IMG/VR virus record: IMGVR_UViG_3300045974_000102
Location: 51,883-115,882 of that record
Strand: one strand, 5' to 3'
DNA from: a virus
DNA: 64,000 bases
Below the pieces are notes generated by a model. That model did not search any database and was not told where the DNA came from. It worked only from the letters and a program-made list of their open reading frames with translations. Shown here one piece after another: positions 1 to 64,000 of the stretch (within the stretch, counting starts at the first letter, position 1; each line of letters starts with the position of its first letter). Position numbers and translations under genes: made by a program.

Positions 1-3000
1 TTGATAGTCTAAATAGTTAGTGAGATAGTCTCTATTAGGGATAAGTTTTCTATCCCAGAAGGTAGACTTATCTGTCATATTTTCCCAGTAGCCAGCGAGA
101 AAAGTATTATAAGAGCCTATCTTATCTTGCGCTAAGTTGTGCGAAGCTAGATTACCTGTATCTGCGAAAGGAGATCCTTCGTCCCACATATCTTCTTGCA
201 TGCCGCTCACATAAGCCTCAAGCCCTTTAGACATGTCTGGCATTGACTCTGGAGCAGCAACTTGCATATCTATTCTTTTGCCGGGCGATAGATGAGAAGC
301 CATTGCGCTCATAGAAGACTTCTGTATTTCTAAGGCGTCATTTGCTAATTGGCTTGTGTCATCATATCTAAACTTCTGAAGCAGTCTTGCTCTAATGTCC
401 TGCACTCTATTGGATACGCCAGCCGCTCTATATGTAGTCTCATCTCCTTCAAGGCCAAACTCACCAGTTTCTAGGTCTGCCCAGTCTACTACACCTGAGC
501 GATCTTCTGTCGCTATGCTCTGAGTATATTCTTGAGAATGTGCAAAGATCTGCTTCTTTAACTCACCAACTTGAGTTAATGTATCATAGTATCTCTGTTC
601 TTCTGCAGGAGAAAGGTTGTTCCCTATTGCTAGCTGCAAAACGCTAGCTGATGTATTTCTAAATTCTGACGAGTATGGAGCTATCTGCTGTAAGATTTCA
701 AGTCTAACTGGATCTGGATACTCTTCTAAGTCCATTCCTTTAACTTCAGGAAACAAGAACTCCCAGCCTTTACGTGATGTCATTAACCAGCCCTGTGGAG
801 CCTTATCAAATGTGGTGCCATGCGTATAGTCAATGCTTTGTTTGCTTCGCTCTGAGTTCCATATATCTTCTTCTCTTTGAGGTATCCAGTTAACACCAAA
901 TAGCTCATTTGGAAGATCGTTGATTGTCCACTTAGATCTCGGATTAGTAAACACACGACGTAAGAACTCGCCACCTATACCTGTAATATCTCCAGCTCTC
1001 CATCCCCACATGATCTGTGCTGGATCATACATTGCTGAAGCATCTGCTTTTCTTGGGACATAAGAATCAATACCCTTCTTCCCTGCAGCAAACTGATATA
1101 GAGAGCGGAACATGAAACCTTTGAAACCAGAGTATTCAGTTCCTTGATCCCACATCTTAATCATATTCTGTCCGAATAGATTATCAGATCTCTTCATAGC
1201 CTCATAGAGCTGCGGTGTAGAGTCTATAGCAGAGTTGTTATGTTGAATATCTACAGCTAGCCTTAAGTTCTTAGCTACTGCTCTTTCATAGTATTGGTCG
1301 GCCTTATCATCTGGGATGCCTCCACCACCAAAGAAGTTAGGCTTTATGCCACGAGAGTCTAACTCATCAAATACTCTCTGCATTTCCGCAGATGGGTCAT
1401 TGAAGTAGTTATCGGACCTTACGCGCAAGAAAGACCAGCCCTCTTGTTCAAGTTCCCTTTGTCTCTTAGCATCCTTAATCTTCTTCTTGCCACTATGGAA
1501 AGATACACCGTCAGCTTCAAGGGCAGCATATTTACTGCCATCTCTAATAACCATATCTATATAATAATTACCTTCATTTATCTGCGGGTAAACATCATAG
1601 CCCTGAGCCTTAAGTGATTGATAAATCCCTCTTTCAAAAGGATTGCCTAATTCGCCTTCGCCTGGCTTATGGTATTCTTTCTGAGGTTTGATTACTCTAC
1701 CTATTGTTGCAGCGATGAGTGGCCCGAGCAAAGGTATGTTCTGTCCATATTGGGATGATTTATATACCGGTTGTGATTCAGCGTGGTAGTCCTCTAGCAT
1801 GTATCTATCGAATAGGCCGAACGTAAATGAGTTGAGTAGTCTATGTCCATAGCTCGGATAGATAACTCCCTTGTTTTGCCAGTCAGACTGTATAAGATTT
1901 AATGCCTCTCTTCTGTATTGGATTACTTTGCCACCCTGATATGGCGTTGGCGATAAAATCCATCCTCTATTTTTTCTTACTTCAATATCTCTATTGCCAT
2001 TAATAATAGCCTTACGTTCTTCATAAGTTTTATTAGAGCCTAAGAAGCCAGGTAGAAATGGGATCATAGGGGCCATTAAGAGGCCAAATGCTGCAGTCTT
2101 TGGGTTTTGTATTAGCCAATTGAATGCTCTTTGAGAGCCAGTCTTAGTAACAGCGCCTACAAACTTCTCTGGCCTTAGAGCTTGTCTAAGCCATGGAGCA
2201 ACTTGTATATTAGATTTAAGTAGATCTCTACCTACTTTATCAAAAGATCTTCTAATATAAGATGGGCCTGTCTTATATAAGTGTTGAGCAAATAAAACTG
2301 TAGTAGCTGCACTAATAGCTGGAGCTAAAACACCTAGACCTGTAGATCCTGGAGCAGCTTGCTCTTGACGCTTTGCCATCCTCGTTAAGCCAAGAATATC
2401 TGATATCTTAGAATATGCTAGCTGAGCTTTGTGATAAGCAGCTATAGGAAGCCCTGTAAGCGGTCCTGAGCCTTTATCAAACGTTAAGGCACCTAACATA
2501 TGGTTTGCTAAATCAAATGCCTTGTAGGCCGCATATGCTGGCAGAATACGCTTAATGCCAATGTCCATGAAGTAGCGAGGAATGCCACCCTTCATATCAT
2601 ATACAGGTAGGCCTAAGTGTGGCGCATTGATAAATTCAAGAGCACGACCAGCCATAGTGTAGATTGGGTTATGAGACTTAGTGAGCTTGTCTATTGTCTT
2701 GCCCATGAATTTGTTGTCAACAAATAGAACCTCGAATGGAGTTTCAAGGAACTGGTTCATAGGGTTAATAGTTATTTCTCTAAAAGCCTTGCCCCAGTGG
2801 CGAGCCATTTGATGGATGCCTTCTTTGCTCCATCTCTTTGCGCCACGGTAGCTCTGAACAAGAAGTGCTGTGTCTGCATCTCTTGTCATTTTGCCCATGT
2901 TCTTATAGAGTAAGTTAGTGCCGCCACCAATGCCTTTAGGTAGCATGTCAAGGTGCCATTTAACTGTCTCAATTGCTTTCCATATAGGTTGGAAAGTTGG

Positions 3001-5418
3001 GTTGCGTTTCATGAAGTCAGATTTTCTTGCTGTCTTTAAATACTCATCTAGTGGTATCTTATAGGATGCTCCTGATCTGACCAAAGATTCTTGAACTCTA
3101 CCAAATACAATTGGGTTAACTTGTCTAGTAAACTCTCCAGTTGCTCTATTAAAACTATTAACATTCTTGGCGCTAGCTGTTCTTAATTTAGATATATTAA
3201 GGTTTACATCAAGGACAAACTTGCGTCCCATTCTATCACCATTAAGACTTTGATTTATAGCGTTAGATGCTTCGTCAAATTCTTGATACCATATTACTGC
3301 TGCACCATTAGGTTGTGTGCTTATCTTAATTATGTTCTTCTTAACCTTATCTGGTATTCTAGTAGGCTTAAGTATTTCAGATATTTCATCAAAGACTTCT
3401 GGGTTAGTATCTTGTATAGAGGCTAGTAGGTCATCAACAGCAATGCCATGATCATGTAAGCCTCTGATCCTCCCGCCGTTGATAGTAGAAAATCTTTTCC
3501 ATTTACCACTAAGTTGTCCAGTTGCTTCATCAACATCACCTATAAATCTCTGTGACCCTCTACCCATATATTCGTGCATAGATGAAACGCGAAAGAGTCT
3601 GAATGTTGGCACAGCAGCTTCTATTTTTCTTGCGCCATAAAGCATAGTGCGGCCAAGCATTGTCATTGCTTCGCCAAGATTTGTTGGTATAACTTTAGAC
3701 TTATGTGCCCCAAGTAAGTTTGGGTCATGTAACATTGCCGAGAAACCTACTGACCATAATGATAAGCCTGCTGTGAAGCCAAGTGCGCCAAGTCTGCCTA
3801 CCATAGTAAGTGCACTAGCGCCGTCTGCTTCATTACCAGATGAATAAGTTTTATATTCATTAGATATACCAGTCTTGTTAAAGCTCATACTACTGCTTGA
3901 AAGCTTTTGTTTCTTATCTCCACCACCAAAATAAGTAGCTGCACCAAGTAATGCAAAGACACCAGCTAAGCTTGAATATTGAGCTATCTTAGTTGCAGCT
4001 CTATTGTGCTCCATGAAGTTCATGGCGTTGTGAAAAAATCCACCGCCTCCACCTCCTGCACCTCCACCTCCACCAAACATGGAAGGTGTAAAGCCACCTG
4101 ACTTAGATGCATATATAGAAGAGAACCCTTTCTTTATACTGCTTGTTCTTTTGTCTATTAGACCTAGCATTTGTTGAGTAAGCTCTGAGACACTATAGCC
4201 TTGCTTCTGAGTTTCACGCTCCATAACATTTTGGAAAGCCTGATGTAAGAACTGGCCACCAATATCAGATCGTAATACCTTATCTATACCATGTTTTAAT
4301 TCGTCTCCATGATTGCCTTTTGTGAGCGAGTTCTTAAACTCATCCATAACATCACCAAAGGCAGCTTTTAGTGCAACCTCAAGGCGTGTATCAGCACCAG
4401 CTACGTGTAATTCTTTTCCATTAAAAAATGGCTTAACTTTACTATGCCAGGAGAATAGATTTGCTACATCTTCAACCTTCCAAAATATAGCGTGTTGGAA
4501 TTCTTCAAAAGTATTAGGCGCTCGCGCTATTCTGCCTGCAGTCTCTTTAAAGGCGATTGGGTTAATATTAATTGTTAACCGCTCCATGATATTTCTATCT
4601 TCTTTAGCAAGTCTGAAAGCTAATAGTTGCCAATCATGTTCAGCACCTATAAAATTAATTTTCCCTGCTTCATATAAACCTTTAAATCTTTCATAAGCTT
4701 TTTTATCTCGCTTAGCAAGCTGAACAAGCATTGCTGGAATATCGAAGTCTGTATTCCAGGTCATTATATTTTTAACCTTGCCAGCGGTAGCATCATTCAT
4801 TAGATTATCTAAAACATTAAACAAGCCTTGCTTCTCTGCTTTATTATAAAAAGCTTCTTGTGTCATAGATTTCATTTCAATGTTGCCGTTCAATCCTTCA
4901 AGAAGGGCTTGAACCTGGGCATCTGTTTGATTAAATATACCAAGTGACATGTCTGATATATTTAAGTATTTATCACCTACAGGTATTACGTTGTTAGTTA
5001 TTAGGGCTCTGTTAATCTCTCTGGGACCAAGCACTTCCATAGCATAGTGCACTTGTCTATCACTTAACCCCTTCCCTGCTATATCCTTTTTAGTTAGATA
5101 ATTATAAAGGCCTTCATGTGTTTGCGTCTGTATTCTTGACTTTTTAACATTAGTGCGTTGGCCGCGTATCATCTTGAATTCTTCTACGTGGCCTTGACTG
5201 TGGACATTTAGATCTCTTATTGAGTGAGGATTGGTTACTTGGATATGATGGATAGTGTCGCTTAAACCTGGTTCCATATAAGCCATTTGCAATAGCTCCA
5301 TATGTCCATGTGAAAGCAAAATTTCATCTGCTGATGGCAATGCCCTTCTACCATCTTGCATCTTCGATAAATTATAGAAGAAGAAATTTAAATGATTAGT
5401 TTCGATATCTATAAACAT
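1..5418 (-). CDS. Giant tail/ejection protein with two nuclease domains (3' end off window)
   Basis: An open frame with no stop runs from ATG at 5418 to the left edge (at least 1806 residues; C-terminus missing). The N-terminus reads MFIDIETN (D4, E6), followed by NTDFD (N222, D226) and HVAGAD (H338, D343): a complete DEDDh DnaQ-type 3'-5' exonuclease set with an unusually long gap between motifs I and II. A glycine-rich stretch and several hydrophobic segments follow. Residues about 1255-1340 look like a PD-(D/E)XK domain of the MTES_1575/DUF559/Vsr-like group: NPFERG (E1262), YYIDMVIRDG (D1288), LEADG (E1301, D1303), then GWSFLRVRSDNYFNDP. The gene directly follows two tail-chaperone-like genes, where a tape measure is expected, and the length and hydrophobic segments fit. 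I infer a virion-borne protein carrying nucleases, possibly delivered into the cell. A polyvalent-type ejected protein distinct from the tape measure is the alternative. Confidence 0.8.
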   Translation of the reverse strand, partial: MFIDIETNHLNFFFYNLSKMQDGRRALPSADEILLSHGHMELLQMAYMEPGLSDTIHHIQVTNPHSIRDLNVHSQGHVEEFKMIRGQRTNVKKSRIQTQTHEGLYNYLTKKDIAGKGLSDRQVHYAMEVLGPREINRALITNNVIPVGDKYLNISDMSLGIFNQTDAQVQALLEGLNGNIEMKSMTQEAFYNKAEKQGLFNVLDNLMNDATAGKVKNIMTWNTDFDIPAMLVQLAKRDKKAYERFKGLYEAGKINFIGAEHDWQLLAFRLAKEDRNIMERLTININPIAFKETAGRIARAPNTFEEFQHAIFWKVEDVANLFSWHSKVKPFFNGKELHVAGADTRLEVALKAAFGDVMDEFKNSLTKGNHGDELKHGIDKVLRSDIGGQFLHQAFQNVMERETQKQGYSVSELTQQMLGLIDKRTSSIKKGFSSIYASKSGGFTPSMFGGGGGAGGGGGGFFHNAMNFMEHNRAATKIAQYSSLAGVFALLGAATYFGGGDKKQKLSSSSMSFNKTGISNEYKTYSSGNEADGASALTMVGRLGALGFTAGLSLWSVGFSAMLHDPNLLGAHKSKVIPTNLGEAMTMLGRTMLYGARKIEAAVPTFRLFRVSSMHEYMGRGSQRFIGDVDEATGQLSGKWKRFSTINGGRIRGLHDHGIAVDDLLASIQDTNPEVFDEISEILKPTRIPDKVKKNIIKISTQPNGAAVIWYQEFDEASNAINQSLNGDRMGRKFVLDVNLNISKLRTASAKNVNSFNRATGEFTRQVNPIVFGRVQESLVRSGASYKIPLDEYLKTARKSDFMKRNPTFQPIWKAIETVKWHLDMLPKGIGGGTNLLYKNMGKMTRDADTALLVQSYRGAKRWSKEGIHQMARHWGKAFREITINPMNQFLETPFEVLFVDNKFMGKTIDKLTKSHNPIYTMAGRALEFINAPHLGLPVYDMKGGIPRYFMDIGIKRILPAYAAYKAFDLANHMLGALTFDKGSGPLTGLPIAAYHKAQLAYSKISDILGLTRMAKRQEQAAPGSTGLGVLAPAISAATTVLFAQHLYKTGPSYIRRSFDKVGRDLLKSNIQVAPWLRQALRPEKFVGAVTKTGSQRAFNWLIQNPKTAAFGLLMAPMIPFLPGFLGSNKTYEERKAIINGNRDIEVRKNRGWILSPTPYQGGKVIQYRREALNLIQSDWQNKGVIYPSYGHRLLNSFTFGLFDRYMLEDYHAESQPVYKSSQYGQNIPLLGPLIAATIGRVIKPQKEYHKPGEGELGNPFERGIYQSLKAQGYDVYPQINEGNYYIDMVIRDGSKYAALEADGVSFHSGKKKIKDAKRQRELEQEGWSFLRVRSDNYFNDPSAEMQRVFDELDSRGIKPNFFGGGGIPDDKADQYYERAVAKNLRLAVDIQHNNSAIDSTPQLYEAMKRSDNLFGQNMIKMWDQGTEYSGFKGFMFRSLYQFAAGKKGIDSYVPRKADASAMYDPAQIMWGWRAGDITGIGGEFLRRVFTNPRSKWTINDLPNELFGVNWIPQREEDIWNSERSKQSIDYTHGTTFDKAPQGWLMTSRKGWEFLFPEVKGMDLEEYPDPVRLEILQQIAPYSSEFRNTSASVLQLAIGNNLSPAEEQRYYDTLTQVGELKKQIFAHSQEYTQSIATEDRSGVVDWADLETGEFGLEGDETTYRAAGVSNRVQDIRARLLQKFRYDDTSQLANDALEIQKSSMSAMASHLSPGKRIDMQVAAPESMPDMSKGLEAYVSGMQEDMWDEGSPFADTGNLASHNLAQDKIGSYNTFLAGYWENMTDKSTFWDRKLIPNRDYLTNYLDYQ

Positions 5419-5452
5419 CGAGATGTCTTTTAGATATTTAGTGTAATCATTA

Positions 5453-6028
5453 TTAGAAGCTGCCATCTACAAACTCCCCATTTGGTCCCATATCGTTAAA
5501 GTAATTTGCAACAGCTTTAAGTTCCTCAGGCGTTACTGACTTAATACCCTTTTTAGGCTTAGAGCCACCTTTCTCTGCAGAGAAACTCTCACGCATCTTA
5601 TTGGTATCTATGGCTGGTTTGCCTAATACAGCCTCACTAAAAGCAAGCTCTTCCATAAGTTCATTAAGTGTCATCTGTTTTAAGTCTTTAAGTGTATATG
5701 TAGGCTGTGCTTGTATGATAGCTCTGTAGAACATAAAATATAAGCTGTTTTCTACATTTGCACGTGCCTTCTCAATTAGCACTGGCACATCAGTAAGCTT
5801 CATTATGAAGCCCGATAGTTTCATTGCGCAGCCTACTACTGCAAGGATAGCACCTGCTTCCAGCTCTTTAGCATTATATTTATGGTCTGTTATTTCGTTA
5901 AAGATAAATTCTTCAGTATTAGGATTTTCTTTAAGTAGAGCAGCACTGAACCTATCTGCTTCGTCAGCAGTTAGTGTTCTGAATATAATGTCTGTAGAGT
6001 CTGCCAGAGGAAGTTTATACTTCTTCAT
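5453..6028 (-). CDS. Tail assembly chaperone-like protein (second of pair)
   Basis: A 191-residue mainly helical protein with no motif I recognise. It starts at ATG 6028 behind a TTGGAG ribosome site and ends 35 bases before the giant gene. Its N-terminal half (an acidic region, then a hydrophobic helix around residues 60-80) resembles the general build of proteins made just before a tape measure. The C-terminus is Lys/Gly-rich (GGSKPKKG) and polar. Position between the tube-side genes and the giant gene is the main argument for a chaperone role. No G/GT frameshift arrangement is seen: it has its own start codon. Confidence 0.45.
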   Translation of the reverse strand: MKKYKLPLADSTDIIFRTLTADEADRFSAALLKENPNTEEFIFNEITDHKYNAKELEAGAILAVVGCAMKLSGFIMKLTDVPVLIEKARANVENSLYFMFYRAIIQAQPTYTLKDLKQMTLNELMEELAFSEAVLGKPAIDTNKMRESFSAEKGGSKPKKGIKSVTPEELKAVANYFNDMGPNGEFVDGSF

Positions 6029-6039
6029 GAAAGCTCCAA

Positions 6040-6447
6040 TTATGTTTCTAAGATTAGTTCAAGAGCCTTGTTAGGATCTTTAAGGAAGTTGCTTACTGCT
6101 AGGATTTGATAGACCAGTGTGAGGACTAGTCCTGCTTCTAAGGACTGTATGAGCACAGCTTCTGGCTTTGGATGGATTAGTGAAGCTTTAAGGATAGCTT
6201 CATGTGTAGACATCTTATCTAGGTTTGCTCTCCTGATATCAGCGAACTCTGCCCATGGTAGATATTTATACATAAAGAATTGTAGTTGATCTGCCGGACC
6301 TAAGAATGTGCAGTAGACACGCTTATTAAAAGCCTTAGCTCTTTCAAACTCAGGCTTGGTCATTTTGTAATAAGCAATTTTGTCCCAGTTAATTTCATCG
6401 TAAAGTGATTGTTTAACATCTTTTACTTCTTCTAGCTCTTCACTCAT
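6040..6447 (-). CDS. Tail assembly chaperone-like protein (first of pair)
   Basis: A 135-residue acidic helical protein (MSEELEEVKDVKQ start, SD AAGGAG about 10 bases upstream). It lies immediately before the 191-residue gene with an 11-base gap, giving the two-gene chaperone layout that commonly precedes a tape measure. I see no slippery heptamer at the 3' end; the stop is followed by an SD and ATG for the next gene, so the two are probably translated separately. No recognised domain; the role is inferred from position. Confidence 0.4.
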   Translation of the reverse strand: MSEELEEVKDVKQSLYDEINWDKIAYYKMTKPEFERAKAFNKRVYCTFLGPADQLQFFMYKYLPWAEFADIRRANLDKMSTHEAILKASLIHPKPEAVLIQSLEAGLVLTLVYQILAVSNFLKDPNKALELILET

Positions 6448-6478
6448 AAAAACTCCTTGGTTGTTTGATACGTGTTAA

Positions 6479-8044
6479 TTACTTGATTGTGCGGGCAATA
6501 AAAGTATAATATTCTTGCACAGGCTGTCCTTGCTGTCCTAACATGTGTCCATGTCCTGTAAGTGTGCATCCGTCTATAATTTTATGAACATAACCATTGT
6601 ATTCAATAGCTAGTGTAAACTCTGCTGTGTCCTCTGCTCTGCGGAGAGATGGAACTGTTTTTTCTGGTGCATCAAAGAACTTCTCTGAAGCTGATATAAC
6701 CTTAGCGGCCTTGACTTTCTCAAGCTGTGCACTTATATCATTTTTCTTTTGAGCAATACTGTCTATAATATTTTTTAATTTCTTCTCTGCATTATCTCTG
6801 TTTAGTAGAGTAATCTTTGTAGTCGCTCCGGTGTTTTCTTTAACTGCGTCTGCATTTAAAGATGCATCAGCGTAACTTTGCTCTAAATTAAAGGCACCAG
6901 ATACTGCTGGCTTTGCTGCTATTAAAGCCTTTATCTCGCTCTTCTTAGCAGCTAGTTGTTGAGGATATGCATCTATATAGTTATTATATTCAGCGGTTAT
7001 CTTGTCTAGATCTTTTTGTGTTGTCAGTATGCTCGACTGAGCTATAGTATATTGATTTTCATAAGTTGTTATTGTATCAACTGGTGTAGTAGGATCTGCT
7101 CTTAAGCCTGGAAGTCTTGCCGCTATTCCATCTGCTGTGCTTCTAAGTGCGACCAGCCTAGCATTAAGAGCCATAATTTGTCCTGCAGCTCCATCCATAT
7201 AAGTCTTTGCTCCTTGTTCAAAGTTAGCAAGACTACCTGTTGCTGATGGATTGTTTACTTTTGTCCAAAGAGTATTATAGTCTGCAGCAAATCCAGATGG
7301 CTGTGCATCCATATAAGCATCTCTGGTCTTCATGGCCTTGCTAAGTAACTCATTTGCTATGCCTGTCAAAGCGCTTGTAGCATCATTAGATACAATTGAT
7401 GCTGCATCTGCTACTGATAAAGCTTGCTGTGCAGCAGCCTGATCTCTTATAAGCTTATTGATTTCGTCTTGTATAGCCTTATACTTATTAAGCTCTTTAG
7501 AATAGTTAATTGCTTTTTGTTTTTCATCATATATTTCACTAACAATATCATCACTAGTAACTGAATAATCAAGGCCATCAACTTTATCAAGAACTCCTAA
7601 TAGATAGCCATCGAACTTATAGTTAATAGTAAATGTTCCGTGGACAATTATCTGGCCTCTAGCAATAGTAGTAAACTTCTGAGAGTTATAACCATAGATT
7701 GGTTCTTTTGTTTCTCTATACTGATAACTAATATCATAAGCATCATCTATATGTATTCCGCCAATATAAATCTTTGCTTGAGATGCGGTAACATAATCTG
7801 CCTTTTCAGGAGTAGCTTTTTCTTTTAAGAAACCAATAAGGTTATTAGTTGAATTAAGAGCTTGTTGTCTAGCTGTTGCAAGTTCTTGAGGAGTAGGAGG
7901 AGAATATGGAGTAGGAGCTGTGTTAGCATTAGGGTCATAAATAACAGAACTGTTATCAAGTAGTGTATATCCAGCACTTGTTTTACCTTGTTGCGGCACT
8001 ATAGCATTAGCACCTGGAACTGTTGAAAGAAGCGAGTATCCCAT
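6479..8044 (-). CDS. Virion structural protein with long coiled-coil insert
   Basis: 521 residues, start ATG 8044 preceded by TAGGAG. The N-terminal third (about 100-165) contains SQAKIYIGGIHIDDA and IYGYNSQKFTTIARG followed by VHGTFTINYKF, and the last 50 residues (FTLAIEYNGYVHKIIDGC) appear to complete the same beta-rich fold. A pattern of this kind recurs in tail or baseplate proteins of large phages, from memory only. Between the two halves, residues about 175-450 are Ala/Gln/Lys-rich and helical, consistent with a long coiled-coil insertion. Placed between the tube genes and the chaperones, it is probably a tail-tube-end or baseplate-proximal component. Confidence 0.5.
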   Translation of the reverse strand: MGYSLLSTVPGANAIVPQQGKTSAGYTLLDNSSVIYDPNANTAPTPYSPPTPQELATARQQALNSTNNLIGFLKEKATPEKADYVTASQAKIYIGGIHIDDAYDISYQYRETKEPIYGYNSQKFTTIARGQIIVHGTFTINYKFDGYLLGVLDKVDGLDYSVTSDDIVSEIYDEKQKAINYSKELNKYKAIQDEINKLIRDQAAAQQALSVADAASIVSNDATSALTGIANELLSKAMKTRDAYMDAQPSGFAADYNTLWTKVNNPSATGSLANFEQGAKTYMDGAAGQIMALNARLVALRSTADGIAARLPGLRADPTTPVDTITTYENQYTIAQSSILTTQKDLDKITAEYNNYIDAYPQQLAAKKSEIKALIAAKPAVSGAFNLEQSYADASLNADAVKENTGATTKITLLNRDNAEKKLKNIIDSIAQKKNDISAQLEKVKAAKVISASEKFFDAPEKTVPSLRRAEDTAEFTLAIEYNGYVHKIIDGCTLTGHGHMLGQQGQPVQEYYTFIARTIK

Positions 8045-8047
8045 ATA

Positions 8048-9379
8048 TTATCTCCTAACGTCCTGCTTAACACTGTTCATAACTTCTGTAGCAGTTAACT
8101 CTTTGTTGAAGCTAGGCGTGCCACTGAATGTTCCATTAACAAAGCTTTCTGTAATGCTATTAAGTGATGAGATAGATACAAATTTTTCATTGCCATTATA
8201 TCTAACCATTGGAAGTATATCTGATGCGACATAAGATACTTTGTTTGTAATGTTAGGCATTGCCATACCTTGATACTGGTTCTCATCTATTATCTGCACA
8301 TTCTTAAGCATAAACTTGCTGAAGATACCACGCTCATTGCAACCCATAACTAATATATGGAATGGTGCTAAGGAGTCTAATAGTTGCACTTCATACATGC
8401 CTTGTATTTTCCTAAAAATATCTGAGCGCTGGTAAGCATCAGATTCATATGCAAATCGTTCACGCTTTCTTGTCCAGTCTTGTGAAGAGGATTGTGTTTG
8501 CGGTTGGAAGTTATCAAACTTAGAGCTTATAGTCTCTAGCTCTCTTGTTATTCTTGAGCGAAGTCTTCCAAGAATATCCTCAGTAAAAATAGCAAACGCA
8601 ATTGATCCGGCAATTGTTCTAAGGCCTGATGTATATTTAACTGGGTTAGACTGCCCAAGCTGCCTTACTGGATATCTTTCTCTTATGGTCGAGTAGGAGA
8701 TTGACATAACATTATCCATCTCAAACATAATAAGCTCTTTTTGCTGAGCTGCTTCTGGAACATCATTCATAAGGTCTGCTATAGATGGGACCTCTGATAT
8801 GTAGAAACATACTAGGTCAGCACCGCCTATTGTATTCTGTAGTATACTATTGTTATCTGCGTTGCCTGATTTCCAGACTTCTTTATAAGGATTTACTACA
8901 TCACCTGTAAAGGTCTGTTTGGTGTATTTAGAACTGCCATCCGAAGCATTAGATACTTTTAGAGATGCTGTTTGTGGTGGGTATGATGCTGTGGTTTTAG
9001 CTAAATCCAAAAGATAGTTAGCTGAAGCATTTTGTTCTAATTGTGTTTTTGTTGTGCCTATAGGTGTCTGAGAAGTCATTATACCATCTGGCCCAACAAC
9101 AAGAGTTCCTATATTCTTTATCTCTCTTTCATCTCTGGCGCACAACAAAGCACTTACTATTGTATTATTAAACTCATAAGTGTTAAGGGCAGATTTAGGA
9201 TTTTCTTGTCTATAATCATTCGTAGCCTTGGCTACAATTTCTTTGGCACCGTCTGGATACTGTTGGTCAACAAGCACAGAAGGCACAGTAACCTTCATGT
9301 CAGGATTTACAGCGCTAGTAACAACTAGAGCATCCTGTCCAAGGATGTCAAATGTGATATTGCTAGAATTTATTCCCAT
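8048..9379 (-). CDS. Tail/baseplate structural protein
   Basis: 443 residues, start ATG 9379 with SD GAGGTG, ending 4 bases before the 521-residue gene. It has mixed alpha/beta composition with no signal peptide, membrane span or catalytic motif that I can identify. The segment around VMSISYSTIRERYPVRQLG and the C-terminal YEVQLLDSLAPFHILVMG look like structural beta-rich tail protein sequence, but this is not diagnostic. It is the first gene after the tube terminator at 9402-9440, so it may depend on read-through or on its own promoter. Confidence 0.4.
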   Translation of the reverse strand: MGINSSNITFDILGQDALVVTSAVNPDMKVTVPSVLVDQQYPDGAKEIVAKATNDYRQENPKSALNTYEFNNTIVSALLCARDEREIKNIGTLVVGPDGIMTSQTPIGTTKTQLEQNASANYLLDLAKTTASYPPQTASLKVSNASDGSSKYTKQTFTGDVVNPYKEVWKSGNADNNSILQNTIGGADLVCFYISEVPSIADLMNDVPEAAQQKELIMFEMDNVMSISYSTIRERYPVRQLGQSNPVKYTSGLRTIAGSIAFAIFTEDILGRLRSRITRELETISSKFDNFQPQTQSSSQDWTRKRERFAYESDAYQRSDIFRKIQGMYEVQLLDSLAPFHILVMGCNERGIFSKFMLKNVQIIDENQYQGMAMPNITNKVSYVASDILPMVRYNGNEKFVSISSLNSITESFVNGTFSGTPSFNKELTATEVMNSVKQDVRR

Positions 9380-9401
9380 GCTGCACCTCGTAAATTTTTA
9401 T

Positions 9402-9440
9402 AAAAAAGGCCCGAAAGCCATATGGATGACAAGTCGGGCC
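9402..9440 (-). terminator. Intrinsic terminator after tail tube gene
   Basis: Read on the minus strand, GGCCCGA (9440-9434) pairs with TCGGGCC (9414-9408) around a 19-base loop, followed by TTTTTT at 9407-9402. It lies 27 bases past the tube stop codon and before the 443-residue gene, so it would end or attenuate the sheath-tube transcript. Confidence 0.75.
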
Positions 9441-9466
9441 TCAGTTTTCTGCCTTCAATAAAGAGT

Positions 9467-10111
9467 TTATTGATCTAGGCGTCTCATTGGAGACATCGAG
9501 TTGGCAATGAAAGTATATTTCTTTTCAATATTAAGTTCATCAATAGAGATAGCAACACCTTCATTAATAACTGTGCATCCAAAGATACGGAACGCCATCT
9601 TGTCGCCCTGTTCGTTTACACCAACAACAGTGATATTGAACGGTGGGATTTGGTCAGCATAGAATGGGTCTACTTCTGTCCAAAGATCTGACTTAGCAAG
9701 AGCTCCTCCTGCTGGCACGTTAACTGTTGCACCGGCAGAAGTAGTAGCAGGATTCAGTGCAAGATTTTTGTCTGAATAGCCCTTTGCTTGTAGATCAGAC
9801 TCATCTTGTCTAATCCACACTTTAGGTGCAGATGAGCTCTGGCTAAAGATTTTGCTTACATAAGAAATAAGCGCATCATAGCCAAGTTGCGCAAGGATGA
9901 AAGAACCACCGATGCCACGCTTTCCTTTAGGGATTGCGATTGGGCTTTTACGTCCCATGACGTAAAGTGGACCTGATTCTCTATTTACTCCAACTGTAAA
10001 CGACATGCATTCGCCAACGTATTCGTCGCCAAAAATTACAACCGTATCAGCTCCAGAGAAAACAGAGGCAAGGCCTGTCTTGTTTGAGTTGAACATATCA
10101 CCAGTACTCAT
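9467..10111 (-). CDS. Tail tube protein
   Basis: 214 residues, beta-rich and of a size typical for myovirus tube proteins, encoded directly downstream of the sheath. It includes VVIFGDEYVGECMSFTVGV near the N-terminus, GISID-like strands, and near the end FRIFGCTVINEGVAISIDEL, which matches the usual tube-protein pattern of paired strands. Start ATG 10111 has SD GGAGG. Sheath-tube adjacency followed by a strong terminator is the classical arrangement for the two most abundant tail proteins. The call rests on position, size and strand pattern. Confidence 0.65.
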   Translation of the reverse strand: MSTGDMFNSNKTGLASVFSGADTVVIFGDEYVGECMSFTVGVNRESGPLYVMGRKSPIAIPKGKRGIGGSFILAQLGYDALISYVSKIFSQSSSAPKVWIRQDESDLQAKGYSDKNLALNPATTSAGATVNVPAGGALAKSDLWTEVDPFYADQIPPFNITVVGVNEQGDKMAFRIFGCTVINEGVAISIDELNIEKKYTFIANSMSPMRRLDQ

Positions 10112-10135
10112 AATTGTCTAAACCTCCGTAATGAT

Positions 10136-10158
10136 GGGGCAGGCTATTAACCTGCCCC
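10136..10158 (-). other. Sheath-tube intercistronic hairpin
   Basis: GGGGCAGG (10136-10143) and CCTGCCCC (10151-10158) form a perfect 8-bp stem with a 7-base loop between the sheath stop and the tube ribosome site. There is no U-run on the minus strand, so it looks more like an RNA-processing or stability hairpin than a terminator. Confidence 0.55.
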
Positions 10159-10167
10159 TTTATTCTA

Positions 10168-12504
10168 TTAGGCCCCAGCGGTCACATTTCTGTCGATTAC
10201 AGCCTCAATGTCTACTTGTGTCAATTCTTCCGGTGGGTTAAGCGATGTTTTTAGGAAGAACTTACCAATAGCTTTTTGAGATTCGATAATCTGCAGATCG
10301 AATGTGTAGCCGTTTAGAAGGCCTTTATTTACATCAAGGCCGAAGCTTTCAGCTAGTTTTGTTTTAGCAGCTTCGTAGTAGTATCTGTTAACAGCCTTAC
10401 CAATGAAGCCAGCGAGAAGAGCGCGTTTGCCCTCGATTACAGTCTTGATAATTCTTGTAGTAGAGATTAGGTAGTAAGCTGACTGATCTCTTGCTACAGA
10501 GTTACCATTGTTAATTACCCAGCCAAGACCGTGCTCACGAGTAACTACAATGTAGCCCTTAGCTGCTAGGTCCGAATACCACTTGCGATTGACAATAACG
10601 CTAACAGTAACATTAGAATTAACACCAATCTTGCTGAATGAGATACCTTCATTCTTAGGCTTGCCAGCTAGCATACCAAGAGCATAAATACCACATGCAT
10701 CAATGTATGATTTACCAGAAGCTCTATTAGTGAAGGTAAGTAGACCAGCACCAACAAGAAGGAATTTGCCAAGGTCTACAGTATTATTGTAGGTATCATA
10801 GATGACATCGCCATCAATGAAGCCTTGGTCAGTCATTAGAAGTCCCCATGCAGGATCAGAGTAAGAGCCATTTATTGGATCACTCATACCACAGCGGTTG
10901 AATGCTGTAGAGCCAGACAGTGAAGGTTCACCAAGTAATCCTGTTCCATCGCTTGCAAGAGATAGAATTGTATTGTCAAGTCCTGCCACATACACAGGTG
11001 TAGGAGCTTTACCAATCCAGTTTACAATGCCTGATCTTGTGAACCCAGCTGCTGTAACTGTGTCGATATCTGCATTCATGCCACAAAGTGGAGTGTTATA
11101 ACCAATTGTTGCTTGATTGCAGAAGTTAGCGAACATATAGCCAAAGTGTGCAAGATAGTATCCTGGCAGTTTGACATCAGACCATGCACTGAATTCAATA
11201 TGGTCACCCATATCATATTCTTTGATGTATCCAAGGCCAAGTTGGAATGGCTGTGTGCCGGTAAATGTAGTCGAGACAGTTGTCCCGATGAAAGCACCAC
11301 CAATAACTTTAGTAGCCACTACAGCGGCACCAGAAGTAAATGGTGCACCAGATGCCATGTAGTATGAGAATGGCACGCCTACTGAACTATTTAGCGGACT
11401 AACAATATTAACTACATTGCCAGTTGCATCAACTGCTTTATACTTGATGGTATAGCCAGAGACTGATAGATAGCCTTCTGCCTTGATATCCGCCTGTGTA
11501 AAGCCGCCAGATGCAGTAAGTGTAAGCTGAGTAATACCAGAGGCACTGATAGGAGTTGTGAATACTGGCTTCTTAACGGTAAGTTGATAATCAGCAACTT
11601 GGTATACAGTCTTAGAAGTATAAGAGTGCACGTCGTTACCAGCAGTTGTCATTATAGAGACTGTGCCTGCAGCGGGCCAATCATCAGCAGCGTCTACGTT
11701 AAGTATAGAGGCTGATGTGGTATCACTTACAAGTGTAGTTGCTCTTGTGGTATTGCCAGTATAGCTATATGTTTCGTTATAAGCGACACCAGCCGGAATG
11801 ATATAGTCAGGTGTATATTGTTCAAGATCTGCTAGAGCATTACGGAAATACTTGTAATAGGCTCTATAGTCTGCCGATGATGGTGTTGAGCCGACTGCAC
11901 ATTCACTATCAGAAGCAGTTACAGATAGACCGAATGCGCTCTGTGAGTATGCTGTTAGTGTTGTTAGTGTTGTTGCAAGTGGATCACTATCAAGATCTAT
12001 ACCGGTGATTGTGCCAGTGCCAGCTAGTGTTGCAGTTACAGTGAAGTAACCACCATCTATACCTCTTAGTGAGTCGTAAACTTTCTGCTTGTTCTTATCC
12101 CAGATTTTAACGCCTCTGGTTTGAGTAACAAGGCTATCGTTTACACAAATAGTATAGTCATTACCAAGACCAGTGTATGCATCTTTTGAAGTAATATCAA
12201 TACCATTAGTTGTTTTTACGTGGAATGGAATGCCACCAATTCTCTTGGCAACAAATTTCAATGGAATAGTACGACCAGCGTCAGTGTAGCCATCCCAGAA
12301 TTCAAATAGAGCTTTTGTGATTGGGCTGTTAGTGCCGTAAAGGCCAATAGCAACATCTGGATTCGCAAGAGTTACAACATCAAGCGGTCCTTTGATAGCT
12401 GGGCCAATAAAAATCGCAAGCTCACCATCTGTATCTCTACGAGTGATGTCATCACCCAAAAATACAGATACGCCTGATAAGTAACGAGGTGCAACTTTAA
12501 ACAT
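10168..12504 (-). CDS. Contractile tail sheath protein
   Basis: 778 residues, start ATG 12504. The C-terminal 180 residues carry the conserved sheath pattern: a strand with NRKWYSDLAAKGYIVV, then YLISTTRIIKTVIEGKRALL, a long helix (AVNRYYYEAAKTKL) and TFDLQIIESQKAIGKFFLK near the end. The N-terminus (GVSVFLGDDITRRDTDGELAIFIG) also fits a sheath domain. Residues about 195-480 are Ser/Thr/Gly-rich and beta-like, suggesting one or two inserted surface domains, which would explain the large size compared with the common 400-700. It forms the contractile outer tail around the tube encoded next. Confidence 0.85.
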   Translation of the reverse strand: MFKVAPRYLSGVSVFLGDDITRRDTDGELAIFIGPAIKGPLDVVTLANPDVAIGLYGTNSPITKALFEFWDGYTDAGRTIPLKFVAKRIGGIPFHVKTTNGIDITSKDAYTGLGNDYTICVNDSLVTQTRGVKIWDKNKQKVYDSLRGIDGGYFTVTATLAGTGTITGIDLDSDPLATTLTTLTAYSQSAFGLSVTASDSECAVGSTPSSADYRAYYKYFRNALADLEQYTPDYIIPAGVAYNETYSYTGNTTRATTLVSDTTSASILNVDAADDWPAAGTVSIMTTAGNDVHSYTSKTVYQVADYQLTVKKPVFTTPISASGITQLTLTASGGFTQADIKAEGYLSVSGYTIKYKAVDATGNVVNIVSPLNSSVGVPFSYYMASGAPFTSGAAVVATKVIGGAFIGTTVSTTFTGTQPFQLGLGYIKEYDMGDHIEFSAWSDVKLPGYYLAHFGYMFANFCNQATIGYNTPLCGMNADIDTVTAAGFTRSGIVNWIGKAPTPVYVAGLDNTILSLASDGTGLLGEPSLSGSTAFNRCGMSDPINGSYSDPAWGLLMTDQGFIDGDVIYDTYNNTVDLGKFLLVGAGLLTFTNRASGKSYIDACGIYALGMLAGKPKNEGISFSKIGVNSNVTVSVIVNRKWYSDLAAKGYIVVTREHGLGWVINNGNSVARDQSAYYLISTTRIIKTVIEGKRALLAGFIGKAVNRYYYEAAKTKLAESFGLDVNKGLLNGYTFDLQIIESQKAIGKFFLKTSLNPPEELTQVDIEAVIDRNVTAGA

Positions 12505-12530
12505 GTATCTGTCCTCCGTTAAGTAAAATC

Positions 12531-13241
12531 CTAACTTATTCCAGCTTGAATAACAATTTGCTCAAGCTTCTTTTCTTTCGTCTCTCTAATCTCCGAGAAT
12601 CTTATGAGGTACTTCTCAGACTTCATTTTCATAAAAGTCTTATTGTCCCACATATCGCTTTCGTGGCTGCCCATCCAAACTATTTCACGGAGCCCTTTGT
12701 GCTTAAAATACCAAATACTGTCATTTATAATTTCCCTAAGCAACCTGGATCTCTTTCTTATATCGAAAAAATCTATTCCCCACACTTTGAAATCAATTAT
12801 AGCCTCTATGTCTTTTGCGAATCTAATAATCGAGTATCCGGTGTAGTTAGGGTCATCATAAATGCCTACGGGTCTGAACTTCAAACTTCTTATTCCATCT
12901 TCGCCCATCCGATGTGCTGACACTACGGCTGGGGTTTCTGATGCAGAGTAGGTGACTATCCTTAAGTCTCTAAGTGTTGTGTCATCTATCTCTACTTCAC
13001 TTGACTGATTATTTAATTTTACTACAAGCTCTCTTGGAATGTCTTCAACAATGATAAGTTTATCTGTATCTGGTATGCTGAAAGTTTTATTCCAATTATC
13101 ATGAGCCTCTTGCAGAACTCTGAGAAACTCATTTACAGAAGTTACAATTCCTTCATTCTCTGGCTGTGGACTAAGATTTGCAATGCCAGGGGTTGATTCG
13201 TATATTTCTGCAAAAATTTTCTTAGCAAGAACTCTGCTCAT
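12531..13241 (-). CDS. Tail completion/neck-type protein
   Basis: 236 residues with a short gap to the sheath downstream. Strong beta and helix mix (TGYSIIRFAKDIEAIIDFKVWG, then IRKRSRLLREIINDSIWYFKHKG in separate segments). I do not recognise a named family. A gene of this size just before the sheath commonly encodes a neck, tail-terminator or completion protein. Start ATG 13241; no membrane segments. Position is the basis for the label. Confidence 0.4.
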   Translation of the reverse strand: MSRVLAKKIFAEIYESTPGIANLSPQPENEGIVTSVNEFLRVLQEAHDNWNKTFSIPDTDKLIIVEDIPRELVVKLNNQSSEVEIDDTTLRDLRIVTYSASETPAVVSAHRMGEDGIRSLKFRPVGIYDDPNYTGYSIIRFAKDIEAIIDFKVWGIDFFDIRKRSRLLREIINDSIWYFKHKGLREIVWMGSHESDMWDNKTFMKMKSEKYLIRFSEIRETKEKKLEQIVIQAGIS

Positions 13242-13275
13242 ATAAACCTCAATGTTATGTGTGTTAATAACTAAG

Positions 13276-13740
13276 TTATTCTGCTACCAGTGGTTTTAGG
13301 TAAATCTTCATGAACTGACGATTACTTCCGTCTGCACGCATATCATACGAGTCAGTAACTAGCCATTTTTTATATCTTCTAATAGGATTATATAAGGTTC
13401 CATCTTCCTTTACTTTTAATGTAAAGAAGTAGTCATTTAGGGTCACTTGTTCGTTTATCGGACTAATAGGTAAATATACAGAAACTATATTGCTATATGA
13501 TGCGCCATAGAAGAAATCTTGATCATGAGCAACCATTCTGGGTGTATAAAATGACATGCTCTTCACTAAGTATTCATTAAAGATCCATTTAGCCCCTTGG
13601 CAGTTTGGACATTCTGGATCTGCCGTACCAGACTCTTTGCGCACACAGTTGCATTGCTGGTCTGTTAAGTGTCTGAAAATAAGCCACATCCAGTGTTCTT
13701 TGCCAACAAGCTTTTTCATTTCTTCTTGTAAGTTTATCAT
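13276..13740 (-). CDS. Zinc-ribbon-containing neck/tail protein
   Basis: 154 residues. Near the N-terminus a four-Cys cluster, CNC at about 30-32 and ECPNCQGAKW at about 42-51, predicts a zinc-binding knuckle. The rest is beta-rich (SFYTPRMVAHDQDFFYG, NEQVTLNDYFFTLKV). Small phage proteins with such CxC...CPxC clusters are common in the neck or tail-completion gene block of large phages (recollection, not a search). It overlaps the upstream 456-residue gene by 4 bases, implying translational coupling. Confidence 0.45.
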   Translation of the reverse strand: MINLQEEMKKLVGKEHWMWLIFRHLTDQQCNCVRKESGTADPECPNCQGAKWIFNEYLVKSMSFYTPRMVAHDQDFFYGASYSNIVSVYLPISPINEQVTLNDYFFTLKVKEDGTLYNPIRRYKKWLVTDSYDMRADGSNRQFMKIYLKPLVAE

Positions 13741-15107
13741 TTAATCTTACCCCAAATATTATCTGAAGCATCAAGATTATCAAGTGCAATACGACTTGGA
13801 TATCTATAAACAATTGTTCTTTGTCCACGTGCTTCTACAGTATTGCCATTTGCATCCTGGTAAACAAAAGACTTAGATGAAGCATTAACAAATGGCCACG
13901 GGTCATTAGTGTCTAGATTAGCTCTTGCGAGATTAGGTCTATTAGGATCGTGGATGCCTTTAATAAATGTATGTGCAGCATAAGGAGTGTCTTTGCCGCC
14001 TGCATATATCATCTTTGAAATTTTATCAATTACATCACTAAGGAAAGACATCAGAGCTTTAGCGTCTGTTGTCTTTGATATCCTAAATGTGTCTAACGAC
14101 TTATCCTCATTGGTAACTGAGGTTAAAGAGCCTAGCATTTCATATGCCGTATAATATTTAGTAAAGTCTGCTACTGCACAATCAAACCTGTCTCTATAAT
14201 AGACATACTTAGAGTCTGGCTTCATATGCACATCTACATACTTAGAAGTGCCAAAGATAGTTCTTGCTATAGAGAATACATCACAGTTGCTAAAATTCTC
14301 TGCTGAAAGGTCGGTGATATCTTTTACTGTGCAATAGAATGGATATAGCTTAGTTGTGAATGCTATGGTAGTCGGATCAATAGTAGTGCCATCTTCTGCT
14401 GATATACCATCTAGGACACTTACATAAATTTCTGAGTTATCCTTTACTGGACTAGTGATTGTTCTCTTTACTCTAAATCCAAATTCTACAAAGCTTGTAT
14501 CAGGGAATATCCATTTATCAAATAATTGGAATATAGATGTATCAGCTTCTGCTTCTCTCATTATATTGTATTTCTTACTTAGCGAAACTGGCACTCTATA
14601 GAGCACAGAATAAAGTGGCGTAGTCCCTAGTCTGTTCGCTGTAAGAGTCGCCATGACATTAAAGTAAGGATCTAATACCTTAACTGGCATTGTGCTGCCA
14701 ATAAAGCTTAATGCTGCTGGATCAACTTCTAAAGTAAGCTCTACATATGAGCCAAGTTCATATTCATAGCCTTCTGCAGACTCTGTAATCCTATAAGCGT
14801 CTATACTAGGTTCTACATATATATCTGGATCTATAGGTGGTCTAGGAGGAATAACGTAGCCAGCAGAACTCTCAGTCCCATCTATAGCTCTTGACTTAAG
14901 TTTATGATACTTAAGCGGATCTGCTAGTGTAGAGGTCCAGGTATACATACTTGTTGGAATATCATATGCAAGTGTAGATAGAATGTGTGAGTCTACAGGC
15001 GTATTAGGCCAAATTAAGCCGTCTAAGCTTTGATACCAGTCAATAAAATATGGCACCGACTCTTGAGCTGTTGGAGGAGTAATTTGGAAAATTAATGTTT
15101 CTGACAT
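13737..15107 (-). CDS. Virion structural protein, unknown
   Basis: 456 residues. The N-terminal 85 residues resemble a fibronectin/Ig-like strand pattern (VPYFIDWYQSLDGLIWPNT, then a YVIPPRPPIDPD linker), followed by a beta-rich middle and a C-terminal segment ending RYPSRIALDNLDASDNIWGKIK. No enzyme motif. Translationally coupled to the zinc-ribbon gene downstream. Probably a tail appendage or neck component. Confidence 0.4.
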   Translation of the reverse strand: MSETLIFQITPPTAQESVPYFIDWYQSLDGLIWPNTPVDSHILSTLAYDIPTSMYTWTSTLADPLKYHKLKSRAIDGTESSAGYVIPPRPPIDPDIYVEPSIDAYRITESAEGYEYELGSYVELTLEVDPAALSFIGSTMPVKVLDPYFNVMATLTANRLGTTPLYSVLYRVPVSLSKKYNIMREAEADTSIFQLFDKWIFPDTSFVEFGFRVKRTITSPVKDNSEIYVSVLDGISAEDGTTIDPTTIAFTTKLYPFYCTVKDITDLSAENFSNCDVFSIARTIFGTSKYVDVHMKPDSKYVYYRDRFDCAVADFTKYYTAYEMLGSLTSVTNEDKSLDTFRISKTTDAKALMSFLSDVIDKISKMIYAGGKDTPYAAHTFIKGIHDPNRPNLARANLDTNDPWPFVNASSKSFVYQDANGNTVEARGQRTIVYRYPSRIALDNLDASDNIWGKIK

Positions 15108-15119
15108 AAGTATTATCCT

Positions 15120-15479
15120 CTACTGCTTATAATGCGCAGCTATACTACCTTGATATGAACTACTCTGTGACGATTTATTATAATGTGTGCTTATATTGCC
15201 TTTATATGAACTTTTTGGTCCGCCATTATAATGTGCTGCTATGCTACCTTGATACGAATTGCTTCCTGCTATGCTACCCAAATGTGTATGTATCGACCCA
15301 CTAGATAAGTGAATATATATATCAGCATAAAAAGCTGAACCAAAGTCTGGCAGTTTATACTGCGTATGCGAAGCTAATATATTACTAGGTTTTAGGCTAG
15401 CAGTAAATGCTGGTAGTCCAAGCGTTATTAAGTTTGATACGCTTGTTCCTAAACCTTGTGTAAAAAATGCAGTAAGCAT
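15120..15479 (-). CDS. Repeat-containing small virion protein
   Basis: 119 residues. The C-terminal half is built from three degenerate repeats of the form SYQGSIAAHYN / SYKGNISTHYN / SYQGSIAAHYK separated by Ser/Lys/Gly-rich spacers, plus a related HTHLGSIAGSN unit. The DNA for these units is also partly repeated (15123-15290). Start overlaps the preceding stop at 15479. A short beta-repeat spike or fibre tip is plausible; no family recognised. Confidence 0.45.
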   Translation of the reverse strand: MLTAFFTQGLGTSVSNLITLGLPAFTASLKPSNILASHTQYKLPDFGSAFYADIYIHLSSGSIHTHLGSIAGSNSYQGSIAAHYNGGPKSSYKGNISTHYNKSSQSSSYQGSIAAHYKQ

Positions 15480-16117
15480 TATGTTGCTCTTGTAATCGAA
15501 GTTGGAGCTACACCATTATCTAGTGAGAATGTCATTGATACATTGCCGTTATCAAGACGTTTGGTTGAAATAATAGTTTCTCCAGTCTTAGCCTTTTCAG
15601 ATAACATGCCCCATATCATAAAAAGCAATTGAGATAGTGTAGGACTATCTCCCTTGATAGCATAAGCTTCTGATAATACAGATGTCGCTGTTACTCTTGT
15701 GCTGATAGGCGCGTCTAGATTGTTAAGTCTTATGTCATTAGTTAAGAGCGGGTTGCTTGGTATAGCTGCAACAATAGTATTCTTAGCTGCTGTTACATCT
15801 GCTAATGTAGCCATTCCTGAAACTGCTAGTGCTTTAGCTAATACTGGTGAATCTGATACTCCTAATAATTCTGTAGAAGCATAGTATTCAATGATATAGT
15901 CTCCAACTGGTAAGTCGACTGATTCGCAGTATAGGGACTCGTATGTATCTGTAGTAGCATATTCTTTAAGATATTTGATAGTCGTGCCATCATCCGTTGC
16001 TTGGAATAAGCCTGACGAAAATATTAAGAGATAGCCATCGCTAGGTCTTCTAACTCTTATTTTTACATAAGAGTTGCCTTTAGTTTTAAGATATGGCACT
16101 GATACAGTAGTTAACAC
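15479..16117 (-). CDS. Fibre-associated protein, unknown
   Basis: 212 residues. The N-terminal 95 residues are beta-strand rich (VSVPYLKTKGNSYVKIRV..YLLIFSSGLFQATDDG) and resemble Ig-like adaptor domains of tail appendages. A helical segment (LADVTAAKNTIVAAIPSNP) leads to a short C-terminal domain with SQLLFMIWGMLSEKAKTGETI and TKRLDNGNVSMTFSLD. That C-terminal pattern resembles short modules seen at the ends of fibre adaptor proteins. One-base overlap with the next gene suggests coupling. Confidence 0.4.
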   Translation of the reverse strand: MLTTVSVPYLKTKGNSYVKIRVRRPSDGYLLIFSSGLFQATDDGTTIKYLKEYATTDTYESLYCESVDLPVGDYIIEYYASTELLGVSDSPVLAKALAVSGMATLADVTAAKNTIVAAIPSNPLLTNDIRLNNLDAPISTRVTATSVLSEAYAIKGDSPTLSQLLFMIWGMLSEKAKTGETIISTKRLDNGNVSMTFSLDNGVAPTSITRAT

Positions 16118-16128
16118 TGGCTATCTCC

Positions 16129-17352
16129 TTAAATGTTTATGATGCCTGGAGGTCTATTATCTTTAAGGGCAACTAAGTTAGCTTTAACCCAGCATACTTG
16201 CTCTTGGTTCTTCTCTGTTGTATAAATACGGTCTGCCATAAATCTTACTGGTATATCTATATAACGTGCCCAATTATAGTGAGTATAATATAAGAAGCTA
16301 TTCTCGTTCCAATATGAGACATGTGTTGGGTCCTGAAATGCTCCACGTCCGTCTGTAGATGGCACTTGAATGAAAGCATAGCCTCCTGGTGCTAATACTC
16401 TGTAGAGTTCTTTCATTGTATGTAGTGGATCGGCAAGATGTTCAAATACATCAAAGGCCCTAACGGCTCCAACTGAGTTATCTGCAAAAGGCCAAATGCC
16501 ATTAAGATCGGCAATAATATCGGCGTCTTTAAGATCTACAGACAAATAGCCTGGTGCTGTATCAAATCTACCACCTAAATCAACTGTTAATAAGCCCTCT
16601 CTGTTTGCCCAGGCCTTAACCATATCTTCTATGTAAAGATCATACAATCTCCAGCAGTTAGCTTGTATCTCGTCTGAATACTTAATCCAGGTGTTTTCTC
16701 CAGTAATTCTATAAGCATATAAGAACTCATGAATAGCATGGAACTTAGTTATCATATAAGTACGAGCCATTAAGTCCTGGTCATCAAGCACTCTCATGTC
16801 TATGCTGTGTCCACCTGCTTGCCAGTATATATCTTTACGCCATGCTCTTAAATGGTCAGGTGCAGTCCATATCTTTGAGATAGCTGTAGGTGAAGGATCT
16901 GGTGTTCTGTGAACTCTAAAGTTTCCAGTAATATAGTTAGACCAGCCCCAGGCAGGATTAAAGGCTTCAGCGGGCGTATAGACGCCATTAGTATCAACAA
17001 ATCTACCATCGTCTGAGTAAACAAAACCTACCTCTGGGTCCTCAAAGGCTTCTCTTATCTTGTCAATAGCTCCAGGCATTAGCATGTCGTCGTGGTCAAG
17101 TTCAACAAGGATATCACCTGTGCACTTAGAACAAGCAGCTCTCTTAAGAGCTCCAACATATAATGCTTCATCATAGCCCCAAAATACTTTTATTCTAGTG
17201 TCTGTCTGTATACCTAGTAGACCTGAGTTGCTATATGGTATATCTGTGCCACTTACAACTATAACCCATTCATCAAAGGATTGGTCTTTAATGCTGTCGT
17301 AGAGTTCAGGAAGCCACTTAGTATTATGTGTAGGAGTAAAGATACTTATCAT
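16129..17352 (-). CDS. Fused family-2 glycosyltransferase and SAM methyltransferase
   Basis: About 407 residues from ATG 17352, which shares ATGA with the upstream stop; an ATG 24 bases earlier is also open. The N-terminal domain is GT-A/GT2: SIFTPTHNTKWLPELYDSI for nucleotide binding, VELDHDDM as the metal-binding DxD-like motif, and VLDDQDLMARTY as the catalytic-base region. From about residue 255 a class I methyltransferase-like domain follows: TVDLGG, YLSVDL, IADLNGIWPFADNSVG, AFDVFEHLADPLHTMKELYRVLAPGG. It probably transfers a sugar from a nucleotide sugar and methylates it or its product. Sitting inside the fibre block, virion or fibre glycosylation is a reasonable inference; modification of host surface glycans is the alternative. 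Confidence 0.85.
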   Translation of the reverse strand: MISIFTPTHNTKWLPELYDSIKDQSFDEWVIVVSGTDIPYSNSGLLGIQTDTRIKVFWGYDEALYVGALKRAACSKCTGDILVELDHDDMLMPGAIDKIREAFEDPEVGFVYSDDGRFVDTNGVYTPAEAFNPAWGWSNYITGNFRVHRTPDPSPTAISKIWTAPDHLRAWRKDIYWQAGGHSIDMRVLDDQDLMARTYMITKFHAIHEFLYAYRITGENTWIKYSDEIQANCWRLYDLYIEDMVKAWANREGLLTVDLGGRFDTAPGYLSVDLKDADIIADLNGIWPFADNSVGAVRAFDVFEHLADPLHTMKELYRVLAPGGYAFIQVPSTDGRGAFQDPTHVSYWNENSFLYYTHYNWARYIDIPVRFMADRIYTTEKNQEQVCWVKANLVALKDNRPPGIINI

Positions 17353-19361
17353 AAAGTTGTTCCTATTGGTATCCATGTTCCACTTGTAAATTTCATTAAA
17401 GGAAGTCTTGAGAAGATACCTGAATGGTAGTCATCTATAAGCGTCTCTTTCCACTGTCCACCACTGTATCTAAAGAGAGTTCCACTTGTCATCGCAGACA
17501 TAATCAACTCTGGTGTCACTATCATTAGCTTCTTAACTAAAGTTCTTGTATCTAATGGATAGAAATTTACATTGCTGTTACTTCCGCCGTTGATGGACTT
17601 CTCAGCGTAGAGTGACTGACCAGTTACCTTGATATCCTTTATGTAGCATTTACTGGCGGTTAGTGGTCTACCGGTAATATTTTTAATGGTTGCTTTAGTT
17701 CCTGCGCTCGTTGAAATGATGCTATTAGTTGCTATCGGTTTGGTCGGCACCAAGAATGCTGACGGATTCAAACGTATTTCTGAATTTATAACTTGGTAAT
17801 TTTGTGGATTGAAGTTGCCTGCTGCTACTGTCAGTTTATTATTGGTCCCACTGGTAAGAGTGAGGCCATTGGTTAGAGTGTAAGTGCCACCGATAGAGTT
17901 GATGGTGATACCGGTGTTAGACGAAGAACCATAAGGACTTGTAACATTTATAGCGTGAGTAACCGTATTGCCAGCAGCATCTTTATTCCTTCCTGCTAAA
18001 ACTAGATTACCTCCGCCTCTAGCATTAAGGACTACTCCGCCTATCAATGTTAAACTTCCATATATGTAGTGCGAACCTCCACCACCATCATACACATAAA
18101 AAGCCGTATTTGCATCCTGACTCATAGCTAAATTAGCACACAAATGGGGACTTGTTGAAGCATTTGTAGAAAGTCTTTTTACATAATCACAACTGATTGT
18201 CACATTGTCTTGAGGTAAGGCAATCCTTGAGGATGTGGTTCCATCAAGTAGAGTCCACGCAACATTTGTCCCATCGTTAACATGCCATAATGCGGCAGTT
18301 GTAGCATGTGATTTAACTAGTAGTTCTAAGTCGGGAGCAAAAGTAATCCCACTATTTCCCAAACAATTCCCTACGGTTTCAGTGGCATCGACACCTGTAG
18401 TCAAATCCCACGGAGTAGCTCCTACGGCGGCGATGTCTTGAAAGTTTGTCCATGAAATATTCTTAGTGCCAGAACAAGAAAGAGTTCTTTGAATGCCTAG
18501 ACTATCAGAATTTATCATGAGCCTATTGGTGACAGAGCCACTAGTTGCTAAACTAATAAAAGTTTGATTTGTAATTAAAGCAAATCGTGCGTTTGGACTA
18601 GTTGATGTTATACTGACCTTTCCACTTATATAACCAGCCCAGCGTCCTTGAATTGATGGGAAATTAATACTTCCTAAAAAGTTTGTAATGTAGATAGGTT
18701 GAGCATAACCCAAATCAGTGGAGCCTAAAGAATTAAGCGTTATGGTACTGTCTGCATCACTTATTAGTGTAGTATATGTTATAGCAAGAATAGAGGCTGT
18801 TCCACCTTGACCTAATATTATTGTGCTTCCATTTATACTAAGTGTTTTTAAAGAGCCAGAAATAAACTGAAGACAGCCACCGCTAAATGTTATATTATCT
18901 AATATAACATAACCAAAATTTCCTGTTAAGATTGTACTACTACTTCTACTTATTAGATTATCTTGAAAAACCCATTTTCCAACAGCATTAAAAATAACAT
19001 TACCAGGTGCTTTTCCGCCCCATGTAATAGGCCAGCCAGCTCCATTATTAGTCGAAGTAGAATAAAAGACTATAGCAGAACTATCACTAATAGTATTATA
19101 AGTCCATGCACCTGAGAAATCTAAAGTCCCACCAGAAGCGTCTCCAACAGCTAAAATAAAAGCATTGTGAGTTAAAACATGTCCTGAAGGATATGAGCTC
19201 ATATTAATAGAGCGACACGAGGTAGCAGCGTTAATAGTGCAGTTTGGTGATGTAGCATCAAATACAACATCATCACTGGCTAGTGGAGCTATGCCTCCTG
19301 TCCAATTAGTGCCTACTGACCAATTAGCATCTGTTGTTCCTCTAAAATAGAGAGTAGCCAT
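17349..19361 (-). CDS. Large beta-rich tail fibre/spike-like protein
   Basis: 670 residues, start ATG 19361. The N-terminus (FRGTTDANWSVGTNWTGG followed by PLASDDVVFDATS) is like the start of autotransporter or filamentous beta-helix surface proteins. Long runs of Ser/Thr/Gly/Asn with regularly spaced hydrophobics (TLTNGLTLTSGTNNKLTV) suggest a beta-helix body. The C-terminal 60 residues include FRYSGGQWKETLIDDYHSG, a short domain that may be the trimer end. Coupled by a 4-base overlap to the glycosyltransferase gene. Likely receptor-binding appendage. Confidence 0.55.
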   Translation of the reverse strand: MATLYFRGTTDANWSVGTNWTGGIAPLASDDVVFDATSPNCTINAATSCRSINMSSYPSGHVLTHNAFILAVGDASGGTLDFSGAWTYNTISDSSAIVFYSTSTNNGAGWPITWGGKAPGNVIFNAVGKWVFQDNLISRSSSTILTGNFGYVILDNITFSGGCLQFISGSLKTLSINGSTIILGQGGTASILAITYTTLISDADSTITLNSLGSTDLGYAQPIYITNFLGSINFPSIQGRWAGYISGKVSITSTSPNARFALITNQTFISLATSGSVTNRLMINSDSLGIQRTLSCSGTKNISWTNFQDIAAVGATPWDLTTGVDATETVGNCLGNSGITFAPDLELLVKSHATTAALWHVNDGTNVAWTLLDGTTSSRIALPQDNVTISCDYVKRLSTNASTSPHLCANLAMSQDANTAFYVYDGGGGSHYIYGSLTLIGGVVLNARGGGNLVLAGRNKDAAGNTVTHAINVTSPYGSSSNTGITINSIGGTYTLTNGLTLTSGTNNKLTVAAGNFNPQNYQVINSEIRLNPSAFLVPTKPIATNSIISTSAGTKATIKNITGRPLTASKCYIKDIKVTGQSLYAEKSINGGSNSNVNFYPLDTRTLVKKLMIVTPELIMSAMTSGTLFRYSGGQWKETLIDDYHSGIFSRLPLMKFTSGTWIPIGTTL

Positions 19362-19370
19362 TTAAGCTTC

Positions 19371-19802
19371 CTAAGCCGTTGTCTTTAGTAAAGCTGCAGC
19401 ATAAGTATGAGAGCTAGATGCACCAGCACCACAGCTAATTCTTACTTTAAGATAATGAATACCTTCAGGATATGCTATTGGAATAGTAACAGCCTCTTGG
19501 TTTGTCACGCTTGCTGTGAATGTTAGAGTATATGAAGCATAAGGATTCGCAACATAACCTGTCTGTGTTGGTGTATCATAAGTGGTGCCATCTTGACTTG
19601 TGAGGACTTCTATAAGATCTGTTGTATTGGTAGCTGTATTTGCTACTGCAGTTGTATATACTTGCAGATTAAGCCCTATGGCTACACCTGCTGTGGATAA
19701 TGTAGTTACGTCTACAGGTGTAGTTTCTATATAAATCTGAGCTGGCGTTAGGATGCCACTAGCATTGAAAGCTAGAGCTGTTCTTACTTGAGTTAATGCC
19801 AT
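19371..19802 (-). CDS. Small beta-rich virion protein
   Basis: 143 residues, very rich in Thr, Ala and Val, with alternating strands (TLTFTASVTNQEAVTIPIAYPEG, then HYLKVRISCGAG). No signal peptide or membrane span. Fits a jelly-roll or Ig-like fibre accessory domain. Encoded between two other small fibre-block genes with gaps of 2 and 9 bases. Confidence 0.4.
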   Translation of the reverse strand: MALTQVRTALAFNASGILTPAQIYIETTPVDVTTLSTAGVAIGLNLQVYTTAVANTATNTTDLIEVLTSQDGTTYDTPTQTGYVANPYASYTLTFTASVTNQEAVTIPIAYPEGIHYLKVRISCGAGASSSHTYAAALLKTTA

Positions 19803-19804
19803 AA

Positions 19805-20104
19805 CTATATCTCCTGATTAGCTACGTCTCTCATATATAGTGAATATATGACAGCCTGCACAAAGCCATCATTAGCAGGCATAATAACAGAGTCATCAAC
19901 TGGGTTTATAATAGTAAGTGAGTTTGATATATCACTCATTGCAACAGTCTTGCTGCCGCCTGGTAGAGAAGACTGCACTCCATCCTTATCTATTATCCAT
20001 TCAAGTTCAAAAGTAACAGATGGAATTCCGTCTTTAGGGTTGTTAATAATTACTTGATGCGCCCTTCTATAGCCGCTTACTTTGTCTAGTTTATCTAAAA
20101 CCAT
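19805..20104 (-). CDS. Small virion-block protein, unknown
   Basis: 99 residues with strands around VTFELEWIIDKDG and a Ser/Gly turn. SD AAGGAGCTTCAA precedes ATG 20104. No recognised family. Context (fibre block) suggests a structural or adaptor role only. Confidence 0.35.
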   Translation of the reverse strand: MVLDKLDKVSGYRRAHQVIINNPKDGIPSVTFELEWIIDKDGVQSSLPGGSKTVAMSDISNSLTIINPVDDSVIMPANDGFVQAVIYSLYMRDVANQEI

Positions 20105-20136
20105 TTGAAGCTCCTTATTAATCTTACTATTGATAA

Positions 20137-20580
20137 CTATGGCCTCTCTACTGGTGATATTGTAGCGTTTATAATAATGTCCGCCCTTCCTGCAGCTAAA
20201 ATTCCATATTGCTCTAGTGTCTGTAGTCCAGTTAATAGTTCAGGCAAATCTAAATCAACATAATTTGCCATTGTTATTTTATTGAAAAAATATCTTAATG
20301 TAGCTGCCGGAACTGTTGCTCCAATGCTTCCTAAGTCTATAGCAATCGCCTCTTCAGGCAACAGTCTATTATAGAATGCAAGCTTAGTTATATACCGTGT
20401 ATTACTAACATCTGCCAAAGCAATAACTGCCTCTCCTGAACTTTCAAACCAATACCACCCATCTTGGGGATAAGTATAAGTGTCTTTATCTTCTCGATTA
20501 AGGGATACTGTAGGTGTGTCTACAAAATTTGGTGCGTATTCTAACTGATCTACTACTTTATAAAACCCTGATGTATCCAT
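20137..20580 (-). CDS. Fibre-block protein, unknown
   Basis: 147 residues when started at ATG 20580, chosen for its SD GGGAGA; an upstream in-frame ATG at 20610 overlaps the preceding gene. The first half is beta-rich (KDTYTYPQDGWYWFESSGEA) and the second half helical (LLPEEAIAIDLG, LDLPELLTGLQTLEQYG). No family recognised. Probably a small adaptor or appendage subunit. Confidence 0.4.
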   Translation of the reverse strand: MDTSGFYKVVDQLEYAPNFVDTPTVSLNREDKDTYTYPQDGWYWFESSGEAVIALADVSNTRYITKLAFYNRLLPEEAIAIDLGSIGATVPAATLRYFFNKITMANYVDLDLPELLTGLQTLEQYGILAAGRADIIINATISPVERP

Positions 20581-20591
20581 TTTATTCTCCC

Positions 20592-22124
20592 TTATCCACT
20601 TACTGTCCAACCCTTGGCTGTTGCTATGGTTCTAGTGCAACCAGCTGACCCAGGATTATTTGTTATTGTTACTATCTGACCTGTTGTGTTACCAAGCGCA
20701 GTAAATAAATTATTTAATGCTGCTGCTCCGAGAATAGAATTTGAAATGGAAATATTTCTAGTAACTTGTATAGGAGCACTTGTTAAAGACCAGCAGCTGG
20801 AGAACATGCTAGTAAAGGCAGTTCCTGTTGCTGATAACATATTAAAAGATGGTATTGCATACAAAGAATAACAGCTGGTGAACATACTGGTAAATAGTGT
20901 TCCTGAAGATAGATTAAATAATGGAACTGTTTGTAAGGTATAGCAACTATTAAACATATTACTGAAATTTGTTCCTTTACTAGTATTGAACAATGGAACT
21001 CTTTTTAAAGAATAACATTGCTGGAACATAGCTGCGAAGTTTGTAGAATTTCCTGTATCATAGAGCGGAACAGTTTCCAAAGAAAAACAACTCGTTAGAA
21101 AATTTTGAAAGGTATTTCCTAAGGATGTATTTAGTAATGGAGCTTTTTGTAAACTATAACAGTTGGTGAACATACTGGTAAAGATTACACCGTGCGATGT
21201 ATCGAATGACGGGACTGTTTGTAAACTATAACAGTTGTTGAACATACTACCGAAAGCTGAGACGTTAGCTGTATTAAGTAGCGGAACTATTATCAAATTC
21301 CAGCAGCCCTGGAACATAGTAGTAAAGATTTGTGCTGCTGATGTATTGTATAATGGAACTGTTTGCAAGCAATAGCAGGTAGCGAACATGGATGTAAAAT
21401 TTATACCTGAAGATGTATCCAAAAATGGAGCTACTACTAAAGAATAACAGTACCAGAACATCTGGGTAAAGTTTATTCCATGTTCCGTATTAATTGAAAC
21501 TGACTGCAAAGAATAAAAGTTGGCAAACAGATTAGTGAAGTCTGTCTGAGCATTTGTGCCAATCCATATAAATTCTTCTAGGATACTGTGGCTCCATACA
21601 GCGGAGAACGTTGCTAAGGTACCAGCATTATTCAAAGCCATCTTGCATGATAACCATTTACTGAATCTGGTATTAGTTAGAGAGGTAGGTGTGCCAAGAT
21701 TAATGCTAGATAATGTTTGTCCTGCTTGCGGAGTAACGACTATTAGAGCCTGTCGATATCCACGACTGCACCACGAGCCAGAAGGAACTCCAGCATAGAC
21801 AAGGTTATGTTGAACTGTAATGCCAGACGCTACATTTTCTGAAGTTCCATCCCCCCAGTCTACATGATAAGCCCCAGCTGCAGCTAAAGTCACATAGTTG
21901 GTATCATAACTGAATACTGCATAAGAGCCAGCGAATATTTGGTCAGTATCAACAATCGTAGGAAAAGTAATCCAATCATCTGGACGAGCCCAGGACTCTT
22001 TAGTTCCAGTAATAATATTGCCCCATATGCCTTGTGCCTGTAATTCTTGCTGATTCTCTATAGGGAAAATTCCACCTAAGCCTGGTCTGCGATAACCAAT
22101 GCTACTAGAATCTGTTCGTCTCAT
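20592..22124 (-). CDS. BspA/DUF285-type repeat adhesin (tail fibre)
   Basis: 510 residues. An N-terminal region with a PKD-like strand (AYHVDWGDGTSEN) is followed from about residue 195 to 460 by roughly ten tandem units of 23-24 residues matching FTSMFxxCYSLxxVPLFNTS. This is the DUF285/BspA-like leucine-rich-type repeat known from bacterial surface adhesins and some phage and mobile-element fibres. The C-terminus (NNLFTALGNTTGQIVTITNNPG) resembles the cap of such proteins. The regular solenoid and its position make host-surface binding likely. Underlying DNA repeats (for instance around 21147 and 21219) give scope for unit gain or loss by recombination. Confidence 0.75.
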   Translation of the reverse strand: MRRTDSSSIGYRRPGLGGIFPIENQQELQAQGIWGNIITGTKESWARPDDWITFPTIVDTDQIFAGSYAVFSYDTNYVTLAAAGAYHVDWGDGTSENVASGITVQHNLVYAGVPSGSWCSRGYRQALIVVTPQAGQTLSSINLGTPTSLTNTRFSKWLSCKMALNNAGTLATFSAVWSHSILEEFIWIGTNAQTDFTNLFANFYSLQSVSINTEHGINFTQMFWYCYSLVVAPFLDTSSGINFTSMFATCYCLQTVPLYNTSAAQIFTTMFQGCWNLIIVPLLNTANVSAFGSMFNNCYSLQTVPSFDTSHGVIFTSMFTNCYSLQKAPLLNTSLGNTFQNFLTSCFSLETVPLYDTGNSTNFAAMFQQCYSLKRVPLFNTSKGTNFSNMFNSCYTLQTVPLFNLSSGTLFTSMFTSCYSLYAIPSFNMLSATGTAFTSMFSSCWSLTSAPIQVTRNISISNSILGAAALNNLFTALGNTTGQIVTITNNPGSAGCTRTIATAKGWTVSG

Positions 22125-22483
22125 TAAGAAATCTCCTCATATGAAGCAATTGCCTCAAGATAAGAGTTTAGGTCCGCTGTAACACGGAGATCATCACCTT
22201 CTTCAAGATAAATAGGTATATCCTTACCTATTACAATAAGTGTTGATTTAGGAGGAACAGATATCATATATGCTAATCTATAAGCAACTGATGAGCGATA
22301 TATGTCAACTGTTATATTACCATTCAGAGTTCCATTCACATTAGCTATAGAAAGTCCATTTATCTTTAATACTTTACCACTAGCTTCTGGATTAGTAATT
22401 ATTGTCTGTGCTGAATTAGTGACAGCTAGAACTGCTGTTTTGCCAATAATTGTAGTGACATTTACTATATTAGGTGCTGCCAT
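22124..22483 (-). CDS. Small fibre-block protein
   Basis: 119 residues, beta-rich (KTAVLAVTNSAQTIITNPEASG, then LKINGLSIANVNGT), without cysteine or membrane span. Start ATG 22483 is 2 bases from the collagen-like gene stop; its stop overlaps the DUF285 gene start by 1 base. The strand pattern resembles phage capsid or tail decoration jelly-rolls, but no family is certain. Confidence 0.35.
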   Translation of the reverse strand: MAAPNIVNVTTIIGKTAVLAVTNSAQTIITNPEASGKVLKINGLSIANVNGTLNGNITVDIYRSSVAYRLAYMISVPPKSTLIVIGKDIPIYLEEGDDLRVTADLNSYLEAIASYEEIS

Positions 22484-22484
22484 T

Positions 22485-24263
22485 TTAGCCTCCGAAGACT
22501 ATGGACATTGCTATTGCTTTTCCTGTAGATAAGCCACCACTAAATGAGCCACCACTAGATGGCTGCGCTAAAGTATTTATCCATAGCATACCTTCTATTG
22601 GCGATGGTGGTGCTGATGCTGAGATGATTATTTGATTGCCTTGAGGACCAGCACTTCCTGATGCGCCCTGCGGACCGATAGCTCCTGAGGCACCCTGAAA
22701 GCCCTGTGCGCCAGTTCCAGCAGGCCCTTGAAAACCTTGTGGTCCAATAGTGCCAGACGCTCCTTGTGCACCAGCAATAGACAATCCTGAGGCACCTTGA
22801 GTGCCCTGAAAGCCCTGCGTACCTTGGTTACCGCTGGCACCTTGCGTTCCAGTTCCTGTAAGTCCTTGGAAGCCTTGTGGTCCAATAATTCCAGATGCAC
22901 CCTGATTGCCCTGAAATCCCTGAGGGCCCGCTGCTCCGCTAGCTCCTTGTGTGCCAGTTCCGGCAAGTCCCTGAAAGCCTTGAGGCCCCATTGCTCCTGA
23001 TGCGCCTTGTGTGCCAGGTCCTCCAGAGGCACCCTGTGGCCCGGTAATAGAGAGACCAGAAGCACCCTGTGTGCCTACCCCAGTAAGTCCTTGGTATCCT
23101 TGTGGACCAATAGCTCCGCTTGCTCCCTGAAATCCCTGTGGACCAGTGGAACCAGAAGCGCCTTGGTTGCCAGTAAGACCAGTTAGTCCCTGTAAACCTT
23201 GAGTGCCCTGATTTCCACTAGCCCCTTGAGGACCAACTACGGTAATGCCTGATGCACCCTGAACGCCTATACCACTTGCACCTTGAAAACCTTGAAAGCC
23301 CTGAGGTCCTGGTCCTCCCGATGCACCTTGTGTCCCATTATTGCCATTAGCACCTTGGGCTCCTTGAGAGCCAGAGGCACCAGTCAGGCCTGTTAAGCCT
23401 TGAAAACCTTGATATCCTTGAGGGCCCTGTATAGTCCCAACATTATTCCAATAAGTGCCTGTCCATACATATAAATTACCAACTACTAGATAGCTATCTC
23501 CTGGAGCACCAGATGGGTGTGCTGCAACAAGAGCACCAGATGTAGCATAAGAGCCAAGTATAGATACACCTGTGCCAGCTGAACCTTGATTACCTTGTGT
23601 TCCTGTGCCACCTGAGGCACCCTGGTATCCTTGAAAGCCTTGATATCCCTGGCTTCCTTGGTTGCCTGATGCTCCTTGATATCCCTGGAAGCCACGTAAA
23701 CCAGAAGCTCCTTGTGTGCCATCAATACCAGAAGCGCCTTGGAAACCTTGAAATCCTCTTAATCCAGATGCGCCTTGAGTTCCTACTAGGCCACTTGCTC
23801 CCTGAAAACCTTGAGGACCTGTAATAGATAGACCAGATGCACCTTGAGTTCCTGCAAGGCCTTGTAATCCACTTGCGCCCTGAAACCCTTGGTAACCCAT
23901 AGCACCAGATGCTCCCTGAGCTCCTGGGGCACCTTGTGGGCCTGTAATGGTTAATCCTGAAGCTCCCTGAGTGCCCTGGAAACCTTGTGGGCCTGTAGCG
24001 CCTGAAGCGCCTGATGTAGATAGTATTTTCCAGTTAGCATTTGCGATACCACCAACTAGTTGATAATTCCCACTTGCAGATACTACATATACAAGCATAC
24101 CTTCACGGCGTCTTTCAGTGGTTATATTGTCACGCTCAGTTAGATCTGCGACTTCTCTATGTCCACCTTTACCATATAAAGAGTCGTGAACAGGATAGAC
24201 GTCTGTCGTATCTGATGGTGCTATAAATCCGCCTACACGGACTGATCCTGGTATAGTAGCCAT
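22485..24263 (-). CDS. Collagen-like fibre protein
   Basis: 592 residues. The N-terminal about 85 residues form a non-repetitive attachment domain. Gly-X-Y repeats then dominate, mostly GPQGFQGASG/GTQGASG type, with Pro at X but mainly Gln/Ala/Ser elsewhere, implying a triple helix without hydroxyproline. The helix is interrupted near residues 235-280 by a compact segment (APGDSYLVVGNLYVWTGTYW), a short beta module also seen inside other collagen-like phage fibres. The C-terminal 45 residues (SAPPSPIEGMLWINT, then GGSFSGGL) form a small cap. Such proteins give flexible trimeric fibres. The nucleotide repeats are not a CRISPR. Confidence 0.85.
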   Translation of the reverse strand: MATIPGSVRVGGFIAPSDTTDVYPVHDSLYGKGGHREVADLTERDNITTERRREGMLVYVVSASGNYQLVGGIANANWKILSTSGASGATGPQGFQGTQGASGLTITGPQGAPGAQGASGAMGYQGFQGASGLQGLAGTQGASGLSITGPQGFQGASGLVGTQGASGLRGFQGFQGASGIDGTQGASGLRGFQGYQGASGNQGSQGYQGFQGYQGASGGTGTQGNQGSAGTGVSILGSYATSGALVAAHPSGAPGDSYLVVGNLYVWTGTYWNNVGTIQGPQGYQGFQGLTGLTGASGSQGAQGANGNNGTQGASGGPGPQGFQGFQGASGIGVQGASGITVVGPQGASGNQGTQGLQGLTGLTGNQGASGSTGPQGFQGASGAIGPQGYQGLTGVGTQGASGLSITGPQGASGGPGTQGASGAMGPQGFQGLAGTGTQGASGAAGPQGFQGNQGASGIIGPQGFQGLTGTGTQGASGNQGTQGFQGTQGASGLSIAGAQGASGTIGPQGFQGPAGTGAQGFQGASGAIGPQGASGSAGPQGNQIIISASAPPSPIEGMLWINTLAQPSSGGSFSGGLSTGKAIAMSIVFGG

Positions 24264-24272
24264 GTAGTCCTC

Positions 24273-25346
24273 TTAGCTTATAATAATGCCTACAGCTCCG
24301 CCCATTACATTGGTTGACCTGTGAACATTATAGTTAGTTACAATTCCATTTGCATTAGTTACAGAGACTGTATAGACTGCTTCAAATGGTATGTCTAGAT
24401 TTGTGCCAGAGTCCTTGAAGGAAGTAGCTGTGCCTAATACAGATGGGTAGCTTAAATACTTATAACCGCCTGCAGCAAATGAATATGTTGCTGCAAGGCC
24501 TGCCGACAAGCCTGGTATTCTTAATGCTTTAATATTTGCTTCAGCAAGAGACGTAAGTGCGCTTTCACCATAATACCTCATCCATTGCCAAGAAACTGCA
24601 TAATCTCTTATGAAATTAGCTGACTGAGTATTAGTTCCTGTTATTCTCCAAGTATTAGAGGTAGCAGTTACTTTCTGCACTGAACCCATCGCCAACACTT
24701 CAGTTCCGTCATTTAGCAGACTGGAACCCAGTGTGGAGCTTCCAGTAATGTCTTGTATCATTATGCTATTAGTATTTATATTGCCTGGATTTGTAGTGCC
24801 CCAAGTGAATGTTTTGGAGCCTGAAATAGTCGTGCCTACTTCAACTGGTGTAGATACGCCTGTAATGCCGAATGAGTTGAAGGCTGGGACTTGATATGGG
24901 TAGAGTAGTGAGTCCCACATTTGTGTCATTGTCTTATTAGAAAAAGTTGTATTTTGTGCTATACCGCCTATAGCTGTTGGAACTAATGTGGCATTAGTAT
25001 ATGTTGGTGCCGATACTACTGTTTTATAAGTTCCATCGTCAGATAAAAATGTAGAGCCACTACCTGCTGCTGTAATGACATCTAAGGTTGTTTTATTTAA
25101 GTGTGAATGTCTTGCTGAGGTATTTAGAGCTATATCTGAGTGAACAAAGGCTCCTAAGTGTGTTGCTACAGCACCACTAGCGGCACCTGATGCATCTGCA
25201 CCTATAGTAGCCGCTGTTATTGTTATAGCCTCTATGCCTGTTTCATCTGTCTTAACTCTAAGCCACTTACCACCTGAGCCAGTATAAGTTGTCAAAGTAT
25301 CAAGTAGGTCAGTAAACTTTCTATACGCTCTGTTGATAATACTCAT
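24273..25346 (-). CDS. Tail fibre/appendage protein
   Basis: 357 residues. The N-terminal region (YTGSGGKWLRVKTDETGIEA) and the LGAFVHSDIAL, HSHLNKTTLDVITA and FLSDDGTYKTV segments resemble linkers found in many phage fibres. The C-terminal half is beta-rich and ends GGAVGIIIS. It lies between the collagen fibre and a group of small basic proteins. No enzyme motif. Confidence 0.5.
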   Translation of the reverse strand: MSIINRAYRKFTDLLDTLTTYTGSGGKWLRVKTDETGIEAITITAATIGADASGAASGAVATHLGAFVHSDIALNTSARHSHLNKTTLDVITAAGSGSTFLSDDGTYKTVVSAPTYTNATLVPTAIGGIAQNTTFSNKTMTQMWDSLLYPYQVPAFNSFGITGVSTPVEVGTTISGSKTFTWGTTNPGNINTNSIMIQDITGSSTLGSSLLNDGTEVLAMGSVQKVTATSNTWRITGTNTQSANFIRDYAVSWQWMRYYGESALTSLAEANIKALRIPGLSAGLAATYSFAAGGYKYLSYPSVLGTATSFKDSGTNLDIPFEAVYTVSVTNANGIVTNYNVHRSTNVMGGAVGIIIS

Positions 25347-25360
25347 TACCTAACCCTAGC

Positions 25361-25387
25361 GTGCCGCTACTTATTTGGTAGCGGCAC
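25361..25387 (-). other. Intercistronic hairpin
   Basis: A perfect 10-bp stem GTGCCGCTAC/GTAGCGGCAC with a 7-base loop lies between the 60-residue gene and the fibre gene. There is no U-tract on the minus strand, so transcript processing or partial attenuation is more likely than a full stop. Confidence 0.6.
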
Positions 25388-25400
25388 TTGTTGTGGGATA

Positions 25401-25583
25401 TTACTTCTTGTCACCTTTGCCAGAAATGCCAACTACCATAGTATTCTGCATGCCGCTTTTCTTTCCGCCAGTAGTCTTAGCTCCAGCCATTGCGTGCTGT
25501 GAACCGGAAGTCTTCATTTTGCCACCAGTAACTAGTGGTTTGTTTCCGCCTGATGCTGTAGTTTTCTTACCCATTTTTGCCAT
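25401..25583 (-). CDS. Small basic Lys/Gly-rich protein
   Basis: 60 residues, mostly Lys, Gly, Thr, Met and Ser, highly basic and probably disordered (MAKMGKKTTASGG start, GISGKGDKK end). Good SD (AGGAGG) upstream. Similar short basic proteins often sit near capsid genes and may bind DNA inside the head, but nothing in the sequence proves this. Confidence 0.5.
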   Translation of the reverse strand: MAKMGKKTTASGGNKPLVTGGKMKTSGSQHAMAGAKTTGGKKSGMQNTMVVGISGKGDKK

Positions 25584-25598
25584 GTTATTTATGCCTCC

Positions 25599-25715
25599 TT
25601 AGCACTTTTTCTTGTCTTTCATTGGCTTGCTGCTTTTGCAAGCGTCTGTTGTCTTCTCTTTACTGCCACTTGTCTTCTCTTTCTTTGCGAAAGGATTTGG
25701 TTTCTTAGTTGCCAT
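25599..25715 (-). CDS. Very small Lys-rich protein
   Basis: 38 residues starting MATKKPNPFAKKEK and ending KDKKKC, with about one third Lys. SD AAAGGAGAAAC precedes ATG 25715. It lies between two other short genes with no extra space. Probably disordered and nucleic-acid binding; no family recognised. Confidence 0.55.
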   Translation of the reverse strand: MATKKPNPFAKKEKTSGSKEKTTDACKSSKPMKDKKKC

Positions 25716-25726
25716 GTGTTTCTCCT

Positions 25727-26266
25727 TTATTCAGGTAGTTGGAAGTTAACAATGTCTACGCTAGTGCCTTGGCGGTTAGCGTCGGAGTTAAGATAAATAG
25801 TAATAGTGCAGTCACCTGCTGGGACAACAAATGAGATATCACTCCAGTTAGTAAAAGGCTGTGCCTTAGTGCCTGGGAATGGTGCATTCCAAGCCTTGCC
25901 AGCTACACTACATTCATCAACCCCATTAACTTTCTTTGTAATATAAATGCTAATAAACTGATAGCTAAGTGCAGCACATCTAGCTTTCAGTGTAGCAGTT
26001 CCACCTTTACTGCCGACAATAGACTTTTCAAGTTGGTATTGATTGCCTGTAGTCTGTCCGACTGGCATATAAGGTAGCTGAGGCGGATTCCAATACTTGC
26101 CTGGATGCGCACTTAGGCCTACTTCGCCAGAAGGGCCGATATTGGGGAAGCTGAATGTTGGTGGATCAGCTTTTGGTCTTGCTGGCCCAGTTGACTGGTC
26201 CCATGTTCCATTATTAAGTGTTAGTTTCCATCCACTTAGATCGCCTTGATTAAATTGTGCTTTCAT
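25727..26266 (-). CDS. Galactose-binding-like/carbohydrate-binding domain protein
   Basis: 179 residues. The fold suggested by DLSGWKLTLNNGTWDQS near the start, a middle YQLEKSIVGSKGGTATLKA and the C-terminal SFVVPAGDCTITIYLNSDA is the nine-strand jelly-roll of galactose-binding-like/CBM domains: a fuzzy match based on WSDISFVVPAG-type spacing. There is no signal peptide. It could be an accessory binding domain on the capsid or tail. Confidence 0.45.
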   Translation of the reverse strand: MKAQFNQGDLSGWKLTLNNGTWDQSTGPARPKADPPTFSFPNIGPSGEVGLSAHPGKYWNPPQLPYMPVGQTTGNQYQLEKSIVGSKGGTATLKARCAALSYQFISIYITKKVNGVDECSVAGKAWNAPFPGTKAQPFTNWSDISFVVPAGDCTITIYLNSDANRQGTSVDIVNFQLPE

Positions 26267-26281
26267 AAACTCTCCTTAGTT

Positions 26282-26524
26282 TTACTTCCCCATTTTTACA
26301 CGGAAAAGTGCGTGACATCCACTCATTAGTTGCTGTGAGCCTCTTTTAAGTTCACCTGCTGGAGCAAATGGTATGTGTAAATCTTTTTCTTCTATGGCAT
26401 TAGCTTCAGACGTTGCAAAGCATCTTGGGACGTTATCATGTATATTATCATGATGCTCTTGCCAAGCTAACATTGATGTTACGAAGACTAATAATAATAG
26501 TGTTACAATGAGCATTTTATTCAT
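26282..26524 (-). CDS. Small protein with N-terminal signal or membrane anchor
   Basis: 80 residues from ATG 26524. Residues 3-20 (KMLIVTLLLLVFVTSMLA) form a strong hydrophobic segment after a short start, followed by a His/Asp-rich stretch (WQEHHDNIHDN) and a polar C-terminus with two Cys. This is a signal peptide or single anchor with an exported tail of about 55 residues. An exported protein inside the virion operon is unusual; a lysis accessory or metal-binding envelope protein are possibilities, neither proven. Confidence 0.55.
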   Translation of the reverse strand: MNKMLIVTLLLLVFVTSMLAWQEHHDNIHDNVPRCFATSEANAIEEKDLHIPFAPAGELKRGSQQLMSGCHALFRVKMGK

Positions 26525-26531
26525 ATTAGTC

Positions 26532-26720
26532 CTAGTGCTTCCAGCGCTTTGCATTTAAAGCGAATGTAGCACGCTTGCGCTGTAGTGTAGTAGACTTTGG
26601 ATTAGCCATTACAGATTTAGCATGTTGCTGCACTGTCTGCCCTGCGCGTTTAGCTGATGCTGTAAATTTACCTTTGTTCTCAGGCTTTATGCTGATTTTG
26701 TCTTCGATCTTCTCTGCCAT
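26532..26720 (-). CDS. Small basic phage protein
   Basis: 62 residues, basic. The end QRKRATFALNAKRWKH preceded by HAKSVMANPKSTTL resembles a short conserved motif (HAxxVLxNPxAxxxxKKRAxFAxNAxxW) that I recall from many phage small proteins of unknown role. SD GGAGGGC before ATG 26720; overlaps the HNH gene by 34 bases. Confidence 0.6.
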   Translation of the reverse strand: MAEKIEDKISIKPENKGKFTASAKRAGQTVQQHAKSVMANPKSTTLQRKRATFALNAKRWKH

Positions 26721-26959
26721 TTTGCCCTCCCTACCATTAGATCTTTAAGCTCAGGATGTTTCTCCACGTGACACTTAAGACATAATGTTATACCATTTTC
26801 TATAGTATACCTCAATTTTGGATATTCTTTATAACTTTTTATATGGTGTGCGTGCATATAACGCTTTTTACCAGTATTACCGCATTCTCTACACATATAA
26901 CTATCTCTTAACTTAACAGCCTTAGCCCACATTATGTGCTTAAGTGAGCGCTTCTTCAC
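26687..26959 (-). CDS. HNH endonuclease
   Basis: 90 residues, GTG start at 26959 abutting the preceding stop. A textbook small HNH: C23-x2-C26, HAHHI with H36/H38/H39, NGITLC (N55, C60) and KCHVEKH (C63, H64, H68), giving two zinc-binding CxxC pairs and the beta-beta-alpha metal core. It could be a free-standing homing nuclease or a packaging-associated HNH like those next to terminases; its place among head genes allows either. Confidence 0.85.
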   Translation of the reverse strand: MKKRSLKHIMWAKAVKLRDSYMCRECGNTGKKRYMHAHHIKSYKEYPKLRYTIENGITLCLKCHVEKHPELKDLMVGRAKWQRRSKTKSA

Positions 26960-26965
26960 TTAAGC
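26938..26965 (-). promoter_or_regulatory. Inverted repeat over HNH start codon
   Basis: GCTTAAGTG (26938-26946) and CACTTAAGC (26957-26965) are perfect 9-bp complements with a 10-base loop. On the minus-strand RNA the stem contains the GTG start of the HNH gene and the stop of the gene before it. Translation of the HNH gene would then need ribosomes to open the stem, coupling it to the upstream gene and keeping it low. Confidence 0.5.
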
Positions 26966-27889
26966 GCCAGAAGTAGTTAAATATACTTTTAGTGTATCAC
27001 CTGCAATATTGCAATAATAGTTAAGTGGAACAGATAGTCCTGTCTCTATGTCGTATCGTCTAATGTTTATGTATCTAGATACATCTTGGTCTGGATTTAA
27101 GTTCTTATTAAATCTAATAACAATTGGGTTGCACTTAGTGTTGTTTACTGATTCATGATCTGGAATGGTTGAAATAACTCTAAGTGGAATAGCGTGGTCC
27201 GATAGTGTGTGTATAATTGTAGACGTTGGTGTTGTTATTGTATATTTTGATGTAGTGAAGTCTATTTTAAGTATAGACTTAGTGCCTTCGGCTTTATAGC
27301 AATCAAAAGAGATAGTATCATTGTGTAGCCAAGTTCCATTGAGCGAAATTGTAATATCGCCAAGGTTTATAGGTTGATTAATGATATATGAAAATGCACC
27401 AAGATAAATACCATTTTTTAATACGTCTAGCGAGCCAGAGCTTGCTATTGTAATAGAATATGTAGCACTAGAGCTTCCAGTGTATGGACTTAGAACATTA
27501 ACTGTGCCTGAACTACTTTTTGTGAAAGCACTTATTGTAGACTTAGAAAGATACCGTAAGGGATCATTTCCTGGCAAAACTGTAAGATAATACTTCTTAT
27601 CTGCTACTAAACTTACAGTTGGAGATATTTTTACCTTGCTGCCTTCTATAGTAAAATTAAATGGAAAATAAGTATATTCACCAGATGTATCAAGGACATC
27701 GCTCCATTGATTGTCTAAGATAGACAATTCAGGCCCAGTCCATAGTCCATTTGTTAACGTATATAGTGCTATACCATTTTGAACAGTAAAAGGGTCAATT
27801 GGCTGATTAAACTCTATTTCTATTTTTGTATCAAGCGGCACACTAATGCTGCCTGCTAATGGTGTTGAGTTTAGTGCTAATAAATCCAT
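26960..27889 (-). CDS. Bacterial Ig-like (Big_5/SbsA-type) domain protein
   Basis: 309 residues. Two regions share the pattern of SbsA-type Ig-like domains: SIS-VPLDTKIEIEFNQPIDP at about 15-33 and NTKCNPIVIRFNKNLNPD at about 260-277, each followed by a strand-rich half. The middle (SSGTVNVLSPYTGSSS, NQPINLGDITISLNG) is a further beta sandwich. There is no signal peptide. Ig-like domains on phage heads or tails often help weak binding to glycans or mucus. Located one gene from the capsid, it is a candidate head decoration protein. Confidence 0.6.
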   Translation of the reverse strand: MDLLALNSTPLAGSISVPLDTKIEIEFNQPIDPFTVQNGIALYTLTNGLWTGPELSILDNQWSDVLDTSGEYTYFPFNFTIEGSKVKISPTVSLVADKKYYLTVLPGNDPLRYLSKSTISAFTKSSSGTVNVLSPYTGSSSATYSITIASSGSLDVLKNGIYLGAFSYIINQPINLGDITISLNGTWLHNDTISFDCYKAEGTKSILKIDFTTSKYTITTPTSTIIHTLSDHAIPLRVISTIPDHESVNNTKCNPIVIRFNKNLNPDQDVSRYINIRRYDIETGLSVPLNYYCNIAGDTLKVYLTTSGA

Positions 27890-27901
27890 TATCTGCTCCG
27901 A

Positions 27902-28285
27902 TTAAATGTAAATCGCGTCTTCTTCATCATCGTGAAGGCCAAAGAGGACTATGCCGTCTTCTGCGTCAGCAACTGGGGATAAAATCATTCCTTGACCATC
28001 ATAGCCCTGCTTAATCTCTATAGTCTCAATAAATTCTTCTTCGAACTCTTTAAGCCCTGCATTACTTACATTAGCATACAGACTTACAAGCTTATGAAGT
28101 TTTCTATAGTAAATTTCGTCTAAAGACGTAGAGAGTTGGTCCATTACCTGTCTATAGACCCTATCGGGAATATCAAAGGCATATCTGAGAATAGCATATG
28201 TAGATACTTGATCTTCAAGCATTCTATCCATCTTTGATAGATCTTGTTTAAATGAAAGCCATTTTAGATTAATTACGAAAACCAT
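27902..28285 (-). CDS. Head-proximal protein, unknown
   Basis: 127 residues from ATG 28285, which has SD AGGAG 8 bases upstream; an in-frame ATG at 28303 has none. Mostly helical (YAILRYAFDIPDRVYRQVMD, LKEFEEEFIETIEI) with an acidic end (LHDDEEDAIYI). No family recognised; position right after capsid suggests a head completion or connector role. Confidence 0.4.
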   Translation of the reverse strand: MVFVINLKWLSFKQDLSKMDRMLEDQVSTYAILRYAFDIPDRVYRQVMDQLSTSLDEIYYRKLHKLVSLYANVSNAGLKEFEEEFIETIEIKQGYDGQGMILSPVADAEDGIVLFGLHDDEEDAIYI

Positions 28286-28302
28286 ATTTATACTCCTGTC
28301 CA

Positions 28303-28317
28303 TTAGTATTTATAGGT
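28303..28317 (-). promoter_or_regulatory. Candidate T4-late-type promoter element
   Basis: On the minus strand the sequence CTATAAATACTAATG contains TATAAATACTA, identical to the core of the T4 late promoter. It sits directly after the capsid terminator and just upstream of the next gene. I found no consistent set of the same element before other genes, so it may also be a simple AT-rich -10. Confidence 0.3.
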
Positions 28318-28336
28318 GTTATTAACGCACTAAAAG

Positions 28337-28364
28337 AAAAAAGGCGACTCTGTGAAGAGCCGCC
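28337..28364 (-). terminator. Intrinsic terminator after major capsid gene
   Basis: On the minus strand GGCGG-CTCT (28364-28356) pairs with AGAG-TCGCC (28351-28343) around a 4-base loop, followed by TTTTTTCTTTT. It lies 32 bases past the capsid stop. Confidence 0.75.
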
Positions 28365-28395
28365 CTTTCTTTTACTACTAGTCGCAATCTTTCGA

Positions 28396-29574
28396 TTACG
28401 TCATTGCTGTCCAAGTATTCATTTCCGGATACTGGATGCCAGAAGCAGCAAGAGTAGCAGTAGTGTAGCCGAAGTCAGCCATACGGTTAGGTACGACTTT
28501 AACGTTTTTAACTACGCCAACACCACGACCTTCGTTCAGCATCGAGATACCATACTTCTCACGAAGTCTGATAGCTTGGATGTCTCTCTCTGGGTCAGTC
28601 CACTGGAAGTGGTTGATGTTTTCTGCTTGCACAATTGCACCAGCGTTTTCTGGGTCAATGAAATAAATGCTAGTTGTCTTAGCAACCGGATCAAAAGGCA
28701 CCTGAGGAGAAACCATTACACTGAACGGAACGTTTAGGTAAGGTGGAAGAATAGGTGTGCCTTTGAAGTCGACAGGCATATTTTCACCAGGTCTCGGGCC
28801 GCCTTTCGACATACCAAGTCCTGAGAAGAAGTCGTCACGCTTTACGCCCTGGACATCATAAGCATTGAATAGAGGACCAGAACCGTTTCTCCATGCGAAC
28901 ACACGTAGAATCGGGTCTTTAACCCACATTGCCCAAGACATTGGGTGCATAACGATAACAGTAGGAGCGAAGCCTTCTTGAAGCATTGCAGCATAGACAT
29001 CAAAGAAGTCTTCTGCTGTGAAGCTATAGTTCCAGTTGCCAGCACCATCGCGGCCTGTAAGAGGACGCTGTAGCACTGATGCAGTTGGGTTTTTGTTGTC
29101 AACAAGGGTAAGAGCTTGTTTCTCGAAGAGATTGAAGCAGATACGGTTTTTCTTTCTTGCGAAAGCTTTACCAGCTGCTTTTAGCCAGAATGAGATGATA
29201 TCCCACTGAGACTGCTCAATCATTTCTTCAGTAAGAGCAAGTTTGATACCGTATTTACGGATATCAACTCTGATTACTGCCCCTCCGCCCATTGTGATCT
29301 CTTCAGTGCCATACTCGGCACCGGGAGCTACTTCTTCGATAGTGTCCATTGCGCCAAGAGCAGGAAGCTGGATATAGATACCATCTCTCTGATTGATCAC
29401 ATTAAACAGTTGGTTAGCAATAAGATGTGGCTCAGCGGCCTCTCTTACTACTTCACTAATGGCAATCGGGACAAGCTTGGAAAGATCTGTGTTGTTCAAC
29501 ACGTCTTTTAGTCCAATATCGCCTTTTGACTGTCCATCAGTCAGTTTTAGAAGCTTGTGTTCTAAATCAAACAT
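28396..29574 (-). CDS. Major capsid protein (HK97 fold)
   Basis: 392 residues. The N-terminal segment of about 35 residues is helical and charged. It is followed by the P-domain/E-loop pattern: YIQLPALGAMDTIEEVAPG, then GGAVIRVDIRKYGIKLALTEEMIEQSQWDI and a spine helix with AGKAFARKKNRICF (each a separate fragment). FAPTVIVMHPMSWAMWVKDP and IYFIDPENAGAIVQAEN are typical of the A-domain. It lies just after the protease/scaffold and a decoration-like gene, and is followed by a strong terminator. No internal cleavage site is evident. Confidence 0.85.
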   Translation of the reverse strand: MFDLEHKLLKLTDGQSKGDIGLKDVLNNTDLSKLVPIAISEVVREAAEPHLIANQLFNVINQRDGIYIQLPALGAMDTIEEVAPGAEYGTEEITMGGGAVIRVDIRKYGIKLALTEEMIEQSQWDIISFWLKAAGKAFARKKNRICFNLFEKQALTLVDNKNPTASVLQRPLTGRDGAGNWNYSFTAEDFFDVYAAMLQEGFAPTVIVMHPMSWAMWVKDPILRVFAWRNGSGPLFNAYDVQGVKRDDFFSGLGMSKGGPRPGENMPVDFKGTPILPPYLNVPFSVMVSPQVPFDPVAKTTSIYFIDPENAGAIVQAENINHFQWTDPERDIQAIRLREKYGISMLNEGRGVGVVKNVKVVPNRMADFGYTTATLAASGIQYPEMNTWTAMT

Positions 29575-29601
29575 TACTTAATTCCTCCATTACCATTAGT
29601 A

Positions 29602-30777
29602 TTAGTAGTCAAGCGTATTAAAGTTTACAGCGATTCTTGCCACAAGTTTAGGAGCATTGGCAATAGAAAGCTGAGTATTACGGCCATCAGTTGAATTACC
29701 TGGTTGTTCCTGCCATAGGCCTTGATCACGGAAGTAAGTTCTTACAAGAGCAAGATCTTTATCGCTACCAGGCTTAATGTCAAGAACACGTCCAACTTTT
29801 TCAGTTGCCTGACTAACAGAAAGCACAAAGTTAGAGCTAGAATCATATGTAACTCTCTTGCCGTAGAAAGTTCCTTCTCCAACTTGTGCTAGCGTATTCG
29901 TGCCAACAGATGTAGAGGAGTTACCATAGTCATAGCTTAGGCAAGTAAACGGAGTGTTGATTATTGGAGTATACTTAACAACCCAGTTAGCAGGGATTGG
30001 TCTATTGAAGAATATAGTTCTTCCTAGAACTGCATACTCAGTTGGGTTACCAGAAGCCATACCAGAAGGTGTGAAGTTAGTAGGAGTAGCAAGTGGCTTC
30101 ATACCAGTAACTGCAGTGCCAAGTGTATTGCTTGTGAAGAATGAAAGCTGTGGTACTCCAGAGGCTACTGTAGGCCAAAGAAGGATACGTGAATCAAGTG
30201 TCGTAGAGTTAAGTGCTTCAACTCTTGGGTTAACTTCAACGATAGGCACTTGGATATAAGCCCAGCGAGAGAATGCTCTTGCTCCACCTGTATCATAGCC
30301 ATGCTTGAAGAATGTTGCGGGATTGCTCGGATCTGTACCAGGAGCGGTAAGAGCAGAGTATCTCATAATACCAACTGGGACTGTTCCACTTAGACCAGCA
30401 TCATTCATTGCTGTAGCAACTTTGTAGCCAGCATAAGCTCTGACATTCGGGTTTGCCATTCTGATACCAGCATCTTCATCAAGAGTCGTGTAAGCAGTAA
30501 CGAAACTTGATGCTGGTAGTGCACGCTGCTCATAACCCAAGTAAGCTGGGATTAGGCGACCTGCTGTATCAAGTGCGGCCACTTTACCCGGCATGAACAC
30601 AAAATGACTACCAGCGATTCTGTTTTCAGAAATCAGAGCAGGTAGGTAATGCGCAGGGTAAAATTCACCAGGAGGGTTTTGACCTTCACTAATTTCAACG
30701 TTATAGTTAGGTGTACCCTGAAGGACTTGTGGGGCATTTACGAAATTTGCAAAATAGTTAGTTCCTTGTCCTGCCAT
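29602..30777 (-). CDS. Capsid-associated structural protein (decoration-like)
   Basis: 391 residues, start ATG 30777 with SD GGAGGAA. Beta-rich and Asn/Thr/Gly-rich with no catalytic motifs. Fragments such as HFVFMPGKVAALDTAGRLIP and FYGKRVTYDSSSNFVLSVSQ resemble the compact beta domains of head decoration or fibre-base proteins. Encoded between protease/scaffold and capsid, so presumably abundant and head-located. Confidence 0.5.
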   Translation of the reverse strand: MAGQGTNYFANFVNAPQVLQGTPNYNVEISEGQNPPGEFYPAHYLPALISENRIAGSHFVFMPGKVAALDTAGRLIPAYLGYEQRALPASSFVTAYTTLDEDAGIRMANPNVRAYAGYKVATAMNDAGLSGTVPVGIMRYSALTAPGTDPSNPATFFKHGYDTGGARAFSRWAYIQVPIVEVNPRVEALNSTTLDSRILLWPTVASGVPQLSFFTSNTLGTAVTGMKPLATPTNFTPSGMASGNPTEYAVLGRTIFFNRPIPANWVVKYTPIINTPFTCLSYDYGNSSTSVGTNTLAQVGEGTFYGKRVTYDSSSNFVLSVSQATEKVGRVLDIKPGSDKDLALVRTYFRDQGLWQEQPGNSTDGRNTQLSIANAPKLVARIAVNFNTLDY

Positions 30778-30803
30778 CTGTATATTCCTCCAATTAATTC
30801 AAT

Positions 30804-31949
30804 TTACCTTCTAATGAAAGTAAATAGGGTTTGTAGACTTGCTACTTTTTCGTGTAGCGAAAGCTCTTTATTTTCGTCTTCGATCTTATCGGCTACTTTT
30901 TGATCCTGGCTTGTCAGAGAAGGATCTTCTGAGTCTGCCAGCGTGGGGTCTGTTATTGTCTTGATTGATATATTGTTATTAACTAAGCTGTCTTTTAATT
31001 TTCCTCTTAGTTTACGATACTCTCCAGCGGACTCAGTTAGGAACTCATAGTTTTTCTTCATAAGTCTTGTTTTTTCGTCTTCACAAGAGTCTTCAATTAG
31101 ACCAAGAGCATTCTTAGAGGTAACAATCTCGTCAACAAGGTTAATTCTTAGTTGATAGTTAAGGTCAACATTCTGCTTATCAAGCATGTCGATCTCTTCA
31201 TCCTTAAGCTCAATGTCTGTCTTAAGTGCAGCAACTACCTTCTCTCCTTCTGCAAGCTTGTCTGTTAGCTCAGTAACTAGTGCGTCTTTTTGGGCAATAG
31301 AGTCCTTAGCTACAAGTGACATCTCAGAATCTTCTAGATAGTCAGTAAGGCCAGAAGTGATAGCTTCACCAGCCCACTTAAGATCTGTGCCAAATCCTTT
31401 CATCAACTGGAAGATTTGCTCAATAGGATTCTTTCTTGTTTGAGCTTTAGCGTTAGCTACTGCTTCATCTGAACGTGCATCTTCAAGCTGCTCTGGTGCT
31501 TCCCATGCTTCAATAGCGTCTTTAAGAGCTTCGATAGCTTCGTCGATGTCAGTAATCTTGGGAACTTCAGTTACTACTTCAGTTGCCTCTGGCTCTTCTA
31601 CCTTGTCAGCAATAAGTTCAATACCAGCCTTTTTAGCTGCTCTACCAAGAGCTGCTTTAGCCTTCTCTCTTTCCTGCTCTGTTAAATTCTCTGCACTATC
31701 AATAAGCTGTAGACCAGCCTTGATATCAACTCCATTACGCATAGGGAAGCGTCTTATGATCTCACTATCTGTCTTTTGAATAACTGCGAATGTTTTGTCA
31801 GTAAGTTCGTCGTCTGACAGAGCAAGTGCAGAGACTGCTTCTTCATCTGATAGTTTAATAGCTTGAAGTTGTTCGGCAGAAAACTCGTCACTAAGAGCAA
31901 CAGACTTAACTGTTTTCCCAGCAACCTTTTCTTTTGTTGTACCTGCCAT
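30804..31949 (-). CDS. Nested in-frame scaffold protein (internal start)
   Basis: Inside the protease gene, AGGAGGAAGG stands a few bases before an in-frame ATG at 31949 (residue 283 of the long form), giving a 381-residue product that starts MAGTTKEKVAGK and holds only the helical scaffold part. It parallels lambda C/Nu3, where the scaffold is made from an internal start in the protease gene. Not proven, but the SD is among the strongest in the operon and falls exactly at the domain boundary. Confidence 0.6.
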   Translation of the reverse strand: MAGTTKEKVAGKTVKSVALSDEFSAEQLQAIKLSDEEAVSALALSDDELTDKTFAVIQKTDSEIIRRFPMRNGVDIKAGLQLIDSAENLTEQEREKAKAALGRAAKKAGIELIADKVEEPEATEVVTEVPKITDIDEAIEALKDAIEAWEAPEQLEDARSDEAVANAKAQTRKNPIEQIFQLMKGFGTDLKWAGEAITSGLTDYLEDSEMSLVAKDSIAQKDALVTELTDKLAEGEKVVAALKTDIELKDEEIDMLDKQNVDLNYQLRINLVDEIVTSKNALGLIEDSCEDEKTRLMKKNYEFLTESAGEYRKLRGKLKDSLVNNNISIKTITDPTLADSEDPSLTSQDQKVADKIEDENKELSLHEKVASLQTLFTFIRR

Positions 31950-32795
31950 TTGTCCTTCCTCCTGATTAATAATTGTGCAGATATTATCCATACATACGAT
32001 CTTTTTACCTTCAGCTTGTTTAAAAAAATCTTTTATATCAATAACATCTACTGTAGCGTCTAACCAATTAGACTCACGCTCAAAGGTTGTTTCTTCTTCT
32101 ATTCCGTCGTGGATCTTAGTTATTCTGCCAAAAGGATCTGCTGGTTTATTTACGAACGACAATTCCTCATACTCTAAAGATTCAGCAAGCATAAAGATAT
32201 GTGGCGCTTTCTTTAAAGGAAAATGCTCACAAATCTTGTCTACTTGGTCTTGTCCACATACTGAACAAACTAATCTTCTTGGACCAGCTCCAATAGAGAC
32301 AGTTAAGAACTCTCCATCAAGAACTCTCTTAATACCTTCTTTATTGTCAAGCTTACCTATTACTTCAACATAAGCAAGTCCATCATAACCAGGGTTGCGC
32401 CTTTGTGTAGGTATAAGCGCATCTCTACATAAGGCCATATAGCCATCTGTATCTAAGTCTTCAAGCTGGTAACTTCTGCTAAGTTGATCATAAAACTTAG
32501 TAAGTTTATAATCTGCAGCTATTACATGGCCAAATATTTCAGAGTCTTTAGGCTTATGCTTTTCTATGATAGGTCTGGGCCTGGGTGCAACAAATGATGG
32601 AATATCTAAAGCCACTGTATCGTGGCGATAGATAACTCCATTCCCATTTTTAAGCCCGTAATGACTAGCAGCTATAGTTAAGAGTAATTCTTTCTTGTGG
32701 CTAACTGCATCTTCTATCTTAGATAAGACAGCATCAGTTAGTTTTATTTGATAATCTTCAAATAGTCTGAAAGAATAATCCTTATTAATTACCAT
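30804..32795 (-). CDS. Prohead protease with fused scaffold domain
   Basis: 663 residues. Residues about 80-250 resemble the XkdF-like/prohead protease domain: GLAYVEVIGKL, FLTVSIGAGPRRLVCSVCGQD with the likely catalytic Ser in VSIG, a Cys/His zinc-type cluster (C..C..C.HF), then EELSFVNKPADPFGRI. From about residue 283 the chain changes to an acidic, helical, coiled-coil-rich segment (VVAALKTDIELKDEEIDML) typical of scaffolds. The protease would trim the scaffold and itself during head maturation. An internal start with a strong SD at the junction is listed separately. Confidence 0.7.
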   Translation of the reverse strand: MVINKDYSFRLFEDYQIKLTDAVLSKIEDAVSHKKELLLTIAASHYGLKNGNGVIYRHDTVALDIPSFVAPRPRPIIEKHKPKDSEIFGHVIAADYKLTKFYDQLSRSYQLEDLDTDGYMALCRDALIPTQRRNPGYDGLAYVEVIGKLDNKEGIKRVLDGEFLTVSIGAGPRRLVCSVCGQDQVDKICEHFPLKKAPHIFMLAESLEYEELSFVNKPADPFGRITKIHDGIEEETTFERESNWLDATVDVIDIKDFFKQAEGKKIVCMDNICTIINQEEGQMAGTTKEKVAGKTVKSVALSDEFSAEQLQAIKLSDEEAVSALALSDDELTDKTFAVIQKTDSEIIRRFPMRNGVDIKAGLQLIDSAENLTEQEREKAKAALGRAAKKAGIELIADKVEEPEATEVVTEVPKITDIDEAIEALKDAIEAWEAPEQLEDARSDEAVANAKAQTRKNPIEQIFQLMKGFGTDLKWAGEAITSGLTDYLEDSEMSLVAKDSIAQKDALVTELTDKLAEGEKVVAALKTDIELKDEEIDMLDKQNVDLNYQLRINLVDEIVTSKNALGLIEDSCEDEKTRLMKKNYEFLTESAGEYRKLRGKLKDSLVNNNISIKTITDPTLADSEDPSLTSQDQKVADKIEDENKELSLHEKVASLQTLFTFIRR

Positions 32796-32796
32796 G

Positions 32797-34923
32797 TTAT
32801 GCCTCTGTTTCAGTAATAACTCTAATCTTTAGTCTTGAGTTTGGTCTAAATGGTGGTATTTCCTGCACTATATTTCTAAGATTAAGTGTTAATTCTTTAC
32901 CAAGATATTCACTGCTATCTGCAGCGACATCATTAAAGTCAGAATAAATTATGAACTTATTATGGTTGTTATTAACGCATGTTAGCGCATAACCATAATT
33001 ATAGGCTCTATTCTGCTCAGTTCTATTGGCAGTAGCTACTCTTGCTGTAGCACGGTTAAGATTAGTTGAATCTTTATATATTGAGTCCACAACTTCGTCT
33101 CTAATCTTATCTAGTGGCGCGAAGATATTATGCATCACTTTATCTTCATAGTCTGTTAATTCTAGATCTTTTGCAGCAGCTTCCATGCCATCATGTATTT
33201 TATCTAGCATATTAGCTTTTATCTTGTCATATGTGCACTTAGAAGCCATTATGATGTCCATACGCTTACGAGCATCATTTGCGTGATCTACTTTGTCCAT
33301 AATCGCTCTAAACTCATCTTGGAGACTAATTGACTCTTCAATGTCCAAACTATCGCGTTGAGACTTAACAATATTGGAATTTGACTTAGCAGCCTTAATA
33401 GAATCTCTATCTGCGGCACTACGCTTCATTGGGTCCTTCTTACGTGCTGTAGAGGCTTTATGCTTGATCTGAGTGATGGTTTTTGCAGCTCCTACCTCAA
33501 CTTGCTTATGTGCGAGATCAATCTCGGCATCTTGAGCAGGTTTTTCGTAAAGACCATGATGCGTTTGGTTAAAGTTCTCTTCTGTGAAGTCTTCACGACC
33601 CATAGCCTTACGAGCTTCATTGACATCAATAACATTCTTCTGGAATAGATCTGCATGGTGATTCTCTTTGCGTATCTGCCACTCTAAGTCTATCTCAGTA
33701 AATACAAGTTTAGGCAAGTTCTCTGGGTATAAGGAGTTCTCAATTGGTGACTGCAATGCGAATTCTAAGAGGATCTTCTCTGAGAACTGCTCTGCAATCT
33801 CTTGTTGTATAAATCTAACTATATCAGTAAGCGACTTCGACATAGAGTTAGCTGTATTACCGGATATTTCATTACCCATGCCCATATCTGTTGCTGAAAC
33901 GCCTAATCCAGAGAAAACACGCTCTTGGAAGTATTTAAGGTAGTCTTTAGCGTCTAGACCCTTGCTACTATTCCCAACATACTCAATTGTGTGTCTAGCG
34001 TCAGTTGCAATACCACCATCTTGTAAAATGCTCTGCAAATCCTGTTTTGCCTTATCTAGCTCACTTGTTTGCATAACATGGTCTACCATTGAAGGATTTT
34101 CCACTTTATAATGCAAAATAGGGAATAAGTCTCTGTAAATTAGAAGCTGGACATCTTCTTCTATCTTTCTAAGGGTTCTAATGTCGTCTACAACAGGTAA
34201 TACATCTGGAGTGCCGAATACCATCCCGTCTTCTTTGTAAAGCGTAAAGTGAACTACGTCTTCTGGTTCAAACTCTTTAACTATACCTCTTCTAACAGAC
34301 AGGTAGATCCACTTGTCTAATACCATCTCATAATACTTGCCTTTCTGCTTATACTTAAATCTAGGTTTAATAGTAGTAGGATGAGGAATAAACAGACCTA
34401 CAACTGGGGCTTGTTCTTTGCCATCAAGGTCATATGAGTGAGCTACCTCGCAATCTTTGTCTCTAACCTTAACTACCCAGGCATTTGAGCATACTAATAG
34501 ATACATTGAGATTTGCTTCACTAAATGTGTTAGTGAAATACCAGTTTGGAGCTGCATCATCATAAAACGAGCTTCCATATACTTAGTCATCTCGTCATTT
34601 TCACTTTTTATCCCTACTCCTGATTTCATAAGCAAAGAAAGCTTCTTTTGCACAGCTTTCATGAAATATGCTTCGTGTTTCATTAGTTTAAAGAGTGAGG
34701 TTAAGTCATATTCGCCTTCAGCGAAATATGACGATATCTGATTGGGAGATTCGAAGAATCTGGGTATTGCTGGTTGAATTGTCTTAATATTCTTTGCTAG
34801 TTTCGATACCATAGCAGGAGAAGACTTCATTATGCCTTTAGCTTGGTCAAATAGCCCGATTACTTCTTGAGCTTTAGCAAATGTTGCCTGGTTAGGCTTT
34901 ATAAGCAATTTATTCATGTTCAT
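32797..34923 (-). CDS. Portal protein
   Basis: 708 residues (or 706 from the second ATG, which has better SD spacing). Portal hallmarks: a long helical N-terminal half, SNAWVVKVRD, KWIYLSVRRG followed by FEPEDVVHFTLYKEDGMVFG and TPDVLPVVDDIRTLRKIEED, then FSGLGVSATDMGMGNEISGNTA, and a stem/crown helix after FIQQEIAEQFSEKILLEFAL. The C-terminal 250 residues after IDLAHKQVEVGA are basic, helical and unusual in length, perhaps an extended crown or a fused minor head domain. ATGA overlap with the upstream gene. Confidence 0.8.
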   Translation of the reverse strand: MNMNKLLIKPNQATFAKAQEVIGLFDQAKGIMKSSPAMVSKLAKNIKTIQPAIPRFFESPNQISSYFAEGEYDLTSLFKLMKHEAYFMKAVQKKLSLLMKSGVGIKSENDEMTKYMEARFMMMQLQTGISLTHLVKQISMYLLVCSNAWVVKVRDKDCEVAHSYDLDGKEQAPVVGLFIPHPTTIKPRFKYKQKGKYYEMVLDKWIYLSVRRGIVKEFEPEDVVHFTLYKEDGMVFGTPDVLPVVDDIRTLRKIEEDVQLLIYRDLFPILHYKVENPSMVDHVMQTSELDKAKQDLQSILQDGGIATDARHTIEYVGNSSKGLDAKDYLKYFQERVFSGLGVSATDMGMGNEISGNTANSMSKSLTDIVRFIQQEIAEQFSEKILLEFALQSPIENSLYPENLPKLVFTEIDLEWQIRKENHHADLFQKNVIDVNEARKAMGREDFTEENFNQTHHGLYEKPAQDAEIDLAHKQVEVGAAKTITQIKHKASTARKKDPMKRSAADRDSIKAAKSNSNIVKSQRDSLDIEESISLQDEFRAIMDKVDHANDARKRMDIIMASKCTYDKIKANMLDKIHDGMEAAAKDLELTDYEDKVMHNIFAPLDKIRDEVVDSIYKDSTNLNRATARVATANRTEQNRAYNYGYALTCVNNNHNKFIIYSDFNDVAADSSEYLGKELTLNLRNIVQEIPPFRPNSRLKIRVITETEA

Positions 34924-36419
34924 TCCCCGCAGTTTCTACTAGTTTTATAGACTACCTTAATTTTCTTATTATTGTCTGTATAGATTGTATAAGAGTTATC
35001 TTGCGATTTAAGCATTTCGTCCAAGGCACCTTCGTTAATCAGTTTAAGTATGGTCTTAGGTGGATCATTTGGCAAATTATATGTTGTTATAATACTATTC
35101 TGAGTAACTACAACATCACCAAATGGGAGTTGCAATACAGGAGCTAGCTTCTGCGCTATAGTGGCCACATTATCAGTGTTATTTATATTCAGCGAAGACA
35201 GTGGTATTATTGGCACAGTCTTATTTTTATCTGGGACAGGCTTATCTCTATAAGTAGGCGATGCTGTCGAACCAGGAATAGGAGGTTGTGGACCACATGC
35301 TTGCACGCCACATGCTATAGCTATATCACCAAAATATGCTGTAATGGTCTTTAGTGTAGTTGTAAACTGGAGAAGTAATATTGAACCGCTGCAGCTCATA
35401 TTGAACTTATCAAATTTTAGTGTAAAGTCTTTATTGCTTATGAACAAGTCTGCAATATAACCTTTAATTGTTGATTTTATAGCCTCTATTAGCCCTATGA
35501 TCTTAAGCACAAGCATCTGAGCCATGTTGCCTATACAGTTCTGTGGAGTAGCTCTTTTAAGAGCATCTTCTACTGGTTTAACCACTTTATTAAGTGCTGA
35601 ATCTGCTAATGCTAGCGCTTGTGCCTGTAAGATAAAGAGAACTTGTTGTGCTAATGTGTAAATCCCTGAAATTAGTGATTCTTTAAAAGAGCCACTGAAT
35701 TTAGAGCTTAAAGTTAGAGCCTTTGAGAGTAGATTAGCAATCTCTGCAATGCTACTTGGCACTGCAATTAAAGTAGCTACTGCTGCAGGTAAAGATATGT
35801 CTTGTTTTTTATTAAAAAGTCCAGCGGCAGTATTTGCTATGCTTTGCACACTAGTCATTGTGGCATTATAAGTTTTAATGCCTTCATTAATAGACGTTGC
35901 AACTTGATTAGCTCTTCTCATTGTGCTATTTATATCTTTTATAGCATTATATACATTATTGCGAGTTTCACAAGATAACATAGACATAAGAAGGCAGAAT
36001 ACAGAACATAATATTTCTGTGCCCTTAATGCCCATTGCCTGAATAACTAAACTGCCCTTAATGAGATCATCTATTTCTTTCCCTGCTTTTTCAAAGGCAG
36101 TAAGACTGAGGGTTGTTGGAGTTATCCAGCTATTAAGAATTGCTGTAGGCTTAGCAAATGCTTGGCTTACTGTAGTGTTGACAAAATTATTGGCTGTAGT
36201 TATTCCTGCTGCCGCAGCTTGTGCTCCACTTTGAAAACCGTTAATAAAAGACTGTGTTGTAGACACAGCCCCATTGCTTACTTCAACAGACTTATCATTA
36301 ATTTTTATAATACCAGATTCTTGTGTTGCAACATTATTTAACTTGGCATAAATGCTTGAGTTTGTAAAAGCTGCTATTGTAGTGCTTTTAAGTGTATCTG
36401 TTAGAAATACAGCTCCCAT
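34920..36419 (-). CDS. Ala-rich helical virion protein, unknown
   Basis: 499 residues, Ala/Thr/Ser-rich, with several amphipathic or hydrophobic helices (AVATLIAVPSSIAEIANLLS, VLFILQAQALALADS) and a C-terminal polar domain after PQPPIPGSTASP. Its build suggests an internal head or ejection protein, or a portal-proximal structural component; no motif supports an enzyme. The start overlaps the stop of a 59-residue gene by one base. Confidence 0.4.
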   Translation of the reverse strand: MGAVFLTDTLKSTTIAAFTNSSIYAKLNNVATQESGIIKINDKSVEVSNGAVSTTQSFINGFQSGAQAAAAGITTANNFVNTTVSQAFAKPTAILNSWITPTTLSLTAFEKAGKEIDDLIKGSLVIQAMGIKGTEILCSVFCLLMSMLSCETRNNVYNAIKDINSTMRRANQVATSINEGIKTYNATMTSVQSIANTAAGLFNKKQDISLPAAVATLIAVPSSIAEIANLLSKALTLSSKFSGSFKESLISGIYTLAQQVLFILQAQALALADSALNKVVKPVEDALKRATPQNCIGNMAQMLVLKIIGLIEAIKSTIKGYIADLFISNKDFTLKFDKFNMSCSGSILLLQFTTTLKTITAYFGDIAIACGVQACGPQPPIPGSTASPTYRDKPVPDKNKTVPIIPLSSLNINNTDNVATIAQKLAPVLQLPFGDVVVTQNSIITTYNLPNDPPKTILKLINEGALDEMLKSQDNSYTIYTDNNKKIKVVYKTSRNCGE

Positions 36420-36598
36420 TATTCCACCTCTACAGGATAAGCTTCAAGACCATCTTTAAGAGCCTTTGTTCTGTGCCTTAGGGAATGCAGTGCTGCATAT
36501 TGCATAGCATATTGAGCCTCCTGAGTTTCTTCCTCAGCTAACTTAGCTACATACCAGTCCATTATTCTTTTAGCGCTTGCAAATGTGCCATCACTCAT
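36419..36598 (-). CDS. Small helical protein (59 aa)
   Basis: Starts at ATG 36598 with TAGGAG upstream and ends one base into the next gene. The 59 residues form one or two helices (AKRIMDWYVAKLAEEETQEA, QYAALHSLRHRTKALKDG) and an acidic end. It fills what would otherwise be a 190-base gap in a tightly packed operon, and its SD and overlap make it credible. Confidence 0.65.
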   Translation of the reverse strand: MSDGTFASAKRIMDWYVAKLAEEETQEAQYAMQYAALHSLRHRTKALKDGLEAYPVEVE

Positions 36599-36606
36599 AA
36601 ATTCTC

Positions 36607-37047
36607 CTAGATATAAGAAGCTGCTTCTGAAACTGCGTCTGGCACTATATTAGCACACCCAACGCCATAGCCTATCGCATTAACTGCGCTTGTTGCTCTA
36701 ACCATAAGAGGCTGAGCTTCAGTTAGAGCAGTGCTAGCTATGGCTTCATTTGGAACATATGAAGGAGGAGGAACAGGTCCATGCATTGGAGTTGTAGAGC
36801 AGCCAATACCATTATGTGCGAACGAGTTAACATGTCCATTTAAACTATTCTGCATATTAGTCCATACTTCTCCTCTAGTTGGATAGTTCGTATGAAGAAA
36901 TGGGTAAATAAGGTCATATACACCAATTACTTGATTTTGCCATCTAGTCTTAGCAATAGAAGTAGGTAAATAGCTTGTAAACTTGCCTGTTGTGTCAAAG
37001 GCTAATGCTTTAGCGTTACTTGTAGCGTCTAGTATGCTAGTAGCCAT
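36607..37047 (-). CDS. Virion-module protein, unknown
   Basis: 146 residues. The middle (NSFAHNGIGCSTTPMHGPVPPP) is His/Gly/Pro-rich and loosely resembles PAAR-like or secreted-particle motifs, but the length and remaining sequence do not confirm this. The start overlaps the upstream gene by 11 bases. Confidence 0.35.
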   Translation of the reverse strand: MATSILDATSNAKALAFDTTGKFTSYLPTSIAKTRWQNQVIGVYDLIYPFLHTNYPTRGEVWTNMQNSLNGHVNSFAHNGIGCSTTPMHGPVPPPSYVPNEAIASTALTEAQPLMVRATSAVNAIGYGVGCANIVPDAVSEAASYI

Positions 37048-37423
37048 TTTTTACTCCAGTAATAGAAACTAATGCCATTTGCTCAAAGCAGATATGCATA
37101 ATGTCAACTGCCTTCTTAAACAGTGCAAAGTCTATAGTATCGTTAGTTCCACCTAGATCATTGACTGCAGCTATCATAATTGGATCTTTTGTAATATATT
37201 TATGATTTCCTGCTAGTCTATCAGCATTTTCGATTAAATAATCAATTGCCTTTATTCTTTCTTCATATTCTCTAATTAGTCTTAAGTGATCCATTAACTT
37301 ATTAGCTACAGCAAGAATAGAGGCATCTTCTGCTGATATAGACTTTTGCGTTTGATCTATAGCAAGATTATCTATATGATCAGGCGTTCTCTTAAGAGTT
37401 TCCGTATTGAAGATACTCGCCAT
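37037..37423 (-). CDS. Helical protein, unknown
   Basis: 128 residues, helical, with a coiled-coil-like piece ANKLMDHLRLIREYEERIKA. Overlaps the next gene by 11 bases and the previous by one. Possibly a connector or neck protein from its place between terminase and portal. Confidence 0.35.
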   Translation of the reverse strand: MASIFNTETLKRTPDHIDNLAIDQTQKSISAEDASILAVANKLMDHLRLIREYEERIKAIDYLIENADRLAGNHKYITKDPIMIAAVNDLGGTNDTIDFALFKKAVDIMHICFEQMALVSITGVKNGY

Positions 37424-38049
37424 TAGCCGGTCACTCTTAGTTCTGAACCATAAGAGATATCAATGAAATAGTCTCTTATAGTAAGCATGGTTGGAGGATT
37501 TTGTCGCCATGACATACGCATTCTAATAGGTATGTATTGAGTATTCGGCGCTCCAGGCACACCTAGACTTGGAATTACTAACACTGGACGTTTAGTAGCC
37601 CACATTGCACCAGAAAGCTCACTATAGCCCCAACTAAATCTAACAGTTAGATCACCAGTATCTACAAGGTTATATCCGGCCTTATACATACCAGTCACAA
37701 CAGCAGTGCCAGTTGGAACTACGGTAGTGGAAATCTGAGCTACAGTGGCAGAATGATCAGTGCCATTTAAGTTGAATGTAGAATAAACATCAGTATATGT
37801 GATAGTGCCAGTAGATGGTGCCTCACTACTATTTAATGGTGCAGTCATTAAAGAGACAACTACATTTTTATAGTATTTGTCTACTGCATCATTACGTATA
37901 TACATAACAGTCTCTAGCGAGTTGTTATATGCTGTAAAGTCTAAGGCAAATGGCATAATTACTGGATTGGTGTAAGCGCCATTCATGCTGATAGATTTAT
38001 CTAACACCTTGTTAGAAAAAGGAATTTGCTCTTGGTATAAATTAATCAT
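37423..38049 (-). CDS. Beta-rich structural protein, unknown
   Basis: 208 residues from ATG 38049 (SD GGAG six bases upstream; an in-frame TTG at 38067 would overlap terminase). Strand-rich: MPFALDFTAYNNSLETVMYI, DLTVRFSWGYSELSGAMW and YIPIRMRMSWRQ. Looks like a beta-sandwich virion protein. Located between terminase and portal. Confidence 0.4.
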   Translation of the reverse strand: MINLYQEQIPFSNKVLDKSISMNGAYTNPVIMPFALDFTAYNNSLETVMYIRNDAVDKYYKNVVVSLMTAPLNSSEAPSTGTITYTDVYSTFNLNGTDHSATVAQISTTVVPTGTAVVTGMYKAGYNLVDTGDLTVRFSWGYSELSGAMWATKRPVLVIPSLGVPGAPNTQYIPIRMRMSWRQNPPTMLTIRDYFIDISYGSELRVTG

Positions 38050-38059
38050 GACGACTCCA

Positions 38060-39865
38060 TTAATCAATAGATCTTCTTATGACAGAATTAGTCCTCTTCC
38101 ATGAAATCATATGCGGCCTTTTTATATTACCCCTATTTAGAGTGCGAGAGATAATTATTTCTGGCCCTAATTCACTTCTGTCTATGAAACTACGCTCATC
38201 CAAGTATATTGGCTCTGGACTATTATCTGTTAATAAAATAATACTTCCATATTTGGTCTCATTTTTTTGAGACTCATTAGGAGCTAGGATATCTTTGGTA
38301 GAAAACGTAGCTGATGACATTAGTATTCTTCTGAATAATTCGCCATAGAACTTAATTATACCATACAAAGCTAACATTAAAGAGTCTATATTATGGTCTT
38401 CAATGCCATCTTTCTTATCAAATCCATATTGTTCTACACCTTTAGCTGTTACGTTAAGTAGTTTGTAGTTTTCTAAGCTTTTTACCAAGTCTTCGTCTTC
38501 TTTGTCAAAGTTCAAGCATACCATATTATTTATAGGCTCAAATAGTCTAGAAACCTGACCAACTATGAATGATTTAGTAGTTTTACGTTGAACTTCTCTA
38601 TTGAATGGATCTTCTATCTCCATAAAGGCACCAAACTCAATTGCCTCTAAAGTATAGCGTATTTGTGCATCTGGGTGTATTCCACCTACTTTTGGTGCAA
38701 TCATCATAGACCAGCGTTTAAGCTCTTCTATTATTGTATGTCCATAGCCATAATCTGCCATCCAATGCTTAGGTATCCACTTTCTGTTAAGGTCAATGAA
38801 TGCTTGCTTAGCTATTGTGCTATTCCAGGATGCAGATGAAACTATCTTCTTGTCTACAACGTTGATATGTCCTGAATCAGGATTAAAGCCAACAATATAA
38901 AAGTAAGTGCCAACTGCAGGACCATTCCAGTCTACTCCTCCAAAGTAAATATAACCAGGCTCTCTTATATTATCTTCATAGCGCCTGTCTACTTTTGCTA
39001 AATCTATACCTCTTAAGTTGAAAGGACCACCAGATAAATCAGGGAATTCAGCTTCGCATTCCTGCATAAAGCCTGTTTCGCCTAATAACTTCTTAAATCT
39101 CTTAATCTGGCCAGCCATTTCTTTAACGTCATAGATAGAAACATGTATCTCAGTATACTCAGGATCGTCTCTACAGCCTTTATAAAACATATTACCCCTA
39201 CCCTTAGGAGTAGAGGTCATTAAGATAGAGGCATTGTCTTCTTTAGACAAAATAACAGCTAAAACGTCTGCTAATACTTCAGAAGGCACAATTGCTGCTT
39301 CGTCTATGTAAATCCAGTCTGCTGTCTGTCCACGGACGCCAGGTCCAGCAATCATAAGGGTAATCTTAGAGCCGTTTTCAAAATTAATGATGTATACGGG
39401 ACTCATACTCTTATTGCTAATAGCATGTTTAAGCTCTGGTGTCTTATATAAGCAGTCTCTGAGAATATATTCATCCCATAGTTTCTTGATTTGCACCTCT
39501 TGTGGGGTGATGATTAGGGCGGAAACGTTCTCGTTAGTAAGGACAAAATGCATAATTCTATAAACAAATGCTAAAGACTTGCCAGACTGACGACATTGTC
39601 GTGCAACTATATTTTTAGAAGAACAAAGAAGAGCTTTTCGTTGATACCAACGTGCAGGTTTGCCATATACCTTCTCAAAGAAATAGGTAGCATCAAACAT
39701 CCATCTAGCATCATGCTCTTCAAAACCATTCTCAATAGCGTATTTAACATCTTGCTCTACAGTAATACCTGTGCATCTAACAGTAAACTCACCATATTTA
39801 GCTATTTGCTTCTTTATACAGTCTTTACATATAGTATTCTGGAAACACTTTGCATTTAAGTTCAT
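38060..39865 (-). CDS. terL: Terminase large subunit
   Basis: 601 residues. ATPase: Walker A RQCRQSGKS (89-97), Walker B WIYIDEAA (D188, E189), coupling motif MTSTPKG (216-222). RNase H-like nuclease: VDWNGP (D312), MADYGYGH (D371) and EDHNIDSLMLAL (about 489-500) supply the acidic triad. The N-terminus has a small Cys cluster (C7, C13, C16). It cuts concatemeric DNA and pumps it into proheads through the portal. Placed at the head of the packaging-head gene order. Confidence 0.95.
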   Translation of the reverse strand: MNLNAKCFQNTICKDCIKKQIAKYGEFTVRCTGITVEQDVKYAIENGFEEHDARWMFDATYFFEKVYGKPARWYQRKALLCSSKNIVARQCRQSGKSLAFVYRIMHFVLTNENVSALIITPQEVQIKKLWDEYILRDCLYKTPELKHAISNKSMSPVYIINFENGSKITLMIAGPGVRGQTADWIYIDEAAIVPSEVLADVLAVILSKEDNASILMTSTPKGRGNMFYKGCRDDPEYTEIHVSIYDVKEMAGQIKRFKKLLGETGFMQECEAEFPDLSGGPFNLRGIDLAKVDRRYEDNIREPGYIYFGGVDWNGPAVGTYFYIVGFNPDSGHINVVDKKIVSSASWNSTIAKQAFIDLNRKWIPKHWMADYGYGHTIIEELKRWSMMIAPKVGGIHPDAQIRYTLEAIEFGAFMEIEDPFNREVQRKTTKSFIVGQVSRLFEPINNMVCLNFDKEDEDLVKSLENYKLLNVTAKGVEQYGFDKKDGIEDHNIDSLMLALYGIIKFYGELFRRILMSSATFSTKDILAPNESQKNETKYGSIILLTDNSPEPIYLDERSFIDRSELGPEIIISRTLNRGNIKRPHMISWKRTNSVIRRSID

Positions 39866-39867
39866 AA

Positions 39868-40695
39868 TTACCTTCTGCCGTTTCTTTGACCATTTACAGG
39901 TTTTGTTAAAGAACCAAAGCCGCCCAAGCCAGCTCCAATAGCTACAGCGCCTCTCATAGCCTTACCTTCCATCCAACCTCTTGTTTGAGGATCTGCGACA
40001 TTGAAGTCAGTCATTTTAAGTATTTTATTCATCATAGCATTCTTTTGTAGGAGTGGGTTCTTTATCTGAGCATTGTATGTGCCCATATGTATGCCTTTCC
40101 TAATACCACCTGCCATTCCAGCTGCACCACCTAGTAATGCTCCACCAACAGTAGCCTTAGCCATTCCCCAAGCATCATCACCATCAAAACCGCGACCATT
40201 AGCCATATTAATAGCTGCACCTGCGGCGCTGCTAACGCCACCTGCTATAGCACCTGTCTTAACCATTCTACCAAAGTGACCACCCTCTACGTGCTTCATG
40301 AAGCCTGGGCCGAAACCGGCAGCTGCATCTTTCATTCCAGGACTAATATGGCCTCGTATCTTATCAAAAGCGCCAAATGGACCAGATCCAGAGAAGAAGC
40401 CACCTCCACCAGCGCCAGCATTTACAGCTTCTACGCTTGGGCCCCCTGGTCCACCAACTCTTCCGCCTGGGCCACCACCCATGGCTCCTACCTTAGCACG
40501 TGGTGCATCAGCAGCGAATAGTTGATCACCTAGTTGTCCAGCATTACCAGCAGCTGTTCGTCCAGGATGAGGTACATGTGCAGGGATAACATCACCAAAC
40601 TGGCCAGCTAATTTATCTGCTTCTACACCTACTTGCGCTCCTTTTCCTCTTAGAAATTTTTTAGCCCATCCCATTCCCTTATTAATTAAGCCCAT
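39868..40695 (-). CDS. Gly/Ala-rich membrane-active virion protein (candidate)
   Basis: 275 residues. Contains Gly-rich stretches (GGGPGGRVGGPGGP, AGAGGGGFFSGSGPFGAF) and glycine-zipper-like hydrophobic helices (TGAIAGGVSSAAGAAINMA, GGALLGGAAGMAGG), ending GQRNGRR. Glycine zippers often insert into or span membranes. With its two upstream neighbours it forms a trio resembling ejected internal head proteins, but no family is recognised. Confidence 0.4.
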   Translation of the reverse strand: MGLINKGMGWAKKFLRGKGAQVGVEADKLAGQFGDVIPAHVPHPGRTAAGNAGQLGDQLFAADAPRAKVGAMGGGPGGRVGGPGGPSVEAVNAGAGGGGFFSGSGPFGAFDKIRGHISPGMKDAAAGFGPGFMKHVEGGHFGRMVKTGAIAGGVSSAAGAAINMANGRGFDGDDAWGMAKATVGGALLGGAAGMAGGIRKGIHMGTYNAQIKNPLLQKNAMMNKILKMTDFNVADPQTRGWMEGKAMRGAVAIGAGLGGFGSLTKPVNGQRNGRR

Positions 40696-40704
40696 AGTTT
40701 ACTC

Positions 40705-41436
40705 CTATTTTAAATTCTTTAAAACTGCATACATTGCTCTTTTACCACTTTGCTGCATTTTGCTACCACCTGCAGAAGTTAATTCAGCAGAGAATGTTTT
40801 TGCCTTTGATCTGTTCTTATATGCGCTATTAAGCATCTTTCTAAGTCCAATAGCTTCGTCTTCACTAACATTAGGAAATCTAGACTTGTTCGTGATTTTT
40901 CCTTCTGGCCTGACTCCATCTAAGTCTAATATATCAGTTCTCTTCTTCCATCTTGATGATTGACTAACAAGGCCATGTTCGAGAGTATCAGCGTTATGCG
41001 CATATCTATATAGGGCCGCTCCTTCAACATTTGGATAATTCTTAAATACAGTATCTTCTGGCTTAAAGTGAAATCCCATCCTCTTTAGACCTTTACCATA
41101 AGCACGGAAGCGTTTCTCGTCTGTTCCTTGAACAATCATAAGCCCTGGCTGAAGTCTATTCTCTTCTATCATATCTCTTAGCAGTCCTTTGGCCCACATT
41201 AACCCTTCAAGGCCAGACTTGCCAGTTGACTTATCATTTATAGCCCTTCCGCCCAATTTACCATTCCACCAAGACTTTATTTGCTTTTCAGTGTCGCCTA
41301 TTCCAAAGCCTATTTCATACCAAGGTGACCCGCCTTCTTGTGGAAACTTATTTAAAAAGAAACCAGCTTTCTGTCCTGAGTTTAACTCCTTGAACCATCT
41401 CGCATGGCTGCTATTAAAGTATGAAGGAGCTTCCAT
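40705..41436 (-). CDS. Unknown protein with possible GNAT-like core
   Basis: 243 residues. The stretch GLMIVQGTDEKRFRAYGKGL followed by KRMGF resembles the strand-helix end of GNAT acetyltransferases (conserved Y..LGF), and the preceding GLLRDMIEENRLQPG could be the matching helix. The acetyl-CoA loop (R/Q-x-x-G-x-G/A) is not clear, so the resemblance may be coincidental. The remainder is basic. Member of the trio between metallophosphoesterase and terminase. Confidence 0.35.
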   Translation of the reverse strand: MEAPSYFNSSHARWFKELNSGQKAGFFLNKFPQEGGSPWYEIGFGIGDTEKQIKSWWNGKLGGRAINDKSTGKSGLEGLMWAKGLLRDMIEENRLQPGLMIVQGTDEKRFRAYGKGLKRMGFHFKPEDTVFKNYPNVEGAALYRYAHNADTLEHGLVSQSSRWKKRTDILDLDGVRPEGKITNKSRFPNVSEDEAIGLRKMLNSAYKNRSKAKTFSAELTSAGGSKMQQSGKRAMYAVLKNLK

Positions 41437-41439
41437 TTC

Positions 41440-42228
41440 TTATCTCGAATGGTAGATTCTAGCTACCGATTGCATTCTTGATGAATAGTTCTGCATAGCA
41501 GCGCCTATTTGGTCATAAGAGCTCATATCCTGTTTTCTAGTGTCAAAATAGTTGGTATCATAGTGTATTCTCTTAAATGACTTAGAATCTGCATTAGCCA
41601 TATCCATTATCCCGCCAACTGCACCTAAAGCTGCAGAACCCAAGATTCCTACACCCATAATGCCTAGAGTAACTCCTACATCGAACTTCCATGTCTGGCG
41701 CATGGTAGACATACCACTTTTCAGTAGATATCTCTTATCTGCACCTTTGATAATAGCCTTAGCCTCAGCTCCTGCTAATGACAGCCCTGTGCCTTGAGCA
41801 ACTCCTCTACGGCTTATTCTTTCAAGCATTTCACCGTTTTCACGGTAGAACGTCTTGCCTCTAAAAGCCCCGCCAGTTCTAAAGACCTCCTGGCCTCTAA
41901 GACCTAAGGTATCTCTTATAGATTGGTGTGCTGTCAAGCCAAGGAACAAAGCGTCCATCCCTAGCATCCCACCCTGTTCACCAAGCTTCCTGAAGCCGTC
42001 AGGATCATTAGTAAGAGCATTGTTCCAAGCTGTCTCACCAATCTCACCTACACCTTTCGCTGTATCAGCCAAGGACATAGCAAAGAATAAAGGATTTATA
42101 TTAATCTTAGCGCCAAATACTGGTTTATCAGAGACCTTTGCATGATGGTTAAGAGCTCTAGAGCCGCCCCTCATTACCTGCTCTAAAAGCTCTCCAGCTA
42201 GCATTACTCCTACGAATCCAAAACTCAT
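41440..42228 (-). CDS. Putative internal/ejection protein with glycine-zipper helix
   Basis: 262 residues. The N-terminal FGFVGVMLAGELLEQVMRGG and the C-terminal TLGIMGVGILGSAALGAVGG segments are hydrophobic and Gly/Ala rich, like membrane-inserting helices. The rest is polar and basic. End motif MQNYSSRMQSVARIYHSR. No family recognised; 3-base gap to the neighbouring gene suggests one operon. Confidence 0.4.
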   Translation of the reverse strand: MSFGFVGVMLAGELLEQVMRGGSRALNHHAKVSDKPVFGAKININPLFFAMSLADTAKGVGEIGETAWNNALTNDPDGFRKLGEQGGMLGMDALFLGLTAHQSIRDTLGLRGQEVFRTGGAFRGKTFYRENGEMLERISRRGVAQGTGLSLAGAEAKAIIKGADKRYLLKSGMSTMRQTWKFDVGVTLGIMGVGILGSAALGAVGGIMDMANADSKSFKRIHYDTNYFDTRKQDMSSYDQIGAAMQNYSSRMQSVARIYHSR

Positions 42229-42238
42229 AATAAGCTCC

Positions 42239-42601
42239 TTATTCTATAACTTCTTCTACGTGTGTTTCGGGGCGCTCTAACTGTAAGGCGCAATGATCTT
42301 TACCGAATATAGCATTAATTACTTTAGCACATATCTTAGCTAACCAATTAGTGCCTTCATATCTACCAATTCTAGAACTTAGAGTTTCATCAGGAGAACC
42401 ACCAAATATCGTATTAATGTCCTGGTCCCAGCCTATAAAGGCATTCTTTATATAAAGCTTGATCTCACCCTTATTAAAGATGAGATAGAGTGGTGCAAAG
42501 ACAATAGTAAGAGCAAAAAACCTAATTAGCACCAAAGGTGCGCTTATCGCAGTATTATAAGCAACTAAACTTCCTATAATAACCTTTTCATACAGTTTCA
42601 T
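42239..42601 (-). CDS. Small conserved phage membrane protein
   Basis: 120 residues from ATG 42601 behind GGAGG (an earlier in-frame start lacks an SD). Two N-terminal membrane segments (VIIGSLVAYNTAISAPLVLI, FFALTIVFAPLYLIF) precede a soluble part with WDQDINTIFGGSPDETLSSR and NAIFGKDHCALQLE. The DxDINxxxGGxPDETLSSRxxR...DHC pattern is one I recall from many tailed-phage hypothetical proteins often found near lysis or head genes. Function unknown. Confidence 0.55.
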   Translation of the reverse strand: MKLYEKVIIGSLVAYNTAISAPLVLIRFFALTIVFAPLYLIFNKGEIKLYIKNAFIGWDQDINTIFGGSPDETLSSRIGRYEGTNWLAKICAKVINAIFGKDHCALQLERPETHVEEVIE

Positions 42602-42797
42602 TCTTAGCCTCCAATAGCTCTTTAACAGTAAGAGGGATCTCAAATACTGTTAGGTCATTAGCATCAACAAAACTATCAATGGAGCCGAAAAAAGTATTCG
42701 GCTCCTTCATGAAGTTAGTTTCAATAACACTATATTTTCTATCTATATCATTGAAAAATACATTTACATTGAAGCCTTTAGATTTATCAATACTCAT
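42588..42797 (-). CDS. Small protein, unknown
   Basis: 69 residues, mixed strand/helix (GFNVNVFFNDIDRKYSVIE). It overlaps the metallophosphoesterase stop by 11 bases and the membrane protein start by 14 bases, so translation is probably coupled. No family recognised. Confidence 0.45.
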   Translation of the reverse strand: MSIDKSKGFNVNVFFNDIDRKYSVIETNFMKEPNTFFGSIDSFVDANDLTVFEIPLTVKELLEAKNETV

Positions 42798-43917
42798 ACA
42801 TTAATCTCTCTAGGCTGATTTGCTCAAGGTCGAATCTTCCAGGAGCCCAGTGGGTTAAGATTGAGAGTCCTTTCCAGTAAGCATTTGCGCCACCTTCCGC
42901 GTATTCATCAGTATTTTCAAAGAAACAACCAGCAGTATAAACCTGCACAAGATCATTACTTCCATGCCGAAAACAATTCGAAAGCTCAGCACGATGAGTA
43001 TGACCAAACACAAGAGACTTAGCAGTAAGCTTAGAGGCCTTTTGAGTACAAGACTCACCTCCGACAGGCATGTTTGCAGCATTTTGAGGGGCATGGGTAA
43101 ATAGTACTCCTTCGACCTCGTAATAGCGTCTGTATGGGATAAGTGAGGTAATACCCTTACTATAGAGCTGTAAGTCCTCTACAAGGTCAATATGGCCGTC
43201 TAGCGTAGGGTTTTGTTCTAGGTATTTATCCACCCAAGACTCGTGGTTGCCTAATAACCAAATTATAGATGGGTTATAAGATTTATGTTTCTTGATAGGA
43301 GCCAAGATTCTATCGAGGGCTTCCCTACCTGCAGCTATATCTTCCTTATATCTTCTACCTTCCATAACAAGTCTATTATTCTTTTCCCAATGGGAAAGAG
43401 AAGCTAGAGTAAGAAAGTCACCCATGAAGATGATATTGTCTGGACGTCTTTCCTCTATGAGCTTAGCGGCACATGAGAACCTGGTTAAGTTGTCTTCTGG
43501 ACTTACATGACAATCAGGAATGACTAAGGTCTTGACCAAGGTCATCTCTGGAACTACAGTGGGCTCTTCTAGTCTTATCTTCTCTACTAGAGCATAATTA
43601 GCATTATCTGCCAGTATCTCAGTAAGAGTAGGCTTAATCCCTACGATAGTTCCTTTCTTCTGGACCTTATCCCAGAACTCATGGCTCTTTTCCTTAAGCA
43701 TAGGATTATTCTCTAAAAGGTCATGTGTTTCCTGGGCTGCCTTAACATGAGCATCATCATAAGTGCAGACTCTTGCCTTTTCTCTCTTTCTCTCTACAGC
43801 CTTAATGCTCCTTTCATATCCAGCATCTTTCAGTAGAGAAACAACTTCTACTGGTTTTCTATTAAAGTTCTTAGCTAATATTTTATTCTCTTCCAAAGTC
43901 CATTCATTTGATCTCAT
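42787..43917 (-). CDS. Calcineurin-like metallophosphoesterase with Myb/SANT-like N-terminus
   Basis: 376 residues. Residues 1-50 (EWTLEENKILAKNFNRKPVE, then SIKAVERKREKA) match the trihelical SANT/Myb-type DNA-binding pattern. From about 128 a metallophosphoesterase core has all metal ligands: PDCH (D135, H137), MGDF (D167), GNHE (N224, H225), FTHA (H275) and GHTH (H306, H308). Such enzymes hydrolyse phosphodiesters or phosphomonoesters with two metal ions. The DNA-binding-like fusion hints at a nucleic-acid substrate. Unlike Mre11 there is no obvious partner gene nearby. Confidence 0.8.
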   Translation of the reverse strand: MRSNEWTLEENKILAKNFNRKPVEVVSLLKDAGYERSIKAVERKREKARVCTYDDAHVKAAQETHDLLENNPMLKEKSHEFWDKVQKKGTIVGIKPTLTEILADNANYALVEKIRLEEPTVVPEMTLVKTLVIPDCHVSPEDNLTRFSCAAKLIEERRPDNIIFMGDFLTLASLSHWEKNNRLVMEGRRYKEDIAAGREALDRILAPIKKHKSYNPSIIWLLGNHESWVDKYLEQNPTLDGHIDLVEDLQLYSKGITSLIPYRRYYEVEGVLFTHAPQNAANMPVGGESCTQKASKLTAKSLVFGHTHRAELSNCFRHGSNDLVQVYTAGCFFENTDEYAEGGANAYWKGLSILTHWAPGRFDLEQISLERLMYEY

Positions 43918-43922
43918 AAAGT

Positions 43923-44699
43923 TTATATCCCGTCCTCAAGTATTTCAAAGTCTTGTAAAGCATTAAGCTCATCGTGAACATCATCAGCAGAGACAGACTT
44001 GGCTCTAGCATTCTGGAGCTTCTTTTTCATTGAAGAGATTTGTTTAATAGGACCATCCTTCGCCTCTTTCAATGCAGCCTGCTTCTTATACTGTTCTTTT
44101 CTTGTTGCCGTAAAGGATTCAAGCAATTGGATCTTCTTAGCCTGGAATTTCTCCTTAATAGATAAAGCATGGGAGATTTCTTCCTTTTCTATGATATTCC
44201 CGTCTTTGTCAACACCAATAACACTTCTCATACGCATATCAGTGTGCAAGTTAGAAAGAATAGCATTACAGCGATGTTCGATAAGTTCATACTCCACTAA
44301 TTGATTGATTAACACCATTTCTGAATAGTTGTCCAAATCTACTCCTAAAGATGTTATATACTTGCCAATGGCATCTGTCAAGATTTTATTCTCGTGAACG
44401 CACTCTCTACCTGTTGGACACTGGTCAATTCTGTATAGAGCACATCTGCTCTTATATAAACACTTAGGCTTGGTGCAGATCATTACCAGACCAGTAGAAG
44501 ACCCAAGCTCTATATTCCAAAACTCTTCCTGAAGTTTCTTAGCAGAAGCTGCATCAAACTGGATATCCTCGTATTGTGCCATCCTCATTGCAAGCACGGC
44601 ACCAACTTTCTCCATGCCTGTTTCTAGGTTGGTAGACATCCTCGTCATTATTTCTGCTAGACTTCCTCCCGGTGCTACTATCTCCACTATATTTACCAC
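43923..44699 (-). CDS. Cys-cluster protein, possible small terminase-like
   Basis: 258 residues from a GTG start at 44699 (SD GAGAGG). Residues 73-103 hold C75, C80, C86, C94 and C100 in CTKPKCLYKSRC..CPTGREC, which could bind zinc or an iron-sulfur cluster. The C-terminal half is helical and basic, including FTATRKEQYKKQ. ATRK-type helices occur in some phage small-terminase-like proteins and it lies upstream of terminase, but four genes intervene, so the assignment is tentative. It overlaps the upstream gene by 146 bases. Confidence 0.4.
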   Translation of the reverse strand: MVNIVEIVAPGGSLAEIMTRMSTNLETGMEKVGAVLAMRMAQYEDIQFDAASAKKLQEEFWNIELGSSTGLVMICTKPKCLYKSRCALYRIDQCPTGRECVHENKILTDAIGKYITSLGVDLDNYSEMVLINQLVEYELIEHRCNAILSNLHTDMRMRSVIGVDKDGNIIEKEEISHALSIKEKFQAKKIQLLESFTATRKEQYKKQAALKEAKDGPIKQISSMKKKLQNARAKSVSADDVHDELNALQDFEILEDGI

Positions 44700-45057
44700 G
44701 ACTACCTCTCTTTATTACAAAGACCACAGCAGATAAGAACTCTTTAGGATCTAACTTGATATTACTAACCATACATTTATCTAAAAAGGTTCTTACAGAC
44801 TGGAAAGTCTTTTCATCAGCTTTTATATAAGACTGATAAGTAAACTCTTCTTTCTTAGGCTTAGTTACCTTTAAAAACTCCAAACTTCCATATCTAACGT
44901 AAACATATCTATTTTCGTCATATCTAATTAAAATATAGTTCTTCTTTATTGGGCTCCAAGAACCGTGGGTAAACTTATTCCACATAGTGCTTGGTTGCCA
45001 AAGTGATATCTCAATGTCCAAAAGCGTTGCCGCTTTAATAGTTGCTTGCGCACCCAT
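44554..45057 (-). CDS. Unknown protein with C-terminal extension overlapping next gene
   Basis: 167 residues, start ATG 45057 with SD GGAGGG. The first 120 residues look like a normal globular protein (NYILIRYDENRYVYVRYGSL, FLDKCMVSNIKLDPKEFLSA). The last 48 (SRGKYSGDSSTGRKSSRNN, then WCRACNEDG) lie entirely inside the 5' end of the 258-residue gene in another frame and are low-complexity until the CRAC. Either a real overlap or a frame that simply stays open. Confidence 0.45.
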   Translation of the reverse strand: MGAQATIKAATLLDIEISLWQPSTMWNKFTHGSWSPIKKNYILIRYDENRYVYVRYGSLEFLKVTKPKKEEFTYQSYIKADEKTFQSVRTFLDKCMVSNIKLDPKEFLSAVVFVIKRGSRGKYSGDSSTGRKSSRNNDEDVYQPRNRHGESWCRACNEDGTIRGYPV

Positions 45058-45115
45058 AAATGCCCTCCACGAGACGAGCCCGTAGTGGCACCACGGACTC
45101 TAAATTTTATTTGGT

Positions 45116-45511
45116 TCAGATTTGTTCATAATAACTTCTCTCTTCCTCATCAGATTCATGTCTGATATCCATATCTCCATAGCTAGCGAGTTTAATTACA
45201 ATTGTGCTGGGCATATCTACACTAATAGATTCAGCATTAAAAGTGCCTTCAAAATAAACTTTAGTATAGCCTTGAACATAACACACAGAGACGTCCAAGA
45301 CAGAGTTTTTAAGTAGCCAGCCCCTAAACTTCTCTACTCCTGGAGCAATCTTCATAGCGATTATCAAGTTGTTATCTTTATCAAAAGTAGCACCTGTTAT
45401 TAAGTCCCTAGCGAGTTGATATCTTTTATTCCTACGAGCCAATCTTATACCATCAAGATAGTCGCCCATAGGGAATAAAGGATCTATACAGCAGTTAATG
45501 AAGTCTTCCAT
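45116..45511 (-). CDS. Unknown protein
   Basis: 131 residues, SD AAGGAG before ATG 45511. Strands dominate the C-terminal half (VLDVSVCYVQGYTKVYFEGT, ISVDMPSTIVIKLASYG) and the end is acidic (ESDEEERSYYEQ). No recognised domain. One-base overlap with the ribbon-helix-helix gene upstream implies co-translation. Confidence 0.45.
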   Translation of the reverse strand: MEDFINCCIDPLFPMGDYLDGIRLARRNKRYQLARDLITGATFDKDNNLIIAMKIAPGVEKFRGWLLKNSVLDVSVCYVQGYTKVYFEGTFNAESISVDMPSTIVIKLASYGDMDIRHESDEEERSYYEQI

Positions 45512-45660
45512 TAGTTCTCCTTTCTTTCATCAGTTAGAGCTTTACGTAAAAGGTCTAATACTGCTGGGGTAAATTTGTATTTCTTCTGTTCATGAGCATA
45601 GTCCATAACCTTAGTGAAAAGGTCTTCTGGTATATCAATGCTTTTCTTAATTGTAATCAT
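45511..45660 (-). CDS. Ribbon-helix-helix-like small DNA-binding protein
   Basis: 49 residues starting at ATG 45660 (SD AAGGAG). TIKKSIDIPEDLFTKVMDYA is a beta-strand plus first helix, and KFTPAVLDLLRKALTDE the second helix: the layout of Arc/MetJ-type ribbon-helix-helix regulators, which dimerise to place a two-strand ribbon in the DNA major groove. It could autoregulate this operon near the divergent region. Assignment from pattern only. Confidence 0.6.
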   Translation of the reverse strand: MITIKKSIDIPEDLFTKVMDYAHEQKKYKFTPAVLDLLRKALTDERKEN

Positions 45661-45691
45661 GTTCACGTCTTTCTCCTTGCCAGTAAAGGAA

Positions 45692-45720
45692 AAGCCAACC
45701 CTCTGTGAAAAGGTCGGCTT
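45692..45720 (-). terminator. Intrinsic terminator before RHH gene
   Basis: Minus-strand AAGCCGACC (45720-45712) pairs with GGTTGGCTT (45700-45692), with one G-U pair and an 11-base loop, followed by TTCCTTTACTG. It separates the caspase and membrane-protein genes from the rest of the operon. Confidence 0.65.
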
Positions 45721-45724
45721 TCTG

Positions 45725-45928
45725 TTATTCTACTATATAGTTTATGATTGAAGCTGCGGCACTAATGGATGCGATTGGACCTAAAATAGCTGCTACACCA
45801 AAACCTAGAACATTAATCTTGTTCCAGGCATGATTAGGAATATTTATATTATTTTTCCAGGCTTCAAAGATGATAAGGCTCATAACTCCAATTACTCCAT
45901 TTAAAATCCAGTACAAGACAAAAGTCAT
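45725..45928 (-). CDS. Small membrane protein (two spans)
   Basis: 67 residues. TFVLYWILNGVIGVMSLIIF (about 2-21) and VLGFGVAAILGPIASISAAA (about 40-59) are membrane segments joined by a short polar loop (KNNINIPNHAWNK). Holin-sized, but no lysis partner is recognised in the window. Encoded between caspase and the terminator at 45692-45720. Its pairing with a caspase-type protease is noteworthy. Confidence 0.6.
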   Translation of the reverse strand: MTFVLYWILNGVIGVMSLIIFEAWKNNINIPNHAWNKINVLGFGVAAILGPIASISAAASIINYIVE

Positions 45929-45977
45929 GTTGTACTCCTTGAATGTTTAATTGGTAATAACTGGGAGCCTTATTTTA

Positions 45978-46751
45978 TTATTTTATTATTTCCAGATCTG
46001 CATGTTCTTCTGAGCAATAGAGTTGTGGATTCTGTTCGAAGCCCATCATGTTCATGACTTCATTGAGCTGGAGACACAGGTTTCTATAAGTCAGATTTGG
46101 GGTCTGCTTTAAGAGGTTAGTGAGGGCGAAGGTGAATGCTCCCTGGAAAGTTTCGTTGATGAACGCGTCAGCCGAGGTCTGGTCAGATTGACACCCAGAA
46201 AGAAGTATCATATTGCCCATTGTAGCGTCCAAATTTATCTCTGTAGCCACTTGTTTTATTGAATTAATAGGAAGACCGCTTGGTGCCTCGAATAAGGTTA
46301 CTGAGCGGCTTTTTTTATAATCTAGAGAGAAGTCTTTAGTGCTGTCTCCGGAGTGGCAGCAGTCTAGCAGAACAACAAGATGAGCACCAGGAACGAGATT
46401 GCGAAACACGTTGTATAGCTCGTCATCAATAATAAGCCCACCAGAAGCATAATCGTAAGGTACCAGCGCTTCGTCCATTCCATCTATTTCGTCTCCATGA
46501 CGGTCTGGGACCTGTGTCCCATGTCCGGAGTAGTGGAAGAAGATCTTGTCGCCTTCCTGTGATTTGGAGATTAAAGAAGCAAGCGCTGCTAATATATTTG
46601 CTTTAGTTGCCTCTTGTTCAAGGAGAATAATCTTTTCTGCTATTTCATACTGTGAGAGGAGAGCGTCTATATTAGAAGCGTCGTTTAAGCAGCCTCTAAG
46701 TTGTGATTGTGTGCCAGTGTAGTTGATGCCTGTAAGTAATAAACGGATCAT
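45978..46751 (-). CDS. Metacaspase-like peptidase (C14 family)
   Basis: 257 residues, essentially one p20-like catalytic domain. The start RLLLTGINYTGTQSQLRGCLND is the conserved opening strand and loop of bacterial metacaspases. H77 in HYSGHG and C132 in DCCHSGD give the His-Cys dyad; LIIDDELYNVF and GNMILLSGCQSDQTSAD are the usual later motifs. Full-length for a minimal metacaspase, with no death-fold, transmembrane or sensor domain. SD AGGAGG follows a GGCACT/AGTGCC hairpin at 46769-46783. Proteases of this family cleave after Arg/Lys (metacaspases) or Asp (caspases). In bacteria they act in defence and cell death. In phage it might process virion or host proteins. Confidence 0.9.
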   Translation of the reverse strand: MIRLLLTGINYTGTQSQLRGCLNDASNIDALLSQYEIAEKIILLEQEATKANILAALASLISKSQEGDKIFFHYSGHGTQVPDRHGDEIDGMDEALVPYDYASGGLIIDDELYNVFRNLVPGAHLVVLLDCCHSGDSTKDFSLDYKKSRSVTLFEAPSGLPINSIKQVATEINLDATMGNMILLSGCQSDQTSADAFINETFQGAFTFALTNLLKQTPNLTYRNLCLQLNEVMNMMGFEQNPQLYCSEEHADLEIIK

Positions 46752-47159
46752 GTGAACCTCCTATGTGAGGCACTTGGAGTGCCGTCTTACTTAGGTGTTA
46801 TTAAAGGTTTCTGTGGAATTTGGAAATGAGTTTATATATATTTGGGAGTCGAGTATTTGGAGAGTTTCTATAGGAAAAGGGTGGGGGTGGGGTAAGAAAA
46901 ACCCAAATAAAGCATAAATATATACAAAGGTAAAATAAATGATAGACGGCAAAGACCAGGTAGCATATTGGAGATGAGACTCCTCTCGTCAACAGTATGC
47001 AACCCCGGCCTCGGTCTGAGGTCTGTATCTTCCCTGCTTCATCGGACACATCCTCAACTCAACAACATCACACTCAGTCGGTTATGGTATCTATGAGTAC
47101 ACTAGAGATCCATTGTAAATCCCGTTATGAGTATCACACATTGTCCATAGGAGGACATC
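46752..47159. promoter_or_regulatory. Divergent intergenic region between late and early modules
   Basis: About 408 bases with no credible gene. Contents: a GGCACT/AGTGCC hairpin in the caspase leader (46769-46783); a G-rich stretch of three runs (about 46879-46893: GGGTGGGGGTGGGG); an AT-rich stretch (about 46910-46945) with a TAAAAT; a CCTC/GAGG stem at about 47006-47018; and the leader of the first rightward gene. No clean -35/-10 pair with 17-base spacing was found for either direction, consistent with phage-specific promoters. Confidence 0.5.
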
Positions 47160-47387
47160 ATGAAAACTTCCGCTATCATCATGAGCATCATCGCCATCAT
47201 CGTTGCTATCGCTGGCTGCATCTGGGCATGGCCCATCATCATGTTCGTGGGCTACAAGCTCCTCAAGGCTCTCCTCGTCACCAAAGACAAAGTCGTCTCC
47301 GTCTCTGGTTCCCTCAAGGGCAAAATGGTCTCCGCTGCTGAGAAGGCAGCTGCTGATCACGACGCATTCATGAAGGGCCGCCCGTAA
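47160..47387 (+). CDS. Small membrane protein (first early gene)
   Basis: 75 residues, ATG preceded by AGGAGGACATC. Residues about 4-38 are hydrophobic (IIMSIIAIIVAIAGCIWAWP, then IIMFVGYKLLKALL), one long or two short membrane helices, and the tail is Lys/Ala rich (KGKMVSAAEKAAADHDAFMK). GC-rich codon choice, as in the genes up to 50 kb, suggests high expression. No family recognised. Confidence 0.65.
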   Translation: MKTSAIIMSIIAIIVAIAGCIWAWPIIMFVGYKLLKALLVTKDKVVSVSGSLKGKMVSAAEKAAADHDAFMKGRP

Positions 47388-47413
47388 CATCAACGCCCAA
47401 CCAACCCGTAACT

Positions 47414-47453
47414 GAAACCCTCAACCGCATCGCCCCTGTGCGTAATCAGGGGC
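47414..47453 (+). repeat. Intercistronic element copy 1 (GAAACCCT + hairpin)
   Basis: GAAACCCTCAAC followed by GCCCCTG (47432-47438) and CAGGGGC (47447-47453), a 7-bp stem with 8-base loop. The same order of conserved block then GC-rich hairpin recurs at 48034 and 48563. Probably an RNA processing or attenuation site. Confidence 0.55.
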
Positions 47454-47504
47454 TCACCTGCAGCACTACTCCAATAGCAGCACTACATACAAAGGAGACA
47501 CACC

Positions 47505-47870
47505 ATGCGTCAATACAAATATGCACCTCATGTCCTCTTCATCGTCCTGCAGTTCACGATGCTCTTCTGTGCCCTCTGGGGCATGGATAACAACATGCCA
47601 CTCTTCGCAATGGGTGCAACGCTTACCTCATGGGCACTCGCCGGGCTCAACATCCGGGCCCTCCTTATCCACCACCATGACGAGGTAGATGTCATGGACG
47701 TTATCTACCTCACGGGCTCACTGCTAGCATACATGGGTGCATTACTGGCCCTTAATGTGGGCATTGACAGCCCTACTACCCTGAAGCTGGCCGTCATAGT
47801 GCTGACCGCTTGGACAACCATGAACATAGCCTTCTACCACGAGAAGGCAAAGGGAGGTGTAACATGCTAA
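47505..47870 (+). CDS. Four-helix membrane protein
   Basis: 121 residues with membrane segments around HVLFIVLQFTMLFCALWG, FAMGATLTSWALAGLNIRAL, VIYLTGSLLAYMGALLALNV and LAVIVLTAWTTMNIAFY. Short charged loop (HHHDEVDVMD) between spans two and three. SD AAAGGAG. Overlaps the next gene by 7 bases. No family recognised; inner-membrane location expected. Confidence 0.65.
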   Translation: MRQYKYAPHVLFIVLQFTMLFCALWGMDNNMPLFAMGATLTSWALAGLNIRALLIHHHDEVDVMDVIYLTGSLLAYMGALLALNVGIDSPTTLKLAVIVLTAWTTMNIAFYHEKAKGGVTC

Positions 47871-48034
47871 CACGTATACTTGACAAGATTAAGACCCTGG
47901 AAGCCGAGATCACCCAGATCCAGATGGAGAACGCCCGTAAGAACGGCTGCGTGCACGAGTTGACCAGGGACGCACTTGGCGACTTGCAAGGCCTTAGGAA
48001 GCTCGTAGAAGAGCTTGCTAACACCTGCGGCTAG
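47864..48034 (+). CDS. Small coiled-coil protein
   Basis: 56 residues from ATG 47864 (SD GGAGG; an upstream alternative start would overlap the membrane gene more deeply). LTRILDKIKTLEAEITQIQM has heptad spacing; the end LRKLVEELANTCG continues the helix. Probably a dimeric coiled coil. Function unknown. Confidence 0.6.
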   Translation: MLTRILDKIKTLEAEITQIQMENARKNGCVHELTRDALGDLQGLRKLVEELANTCG

Positions 48035-48071
48035 AAACCCTAACAAGCCCTGGCTGAGACTAGACCAGGGC
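48034..48071 (+). repeat. Intercistronic element copy 2
   Basis: GAAACCCTAAC then GCCCTGG (48047-48053) and CCAGGGC (48065-48071) with an 11-base loop, starting at the last base of the preceding gene's stop. Followed by two SD-like AGGAGG sites before the 17-residue peptide gene. Confidence 0.55.
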
Positions 48072-48114
48072 AGAAAGGAGGATGTAACATCAACCCTGAA
48101 AGGAGGTGATCAGC

Positions 48115-48168
48115 ATGCTGTACATCATCATTGGCTGCATCTTGGTGTGGGTGTCCGGTACACTGTAG
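48115..48168 (+). CDS. 17-residue membrane micropeptide (candidate)
   Basis: ATG 48115 with AAAGGAGGTGATC directly upstream, an almost perfect SD. The product MLYIIIGCILVWVSGTL is a single hydrophobic helix. Too short to be certain, but such a strong SD has no other start to serve. Confidence 0.45.
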   Translation: MLYIIIGCILVWVSGTL

Positions 48169-48195
48169 GACAACCGTAGGGTAGCGGAGGCTATC

Positions 48196-48369
48196 ATGAA
48201 AGCACCAGCAATCAACAAGAGTGAGATGTATGTGCTCATGCGTCACATGGGCTTTACCAACCAGGAGGTCGTGACCTGTTGTTATAAGGTCATCGACCAT
48301 GTCAAGTCGTACAACGCTGTTAACAAGGCACTCAAGGCATTTGAGGAGCCTAAAAGGAGAGCATCATGA
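48196..48369 (+). CDS. Small basic protein (57 aa)
   Basis: ATG 48196 after GCGGAGGCTATC; ends in ATGA shared with the next gene. Contains a helix-turn pattern (EMYVLMRHMGFTNQEVVTCC) and a basic end (EEPKRRAS). It could be a small HTH-like DNA-binding protein, but the helix-turn-helix is not clear. GC-rich codon use like its neighbours. Confidence 0.6.
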   Translation: MKAPAINKSEMYVLMRHMGFTNQEVVTCCYKVIDHVKSYNAVNKALKAFEEPKRRAS

Positions 48370-48560
48370 GCAACAATATGCAAGCACTGTTGGTATGCGC
48401 GTTGGGATTAGTAGCCATCTACCTGTCGTACCCTAAGCGGGTACACTACTACATGGATCGCATCATCATGAGCACTGGGTGGTGCCCACGGTGCCACAAG
48501 CACACCGTGTACTCCGTGAACGGTGCTTACAGTGTGTGCTCGCACTGTAACAAAAGGTAA
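48366..48560 (+). CDS. Membrane-anchored zinc-ribbon protein
   Basis: 64 residues. MQALLVCALGLVAIYLSY is an N-terminal membrane anchor; TGWCPRCHKHTVYSVNG followed by CSHCNKR is a compact four-Cys zinc ribbon. Such a ribbon on a membrane anchor would face the cytoplasm or the outside depending on orientation; the positive residues after the span favour the ribbon inside. ATGA coupling to the preceding gene. Function unknown. Confidence 0.7.
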   Translation: MSNNMQALLVCALGLVAIYLSYPKRVHYYMDRIIMSTGWCPRCHKHTVYSVNGAYSVCSHCNKR

Positions 48561-48562
48561 CT

Positions 48563-48598
48563 GAAACCCTCAACAAGGCACGGCTACCAGAGCGTGCC
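48563..48598 (+). repeat. Intercistronic element copy 3
   Basis: GAAACCCTCAAC followed by GGCACG (48577-48582) and CGTGCC (48593-48598), stem 6 bp, loop 10. Starts 3 bases after the preceding stop codon. Followed by AAAGGAGG, and 80 bases later the next gene. Confidence 0.55.
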
Positions 48599-48679
48599 AA
48601 AGGAGGACACCAGCAGTAGCGGGGTAGGTAGACCCGTGTAGTGTCACTGAGGCCATAATCAACCACAAAGGAGAACACA

Positions 48680-49033
48680 ATGAAACGTCTTATCTATGAT
48701 GCAGCAACGATGCCCGTATTCGACACCCGCACCTGGCAGCAGAAGCTCCAGGACGCAGAGGCCAGGTATCAGAACAACATTCTCAGTGCCTATCAGTTGG
48801 CTTGCCAGTATGACGAGTACGAGGACGTTATCCCTACCGTGACCGCTAGGGACCGCAAGGACCGCGCTGCTAAGGACCGTGGTAACCCGAATATCTGGAA
48901 GCGGATCGTCCAGAGCCAGGTACGTAAGCACGGTAAGCTTCAGCACTACGATCGCCATGCCCTCGACCAGCAGGTTGCACAGCGCCTCGAAAACGAGCAT
49001 GAAGCCAAAGCTTGGGCCTTCCGCCTCGCCTAA
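48680..49033 (+). CDS. Small charged helical protein
   Basis: 117 residues, SD AAAGGAG. Mostly helical and rich in Arg/Lys/Gln (TARDRKDRAAKDRG, QVRKHGKLQHYDRHAL), a potential nucleic-acid binder. No domain recognised. GC-rich codons. Followed by an inverted repeat TAACAGTC/GACTGTTA at 49031-49071. Confidence 0.6.
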   Translation: MKRLIYDAATMPVFDTRTWQQKLQDAEARYQNNILSAYQLACQYDEYEDVIPTVTARDRKDRAAKDRGNPNIWKRIVQSQVRKHGKLQHYDRHALDQQVAQRLENEHEAKAWAFRLA

Positions 49034-49071
49034 CAGTCACTCCCGCCAGACTGTCGTGAGATAGACTGTTA
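49031..49071 (+). terminator. Inverted repeat, possible terminator or processing hairpin
   Basis: TAACAGTC (49031-49038) and GACTGTTA (49064-49071) are perfect complements around 25 bases that themselves contain AGACTGTC. The repeat overlaps the stop codon of the preceding gene. Followed by GTTGTTATAAG, not a clear T-run. Confidence 0.4.
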
Positions 49072-49139
49072 GTTGTTATAAGCAGTTTTGCCCCGAAACC
49101 GTGGCCATCATCAACCAGTTGTCCACAGGAGGACACACC

Positions 49140-50087
49140 ATGAACGCAATCGAGAAGTTGATCCAGGCAGCAGCAATCGCAGCTACTTCGGTAGCCGCAC
49201 AGGCCATCACGGCCAAGCAGAACCAGATCATCGCTGAAGATGCGGTGGTTAATGCTGAAGGGCGGAAGTTCGCTTCCGCTATGACCGCCAATGTGGCGGC
49301 ACCTATTAAGCGGGACCTGCTTGAGAAGCAGGGCAACGCTTTGGACTTGGCATTCGAGAAGCTCGATGCTAAGACTGTGGGCACCACTAACGCCATCGAG
49401 GCGTTGTGTGTGTTCATCCGCAATGGGAATGCCAGCTTGAAAGAGCTGGATGCCTCTCGTGTGCAGGTGGGTACCGCACTGAGCTCTGCTGCCATTAAGG
49501 TAGTGGAGGCGTCCAACCCGTCTTATCGGAAGTATGACTTCAGCACCCAGACTGCCTTGAAGGAGAAGGCTGTCAATATGGTGCCTGAACTCAAGGCATT
49601 GTCTGTCCTGAAGAATGAGCTCGATGACGAGCGTGCTAAGACCGTTGAGTGGGTACTTGTGTTCGAGGGCAAGCTCGTAAGGGCAACTGCAAAGCTCAGG
49701 TATCTCGTAGTTGAGTATGAGGCACTGGGTGAGGAGTGCGTGTTCGAGTCTGAGGACATTCAGGCTGCTCTTTCTGAAGTGCCCTTGCCTTGGGGTCTGG
49801 GTGCATTCAGGTGGAACCTGAGCAACAAGTTTGAGCTGTGTGCTCATACGGTTAAGTCCATCAGGGACAAGATCAAAGCCGCTAAGGAGCGGTCTGCCAA
49901 GGAGCGCAAGGCTCTTAAGGCTGCTGCTATTGAGGACATGGCTACAACTAAGGTCGTCTTCTCTGAAGATGACGCTGTTGTGCATCTGGCAGATGTACGG
50001 GCACTCCGCGCTCTTAAGGATGCTGCACGTCCGTCTCAGCGCCGGGTGACTGCTCGTCAGGTCGAGCAGGCCCGTCGGGCTCTGTAG
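49140..50087 (+). CDS. Alpha-helical/coiled-coil protein
   Basis: 315 residues from ATG 49140, chosen for SD AGGAGG (an upstream GTG lacks one). Ala-rich helices throughout (KLIQAAAIAATSVAAQAIT, HTVKSIRDKIKAAKERS), one Trp-containing middle (EVPLPWGLGAFRWNLSN), and a basic C-terminus ending RRVTARQVEQARRAL. No family recognised. A soluble, elongated protein is likely. GC-rich, strongly biased codons suggest it is abundant early in infection. Confidence 0.6.
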   Translation: MNAIEKLIQAAAIAATSVAAQAITAKQNQIIAEDAVVNAEGRKFASAMTANVAAPIKRDLLEKQGNALDLAFEKLDAKTVGTTNAIEALCVFIRNGNASLKELDASRVQVGTALSSAAIKVVEASNPSYRKYDFSTQTALKEKAVNMVPELKALSVLKNELDDERAKTVEWVLVFEGKLVRATAKLRYLVVEYEALGEECVFESEDIQAALSEVPLPWGLGAFRWNLSNKFELCAHTVKSIRDKIKAAKERSAKERKALKAAAIEDMATTKVVFSEDDAVVHLADVRALRALKDAARPSQRRVTARQVEQARRAL

Positions 50088-50111
50088 TCTATTAAGCACT
50101 AGGAGTCTGCA

Positions 50112-50345
50112 ATGAGACTCGTAGTCCATAACCAAATTACTAACCAGCATTTCCTGGCTTGTAATGTTGTTGGTATTGAGATTACACCTTTTAAGGTGAT
50201 CTGCCTAGTTGCTTCTAAGGTGGAGAGTTATACTCTGCCTAAGGACTATACTATTAATGTCTTTGATGAGTCTGCGGCCTTTGGGCTAGGCTTCTTGCCA
50301 TTCCCTTGGGATAAGCGTCCTAATGCTAGTATTGTATTTGAATAG
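50112..50345 (+). CDS. Unknown small protein
   Basis: 77 residues, mainly strands (LVVHNQITNQHFLACNVVG, EITPFKVICLVASKVESYT). It marks the change from GC-rich to AT-rich codon use. SD TAGGAG. No family recognised. Confidence 0.5.
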   Translation: MRLVVHNQITNQHFLACNVVGIEITPFKVICLVASKVESYTLPKDYTINVFDESAAFGLGFLPFPWDKRPNASIVFE

Positions 50346-50357
50346 GAGTATATAGTA

Positions 50358-50564
50358 ATGGTTGCCTCTATTCGTACTGCAACGAAGAATCGTCTTCGTG
50401 AGCATGATCATTATGTTCAGCAAAATGGGGAGCTTAACTCTTTACTTGCTGATCGTGATAGGCTGATGGTCTTGGCTGGCAAGGCTAAGAACAGACCTGG
50501 GCAGTTTCACTACCTCAATCAGGTTGTATTGGTTGAGGAACAAATGAGAGCTATTAAGCTCTAG
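50358..50564 (+). CDS. Unknown small helical protein
   Basis: 68 residues, charged and helical (ATKNRLREHDHYVQQNGEL, LLADRDRLMVLAGKAKNR). Leader AATAGGAGTATATAGTAATG resembles the ATAGTCATG leader set further downstream. No family recognised. Confidence 0.5.
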   Translation: MVASIRTATKNRLREHDHYVQQNGELNSLLADRDRLMVLAGKAKNRPGQFHYLNQVVLVEEQMRAIKL

Positions 50565-50575
50565 GAGGCATTACC

Positions 50576-50704
50576 ATGAGAAATCCTAGTTACATTTACA
50601 AGAATGATTTTGTGTGTCCCTATTGTGGGGGCACCGTTGTATCTGAGGATGGTTACCTGGTGTGTGTAACACCTGGAACCTGTACCTGGACAGAGGAGAT
50701 ATAG
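50576..50704 (+). CDS. Zinc-ribbon micro-protein (42 aa)
   Basis: ATG 50576 behind TAGGAGG. FVCPYCGGTVVSEDGYLVC followed by GTC provides C14, C17, C30 and C36 for one zinc ribbon. Ends 2 bases before the 520-residue gene. Zinc ribbons of this size act in phages as transcription or translation accessory proteins in known cases (general knowledge); here unproven. Confidence 0.6.
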   Translation: MRNPSYIYKNDFVCPYCGGTVVSEDGYLVCVTPGTCTWTEEI

Positions 50705-50706
50705 TC

Positions 50707-52269
50707 ATGAGAGCAAAGCATTTTCCGGTTGACATTGTTGGTTCGCCCGACAGGTATGGTGTCCGTACTGATGTTAACAATCTCTCGTTGTTCGTCAACG
50801 AGGCGTCTGTCAAGATCTCTGTTGGTACCATGGTTTGGTTGCCAAGGACTGACAAGGATAAGAATGGCCTTAGGATCCCTGGCACGGAGCGTCTGTATCC
50901 TGTCAGCCATTATGATGCGCTACTTATTAATTTCGATAGGCCGCGCGTTGTTAGGCGTCATGATCAGTTGTATTTTGGCAGTCATATTGCTTACCTCGAG
51001 TTTGCAATGTCTAATATGTTTGCTATGGTGAAGGCTCAGTATAATGATGAGTCTGTCTTCTACCATGCACTCTATGACATGATGGATGCTGAGTACTATT
51101 GTAAGCCGGGTAAGGATTTCTGGCGTGATAATATGTTCGATACTGTGTGGAGGGCATTCTACTCTACTAATCAGCCTTTCATGAAGGAGTGCCTATTTGC
51201 TGTGGCATATCTTAATGATGAGTGCTACAGGCGTGTCAGGGACATGCTTAAACGTGCTGGGTATAATTCTGCTGCTGATTGCAGCTTTATATTGGCATGT
51301 CATAAGCTTGGCTATGATATACAGCCTGGATGCACTAGGTATGATATAGTCAGAGCTCTTGAGGCTATTTGGCTTGAGCGTGTGTCTAAGCGTGCACATA
51401 TACCTAACGGCAAGGTTAAGTCTGTAGCTGAGTATGATAATTGGAAGCGTAATGGTTATAACTTCCTTGAGCAGCGTCAGGTAGATGAGCGTATTCTTGA
51501 GAATGCCTATTTTGGTAACATTGAAGATGTCATTGCCAATCATTGGGCATATGGAGACTATATTCAGACTGGGCGTGTATTTATCTACAGATATGAGGCT
51601 GGCATCATGCCTGATGAGGGTGATACATTCCATACGTGGGATAAGTATAAGCAGGTTGCTCTTGCTAAAGAGTGGTGGGCACGTGATATATCTATTGACG
51701 ATCTACTTGATCGTGCTAATGCCAATTATTATTGGTTTAGCCATGGTGCATCTGTGCCTATGAAGCATACACTCATTGAGATCTTTAGAGCTTATGAGCT
51801 TGAGATTCAGTGGGCTAACTATATTAATCAGGATGATGAGGATGGCTCTAAGGGTGAACTGGATTATCAGTATCCTCGTATGGAGGATAGTGACTTTGTT
51901 CACCCTCTTTACACTAGCTACTTAGATCCTCCTCAGCCAGGCTTTGATGAACCAAAATCTAGTATTGGTGGTCAGGCATCAGCAAGCTTTCCTATGGATC
52001 GCTTTGATGAGCTTGAGAAGGAGCACATGGGCGATTTCGAGAAGGGCACTGGTATTTATAATCCTGATTTAATAGCTCTTCAGAAGCAGGTGTTTGATGC
52101 TGTGCCTGTTATCAAGCCCACTGATGTTGAGCATGTGTGGATATCCCTTAGTGGTAAGTATTACTGGAGTGATGAGACTTCCGCTCTTAGTGAGCCTTAT
52201 GCTACTAAGGAAGCTGCTGTTGAGGCACTCAATGCTTATGTTGAGTGGCTTAATGAGGTTCCCTTTTAA
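50707..52269 (+). CDS. Large protein paired with the RNA polymerase-like gene
   Basis: 520 residues from ATG 50707 (leader GAGATATAGTC). No known domain. N-terminal 70 residues are strand rich (MVWLPRTDKDKNGLRIPG); the middle is helical with many Tyr/Trp/Asp; the C-terminal 45 residues (HVWISLSGKYYWSDETSAL, then EAAVEALNAYVEWL) form a small repeat-like domain. Residues 418-426 read SSIGGQASA, identical to residues 320-328 of the polymerase-like protein encoded two genes later but with different codons. It may be a polymerase partner or share a binding or processing site with it. Confidence 0.55.
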   Translation: MRAKHFPVDIVGSPDRYGVRTDVNNLSLFVNEASVKISVGTMVWLPRTDKDKNGLRIPGTERLYPVSHYDALLINFDRPRVVRRHDQLYFGSHIAYLEFAMSNMFAMVKAQYNDESVFYHALYDMMDAEYYCKPGKDFWRDNMFDTVWRAFYSTNQPFMKECLFAVAYLNDECYRRVRDMLKRAGYNSAADCSFILACHKLGYDIQPGCTRYDIVRALEAIWLERVSKRAHIPNGKVKSVAEYDNWKRNGYNFLEQRQVDERILENAYFGNIEDVIANHWAYGDYIQTGRVFIYRYEAGIMPDEGDTFHTWDKYKQVALAKEWWARDISIDDLLDRANANYYWFSHGASVPMKHTLIEIFRAYELEIQWANYINQDDEDGSKGELDYQYPRMEDSDFVHPLYTSYLDPPQPGFDEPKSSIGGQASASFPMDRFDELEKEHMGDFEKGTGIYNPDLIALQKQVFDAVPVIKPTDVEHVWISLSGKYYWSDETSALSEPYATKEAAVEALNAYVEWLNEVPF

Positions 52270-52284
52270 TAGGGAGATATAGTC

Positions 52285-52782
52285 ATGAGACAACCAATAT
52301 TAGGAATGACTTGTAAGGGTCAGCCTGTGTATAATATGGGCTCGACTTTTAAGCTCTCAGTTGTTGATGGCCTTCTTACAACCTGGACTGAGTCCTTTTA
52401 TGTTCTCAAGGACAGTGTTGAGTGTGAGAATAATTATCAAGTTGTTCAGCCTGGCGTCTGGTCTTCATATGGTGAATTAGTTGTTGGTGAAGTTAATGGC
52501 AAGTTCTGCATTTGCTGTCCTTCTTTGTCATTCCGTTTGGATGGCTTAGAAGGTAATATGCATGAGGAATTTCATGAGATCAGAAGGTGGGAGACAGCCT
52601 GGCAGCTTGGAGTTTCTAAGCCTGGTGAAAGGACTGTTAGAGGCTTTGGTGAATATGGTTATATCTATTGGCCTCAGGCTTCTCATTATGAGCTTGACTT
52701 TAATGAAGAACTTAATTTTATTGCTGATGGCGGCGAGCCTTGGCGGGGACCTAATGCATATCGTTGGGAAGAGGTTTACTAG
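52285..52782 (+). CDS. Unknown protein
   Basis: 165 residues with leader GGGAGATATAGTC. Strand-rich (GSTFKLSVVDGLLTTWTESF, GELVVGEVNGKFCICCPSL) and many Trp/Tyr. CICC could be a metal site, but no second pair is seen. The next gene begins 2 bases after its stop. Confidence 0.5.
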   Translation: MRQPILGMTCKGQPVYNMGSTFKLSVVDGLLTTWTESFYVLKDSVECENNYQVVQPGVWSSYGELVVGEVNGKFCICCPSLSFRLDGLEGNMHEEFHEIRRWETAWQLGVSKPGERTVRGFGEYGYIYWPQASHYELDFNEELNFIADGGEPWRGPNAYRWEEVY

Positions 52783-52783
52783 A

Positions 52784-53056
52784 ATGGATGCATGGAAAAG
52801 TCATGATAAGTATCCTAGTGTGCAATGTGGAATGTGTGAGAAAGACACACTTGTTGCCACTAAGGTCAGAAAGCGTCGTCGCAAGTATGTATTGTTGTTC
52901 TGTGAGTACTGTGGTGCTATTACGCTTGATGGTCCTGGCTGCTATAGCGTCGAGTTTTATCGTGGTGATTATGAGCCTTCTCTCGCTTATATGGATAAAG
53001 GGAAGGTATATCTTATCGAGAAGAACTGGGATGTTATTCCAGAGGATGAGTGCTAG
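52784..53056 (+). CDS. Zinc-ribbon protein
   Basis: 90 residues from ATG 52784. VQCGMCEKDTLVATKVRKRR and LLFCEYCGAITLDGPGCYSV supply CxxC pairs about 25 residues apart, a treble-clef/zinc-ribbon with a basic connector (KVRKRRRK). C-terminal strand segment. Encoded next to the RNA polymerase-like gene, so a transcription-related role is a fair guess. Confidence 0.65.
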   Translation: MDAWKSHDKYPSVQCGMCEKDTLVATKVRKRRRKYVLLFCEYCGAITLDGPGCYSVEFYRGDYEPSLAYMDKGKVYLIEKNWDVIPEDEC

Positions 53057-53096
53057 TTCTCTTAACTAGCGTATCTAAATTCGGAGGTATATAGTC

Positions 53097-56000
53097 ATGG
53101 CAAAAGAAAACAAGTTGCAACTGGCGTTCAAACCGCTGAACGCTAACGATGTGGGTATTATTACTACCCACGGAATTGCCTTTCAGACTGATGAGAAAGG
53201 CAGGGTGTTCAAGGCTGTTAGCAGCCTGTGGAAGGAAGAGCTTCCGATTCTTGAGTATGTGCCCGAGGTGAAACTCGAGGTGGCGTGTAATACGCCTATG
53301 TATGAAGCTTATCAGCGTGGCTTGCTCACGGGTGATAAGATCTCGTTCTATGCTCTTATGGGCAAGAACTCTGATGATAACTTCATCTTGTATAAACTCC
53401 TTATGGAGTCTCTGTTGTCTGTTGCTATCGGTCCTGATGGTAAGATAGAGGAGAGCAAGATGAAGTATCCACTCTACAATCCTAAGAAGAAGCACGGGTA
53501 TGTGTGCTGTGGATCTCGTCAGGCCATGATCAATATGTTTGGCTCTGATGTTCTTGGTGCTAGTGATAATCCGTTAAAGGTATTTCCACTGGTATCTGGT
53601 AACTCTGCATTCGTTTATGATGCTGAGACTACTGAGGAGTGGAATGGGCATGCACCTAGTATGCTTAAGGTGCTCATTACTGCTGAAGAGTATCTTCATG
53701 AGCATCCTGTTGCTCCTGGTTGCACCATGTTCCATGATGGTTGTATTCACTGGAAGGTGGGCTTTAAGATTAAGAAGTGGAGTCAGAGGGATACTGATAA
53801 CTGGTTTAGTGTGTTTGGCACACAATCCAGGACTATTATACCTGCTCTTGGTAAGTTCAAGGGTAATAGTGATTCTACTCTTGCATTTGAGACTGCAGTG
53901 CGCTGTGGCTACGAGCATCTGTATGAGCAGGTGGATGGAGTCGCTAGTATCTCTGTACTCAAGAGCTGGCCTCAGGACTGGAAGCCTGGTCAGATCGTTG
54001 AGATACCTATGAACAATTTCCGTATTGTTCAGGCTAAGGTATCTGACGGCAATAGTTCTATTGGTGGACAGGCTAGTGCTAGGCTGGACTTTAAGTCCAC
54101 TGAGGCCTTGTTGCGTGAGCATGGTGCTCATGAGCGTGCTAAGATACTCCGTGATGCTATTAGGGGTAAAGCTAGTGCTTATCAGCATATTTTAAAGGCT
54201 GATAAAGACAATACACTGGGTGATGCTGTTAAAGAATACATCCAGTATCTTGCCTTTGCATCTGATGATGGCCAGGGTGACTGGCAGTGTCCGATGTATG
54301 AGAGTGCATGGAATCATGCTATGGCACGTATGTACTCTTATTATTTCCGGAATGTTATCAAATGTCCTACAGCTAAGGTATCTCTGTATGTTCAGGTAGA
54401 TCCTAAGCTGGATAAGGCTGAAGAGAAGCATTTCGATGAGACTGGTGAGCGTGTCAACTTTGTTAAGTGGCCGCGTATCAGGAAGATTCGGTCTATGCTT
54501 AATCAGCACCGGTTCCAGAACGTAGGGCGTAACCCTATGGTTGGTCCTGGTAATGCTCAACAGGTTATACATCTGTTGGATGATAAGGGTGCTCCTGTGT
54601 GGAATCCTACTACAGATACTATTTATGTATCTGCACGTATGCTCTACTCTATGTTTGGAGATGAGGACGGCGATGCCGTCATCATGATTCCTTCTAACAA
54701 TGTAGCATTCCCTGTAGTGCGTAGGCCTGCAGGTGCTAAGAAGAGCTTTGAGTCTAAGTATGTTCAACCTACTGTGCTCAGAGACATGGATCCGTGGGAT
54801 ATTGTTGATAAGCTCATGGATGTTACTTACATGACTGTTCAGGCAGCCATGGATACTGGTTCTGCTGACTTGATCAGTCGCCTTGTTGTAATTACTTATA
54901 AACTCATTCAGCAGCCTGTAAGTGTGTTAACTCTTCTGGAGATGGCTGAGTTCTGTGAACTTCAGATCCAGAAGATGAAAAGGAAGACTGGTAAGACTGC
55001 ACAGTCTGATGTTGGTGCTGATGCGAACCTTCGTGTTCGTGATGCATTTATTAAGAAGTTCTGGAAGAAGGGCAAGCTCAACCAGGGCACTTATGCACCT
55101 AAAGAGCATATCCTTCTTTGTAAGAATGCTGACCTTAAGGGTAATCCTAAAGAGAGCTCTGTGATGTCTCGTATTATCTTTAAGCTCGCTAATATGATTC
55201 CGTTCGATAGAACGGTGCCACATCATGTTGTGTGGGATGTTTTGCAGGGCGTTAAGCCCTCTATGGAGCATGCTGCTTCTGATCGTATTCAGAAGTTCTT
55301 TGCAGCACGCTGGAATGCTCTTGTGCCATACATCAATTCTGGTGGATGGACTTATGTGGTGCCTAGTGTGCCCACTGAAGAGCATAAGCTTTGGGCTGCT
55401 AAGAAGCATCTGCTCAACAAGAATCTTGTTGGTATGTCTGATACTGATATTATGGCTCTTGCTATTACGGAAGGCTTTGATGCTAGCACTTTGGTTGCAT
55501 CTCGTCGTCCTCGTATAGATGACGTTGAAGCTGCTATCCAGGCTAATGGTTTTACTCTCATGGATTATACCAATGAAGAGCTCAAGGATATGATGGATAC
55601 CTGGGTTCCATTTGAGTATCCTGGTGAGACTCGTGCTATTGAGCTTAACTATACCATTCCTTTGATTAAGGATGTGGCTAAGTCTATCGTTGAATACTAT
55701 AATCAGTATTCTAGTATAGCTAAGGACATTGAGGATAATTATTCTCGTAGGATTGCATTCTCTATGATTAAAGAGAATATCCGTGTCACTATAGCTAAGA
55801 ATGCACCTGTACCTCCTGAAGAGGGCTGGGTGCGTGATCTTTGGGGCATGACTCCTTTGGATTACTACTATCGTGCAGTTCTCTGCCGTATTGGTAGTCA
55901 GGGCTTTGGTCTTTGGACCAAGAAGCCTGATCTTGAGAGTTCTGTGCCTGTTGAGCATCAGAAGCTCAATGGTTCACGTGGTGGCTCTGCATTTTGGTAT

Positions 56001-56162
56001 ATGCCTGAGCAGTATCTTGTGGACTATGCACTTATGATGAATCCAGGTAATCCTTGGGCTGAGAAGGCCAAGCTGGAACTCATCGTGCTCAAGCGTAAGA
56101 GTCTTGAGGCTGAAGCTCGTCGTGGTGAGAATGACGACGACGAAGAGAACGTAAACTACTAA
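53097..56162 (+). CDS. Putative single-subunit RNA polymerase (YonO/QDE-1/RdRP-like)
   Basis: 1021 residues, SD GGAGG, leader TATATAGTC. Catalytic region: GRNPMVGPGN (R478-N486) recalls the RNPxxxPGD of RNA-dependent RNA polymerases. SMFGDEDGDAVIMI carries D522-x-D524-G-D526, the DxDGD that binds Mg2+ in the second double-psi barrel of all multi-subunit and YonO/QDE-1-type enzymes. Beyond it, QAAMDTGSADLI and LEMAEFCELQIQKMKRKTG parallel the helical stretch ending in AVDxxKTG of that family. The N-terminal 470 residues would hold the first barrel; I see no clear basic motif there. The tail ends in an acidic EENDDDEEN-like run. Probably transcribes phage DNA for middle or late genes. Alternatively an RNA-directed enzyme. 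Confidence 0.75.
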   Translation: MAKENKLQLAFKPLNANDVGIITTHGIAFQTDEKGRVFKAVSSLWKEELPILEYVPEVKLEVACNTPMYEAYQRGLLTGDKISFYALMGKNSDDNFILYKLLMESLLSVAIGPDGKIEESKMKYPLYNPKKKHGYVCCGSRQAMINMFGSDVLGASDNPLKVFPLVSGNSAFVYDAETTEEWNGHAPSMLKVLITAEEYLHEHPVAPGCTMFHDGCIHWKVGFKIKKWSQRDTDNWFSVFGTQSRTIIPALGKFKGNSDSTLAFETAVRCGYEHLYEQVDGVASISVLKSWPQDWKPGQIVEIPMNNFRIVQAKVSDGNSSIGGQASARLDFKSTEALLREHGAHERAKILRDAIRGKASAYQHILKADKDNTLGDAVKEYIQYLAFASDDGQGDWQCPMYESAWNHAMARMYSYYFRNVIKCPTAKVSLYVQVDPKLDKAEEKHFDETGERVNFVKWPRIRKIRSMLNQHRFQNVGRNPMVGPGNAQQVIHLLDDKGAPVWNPTTDTIYVSARMLYSMFGDEDGDAVIMIPSNNVAFPVVRRPAGAKKSFESKYVQPTVLRDMDPWDIVDKLMDVTYMTVQAAMDTGSADLISRLVVITYKLIQQPVSVLTLLEMAEFCELQIQKMKRKTGKTAQSDVGADANLRVRDAFIKKFWKKGKLNQGTYAPKEHILLCKNADLKGNPKESSVMSRIIFKLANMIPFDRTVPHHVVWDVLQGVKPSMEHAASDRIQKFFAARWNALVPYINSGGWTYVVPSVPTEEHKLWAAKKHLLNKNLVGMSDTDIMALAITEGFDASTLVASRRPRIDDVEAAIQANGFTLMDYTNEELKDMMDTWVPFEYPGETRAIELNYTIPLIKDVAKSIVEYYNQYSSIAKDIEDNYSRRIAFSMIKENIRVTIAKNAPVPPEEGWVRDLWGMTPLDYYYRAVLCRIGSQGFGLWTKKPDLESSVPVEHQKLNGSRGGSAFWYMPEQYLVDYALMMNPGNPWAEKAKLELIVLKRKSLEAEARRGENDDDEENVNY

Positions 56163-56168
56163 CCAACC

Positions 56169-56196
56169 AAGGGCCCTGGCTTAGGCTGGGGCCCTT
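56169..56196 (+). terminator. Hairpin after polymerase-like gene
   Basis: AAGGGCCC (56169-56176) and GGGCCCTT (56189-56196) are 8-bp perfect complements, loop 12. Next bases AACTACAAGG lack a T-run, so either a weak terminator or an RNA stability element. Confidence 0.5.
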
Positions 56197-56214
56197 AACT
56201 ACAAGGAGACTCTT

Positions 56215-56274
56215 ATGAAGATGCAGAAGCTTTGGTGGAAGCTTGAATCTCTTAAGGACAAGGGGAGGCATTAG
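56215..56274 (+). CDS. 19-residue micropeptide
   Basis: ATG 56215 behind AAGGAGACTCTT, product MKMQKLWWKLESLKDKGRH, a basic amphipathic helix with two Trp. Its 3' end contains the GGGGAGG used as ribosome site by the next gene, so translation may be coupled. Short length limits confidence. Confidence 0.5.
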   Translation: MKMQKLWWKLESLKDKGRH

Positions 56275-56276
56275 TA

Positions 56277-56615
56277 ATGTCTAGATCTACTACTAATATC
56301 AGGAAGAGAGTTAGAAGGACTACTCTCTGGTTAAAGAAGGCACCTGCTGCTGTTAATACAGTGGTAGGACCGTATGCTTACCTAGGTACAGTATATGCTG
56401 CTGTATTGCCACGTATTGGTCAGATCTGGCGTTTGCTAGAGATTGACTATGTAGTAGTGGCATTTGAGTTTGTTGATTATACTAGTCAGGATGATAGGAA
56501 TAATCAGCAGCTCTATAATGTAAGAGTTAAGCTCAAGGCAGATATAGATCTGTTCTTTGAGCGTTATGGCAATCAAGAGCCTATGGAAGTCTTAGACTAC
56601 GATTGGAGTAAATAG
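56277..56615 (+). CDS. Unknown protein
   Basis: 112 residues. Basic N-terminus (TNIRKRVRRTTLWLKKAP), hydrophobic middle (VVGPYAYLGTVYAAVLPRIG), then strand/helix. May touch the membrane, but no clear span. Next gene begins 2 bases after its stop with leader AAATAGTC. Confidence 0.5.
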   Translation: MSRSTTNIRKRVRRTTLWLKKAPAAVNTVVGPYAYLGTVYAAVLPRIGQIWRLLEIDYVVVAFEFVDYTSQDDRNNQQLYNVRVKLKADIDLFFERYGNQEPMEVLDYDWSK

Positions 56616-56617
56616 TC

Positions 56618-57058
56618 ATGAGAAAGAAGCAGTCTGATAGTTATGCTTTCCATAATCGTGTTGGTAGTCATTCTACTAAGGGTTATGGTGGTGGGCATGT
56701 AGAGGTTCTTCCTCCTGAGTATAAGGCATTGGAGGTGCTTGTTACTACTATACAAGAGCGTATTGATATGCTTAAGGTTAGTCGTGAGGCGGCCTTAGTC
56801 GAGCTTCAAGCTATTAATAATAGGCTTGATAAAGTTCATATGAGTCTTGATGAGTATAGTAGGACTCGCACTAAGAGAGACTTTCTTATCCATCGTTTTA
56901 ATGGTGTTAACGGTCAGTTGACAGATGCCATTAAAAGACTTAAGGTTTCTAAGAATGAAAGCTGGTCTTTCTTATTTACTTGGGTTGCAAGGTATTTGCT
57001 TACCCATGAGGCATTTATGATTGTTGCTGATGAAGTAGAAAGACTCAAGCAACTTTGA
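56618..57058 (+). CDS. Coiled-coil protein
   Basis: 146 residues. Helical middle with heptads (ALEVLVTTIQERIDMLKVSR, ALVELQAINNRLDKVHMSL) and a final aromatic/hydrophobic stretch (SWSFLFTWVARYLLTHEAFM). Charged N-terminus. Its stop TGA overlaps an ATG at 57058 that opens a 10-codon frame described in the repeat entry. Confidence 0.5.
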   Translation: MRKKQSDSYAFHNRVGSHSTKGYGGGHVEVLPPEYKALEVLVTTIQERIDMLKVSREAALVELQAINNRLDKVHMSLDEYSRTRTKRDFLIHRFNGVNGQLTDAIKRLKVSKNESWSFLFTWVARYLLTHEAFMIVADEVERLKQL

Positions 57059-57088
57059 TGTCAGGCCCTTGTAAAAAAGTTGCCTTTT
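57058..57088 (+). repeat. Repeat copy A: ATGTYAGGCCCTTGTAAAAA
   Basis: A 31-base segment nearly identical to 57393-57423. Both start ATG and read M(S/L)GPCKKVAF. Copy A then stops; copy B stays open into the 202-residue gene. Both also fold as GGC-CCTT..AAGG..GCC hairpins followed by T-rich bases. Differences (AAA/AAG, GTT/GTC) are synonymous, but they also keep or strengthen the stem, so peptide or RNA could be the selected feature. Confidence 0.5.
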
Positions 57089-57110
57089 AGGTAGGACTTA
57101 AAAACCTAGG

Positions 57111-57143
57111 GCTCAAGTCTTAATGGCTTGAGCTCTATCTTTT
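57111..57143 (+). terminator. Intrinsic terminator
   Basis: GCTCAAG (57111-57117) and CTTGAGC (57127-57133), loop 9, followed by TCTATCTTTT. Ends the transcript of the polymerase operon. A further TAGGT/ACCTA stem lies just before it (57089-57109). Confidence 0.65.
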
Positions 57144-57189
57144 AAGCCTTATTGTTCTTTCTTTTCAATGGTTTAACTAGTTTAATCCC

Positions 57190-57390
57190 CCAAACTGCGA
57201 ACTGCATCGTAGTGCATGTATTGTCGTGCTATCCATGATGACGGTGTTATGCCTTTAGCGGTTTGTGCTATCTGTCGAAGGATATGGTTGATACCATACA
57301 GCTTTCAGCCGAAAGCGACGTTAGACGGTAACGTCTTATAGGCCCGGAACATAGCGAGGGCTAGTTTTATGGTATATATCTGTATCTGAT
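57190..57390 (+). ncRNA. Candidate structured non-coding RNA
   Basis: No supported gene. From 57283 four near-contiguous stems follow: TATGGT/ACCATA (57283-57298), GCTTTC/GAAAGC (57301-57316), GACGTTA/TAACGTC (57317-57335), TAG-CCC/GGGCTA (57339-57363), then TTTT (57365-57368). Upstream are two GTGCTATC copies (57226, 57265). The tight succession is not expected of a promoter region or spacer. Could be a regulatory sRNA or a cis-acting leader. No tRNA shape and no riboswitch I know. Confidence 0.5.
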
Positions 57391-57392
57391 TC

Positions 57393-57423
57393 ATGTTAGG
57401 CCCTTGTAAAAAGGTCGCCTTTC
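57393..57423 (+). repeat. Repeat copy B
   Basis: Second copy of the 57058 segment. Stem GGC-CCTT/AAGG-(TC)-GCC then TTTCG. Opens a frame that continues in phase into the gene starting at 57498; it has no SD, so it is probably leader RNA rather than an N-terminus. Confidence 0.5.
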
Positions 57424-57497
57424 GTGAGTGTCGTGCTATCGTTGAAGGACCTGCTAGTCTATCGGCAGGATACTATAGCGGAAAAAGGAGAAACATC

Positions 57498-58106
57498 ATG
57501 GCAGCACGTGCCACAGAAACACCCGTAGCACCGACAGAACCTGTAAAGGAATTGTCCCCCGGCCTGGCTCCACTCAAGCATTCCAGTCAGACGTCTTCAC
57601 ACGTCTATGTTTGCGGCCCTATCACCAGGGTTGGCGTAACGGACTGGCTCGACGAGAGCGAAAAGGAAATTACCGGGCAGACTCTCCAGGTTAGTCTGGA
57701 GGGTGGCTGGAGCTTTCGGATAAACGAAGGCGAACAGATGTATGCAGCCTTCGACAAGTACATCCGGGCGGGTTGGATGTGCGAGTTCATTGCTGGTTCT
57801 GTTAAGACCAGCACGTCCACCAAGGACAATGAAACCGATACCGGCTCCACGTATCAGACCAAAACCGACTATCACAACTGCAGCGCAGTGCGGATTCTGC
57901 AGATGATTCCGCCTGAAGTCCCGGAAGTAATCCGTAACCTGGAAGAGATCATGAAAGCGGCTGGTATCGACATCCCGGCACCGTTGCGCCATGTCTCTAA
58001 AGTCAGCACCTACGGCAAGGGCAAGCCTGCAGCGACAGGTCCTGGGACCATGGACAGGTCGAGTTTAACGCCTGTAAATGCGGCTGTAGCAGCCCCTCCA
58101 GGGTAG
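57498..58106 (+). CDS. Unknown soluble protein with GC-rich codons
   Basis: 202 residues from ATG 57498, chosen for SD AAAAAGGAG. Disordered N-terminal 30 residues (Pro/Ala/Glu), a compact middle (QVSLEGGWSFRINEGEQMYA, YIRAGWMCEFIAGSVKTST), and a disordered Pro/Ala/Gly end. The core is small, strand-rich and could be an OB-like fold, but no motif supports single-stranded-DNA binding. GC-rich, biased codons stand out from both neighbours and suggest strong expression. Followed by an 11-bp stem. Confidence 0.5.
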   Translation: MAARATETPVAPTEPVKELSPGLAPLKHSSQTSSHVYVCGPITRVGVTDWLDESEKEITGQTLQVSLEGGWSFRINEGEQMYAAFDKYIRAGWMCEFIAGSVKTSTSTKDNETDTGSTYQTKTDYHNCSAVRILQMIPPEVPEVIRNLEEIMKAAGIDIPAPLRHVSKVSTYGKGKPAATGPGTMDRSSLTPVNAAVAAPPG

Positions 58107-58117
58107 TAAAAATGGGT

Positions 58118-58155
58118 AGGCAGGGCACTAGATAAGGCAATCTGGTGTCCTGCTT
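58118..58155 (+). terminator. Stem after GC-rich gene
   Basis: AGGCAGGGCAC (58118-58128) and GTGTCCTGCTT (58145-58155) pair over 11 bp including two G-U pairs, loop 16; next bases AACTTAACGATTTCCC are not a clean T-run. The rest of the 172-base gap to 58279 is AT-rich and ends with AGAAAGGAC as the next ribosome site. Confidence 0.5.
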
Positions 58156-58278
58156 AACTTAACGATTTCCCACCTAATCCTTTGTTCTTTGCTATCTTCT
58201 TGTTTTTATTCAGCTTTCTCACCTTCTTAACTACTTCATTCTGATATGGCTTATTAAGCCAGAAAGGACATTTACCTT

Positions 58279-59826
58279 ATGGTATCTAAAGCTAATCTAT
58301 CTCAACACCAACGTCGTCTCATTTTAGACAATGTTGGTGAACTTCCAACTGATTTAATAGCTAAACTACCGAAAGGTCTAAGGAAAGATTATCTACACTT
58401 CTATCCTTATGGTTTTCATGCTTTACCTGATTCACTTGCATTAAGATATAAACTATGTCCTCAGTCTACCAAGATACTGAATGCTTTACAGCAATTACGT
58501 GATGCTTGGGAGTTAAGCAAATTTATTACAATAGACCAAGAGATGTCTTCTCTTATCTGTTCTTACAACAGTGATGAGGAGTTCAATGATTATATTGATT
58601 CTCTTGCTCCTCGTAAGATTACTCGTAAAGGTACTTCGGTACTTATTAAGTCTGATGTAATGTCTCTTATGAATTCTAATGAGTTCATAATTGCTTCTGA
58701 TGTTTCTAGTGTTCTTACTGCTGAGGTGGTTGAGCCTGTTGAGACTGATGTTGCTAGAGCTATTAGATCTGCACGTGAGGTTGCTGATACTATTGCTTTG
58801 TCTTCTCGTAAGGAAATTATTATTGTTCCTGAAACTTCACGAATATATACTTCTCCTGAAGTATTAAGAACTATTGGTGTCAATAGATTTAAATGTTGTT
58901 ATGGTAAGAAAGGATATCCGTCTGAGGTTGAGGCTTCCGATGCTATAGCACATCAGTATGATGTTGCTGTTCGGAAGGGAACTCCTTTGGATGTTGAGAT
59001 CTCTTCTTATCTGTGTCCGTATTGTAGTCTTTGGCATAAGGCTAAGTCTTCAACTGTTGATTGGTTTAAGCGGAACTTTGTTCTTAGTGTACCAACTGAT
59101 TTAAAAGAATATAAAGAGGAAATTGAGATGGCACGTGAAATCCAACGTAATACTGTACTATTATCCCTGCCAGGTAGATGTCTATATGCTATACATATGA
59201 AAGGACATCATGACCTTAAAGGTCTAAGCATCGGGGTTATACTACAAATGTTAAGACAAGGTCTTGCTGAATTTGAGGCTTATAATCCTGCTGAAGGTGT
59301 TTTATGGTTGGATAGACAAGGTAACCGTGCTATTACTCAAGCATATGAAAGAAACATTATGAACAACAGTATTGTTCTTAAAACAAATGCTGTTCCTCGT
59401 ATTCTTGAATTGTTTAATGATTGGAAAAATATTCAGAACAAGTCTTTAGATGTATGTGTAGATGAAACTGTCGAGACGGTTGATGAGCCTGTCGAGACTG
59501 TTGAACCTGAGCGTATCATCAAGTCCGATACTATTGTCAGGTGTAAACCTGCTGTAGTATCAGAGCACGAAACTGAACCAGTAATTACATTCTTTGGTCC
59601 GGTTACACCATATACACCTGTTGATGATAATCTTAAACCATCTGAATCTGATGCTCTTGACTTCTCAACTGTAACTGCTCAACTATTATCTAATGATATA
59701 GAAAAATGGAGAGAAAAATATGAGGCATGTCATAATGTCCTCATGGAGGTATGGACACATCTGGAAAATGGTAAATCTGGTGACTATGTGCATTGTCTAC
59801 TAGATATAAAACTACCATCATTGTAA
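58279..59826 (+). CDS. Unknown protein with zinc-binding module
   Basis: 515 residues. About residues 203-255 contain FKCCYGKKGYPSEVEASDAI and LCPYCSLWHKAKSSTV: a Cys-Cys plus CPYCxxWH zinc module with an A-x-x-A helix between, like short phage proteins that read C..K..y.t..eA......CpxCg.wH. The N-terminal 100 residues are helical. The C-terminal third has Glu/Val/Thr repeats (ETVETVDEPVETVEPE), then a coiled coil. AT-rich codons. Perhaps a nucleic-acid-binding adaptor. Role unknown. Confidence 0.5.
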   Translation: MVSKANLSQHQRRLILDNVGELPTDLIAKLPKGLRKDYLHFYPYGFHALPDSLALRYKLCPQSTKILNALQQLRDAWELSKFITIDQEMSSLICSYNSDEEFNDYIDSLAPRKITRKGTSVLIKSDVMSLMNSNEFIIASDVSSVLTAEVVEPVETDVARAIRSAREVADTIALSSRKEIIIVPETSRIYTSPEVLRTIGVNRFKCCYGKKGYPSEVEASDAIAHQYDVAVRKGTPLDVEISSYLCPYCSLWHKAKSSTVDWFKRNFVLSVPTDLKEYKEEIEMAREIQRNTVLLSLPGRCLYAIHMKGHHDLKGLSIGVILQMLRQGLAEFEAYNPAEGVLWLDRQGNRAITQAYERNIMNNSIVLKTNAVPRILELFNDWKNIQNKSLDVCVDETVETVDEPVETVEPERIIKSDTIVRCKPAVVSEHETEPVITFFGPVTPYTPVDDNLKPSESDALDFSTVTAQLLSNDIEKWREKYEACHNVLMEVWTHLENGKSGDYVHCLLDIKLPSL

Positions 59827-59833
59827 GTAACAA

Positions 59834-59857
59834 AGCACCCAGTTTATACTGGGTGCT
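59834..59857 (+). terminator. Strong hairpin after 515-residue gene
   Basis: AGCACCCAGT (59834-59843) and ACTGGGTGCT (59848-59857) form a perfect 10-bp stem with a TTAT loop. ATCTTCG follows, not a T-run. The 3' arm ends in GTGCT of the GTGCTATC motif. Confidence 0.6.
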
Positions 59858-59877
59858 ATCTTCGAGGGAGACGTAAG

Positions 59878-60090
59878 ATGAATGGCCATAAGGTTAAACA
59901 AGCAAAAGTAATCGGAAGTTTAGCATCCAAGTGCATCTTGGTCTATAACAGTATTAAAATTGGTGAGATTGAATGTGAACCTGAAAATCTTCCTAACACT
60001 GTAGCTATTAATGGTGCTCAGTATGAAATTATTGATGCTGACAAAGTAGGTGTCAAAACCTGGAATCTGTATCTTGAAATAATTCATTGA
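59878..60090 (+). CDS. Unknown small protein
   Basis: 70 residues, alternating strands (SKCILVYNSIKIGEIECEP, AINGAQYEIIDADKVGVKT). SD GAGGGAG. No family recognised; size and strand pattern could fit a small beta-barrel. Confidence 0.5.
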   Translation: MNGHKVKQAKVIGSLASKCILVYNSIKIGEIECEPENLPNTVAINGAQYEIIDADKVGVKTWNLYLEIIH

Positions 60091-60100
60091 AAGGAGAGTT

Positions 60101-60364
60101 ATGGGAAAGACTGTAAGACCTTTTTTCATTGTATATGTTATCTTTGTTGTTTGTTTAGCTTACTTCATACCTTTGGCTTATAAGGAAGGAGTTAAAGTAG
60201 GATATGCTGCTGGAACTTCTGAAATGCGAGCTAGAGAACGTAAGTGTCGTGAGATACTAACTAAAGCTTCCATATTATCTAATCATTCTACTATTACTCG
60301 TATGTTAAAGGATGGTCGACATGGAGGACAAAGAAAAGTTATACCAAGCAAAATTAAAAGCTGA
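60101..60364 (+). CDS. Membrane-anchored protein
   Basis: 87 residues. RPFFIVYVIFVVCLAYFIPL is an N-terminal signal anchor; the rest is basic (MRARERKCREILTKAS) and would be periplasmic or cytoplasmic depending on topology. The next gene starts inside its 3' end in another frame (44-base overlap). That nested arrangement recalls spanin pairs, but the second product has no lipobox, so I do not call it one. Confidence 0.55.
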   Translation: MGKTVRPFFIVYVIFVVCLAYFIPLAYKEGVKVGYAAGTSEMRARERKCREILTKASILSNHSTITRMLKDGRHGGQRKVIPSKIKS

Positions 60365-60458
60365 AGCTGCTATTGTTAAATTAAGAGATAGCCTTGATGC
60401 TTTAGCTGCTGCAATGAAATCTATTAAACTTAAAGTTGATAAGGATAAAAAAGAATAG
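60321..60458 (+). CDS. Small coiled-coil protein (45 aa)
   Basis: ATG 60321 overlaps the previous gene by 44 bases. The product (EKLYQAKLKAEAAIVKLRDS, then LAAAMKSIKLKVDKDKKE) is a single Lys-rich helix with heptad hydrophobics. SD weak (AAAGGAT). Plausible oligomerising peptide. Confidence 0.5.
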   Translation: MEDKEKLYQAKLKAEAAIVKLRDSLDALAAAMKSIKLKVDKDKKE

Positions 60459-60486
60459 TGTCGTGCTATCAGTGAAGGAGGTGTGT

Positions 60487-61137
60487 ATGGAACGTATATT
60501 TAGACGTATCATCATGCTCCTCATTGCTGCATGGTGGTGGAGTTTCAGACGTAAAGTCAAAAAGTGGGCGAAATCCAACCGAATTCCTAAAGGAGAAAAT
60601 GGAATTATGAAAACAACACTGAAGATTAAAGGCGTCAATGTAGGCCTGCAATTCTGTGAAGGATTTGGGCCAGTGGCTGCTCGTATGTCATTTGACGAGC
60701 TCAAAGAAATTGCTCCGGCTAAAGATGCTCGCACAACTGTTACCGAGTTCAACTACGGTATCGACGAGTATGAACACGAGCTCGAGATGAGCGAACAGGA
60801 AACCACTGAAACCTATGGTTTCATCCGCGGAAACGACACTGAAATCCGTAAAGGTCTTAAATGGGCCTTCGAAGGCATTGGCAACTTTGTTGCTCCTGAG
60901 CTGAAGAAATGGAGTGACCTCGGCCTCAACCTCGCCACTGCTGCCAACTCTCCGGTTGACGACAAAATCGAAAATGCTGTCAGAGATGCTAAGCGTGTTT
61001 GGGAACGCGAAGCAGAAGACAAAGCATCCGATCTCCGTCGTGCTGAATTCGAACGTAAACAAGAAATCCGTCAAGCTGTTGATACCGCTGTTCTCGAAGC
61101 TCGCATGAAATGGGAAGCTTCCAGTGGTCATCAATAG
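60487..61137 (+). CDS. Membrane-anchored/soluble dual-start protein
   Basis: 216 residues from ATG 60487 behind GAAGGAGG: residues 1-40 include a short membrane segment (IIMLLIAAWWWSF) and a basic stretch (RRKVKKWAKS). An internal in-frame ATG at 60607 has its own SD (TAAAGGAG) and gives a 176-residue soluble form starting MKTTLKIKGVNVG. Codon use turns GC-rich at 60607. The soluble part has a mixed fold then a charged coiled coil (EAEDKASDLRRAEFERKQE). No family recognised. Two isoforms, or a fusion of a membrane peptide with an existing gene. Confidence 0.55.
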   Translation: MERIFRRIIMLLIAAWWWSFRRKVKKWAKSNRIPKGENGIMKTTLKIKGVNVGLQFCEGFGPVAARMSFDELKEIAPAKDARTTVTEFNYGIDEYEHELEMSEQETTETYGFIRGNDTEIRKGLKWAFEGIGNFVAPELKKWSDLGLNLATAANSPVDDKIENAVRDAKRVWEREAEDKASDLRRAEFERKQEIRQAVDTAVLEARMKWEASSGHQ

Positions 61138-61360
61138 CTAACATCTATTCCCTTGTGACACTTGAAGGGTAGCCATTGCGCAATGGCGAAGTATTAACTT
61201 CCTAAGGGCCACCGGTACTTACCGCCCCGCACTTGCCTCTAGCAGGCAGGGATAGTTGATGCACAAGCAGAAGGTTAGGGCAGCCCGGTAGGCCATCGGT
61301 GACTCCGAATTAAAGCCCTTTATCCTTAACTTCCACTCATTAACCCTAAAGGAGTAACAC
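61138..61360 (+). ncRNA. Candidate structured intergenic RNA with 16-bp palindrome
   Basis: 223 bases with no frame worth calling. It holds CTATTCCCTT/AAGGGTAG (about 61145-61172), a perfect 16-base palindrome GCCATTGCGCAATGGC (61172-61187), a TTGCCT/AGGCAG stem (about 61234-61250), and a long-range GTTA-GGGC/GCCC..TAAC pairing around CCCGGTAGGCCATCGGTG. The GC content is higher than that of the AT-rich genes after it. Could be a regulatory RNA, a packaging or replication site, or a protein-binding palindrome. Confidence 0.45.
61172..61187. promoter_or_regulatory. Perfect 16-bp palindrome
   Basis: GCCATTGCGCAATGGC is fully self-complementary with no spacer, as expected for a dimeric DNA-binding protein operator. 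As RNA it would fold with a small loop. Confidence 0.5.
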
Positions 61361-61456
61361 GTGAAAATAATCTTTGGCTTAATAGTAATCTATTTTATTT
61401 TACTTGTTACAAACGTTATAACTGCTTCACTTTCAAAAAAACCCAACTTTGTATAA
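61361..61456 (+). CDS. Membrane micropeptide (31 aa)
   Basis: GTG start at 61361, SD AAAGGAG. Product KIIFGLIVIYFILLVTNVIT then SLSKKPNFV: a single membrane helix with a short basic tail. One of the series of one-span peptides. Confidence 0.55.
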   Translation: MKIIFGLIVIYFILLVTNVITASLSKKPNFV

Positions 61457-61493
61457 AACGCTTTAGCGTTTACATAAGATTAGGAGGTGCTAT

Positions 61494-61601
61494 ATGATAC
61501 CTTTACGAACAATAGTATTGTTCATCTGCATGATTGTTCATGCTTTACTAAAACCTCAAATTGATAAATGGAACAAAATATGTGAAAGGAGTAGAAAATG
61601 A
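61494..61601 (+). CDS. Membrane micropeptide (35 aa)
   Basis: ATG 61494 after AGGAGGTGCTAT. PLRTIVLFICMIVHALL is the span; the tail (KPQIDKWNKICERSRK) is basic. ATGA overlap with the next gene shows translational coupling. Confidence 0.6.
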   Translation: MIPLRTIVLFICMIVHALLKPQIDKWNKICERSRK

Positions 61602-61792
61602 TATCTTGGGTAATAGCAGCTGTATTATGTTTACAACTGTTTCTCTGGTCTGCATGGACAATACTTATATTGTTCCATTGGGACGAGAAAATCTCAGGTA
61701 ACAAAGAAAAAGAATTAAAAGCTAGTTATATCAATAAATGCTTTATCTTTACATTCGTCGTTTGTTTCTGCGCTTGGCTAGCTATCATATGA
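61598..61792 (+). CDS. Two-span membrane protein
   Basis: 64 residues: SWVIAAVLCLQLFLWSAWTI and FIFTFVVCFCAWLAII with a charged loop (WDEKISGNKEKELKAS). SD AAAGGAG. Its stop overlaps the ATG at 61789. Confidence 0.6.
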   Translation: MISWVIAAVLCLQLFLWSAWTILILFHWDEKISGNKEKELKASYINKCFIFTFVVCFCAWLAII

Positions 61793-61803
61793 AAGGACTT
61801 ATC

Positions 61804-61962
61804 GTGCAAATAATTCTCTGGATTATACTAACATACTTTATCGTTACTTGTCTTGCTGCAGCAGTAAGCTGGTGGAAAACATTAACCATTATCAAAAATC
61901 ATAACGAGTGGGTAAAAACTCAATATGATGATAGTCCTTACACTGTAGTAATCAATATCTAA
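61804..61962 (+). CDS. One-span membrane protein (52 aa)
   Basis: GTG 61804 chosen for SD AAAGGAC; in-frame ATG 61789 overlaps the previous stop and would add five residues. IILWIILTYFIVTCLAAAVS is the membrane helix, the rest is polar (KTLTIIKNHNEWVKTQYDD). Confidence 0.55.
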   Translation: MQIILWIILTYFIVTCLAAAVSWWKTLTIIKNHNEWVKTQYDDSPYTVVINI

Positions 61963-61976
61963 AGGAGGTGCTATCA

Positions 61977-62240
61977 ATGAAGAAAACAATTAATACTAAA
62001 CCCGCTTGGTGGGAGAAGTTCATTAACTTTATCTCTGCTATTTGGCAGTGGATTACAACAAGATTCAAGTCTATGAGACAAGATGTTCGTGAGTTTTATG
62101 AGGACTTACGCTGCGTGTTCAAAAAGCATGGTTGGATTAGCAACACAACCATGATAGCTGGTGCTCTATTCTTCGCTCACTTACTATTTGACTTCATACT
62201 GTTAGGCTTTGCTGCTGTAGGCGTAGCCTCATTGATTTAA
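61977..62240 (+). CDS. Membrane protein with amphipathic N-terminal half
   Basis: 87 residues from ATG 61977 (SD AAAGGAGG then GTGCTATC spacer). Trp-rich amphipathic start (WWEKFINFISAIWQWITTR), charged middle, then a membrane segment GALFFAHLLFDFILLGFAAV. No family recognised. Confidence 0.6.
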   Translation: MKKTINTKPAWWEKFINFISAIWQWITTRFKSMRQDVREFYEDLRCVFKKHGWISNTTMIAGALFFAHLLFDFILLGFAAVGVASLI

Positions 62241-62250
62241 AGGAGATGTT

Positions 62251-62445
62251 ATGGATCGTCCACACTACAAGCCTTTCATTAGGAATAGCCTCTGGAATCA
62301 AGAGCAGCATAACAAATTCGCTATGGCTGCACTCACTGGTATTCTTGCTCGTCCTATAACAAATCCTTTTACAAGTATGAATGAAGTAGTAAAACTAGCA
62401 GCAAACTACGCCGATCTTATGATGATCGAAATGGACAAAGAATAA
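62251..62445 (+). CDS. Small soluble protein
   Basis: 64 residues, SD AAAGGAG. Helical (NKFAMAALTGILARPITNP, EVVKLAANYADLMMIEMDKE). One of few soluble products in this cluster. No family recognised. Confidence 0.5.
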   Translation: MDRPHYKPFIRNSLWNQEQHNKFAMAALTGILARPITNPFTSMNEVVKLAANYADLMMIEMDKE

Positions 62446-62468
62446 CTCTAACAAGAAAGGAGAATGGC

Positions 62469-62774
62469 ATGCATCCTACTCTCAGAGAGGAGTTCTGGAT
62501 GATTCCTATGCCAGAGGCAAACCTTATGGTCATTCCATTAGTTGGCGGACTGTTCCTGTTTATCTGTGCTTGCTGGTGGATAGCGAATCGCTTTAAAGGC
62601 AAGCCGTATATCTATAGTCGAACTACTGATGCTCAACTCGACGAAAAGATGGAACAACTTCATAAGTCACGCAGAGAGCTTCAAGAGCTTTATCAACAGT
62701 CTGGTAATTGGACTCAATTGTCCTACAGACTTAAACATGGCGAGGATATCGCCAAATTGCTTAAATCCCTGTAA
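62469..62774 (+). CDS. Membrane-anchored coiled-coil protein
   Basis: 101 residues. NLMVIPLVGGLFLFICACWW is a membrane segment around residues 18-37; then YSRTTDAQLDEKMEQLHKSR is a charged helix. SD AAAGGAG. No family recognised. Confidence 0.55.
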   Translation: MHPTLREEFWMIPMPEANLMVIPLVGGLFLFICACWWIANRFKGKPYIYSRTTDAQLDEKMEQLHKSRRELQELYQQSGNWTQLSYRLKHGEDIAKLLKSL

Positions 62775-62788
62775 GGGAGGTGCTATCA

Positions 62789-62989
62789 GTGAAGATAATC
62801 CGCTTCATCTTTTGGTGCTTTGTCATGATGCTATTAGTAAGTATACCATTGTCTGTAGTGAGCTGGCTAGGTAGATCTTGGTATATTCTTGTCATAGGAA
62901 TTCCAGTAATGCTTGGACTTGTAGCATCTTACAAGATATTCGGATACCTATGGCGAATTGATAAACCAAATTTCAGAGGAGGTGCATGA
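62789..62989 (+). CDS. Two-span membrane protein
   Basis: 66 residues from GTG 62789; SD AGGGAGG followed by GTGCTATC, same leader as the gene at 61977. IIRFIFWCFVMMLLVSIPLS and YILVIGIPVMLGLVASYKIF are membrane segments. No family recognised. Confidence 0.55.
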   Translation: MKIIRFIFWCFVMMLLVSIPLSVVSWLGRSWYILVIGIPVMLGLVASYKIFGYLWRIDKPNFRGGA

Positions 62990-62990
62990 C

Positions 62991-63278
62991 ATGAACCAAT
63001 TGATGCCAGGTTTGGTTCTTGGTTGCATGATTTACGTAGGGTGGATGGGATTCTACTTCTTATATGTGCCTAAGCGCATTAAGAAAAGTATTGAGTCCTC
63101 AATGCCCTTACTGTTTATCATGGATGTCATGTTGACTGTCCTAGGGACTATTGGCATGTCAGCAGCGAGCGGGACTCTCACTGCGGCCTTTGGTGGGGCT
63201 ACTATAGCCTGCCTTGGCACCATTACCTCACTTGTCCTGAGAGGCAAGCGAAAGTTGTATAACCTTTGTTCAAACTAA
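62991..63278 (+). CDS. Three-span membrane protein
   Basis: 95 residues from ATG 62991 (SD AGGAGG). Segments PGLVLGCMIYVGWMGFYFLY, SSMPLLFIMDVMLTVLGTIG and LTAAFGGATIACLGTITSLV, basic ends. Holin-like in size and topology, but no lysis gene is visible nearby. Confidence 0.5.
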   Translation: MNQLMPGLVLGCMIYVGWMGFYFLYVPKRIKKSIESSMPLLFIMDVMLTVLGTIGMSAASGTLTAAFGGATIACLGTITSLVLRGKRKLYNLCSN

Positions 63279-63288
63279 GGAGTCGTCT

Positions 63289-63387
63289 ATGGATTTCTGG
63301 AATTCAAAAGAAGGACAATTTTCAGGACTTGAGATTACTATAATTCTGGTCTTTATTGCACTTATTGCTTATAAGATATTCAACTGA
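63289..63387 (+). CDS. Membrane micropeptide (32 aa)
   Basis: ATG 63289, SD AAGGAG. Polar start (DFWNSKEGQFSGLE) and a membrane helix ITIILVFIALIAYKIF. The SGLEI just before the hydrophobic run faintly recalls a pilin-type Glu, but the Gly|Phe cleavage context is absent. It sits immediately before the prepilin-like peptide gene. Confidence 0.55.
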   Translation: MDFWNSKEGQFSGLEITIILVFIALIAYKIFN

Positions 63388-63413
63388 ATACATCTCTCAG
63401 AGAGGAGATTAAC

Positions 63414-63500
63414 ATGAAAGGCTTTACACTCATTGAGCTTGTCGTTAACATTGCTACAACTGGCTTTGTTGCTGCATGTCTCTACATACTCTTCACTTAA
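63414..63500 (+). CDS. 28-residue type IV prepilin-like peptide
   Basis: ATG 63414, SD AGAGGAG. The product starts MKGFTLIELVVNIATTGFVAA and ends after seven more residues. M-K-G|F-T-L-I-E-L is the exact prepilin peptidase (PilD/GspO) site: Gly -1, Phe +1, Glu +5, basic residue before. NIATTGFVAA aligns with the IAIIGILAA of true pilins. Real pilins and pseudopilins continue for 80-150 residues with a globular head; here the frame stops (TAA 63498) at the end of the transmembrane helix. It would enter the membrane, be cut and methylated, and could occupy the pilus base, pilin pool or peptidase. Not a truncated gene remnant by appearance: own SD, own stop, tight neighbours. Confidence 0.8.
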   Translation: MKGFTLIELVVNIATTGFVAACLYILFT

Positions 63501-63511
63501 AGGAGCATATC

Positions 63512-63724
63512 ATGTTTATATTCGAAGGTTTCATAGTTCTCTTCGTCCTTGCCTTTGCATTTTGCTGGGCCATGGGTTGGTCAAGTTCATTGAGCGTTAT
63601 TGCTATCGGTACGCTCATGCTCATCCTCATCAGTGCTATCAGGGAGTTGGCACTCTACTTCATATCGAAAGGAGAAACAGAAAATGGCATGGAAACTGAG
63701 GAACCCGTTCGTGCGGGAGCCTGA
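63512..63724 (+). CDS. Two-span membrane protein (70 aa)
   Basis: From ATG 63512 (SD AAAGGAG). IVLFVLAFAFCWAMGW and SSSLSVIAIGTLMLILISAI are membrane segments; the C-terminal 20 residues are polar (ETENGMETEEPVRAG). Its 3' end overlaps the next gene by 41 bases in another frame. Confidence 0.55.
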   Translation: MFIFEGFIVLFVLAFAFCWAMGWSSSLSVIAIGTLMLILISAIRELALYFISKGETENGMETEEPVRAGA

Positions 63725-63971
63725 GACCGCTAAGGCACAGCCATCAGCGAAGTCTCTCGAAGCGCTTCAGGAAAAGGCAGAGAACAGTATCCGTCTGTTC
63801 ATCACCGCCTCTGCTGTAGCAATGGGTCATCTGAACAACTTCACGGAAGCCATGAAAGGCATCGAAAAAGCCAAGGCAAAACAGCCTTGGTTTGGACACC
63901 GTTGGATGCAGAACTATCGTGAACAGAAGTATGCTCGCAAACTCCGTAAATATACGGTAGTCGCATCCTGA
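63684..63971 (+). CDS. Small basic helical protein
   Basis: 95 residues from ATG 63684 (SD AAAGGAG, 12 bases upstream). Helical and basic: KSLEALQEKAENSIRLFITA, FTEAMKGIEKAKAKQPWFG, YREQKYARKLRKYTVVAS. GC-rich codon use again, like 47-50 kb. The last 29 bases of the window hold no further gene. Confidence 0.5.
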   Translation: MAWKLRNPFVREPETAKAQPSAKSLEALQEKAENSIRLFITASAVAMGHLNNFTEAMKGIEKAKAKQPWFGHRWMQNYREQKYARKLRKYTVVAS

Positions 63972-64000
63972 CATCTGGCAAGGCGGAGATGGGTCTCTTA

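Follow-up and report, generated by a model that had tools for sequence, protein, structure and literature searches.

We analyzed a window of 64,000 nucleotides from a viral record (IMG/VR IMGVR_UViG_3300045974_000102, positions 51,883 to 115,882 of that record). On the + strand of the window, an open reading frame at 63414..63500, stop codon included (ATG at 63414; TAA at 63498-63500), encodes a protein of 28 amino acids, MKGFTLIELVVNIATTGFVAACLYILFT. A Shine-Dalgarno sequence, AGGAG (63403..63407, + strand), is located 6 nt 5' of the start codon. The protein begins with a complete class I prepilin start: a short, positively charged leader that ends in glycine, with Phe at +1 and Glu at +5 (K-G|FTLIE, with Gly at -1). 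By this motif, the leader would be just three residues, M-K-G (63414..63422, + strand), with cleavage predicted after the glycine, and the codon for Glu +5 of the predicted mature protein is at 63435..63437 (+ strand). Among the MKGFTL pilins of bacterial genomes, MKG is the only possible start in 42 of 115 cases, so a three-residue leader is no defect. Previous work has established that prepilins need Gly -1, Glu5, and the helix that follows in order to be processed and to dock as subunits.

The rest of the protein is a single predicted transmembrane segment (maximum Kyte-Doolittle hydropathy of 2.10 over 19 residues), which includes the sequence GFVAA at positions 14-18 of the mature protein. 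The reading frame ends after mature residue 25, and the globular C-terminal head is absent. Downstream of the ORF, no frame contains head-coding sequence. (We considered a split pilin with its head in another frame, and dropped the idea because no such head was seen among the frames of the window.) A preliminary description of this locus had read the product as a prepilin leader plus the N-terminal helix of a pilin and nothing more, with Gly -1, Phe +1, Glu +5, and a G-x-x-A-A motif. Its coordinates, strand, and translation are exact, and all of these residues are present. The helix also has polar residues that are unusual in pilins (N9, T12, and T13), and it lacks Pro22. Glu5 is followed by Leu6, hence the protein does not fit the criterion for Flp/Tad pilins (Glu5-Tyr6 in the processed N-terminus).

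In a search of Pfam, the only family that matched was the N-terminal methylation motif (N_methyl, PF07963), which aligned to residues 2-21 (E = 5.9e-4). The score of 19.7 bits falls short of the curated cut-off (21.2) by 1.5 bits. The protein also matched phrog_13280 (E = 5.6e-4).

The ORF belongs to a run of small genes on the + strand (61361..63724), most of which encode membrane proteins and have strong ribosome-binding sites. The virion genes (portal, terminase, and sheath families) are on the - strand. Immediately upstream (63289..63387, + strand) is a gene for a 32-amino-acid single-pass membrane protein, MDFWNSKEGQFSGLEITIILVFIALIAYKIFN, with no family match. Its sequence GQFSGLE is reminiscent of class III pilin-like signals (GQxSxE), but with the glutamate at +6; it is possibly a second mimic, or else a chance resemblance. 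Downstream, a gene for a 70-amino-acid membrane protein (63512..63724, + strand) begins 11 nt past the stop codon of the headless prepilin, and its own ribosome-binding site (AAGGAG) overlaps that stop codon.

This cluster is near the right end of the 115,882-base record, which is a contig from a divergent myophage. Its large terminase subunit (TerL) is about 28% identical to those of Acinetobacter phage ME3 and Moorella phage MTATph1, and the nearest TerL relative in IMG/VR is a single 5.2-kb fragment (56% identity). We found no relatives of the neighboring proteins of 101 and 1021 amino acids, no match by blastn between this end of the window and phages, no match to the pattern GFTLIELVVN outside of this phage, and no tRNA in the window that might hint at the host. 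The early region at 46997-61137 is also very divergent: ten + strand proteins were scanned, including those of 1021 and 535 amino acids, without any PHROG match, and searches of early-region proteins against PHROGs and Pfam gave no informative match.

Could such a short ORF arise by chance? It is the only prepilin-type ORF across the 115,882-base record. In random genomes of equal size (about 116 kb) and composition, generated by an order-2 Markov model, we would expect 0.025 such ORFs per genome with a strict motif or 0.175 with a loose motif, and these expectations do not count the ribosome-binding site or the packing of the genes. Because the null model gives just 0.025 per genome, a chance origin is unlikely.

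We then looked for similar proteins in other phages. When we compared the 28-residue protein to annotated phages with tblastn, we found short ORFs in unrelated lineages. First, T4-like Aeromonas phages encode a headless prepilin of 27-29 amino acids between nrdB and nrdD, which is often unannotated (phiAS5, phiWae14, avDM12-TAAL, Aeh1, AsFcp_1/2, Ah1, and PX29). The peptide from phiAS5 is 67% identical to the protein in the window. A tblastn search with this peptide of 27 amino acids gave no matches, probably because of low-complexity filtering. Between two diverged clades of these peptides, the proportion of synonymous differences (pS) is 0.78-0.83, which is near saturation, while pN is about 0.11-0.16. 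This indicates purifying selection, which was measured in this one group, the T4-like Aeromonas phages. Second, the T5-like Aeromonas phages AhSzw-1, AhSzq-1, and AhP_Mru1 have versions of 37-41 amino acids. (The notion that these T5-like copies lie inside terminal repeats was dropped, as the second place in the BLAST results is probably a terminator hairpin.) Like the protein in the window, the Aeromonas ORFs (Aeh1ORF040c, PX29p038, and those of phiAS5, phiWae14, Ah1, AsFcp, and AhSzw-1) encode 27-41 amino acids with one helix and no head, and are in gene-packed regions; most of them start with MKGFTLIEL. They differ in belonging to unrelated phages with other neighbors: the T4-like copies are flanked by nrdB and nrdD, and the T5-like copies have SPFH and RNA ligase genes nearby. 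Third, scans of IMG/VR for prepilin starts found stand-alone helices of 29-43 amino acids in several unrelated uncultured contigs, with their gene neighbors intact, along with many "mini-pilins" of 45-95 amino acids. (The pattern for these scans was M-x(1-3)-GFTLIE, so the invariance of GFTLIE in the resulting set is partly built in.) All 16 of the headless proteins in our main set (A1) match PF07963 at E = 0.01 or better, and Glu +5 is invariant in this set, which again is partly due to how the search was constructed.

The preliminary description had stated that no phage protein of this form was described. This does not hold, as the annotators of Aeh1ORF040c and PX29p038 had already remarked in GenBank that these proteins resemble the N-terminus of pilin. 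Otherwise, members of the headless form are unannotated in public phage genomes or are in PHROGs of unknown function. We did not find a study of headless phage prepilins in the open-access literature (subscription journals and preprints were largely outside of our search).

Prepilin-type proteins from phages are also smaller than those from cellular genomes. We applied the same DNA pattern, ATGAARGGNTTYACNYTNRTNGAR, to viral contigs and to bacterial and archaeal genomes, and counted the ORFs that were closed and hydrophobic. The viral ORFs have a median length of 70 amino acids, with 7 of 22 at 50 amino acids or less and 18 of 22 at 90 or less (these counts are not independent, since some of the viral sequences are interrelated). 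The bacterial and archaeal ORFs have a median of 165 amino acids, with 1 of 112 at 50 or less and 2 of 112 at 90 or less. Taken together, the occurrence of headless prepilins in unrelated phage lineages, the purifying selection in one clade, and the much shorter length than bacterial pilins with the same motif favor the earlier reading of the ORF as a prepilin mimic.

Besides the headless proteins, many phages encode headed mini-pilins of about 60-95 amino acids, which have G-F-T-L-I-E in common and a pair of cysteines that flank a short region at the C-terminus. An AlphaFold model of one of these has a long helix and a small beta sheet (pLDDT 76, pTM 0.40). Foldseek found no significant match for this model (pLDDT 76) in the PDB or among viral models; the helix alone matches solved pilins. 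The two-cysteine head of this large family has the consensus CIxGYKFVxGxxGxARQIxDExGKGVxC (loci L178, L136, L146, L022, L034, L088, and about 40 others). At three loci, the helix of the mini-pilin is duplicated in tandem, which would lengthen the membrane helix (L166, L225, and L084; ELLITLVIAAI three times or ELLICCAIGGI twice). A tractable example from a cultured phage is the 66-amino-acid mini-pilin of Vibrio phage KVP40 (KVP40.0030; L388, 1977-2177), whose gene adjoins the thymidylate synthase gene.

To see what the mini-pilins are encoded with, we clustered the neighbors of 126 of them. A single partner recurred, a membrane protein of the SPFH type (stomatin/prohibitin/HflKC). Using a profile built from these SPFH neighbors, we found a same-strand SPFH gene within 1.5 kb of 41 of the 108 distinct mini-pilins from phages (mostly headed ones). 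The other 661 kb of the mini-pilin loci gave no SPFH matches, nor did 880 kb around bacterial pilins, and among 75 longer viral pilins just one had SPFH nearby. The sensitivity of the profile is tuned to the neighbors of mini-pilins, from which it was built, but the controls used the identical profile. SPFH-linked loci include L035, L036, L072, L077, L083, L085, L088, L093, L110, L115, L117, L136, L168, L180, L197, L211, and others. (In L110, two different mini-pilin genes, at 10994 and 11253 on the + strand, are in tandem directly 3' of the SPFH gene. Another candidate, the 50-amino-acid gp70 of the pilus-dependent phage DLP3, adjoins an SPFH gene, but its translation ruled it out as a mini-pilin.) The SPFH/Band_7 gene and the mini-pilin look like an undescribed two-gene module. 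This association supports the mini-pilins as a functional class and leaves the gene in the window unexplained.

The ORF at 63414..63500 is, in our view, a genuine phage gene whose product is a headless type IV prepilin that stands alone. We propose that this product slips into the prepilin pathway as a false subunit and blocks a type IV filament, a reading to which we give a probability of about 0.5. The protein would enter the inner membrane as pilins do, with its N-terminus inside, where the host's prepilin peptidase would recognize it, and probably cut it and methylate the new N-terminus. It might then dock, via Glu5 and the helix, at the assembly platform (most likely the PilC/GspF class of protein) or at the base of the filament. 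As it lacks the features for building the wall of a filament, it would be unable to continue or stabilize one, and so we propose that the filament is shut down. The target would presumably be a type IV filament of the host (a pilus, a competence pilus, or a type II pseudopilus), which would be shut down early in infection, and the most plausible benefit is the exclusion of other phages. The preliminary description had suggested that such a protein could poison assembly, compete for the peptidase, or keep out superinfecting phages, and the sequence favors none of these over the others. The recurrence of headless or nearly headless pilins across many unrelated phages suggests that this may be a common way for phages to disrupt the pili or secretion systems of their hosts.

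The SPFH genes that adjoin about 40% of phage mini-pilins count against a role at the pilus, as the partner of these proteins may be something other than the pilus machine. In particular, the prepilin start might do no more than anchor the protein in the inner membrane after processing by the peptidase, or supply a helix that pairs with a membrane complex of the phage, such as an SPFH/HflKC-like scaffold. The target would then be quality control of the membrane, or some other process in the envelope, instead of a type IV filament. The many small membrane-protein genes beside the ORF would also fit this explanation. We nevertheless consider it unlikely for the gene in the window: the 115,882-base record (which may be incomplete) has no Band_7/SPFH match, SPFH genes often occur in phages that lack mini-pilins, and a mere anchor would have no need of the full G-F-T-L-I-E motif.

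Alternatively, the peptide could be a decoy substrate, which would keep the prepilin peptidase/N-methyltransferase occupied and would not act on the assembly platform. Indeed, it contains little beyond the recognition sequence and the helix. But the peptidase normally copes with a very abundant substrate, and therefore a decoy would need very high expression from a single small gene. Also, the part that recurs across phages spans the whole helix and is not limited to the cleavage site. A decoy thus seems improbable.

We have somewhat stronger doubts that the protein is a minor or capping subunit, built into the host's filament to alter how the pilus behaves (for example, its retraction, or the availability of a receptor for the phage itself) without abolishing it. 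The sizes of phage mini-pilins form a continuum from 27 to over 100 amino acids, and the larger ones have small predicted beta heads. A headless protein, though, offers no surface for a new function, and we found no evidence for the pilus as a receptor among the mini-pilin phages that we examined. Finally, it is very improbable that the ORF resembles a pilin by chance, or that it is what remains of a host pilin gene after capture and decay: it is a single copy in one lineage, no close relatives were found, and its Pfam score is below threshold, but these points are set against the low expectation under the null model, the good ribosome-binding site and gap-free packing, the purifying selection on this length class in other phages, and downstream frames with no trace of a head.

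If the ORF does encode a false subunit, then the pilin's own assembly helix is a dominant-negative subunit, and could be a simple and transferable off-switch for pili, competence, and type II secretion. It would also be a clean tool for identifying the helix contacts that pull a pilin out of the membrane. More broadly, and tentatively, it is quite possible that phages at large use a widespread and undescribed class of miniaturized type IV pilins, from headless helices to the two-cysteine-head forms of 60-95 amino acids, to take over their hosts, in many cases with an SPFH scaffold encoded alongside. Such effectors would gain access to the prepilin pathway and cripple type IV filaments from the inside. 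Given the recurrence and the SPFH neighbor, the idea is testable now in cultured Aeromonas phages.

How does the protein compare to known systems? Type IV pilins and pseudopilins (with a PF07963 start) share its leader ending in glycine, Phe1, Glu5, and hydrophobic helix. They differ in having a globular head: precursors with the same motif have a median of 165 amino acids, whereas the protein in the window has about 25 mature residues and is headless. The best sequence match in the PDB is Geobacter PilA-N (domain 1 of geopilin), which is a naturally short pilin (9egp, E = 0.066). PilA-N is a filament subunit, and with a chain of 61 residues in solved structures (2m7g), it has more than twice the length of the protein in the window.

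The phage proteins that are known to inhibit type IV pili either target the motor ATPase or have unrelated folds with which they bind the platform. Tip (from phage D3112) and Aqs1 (from DMS3) block pilus assembly and superinfection, as we propose for the headless prepilin, but they do so by inhibiting the ATPase PilB and do not mimic pilins. The functional precedent would be PfsE (PA0721) of the Pseudomonas filamentous phage Pf4, a protein of 30 amino acids that is located in the inner membrane with its N-terminus inside, binds PilC, and suppresses twitching and superinfection (PMC8764522). Both proteins are phage-encoded, have about 30 amino acids, and have a single inner-membrane helix (predicted, for the protein in the window). 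PfsE relies on an aromatic YxWGW cluster (PMC8764522), while the protein in the window has no tryptophan and has a complete prepilin start instead, so a similar block would be achieved here by mimicry of a pilin.
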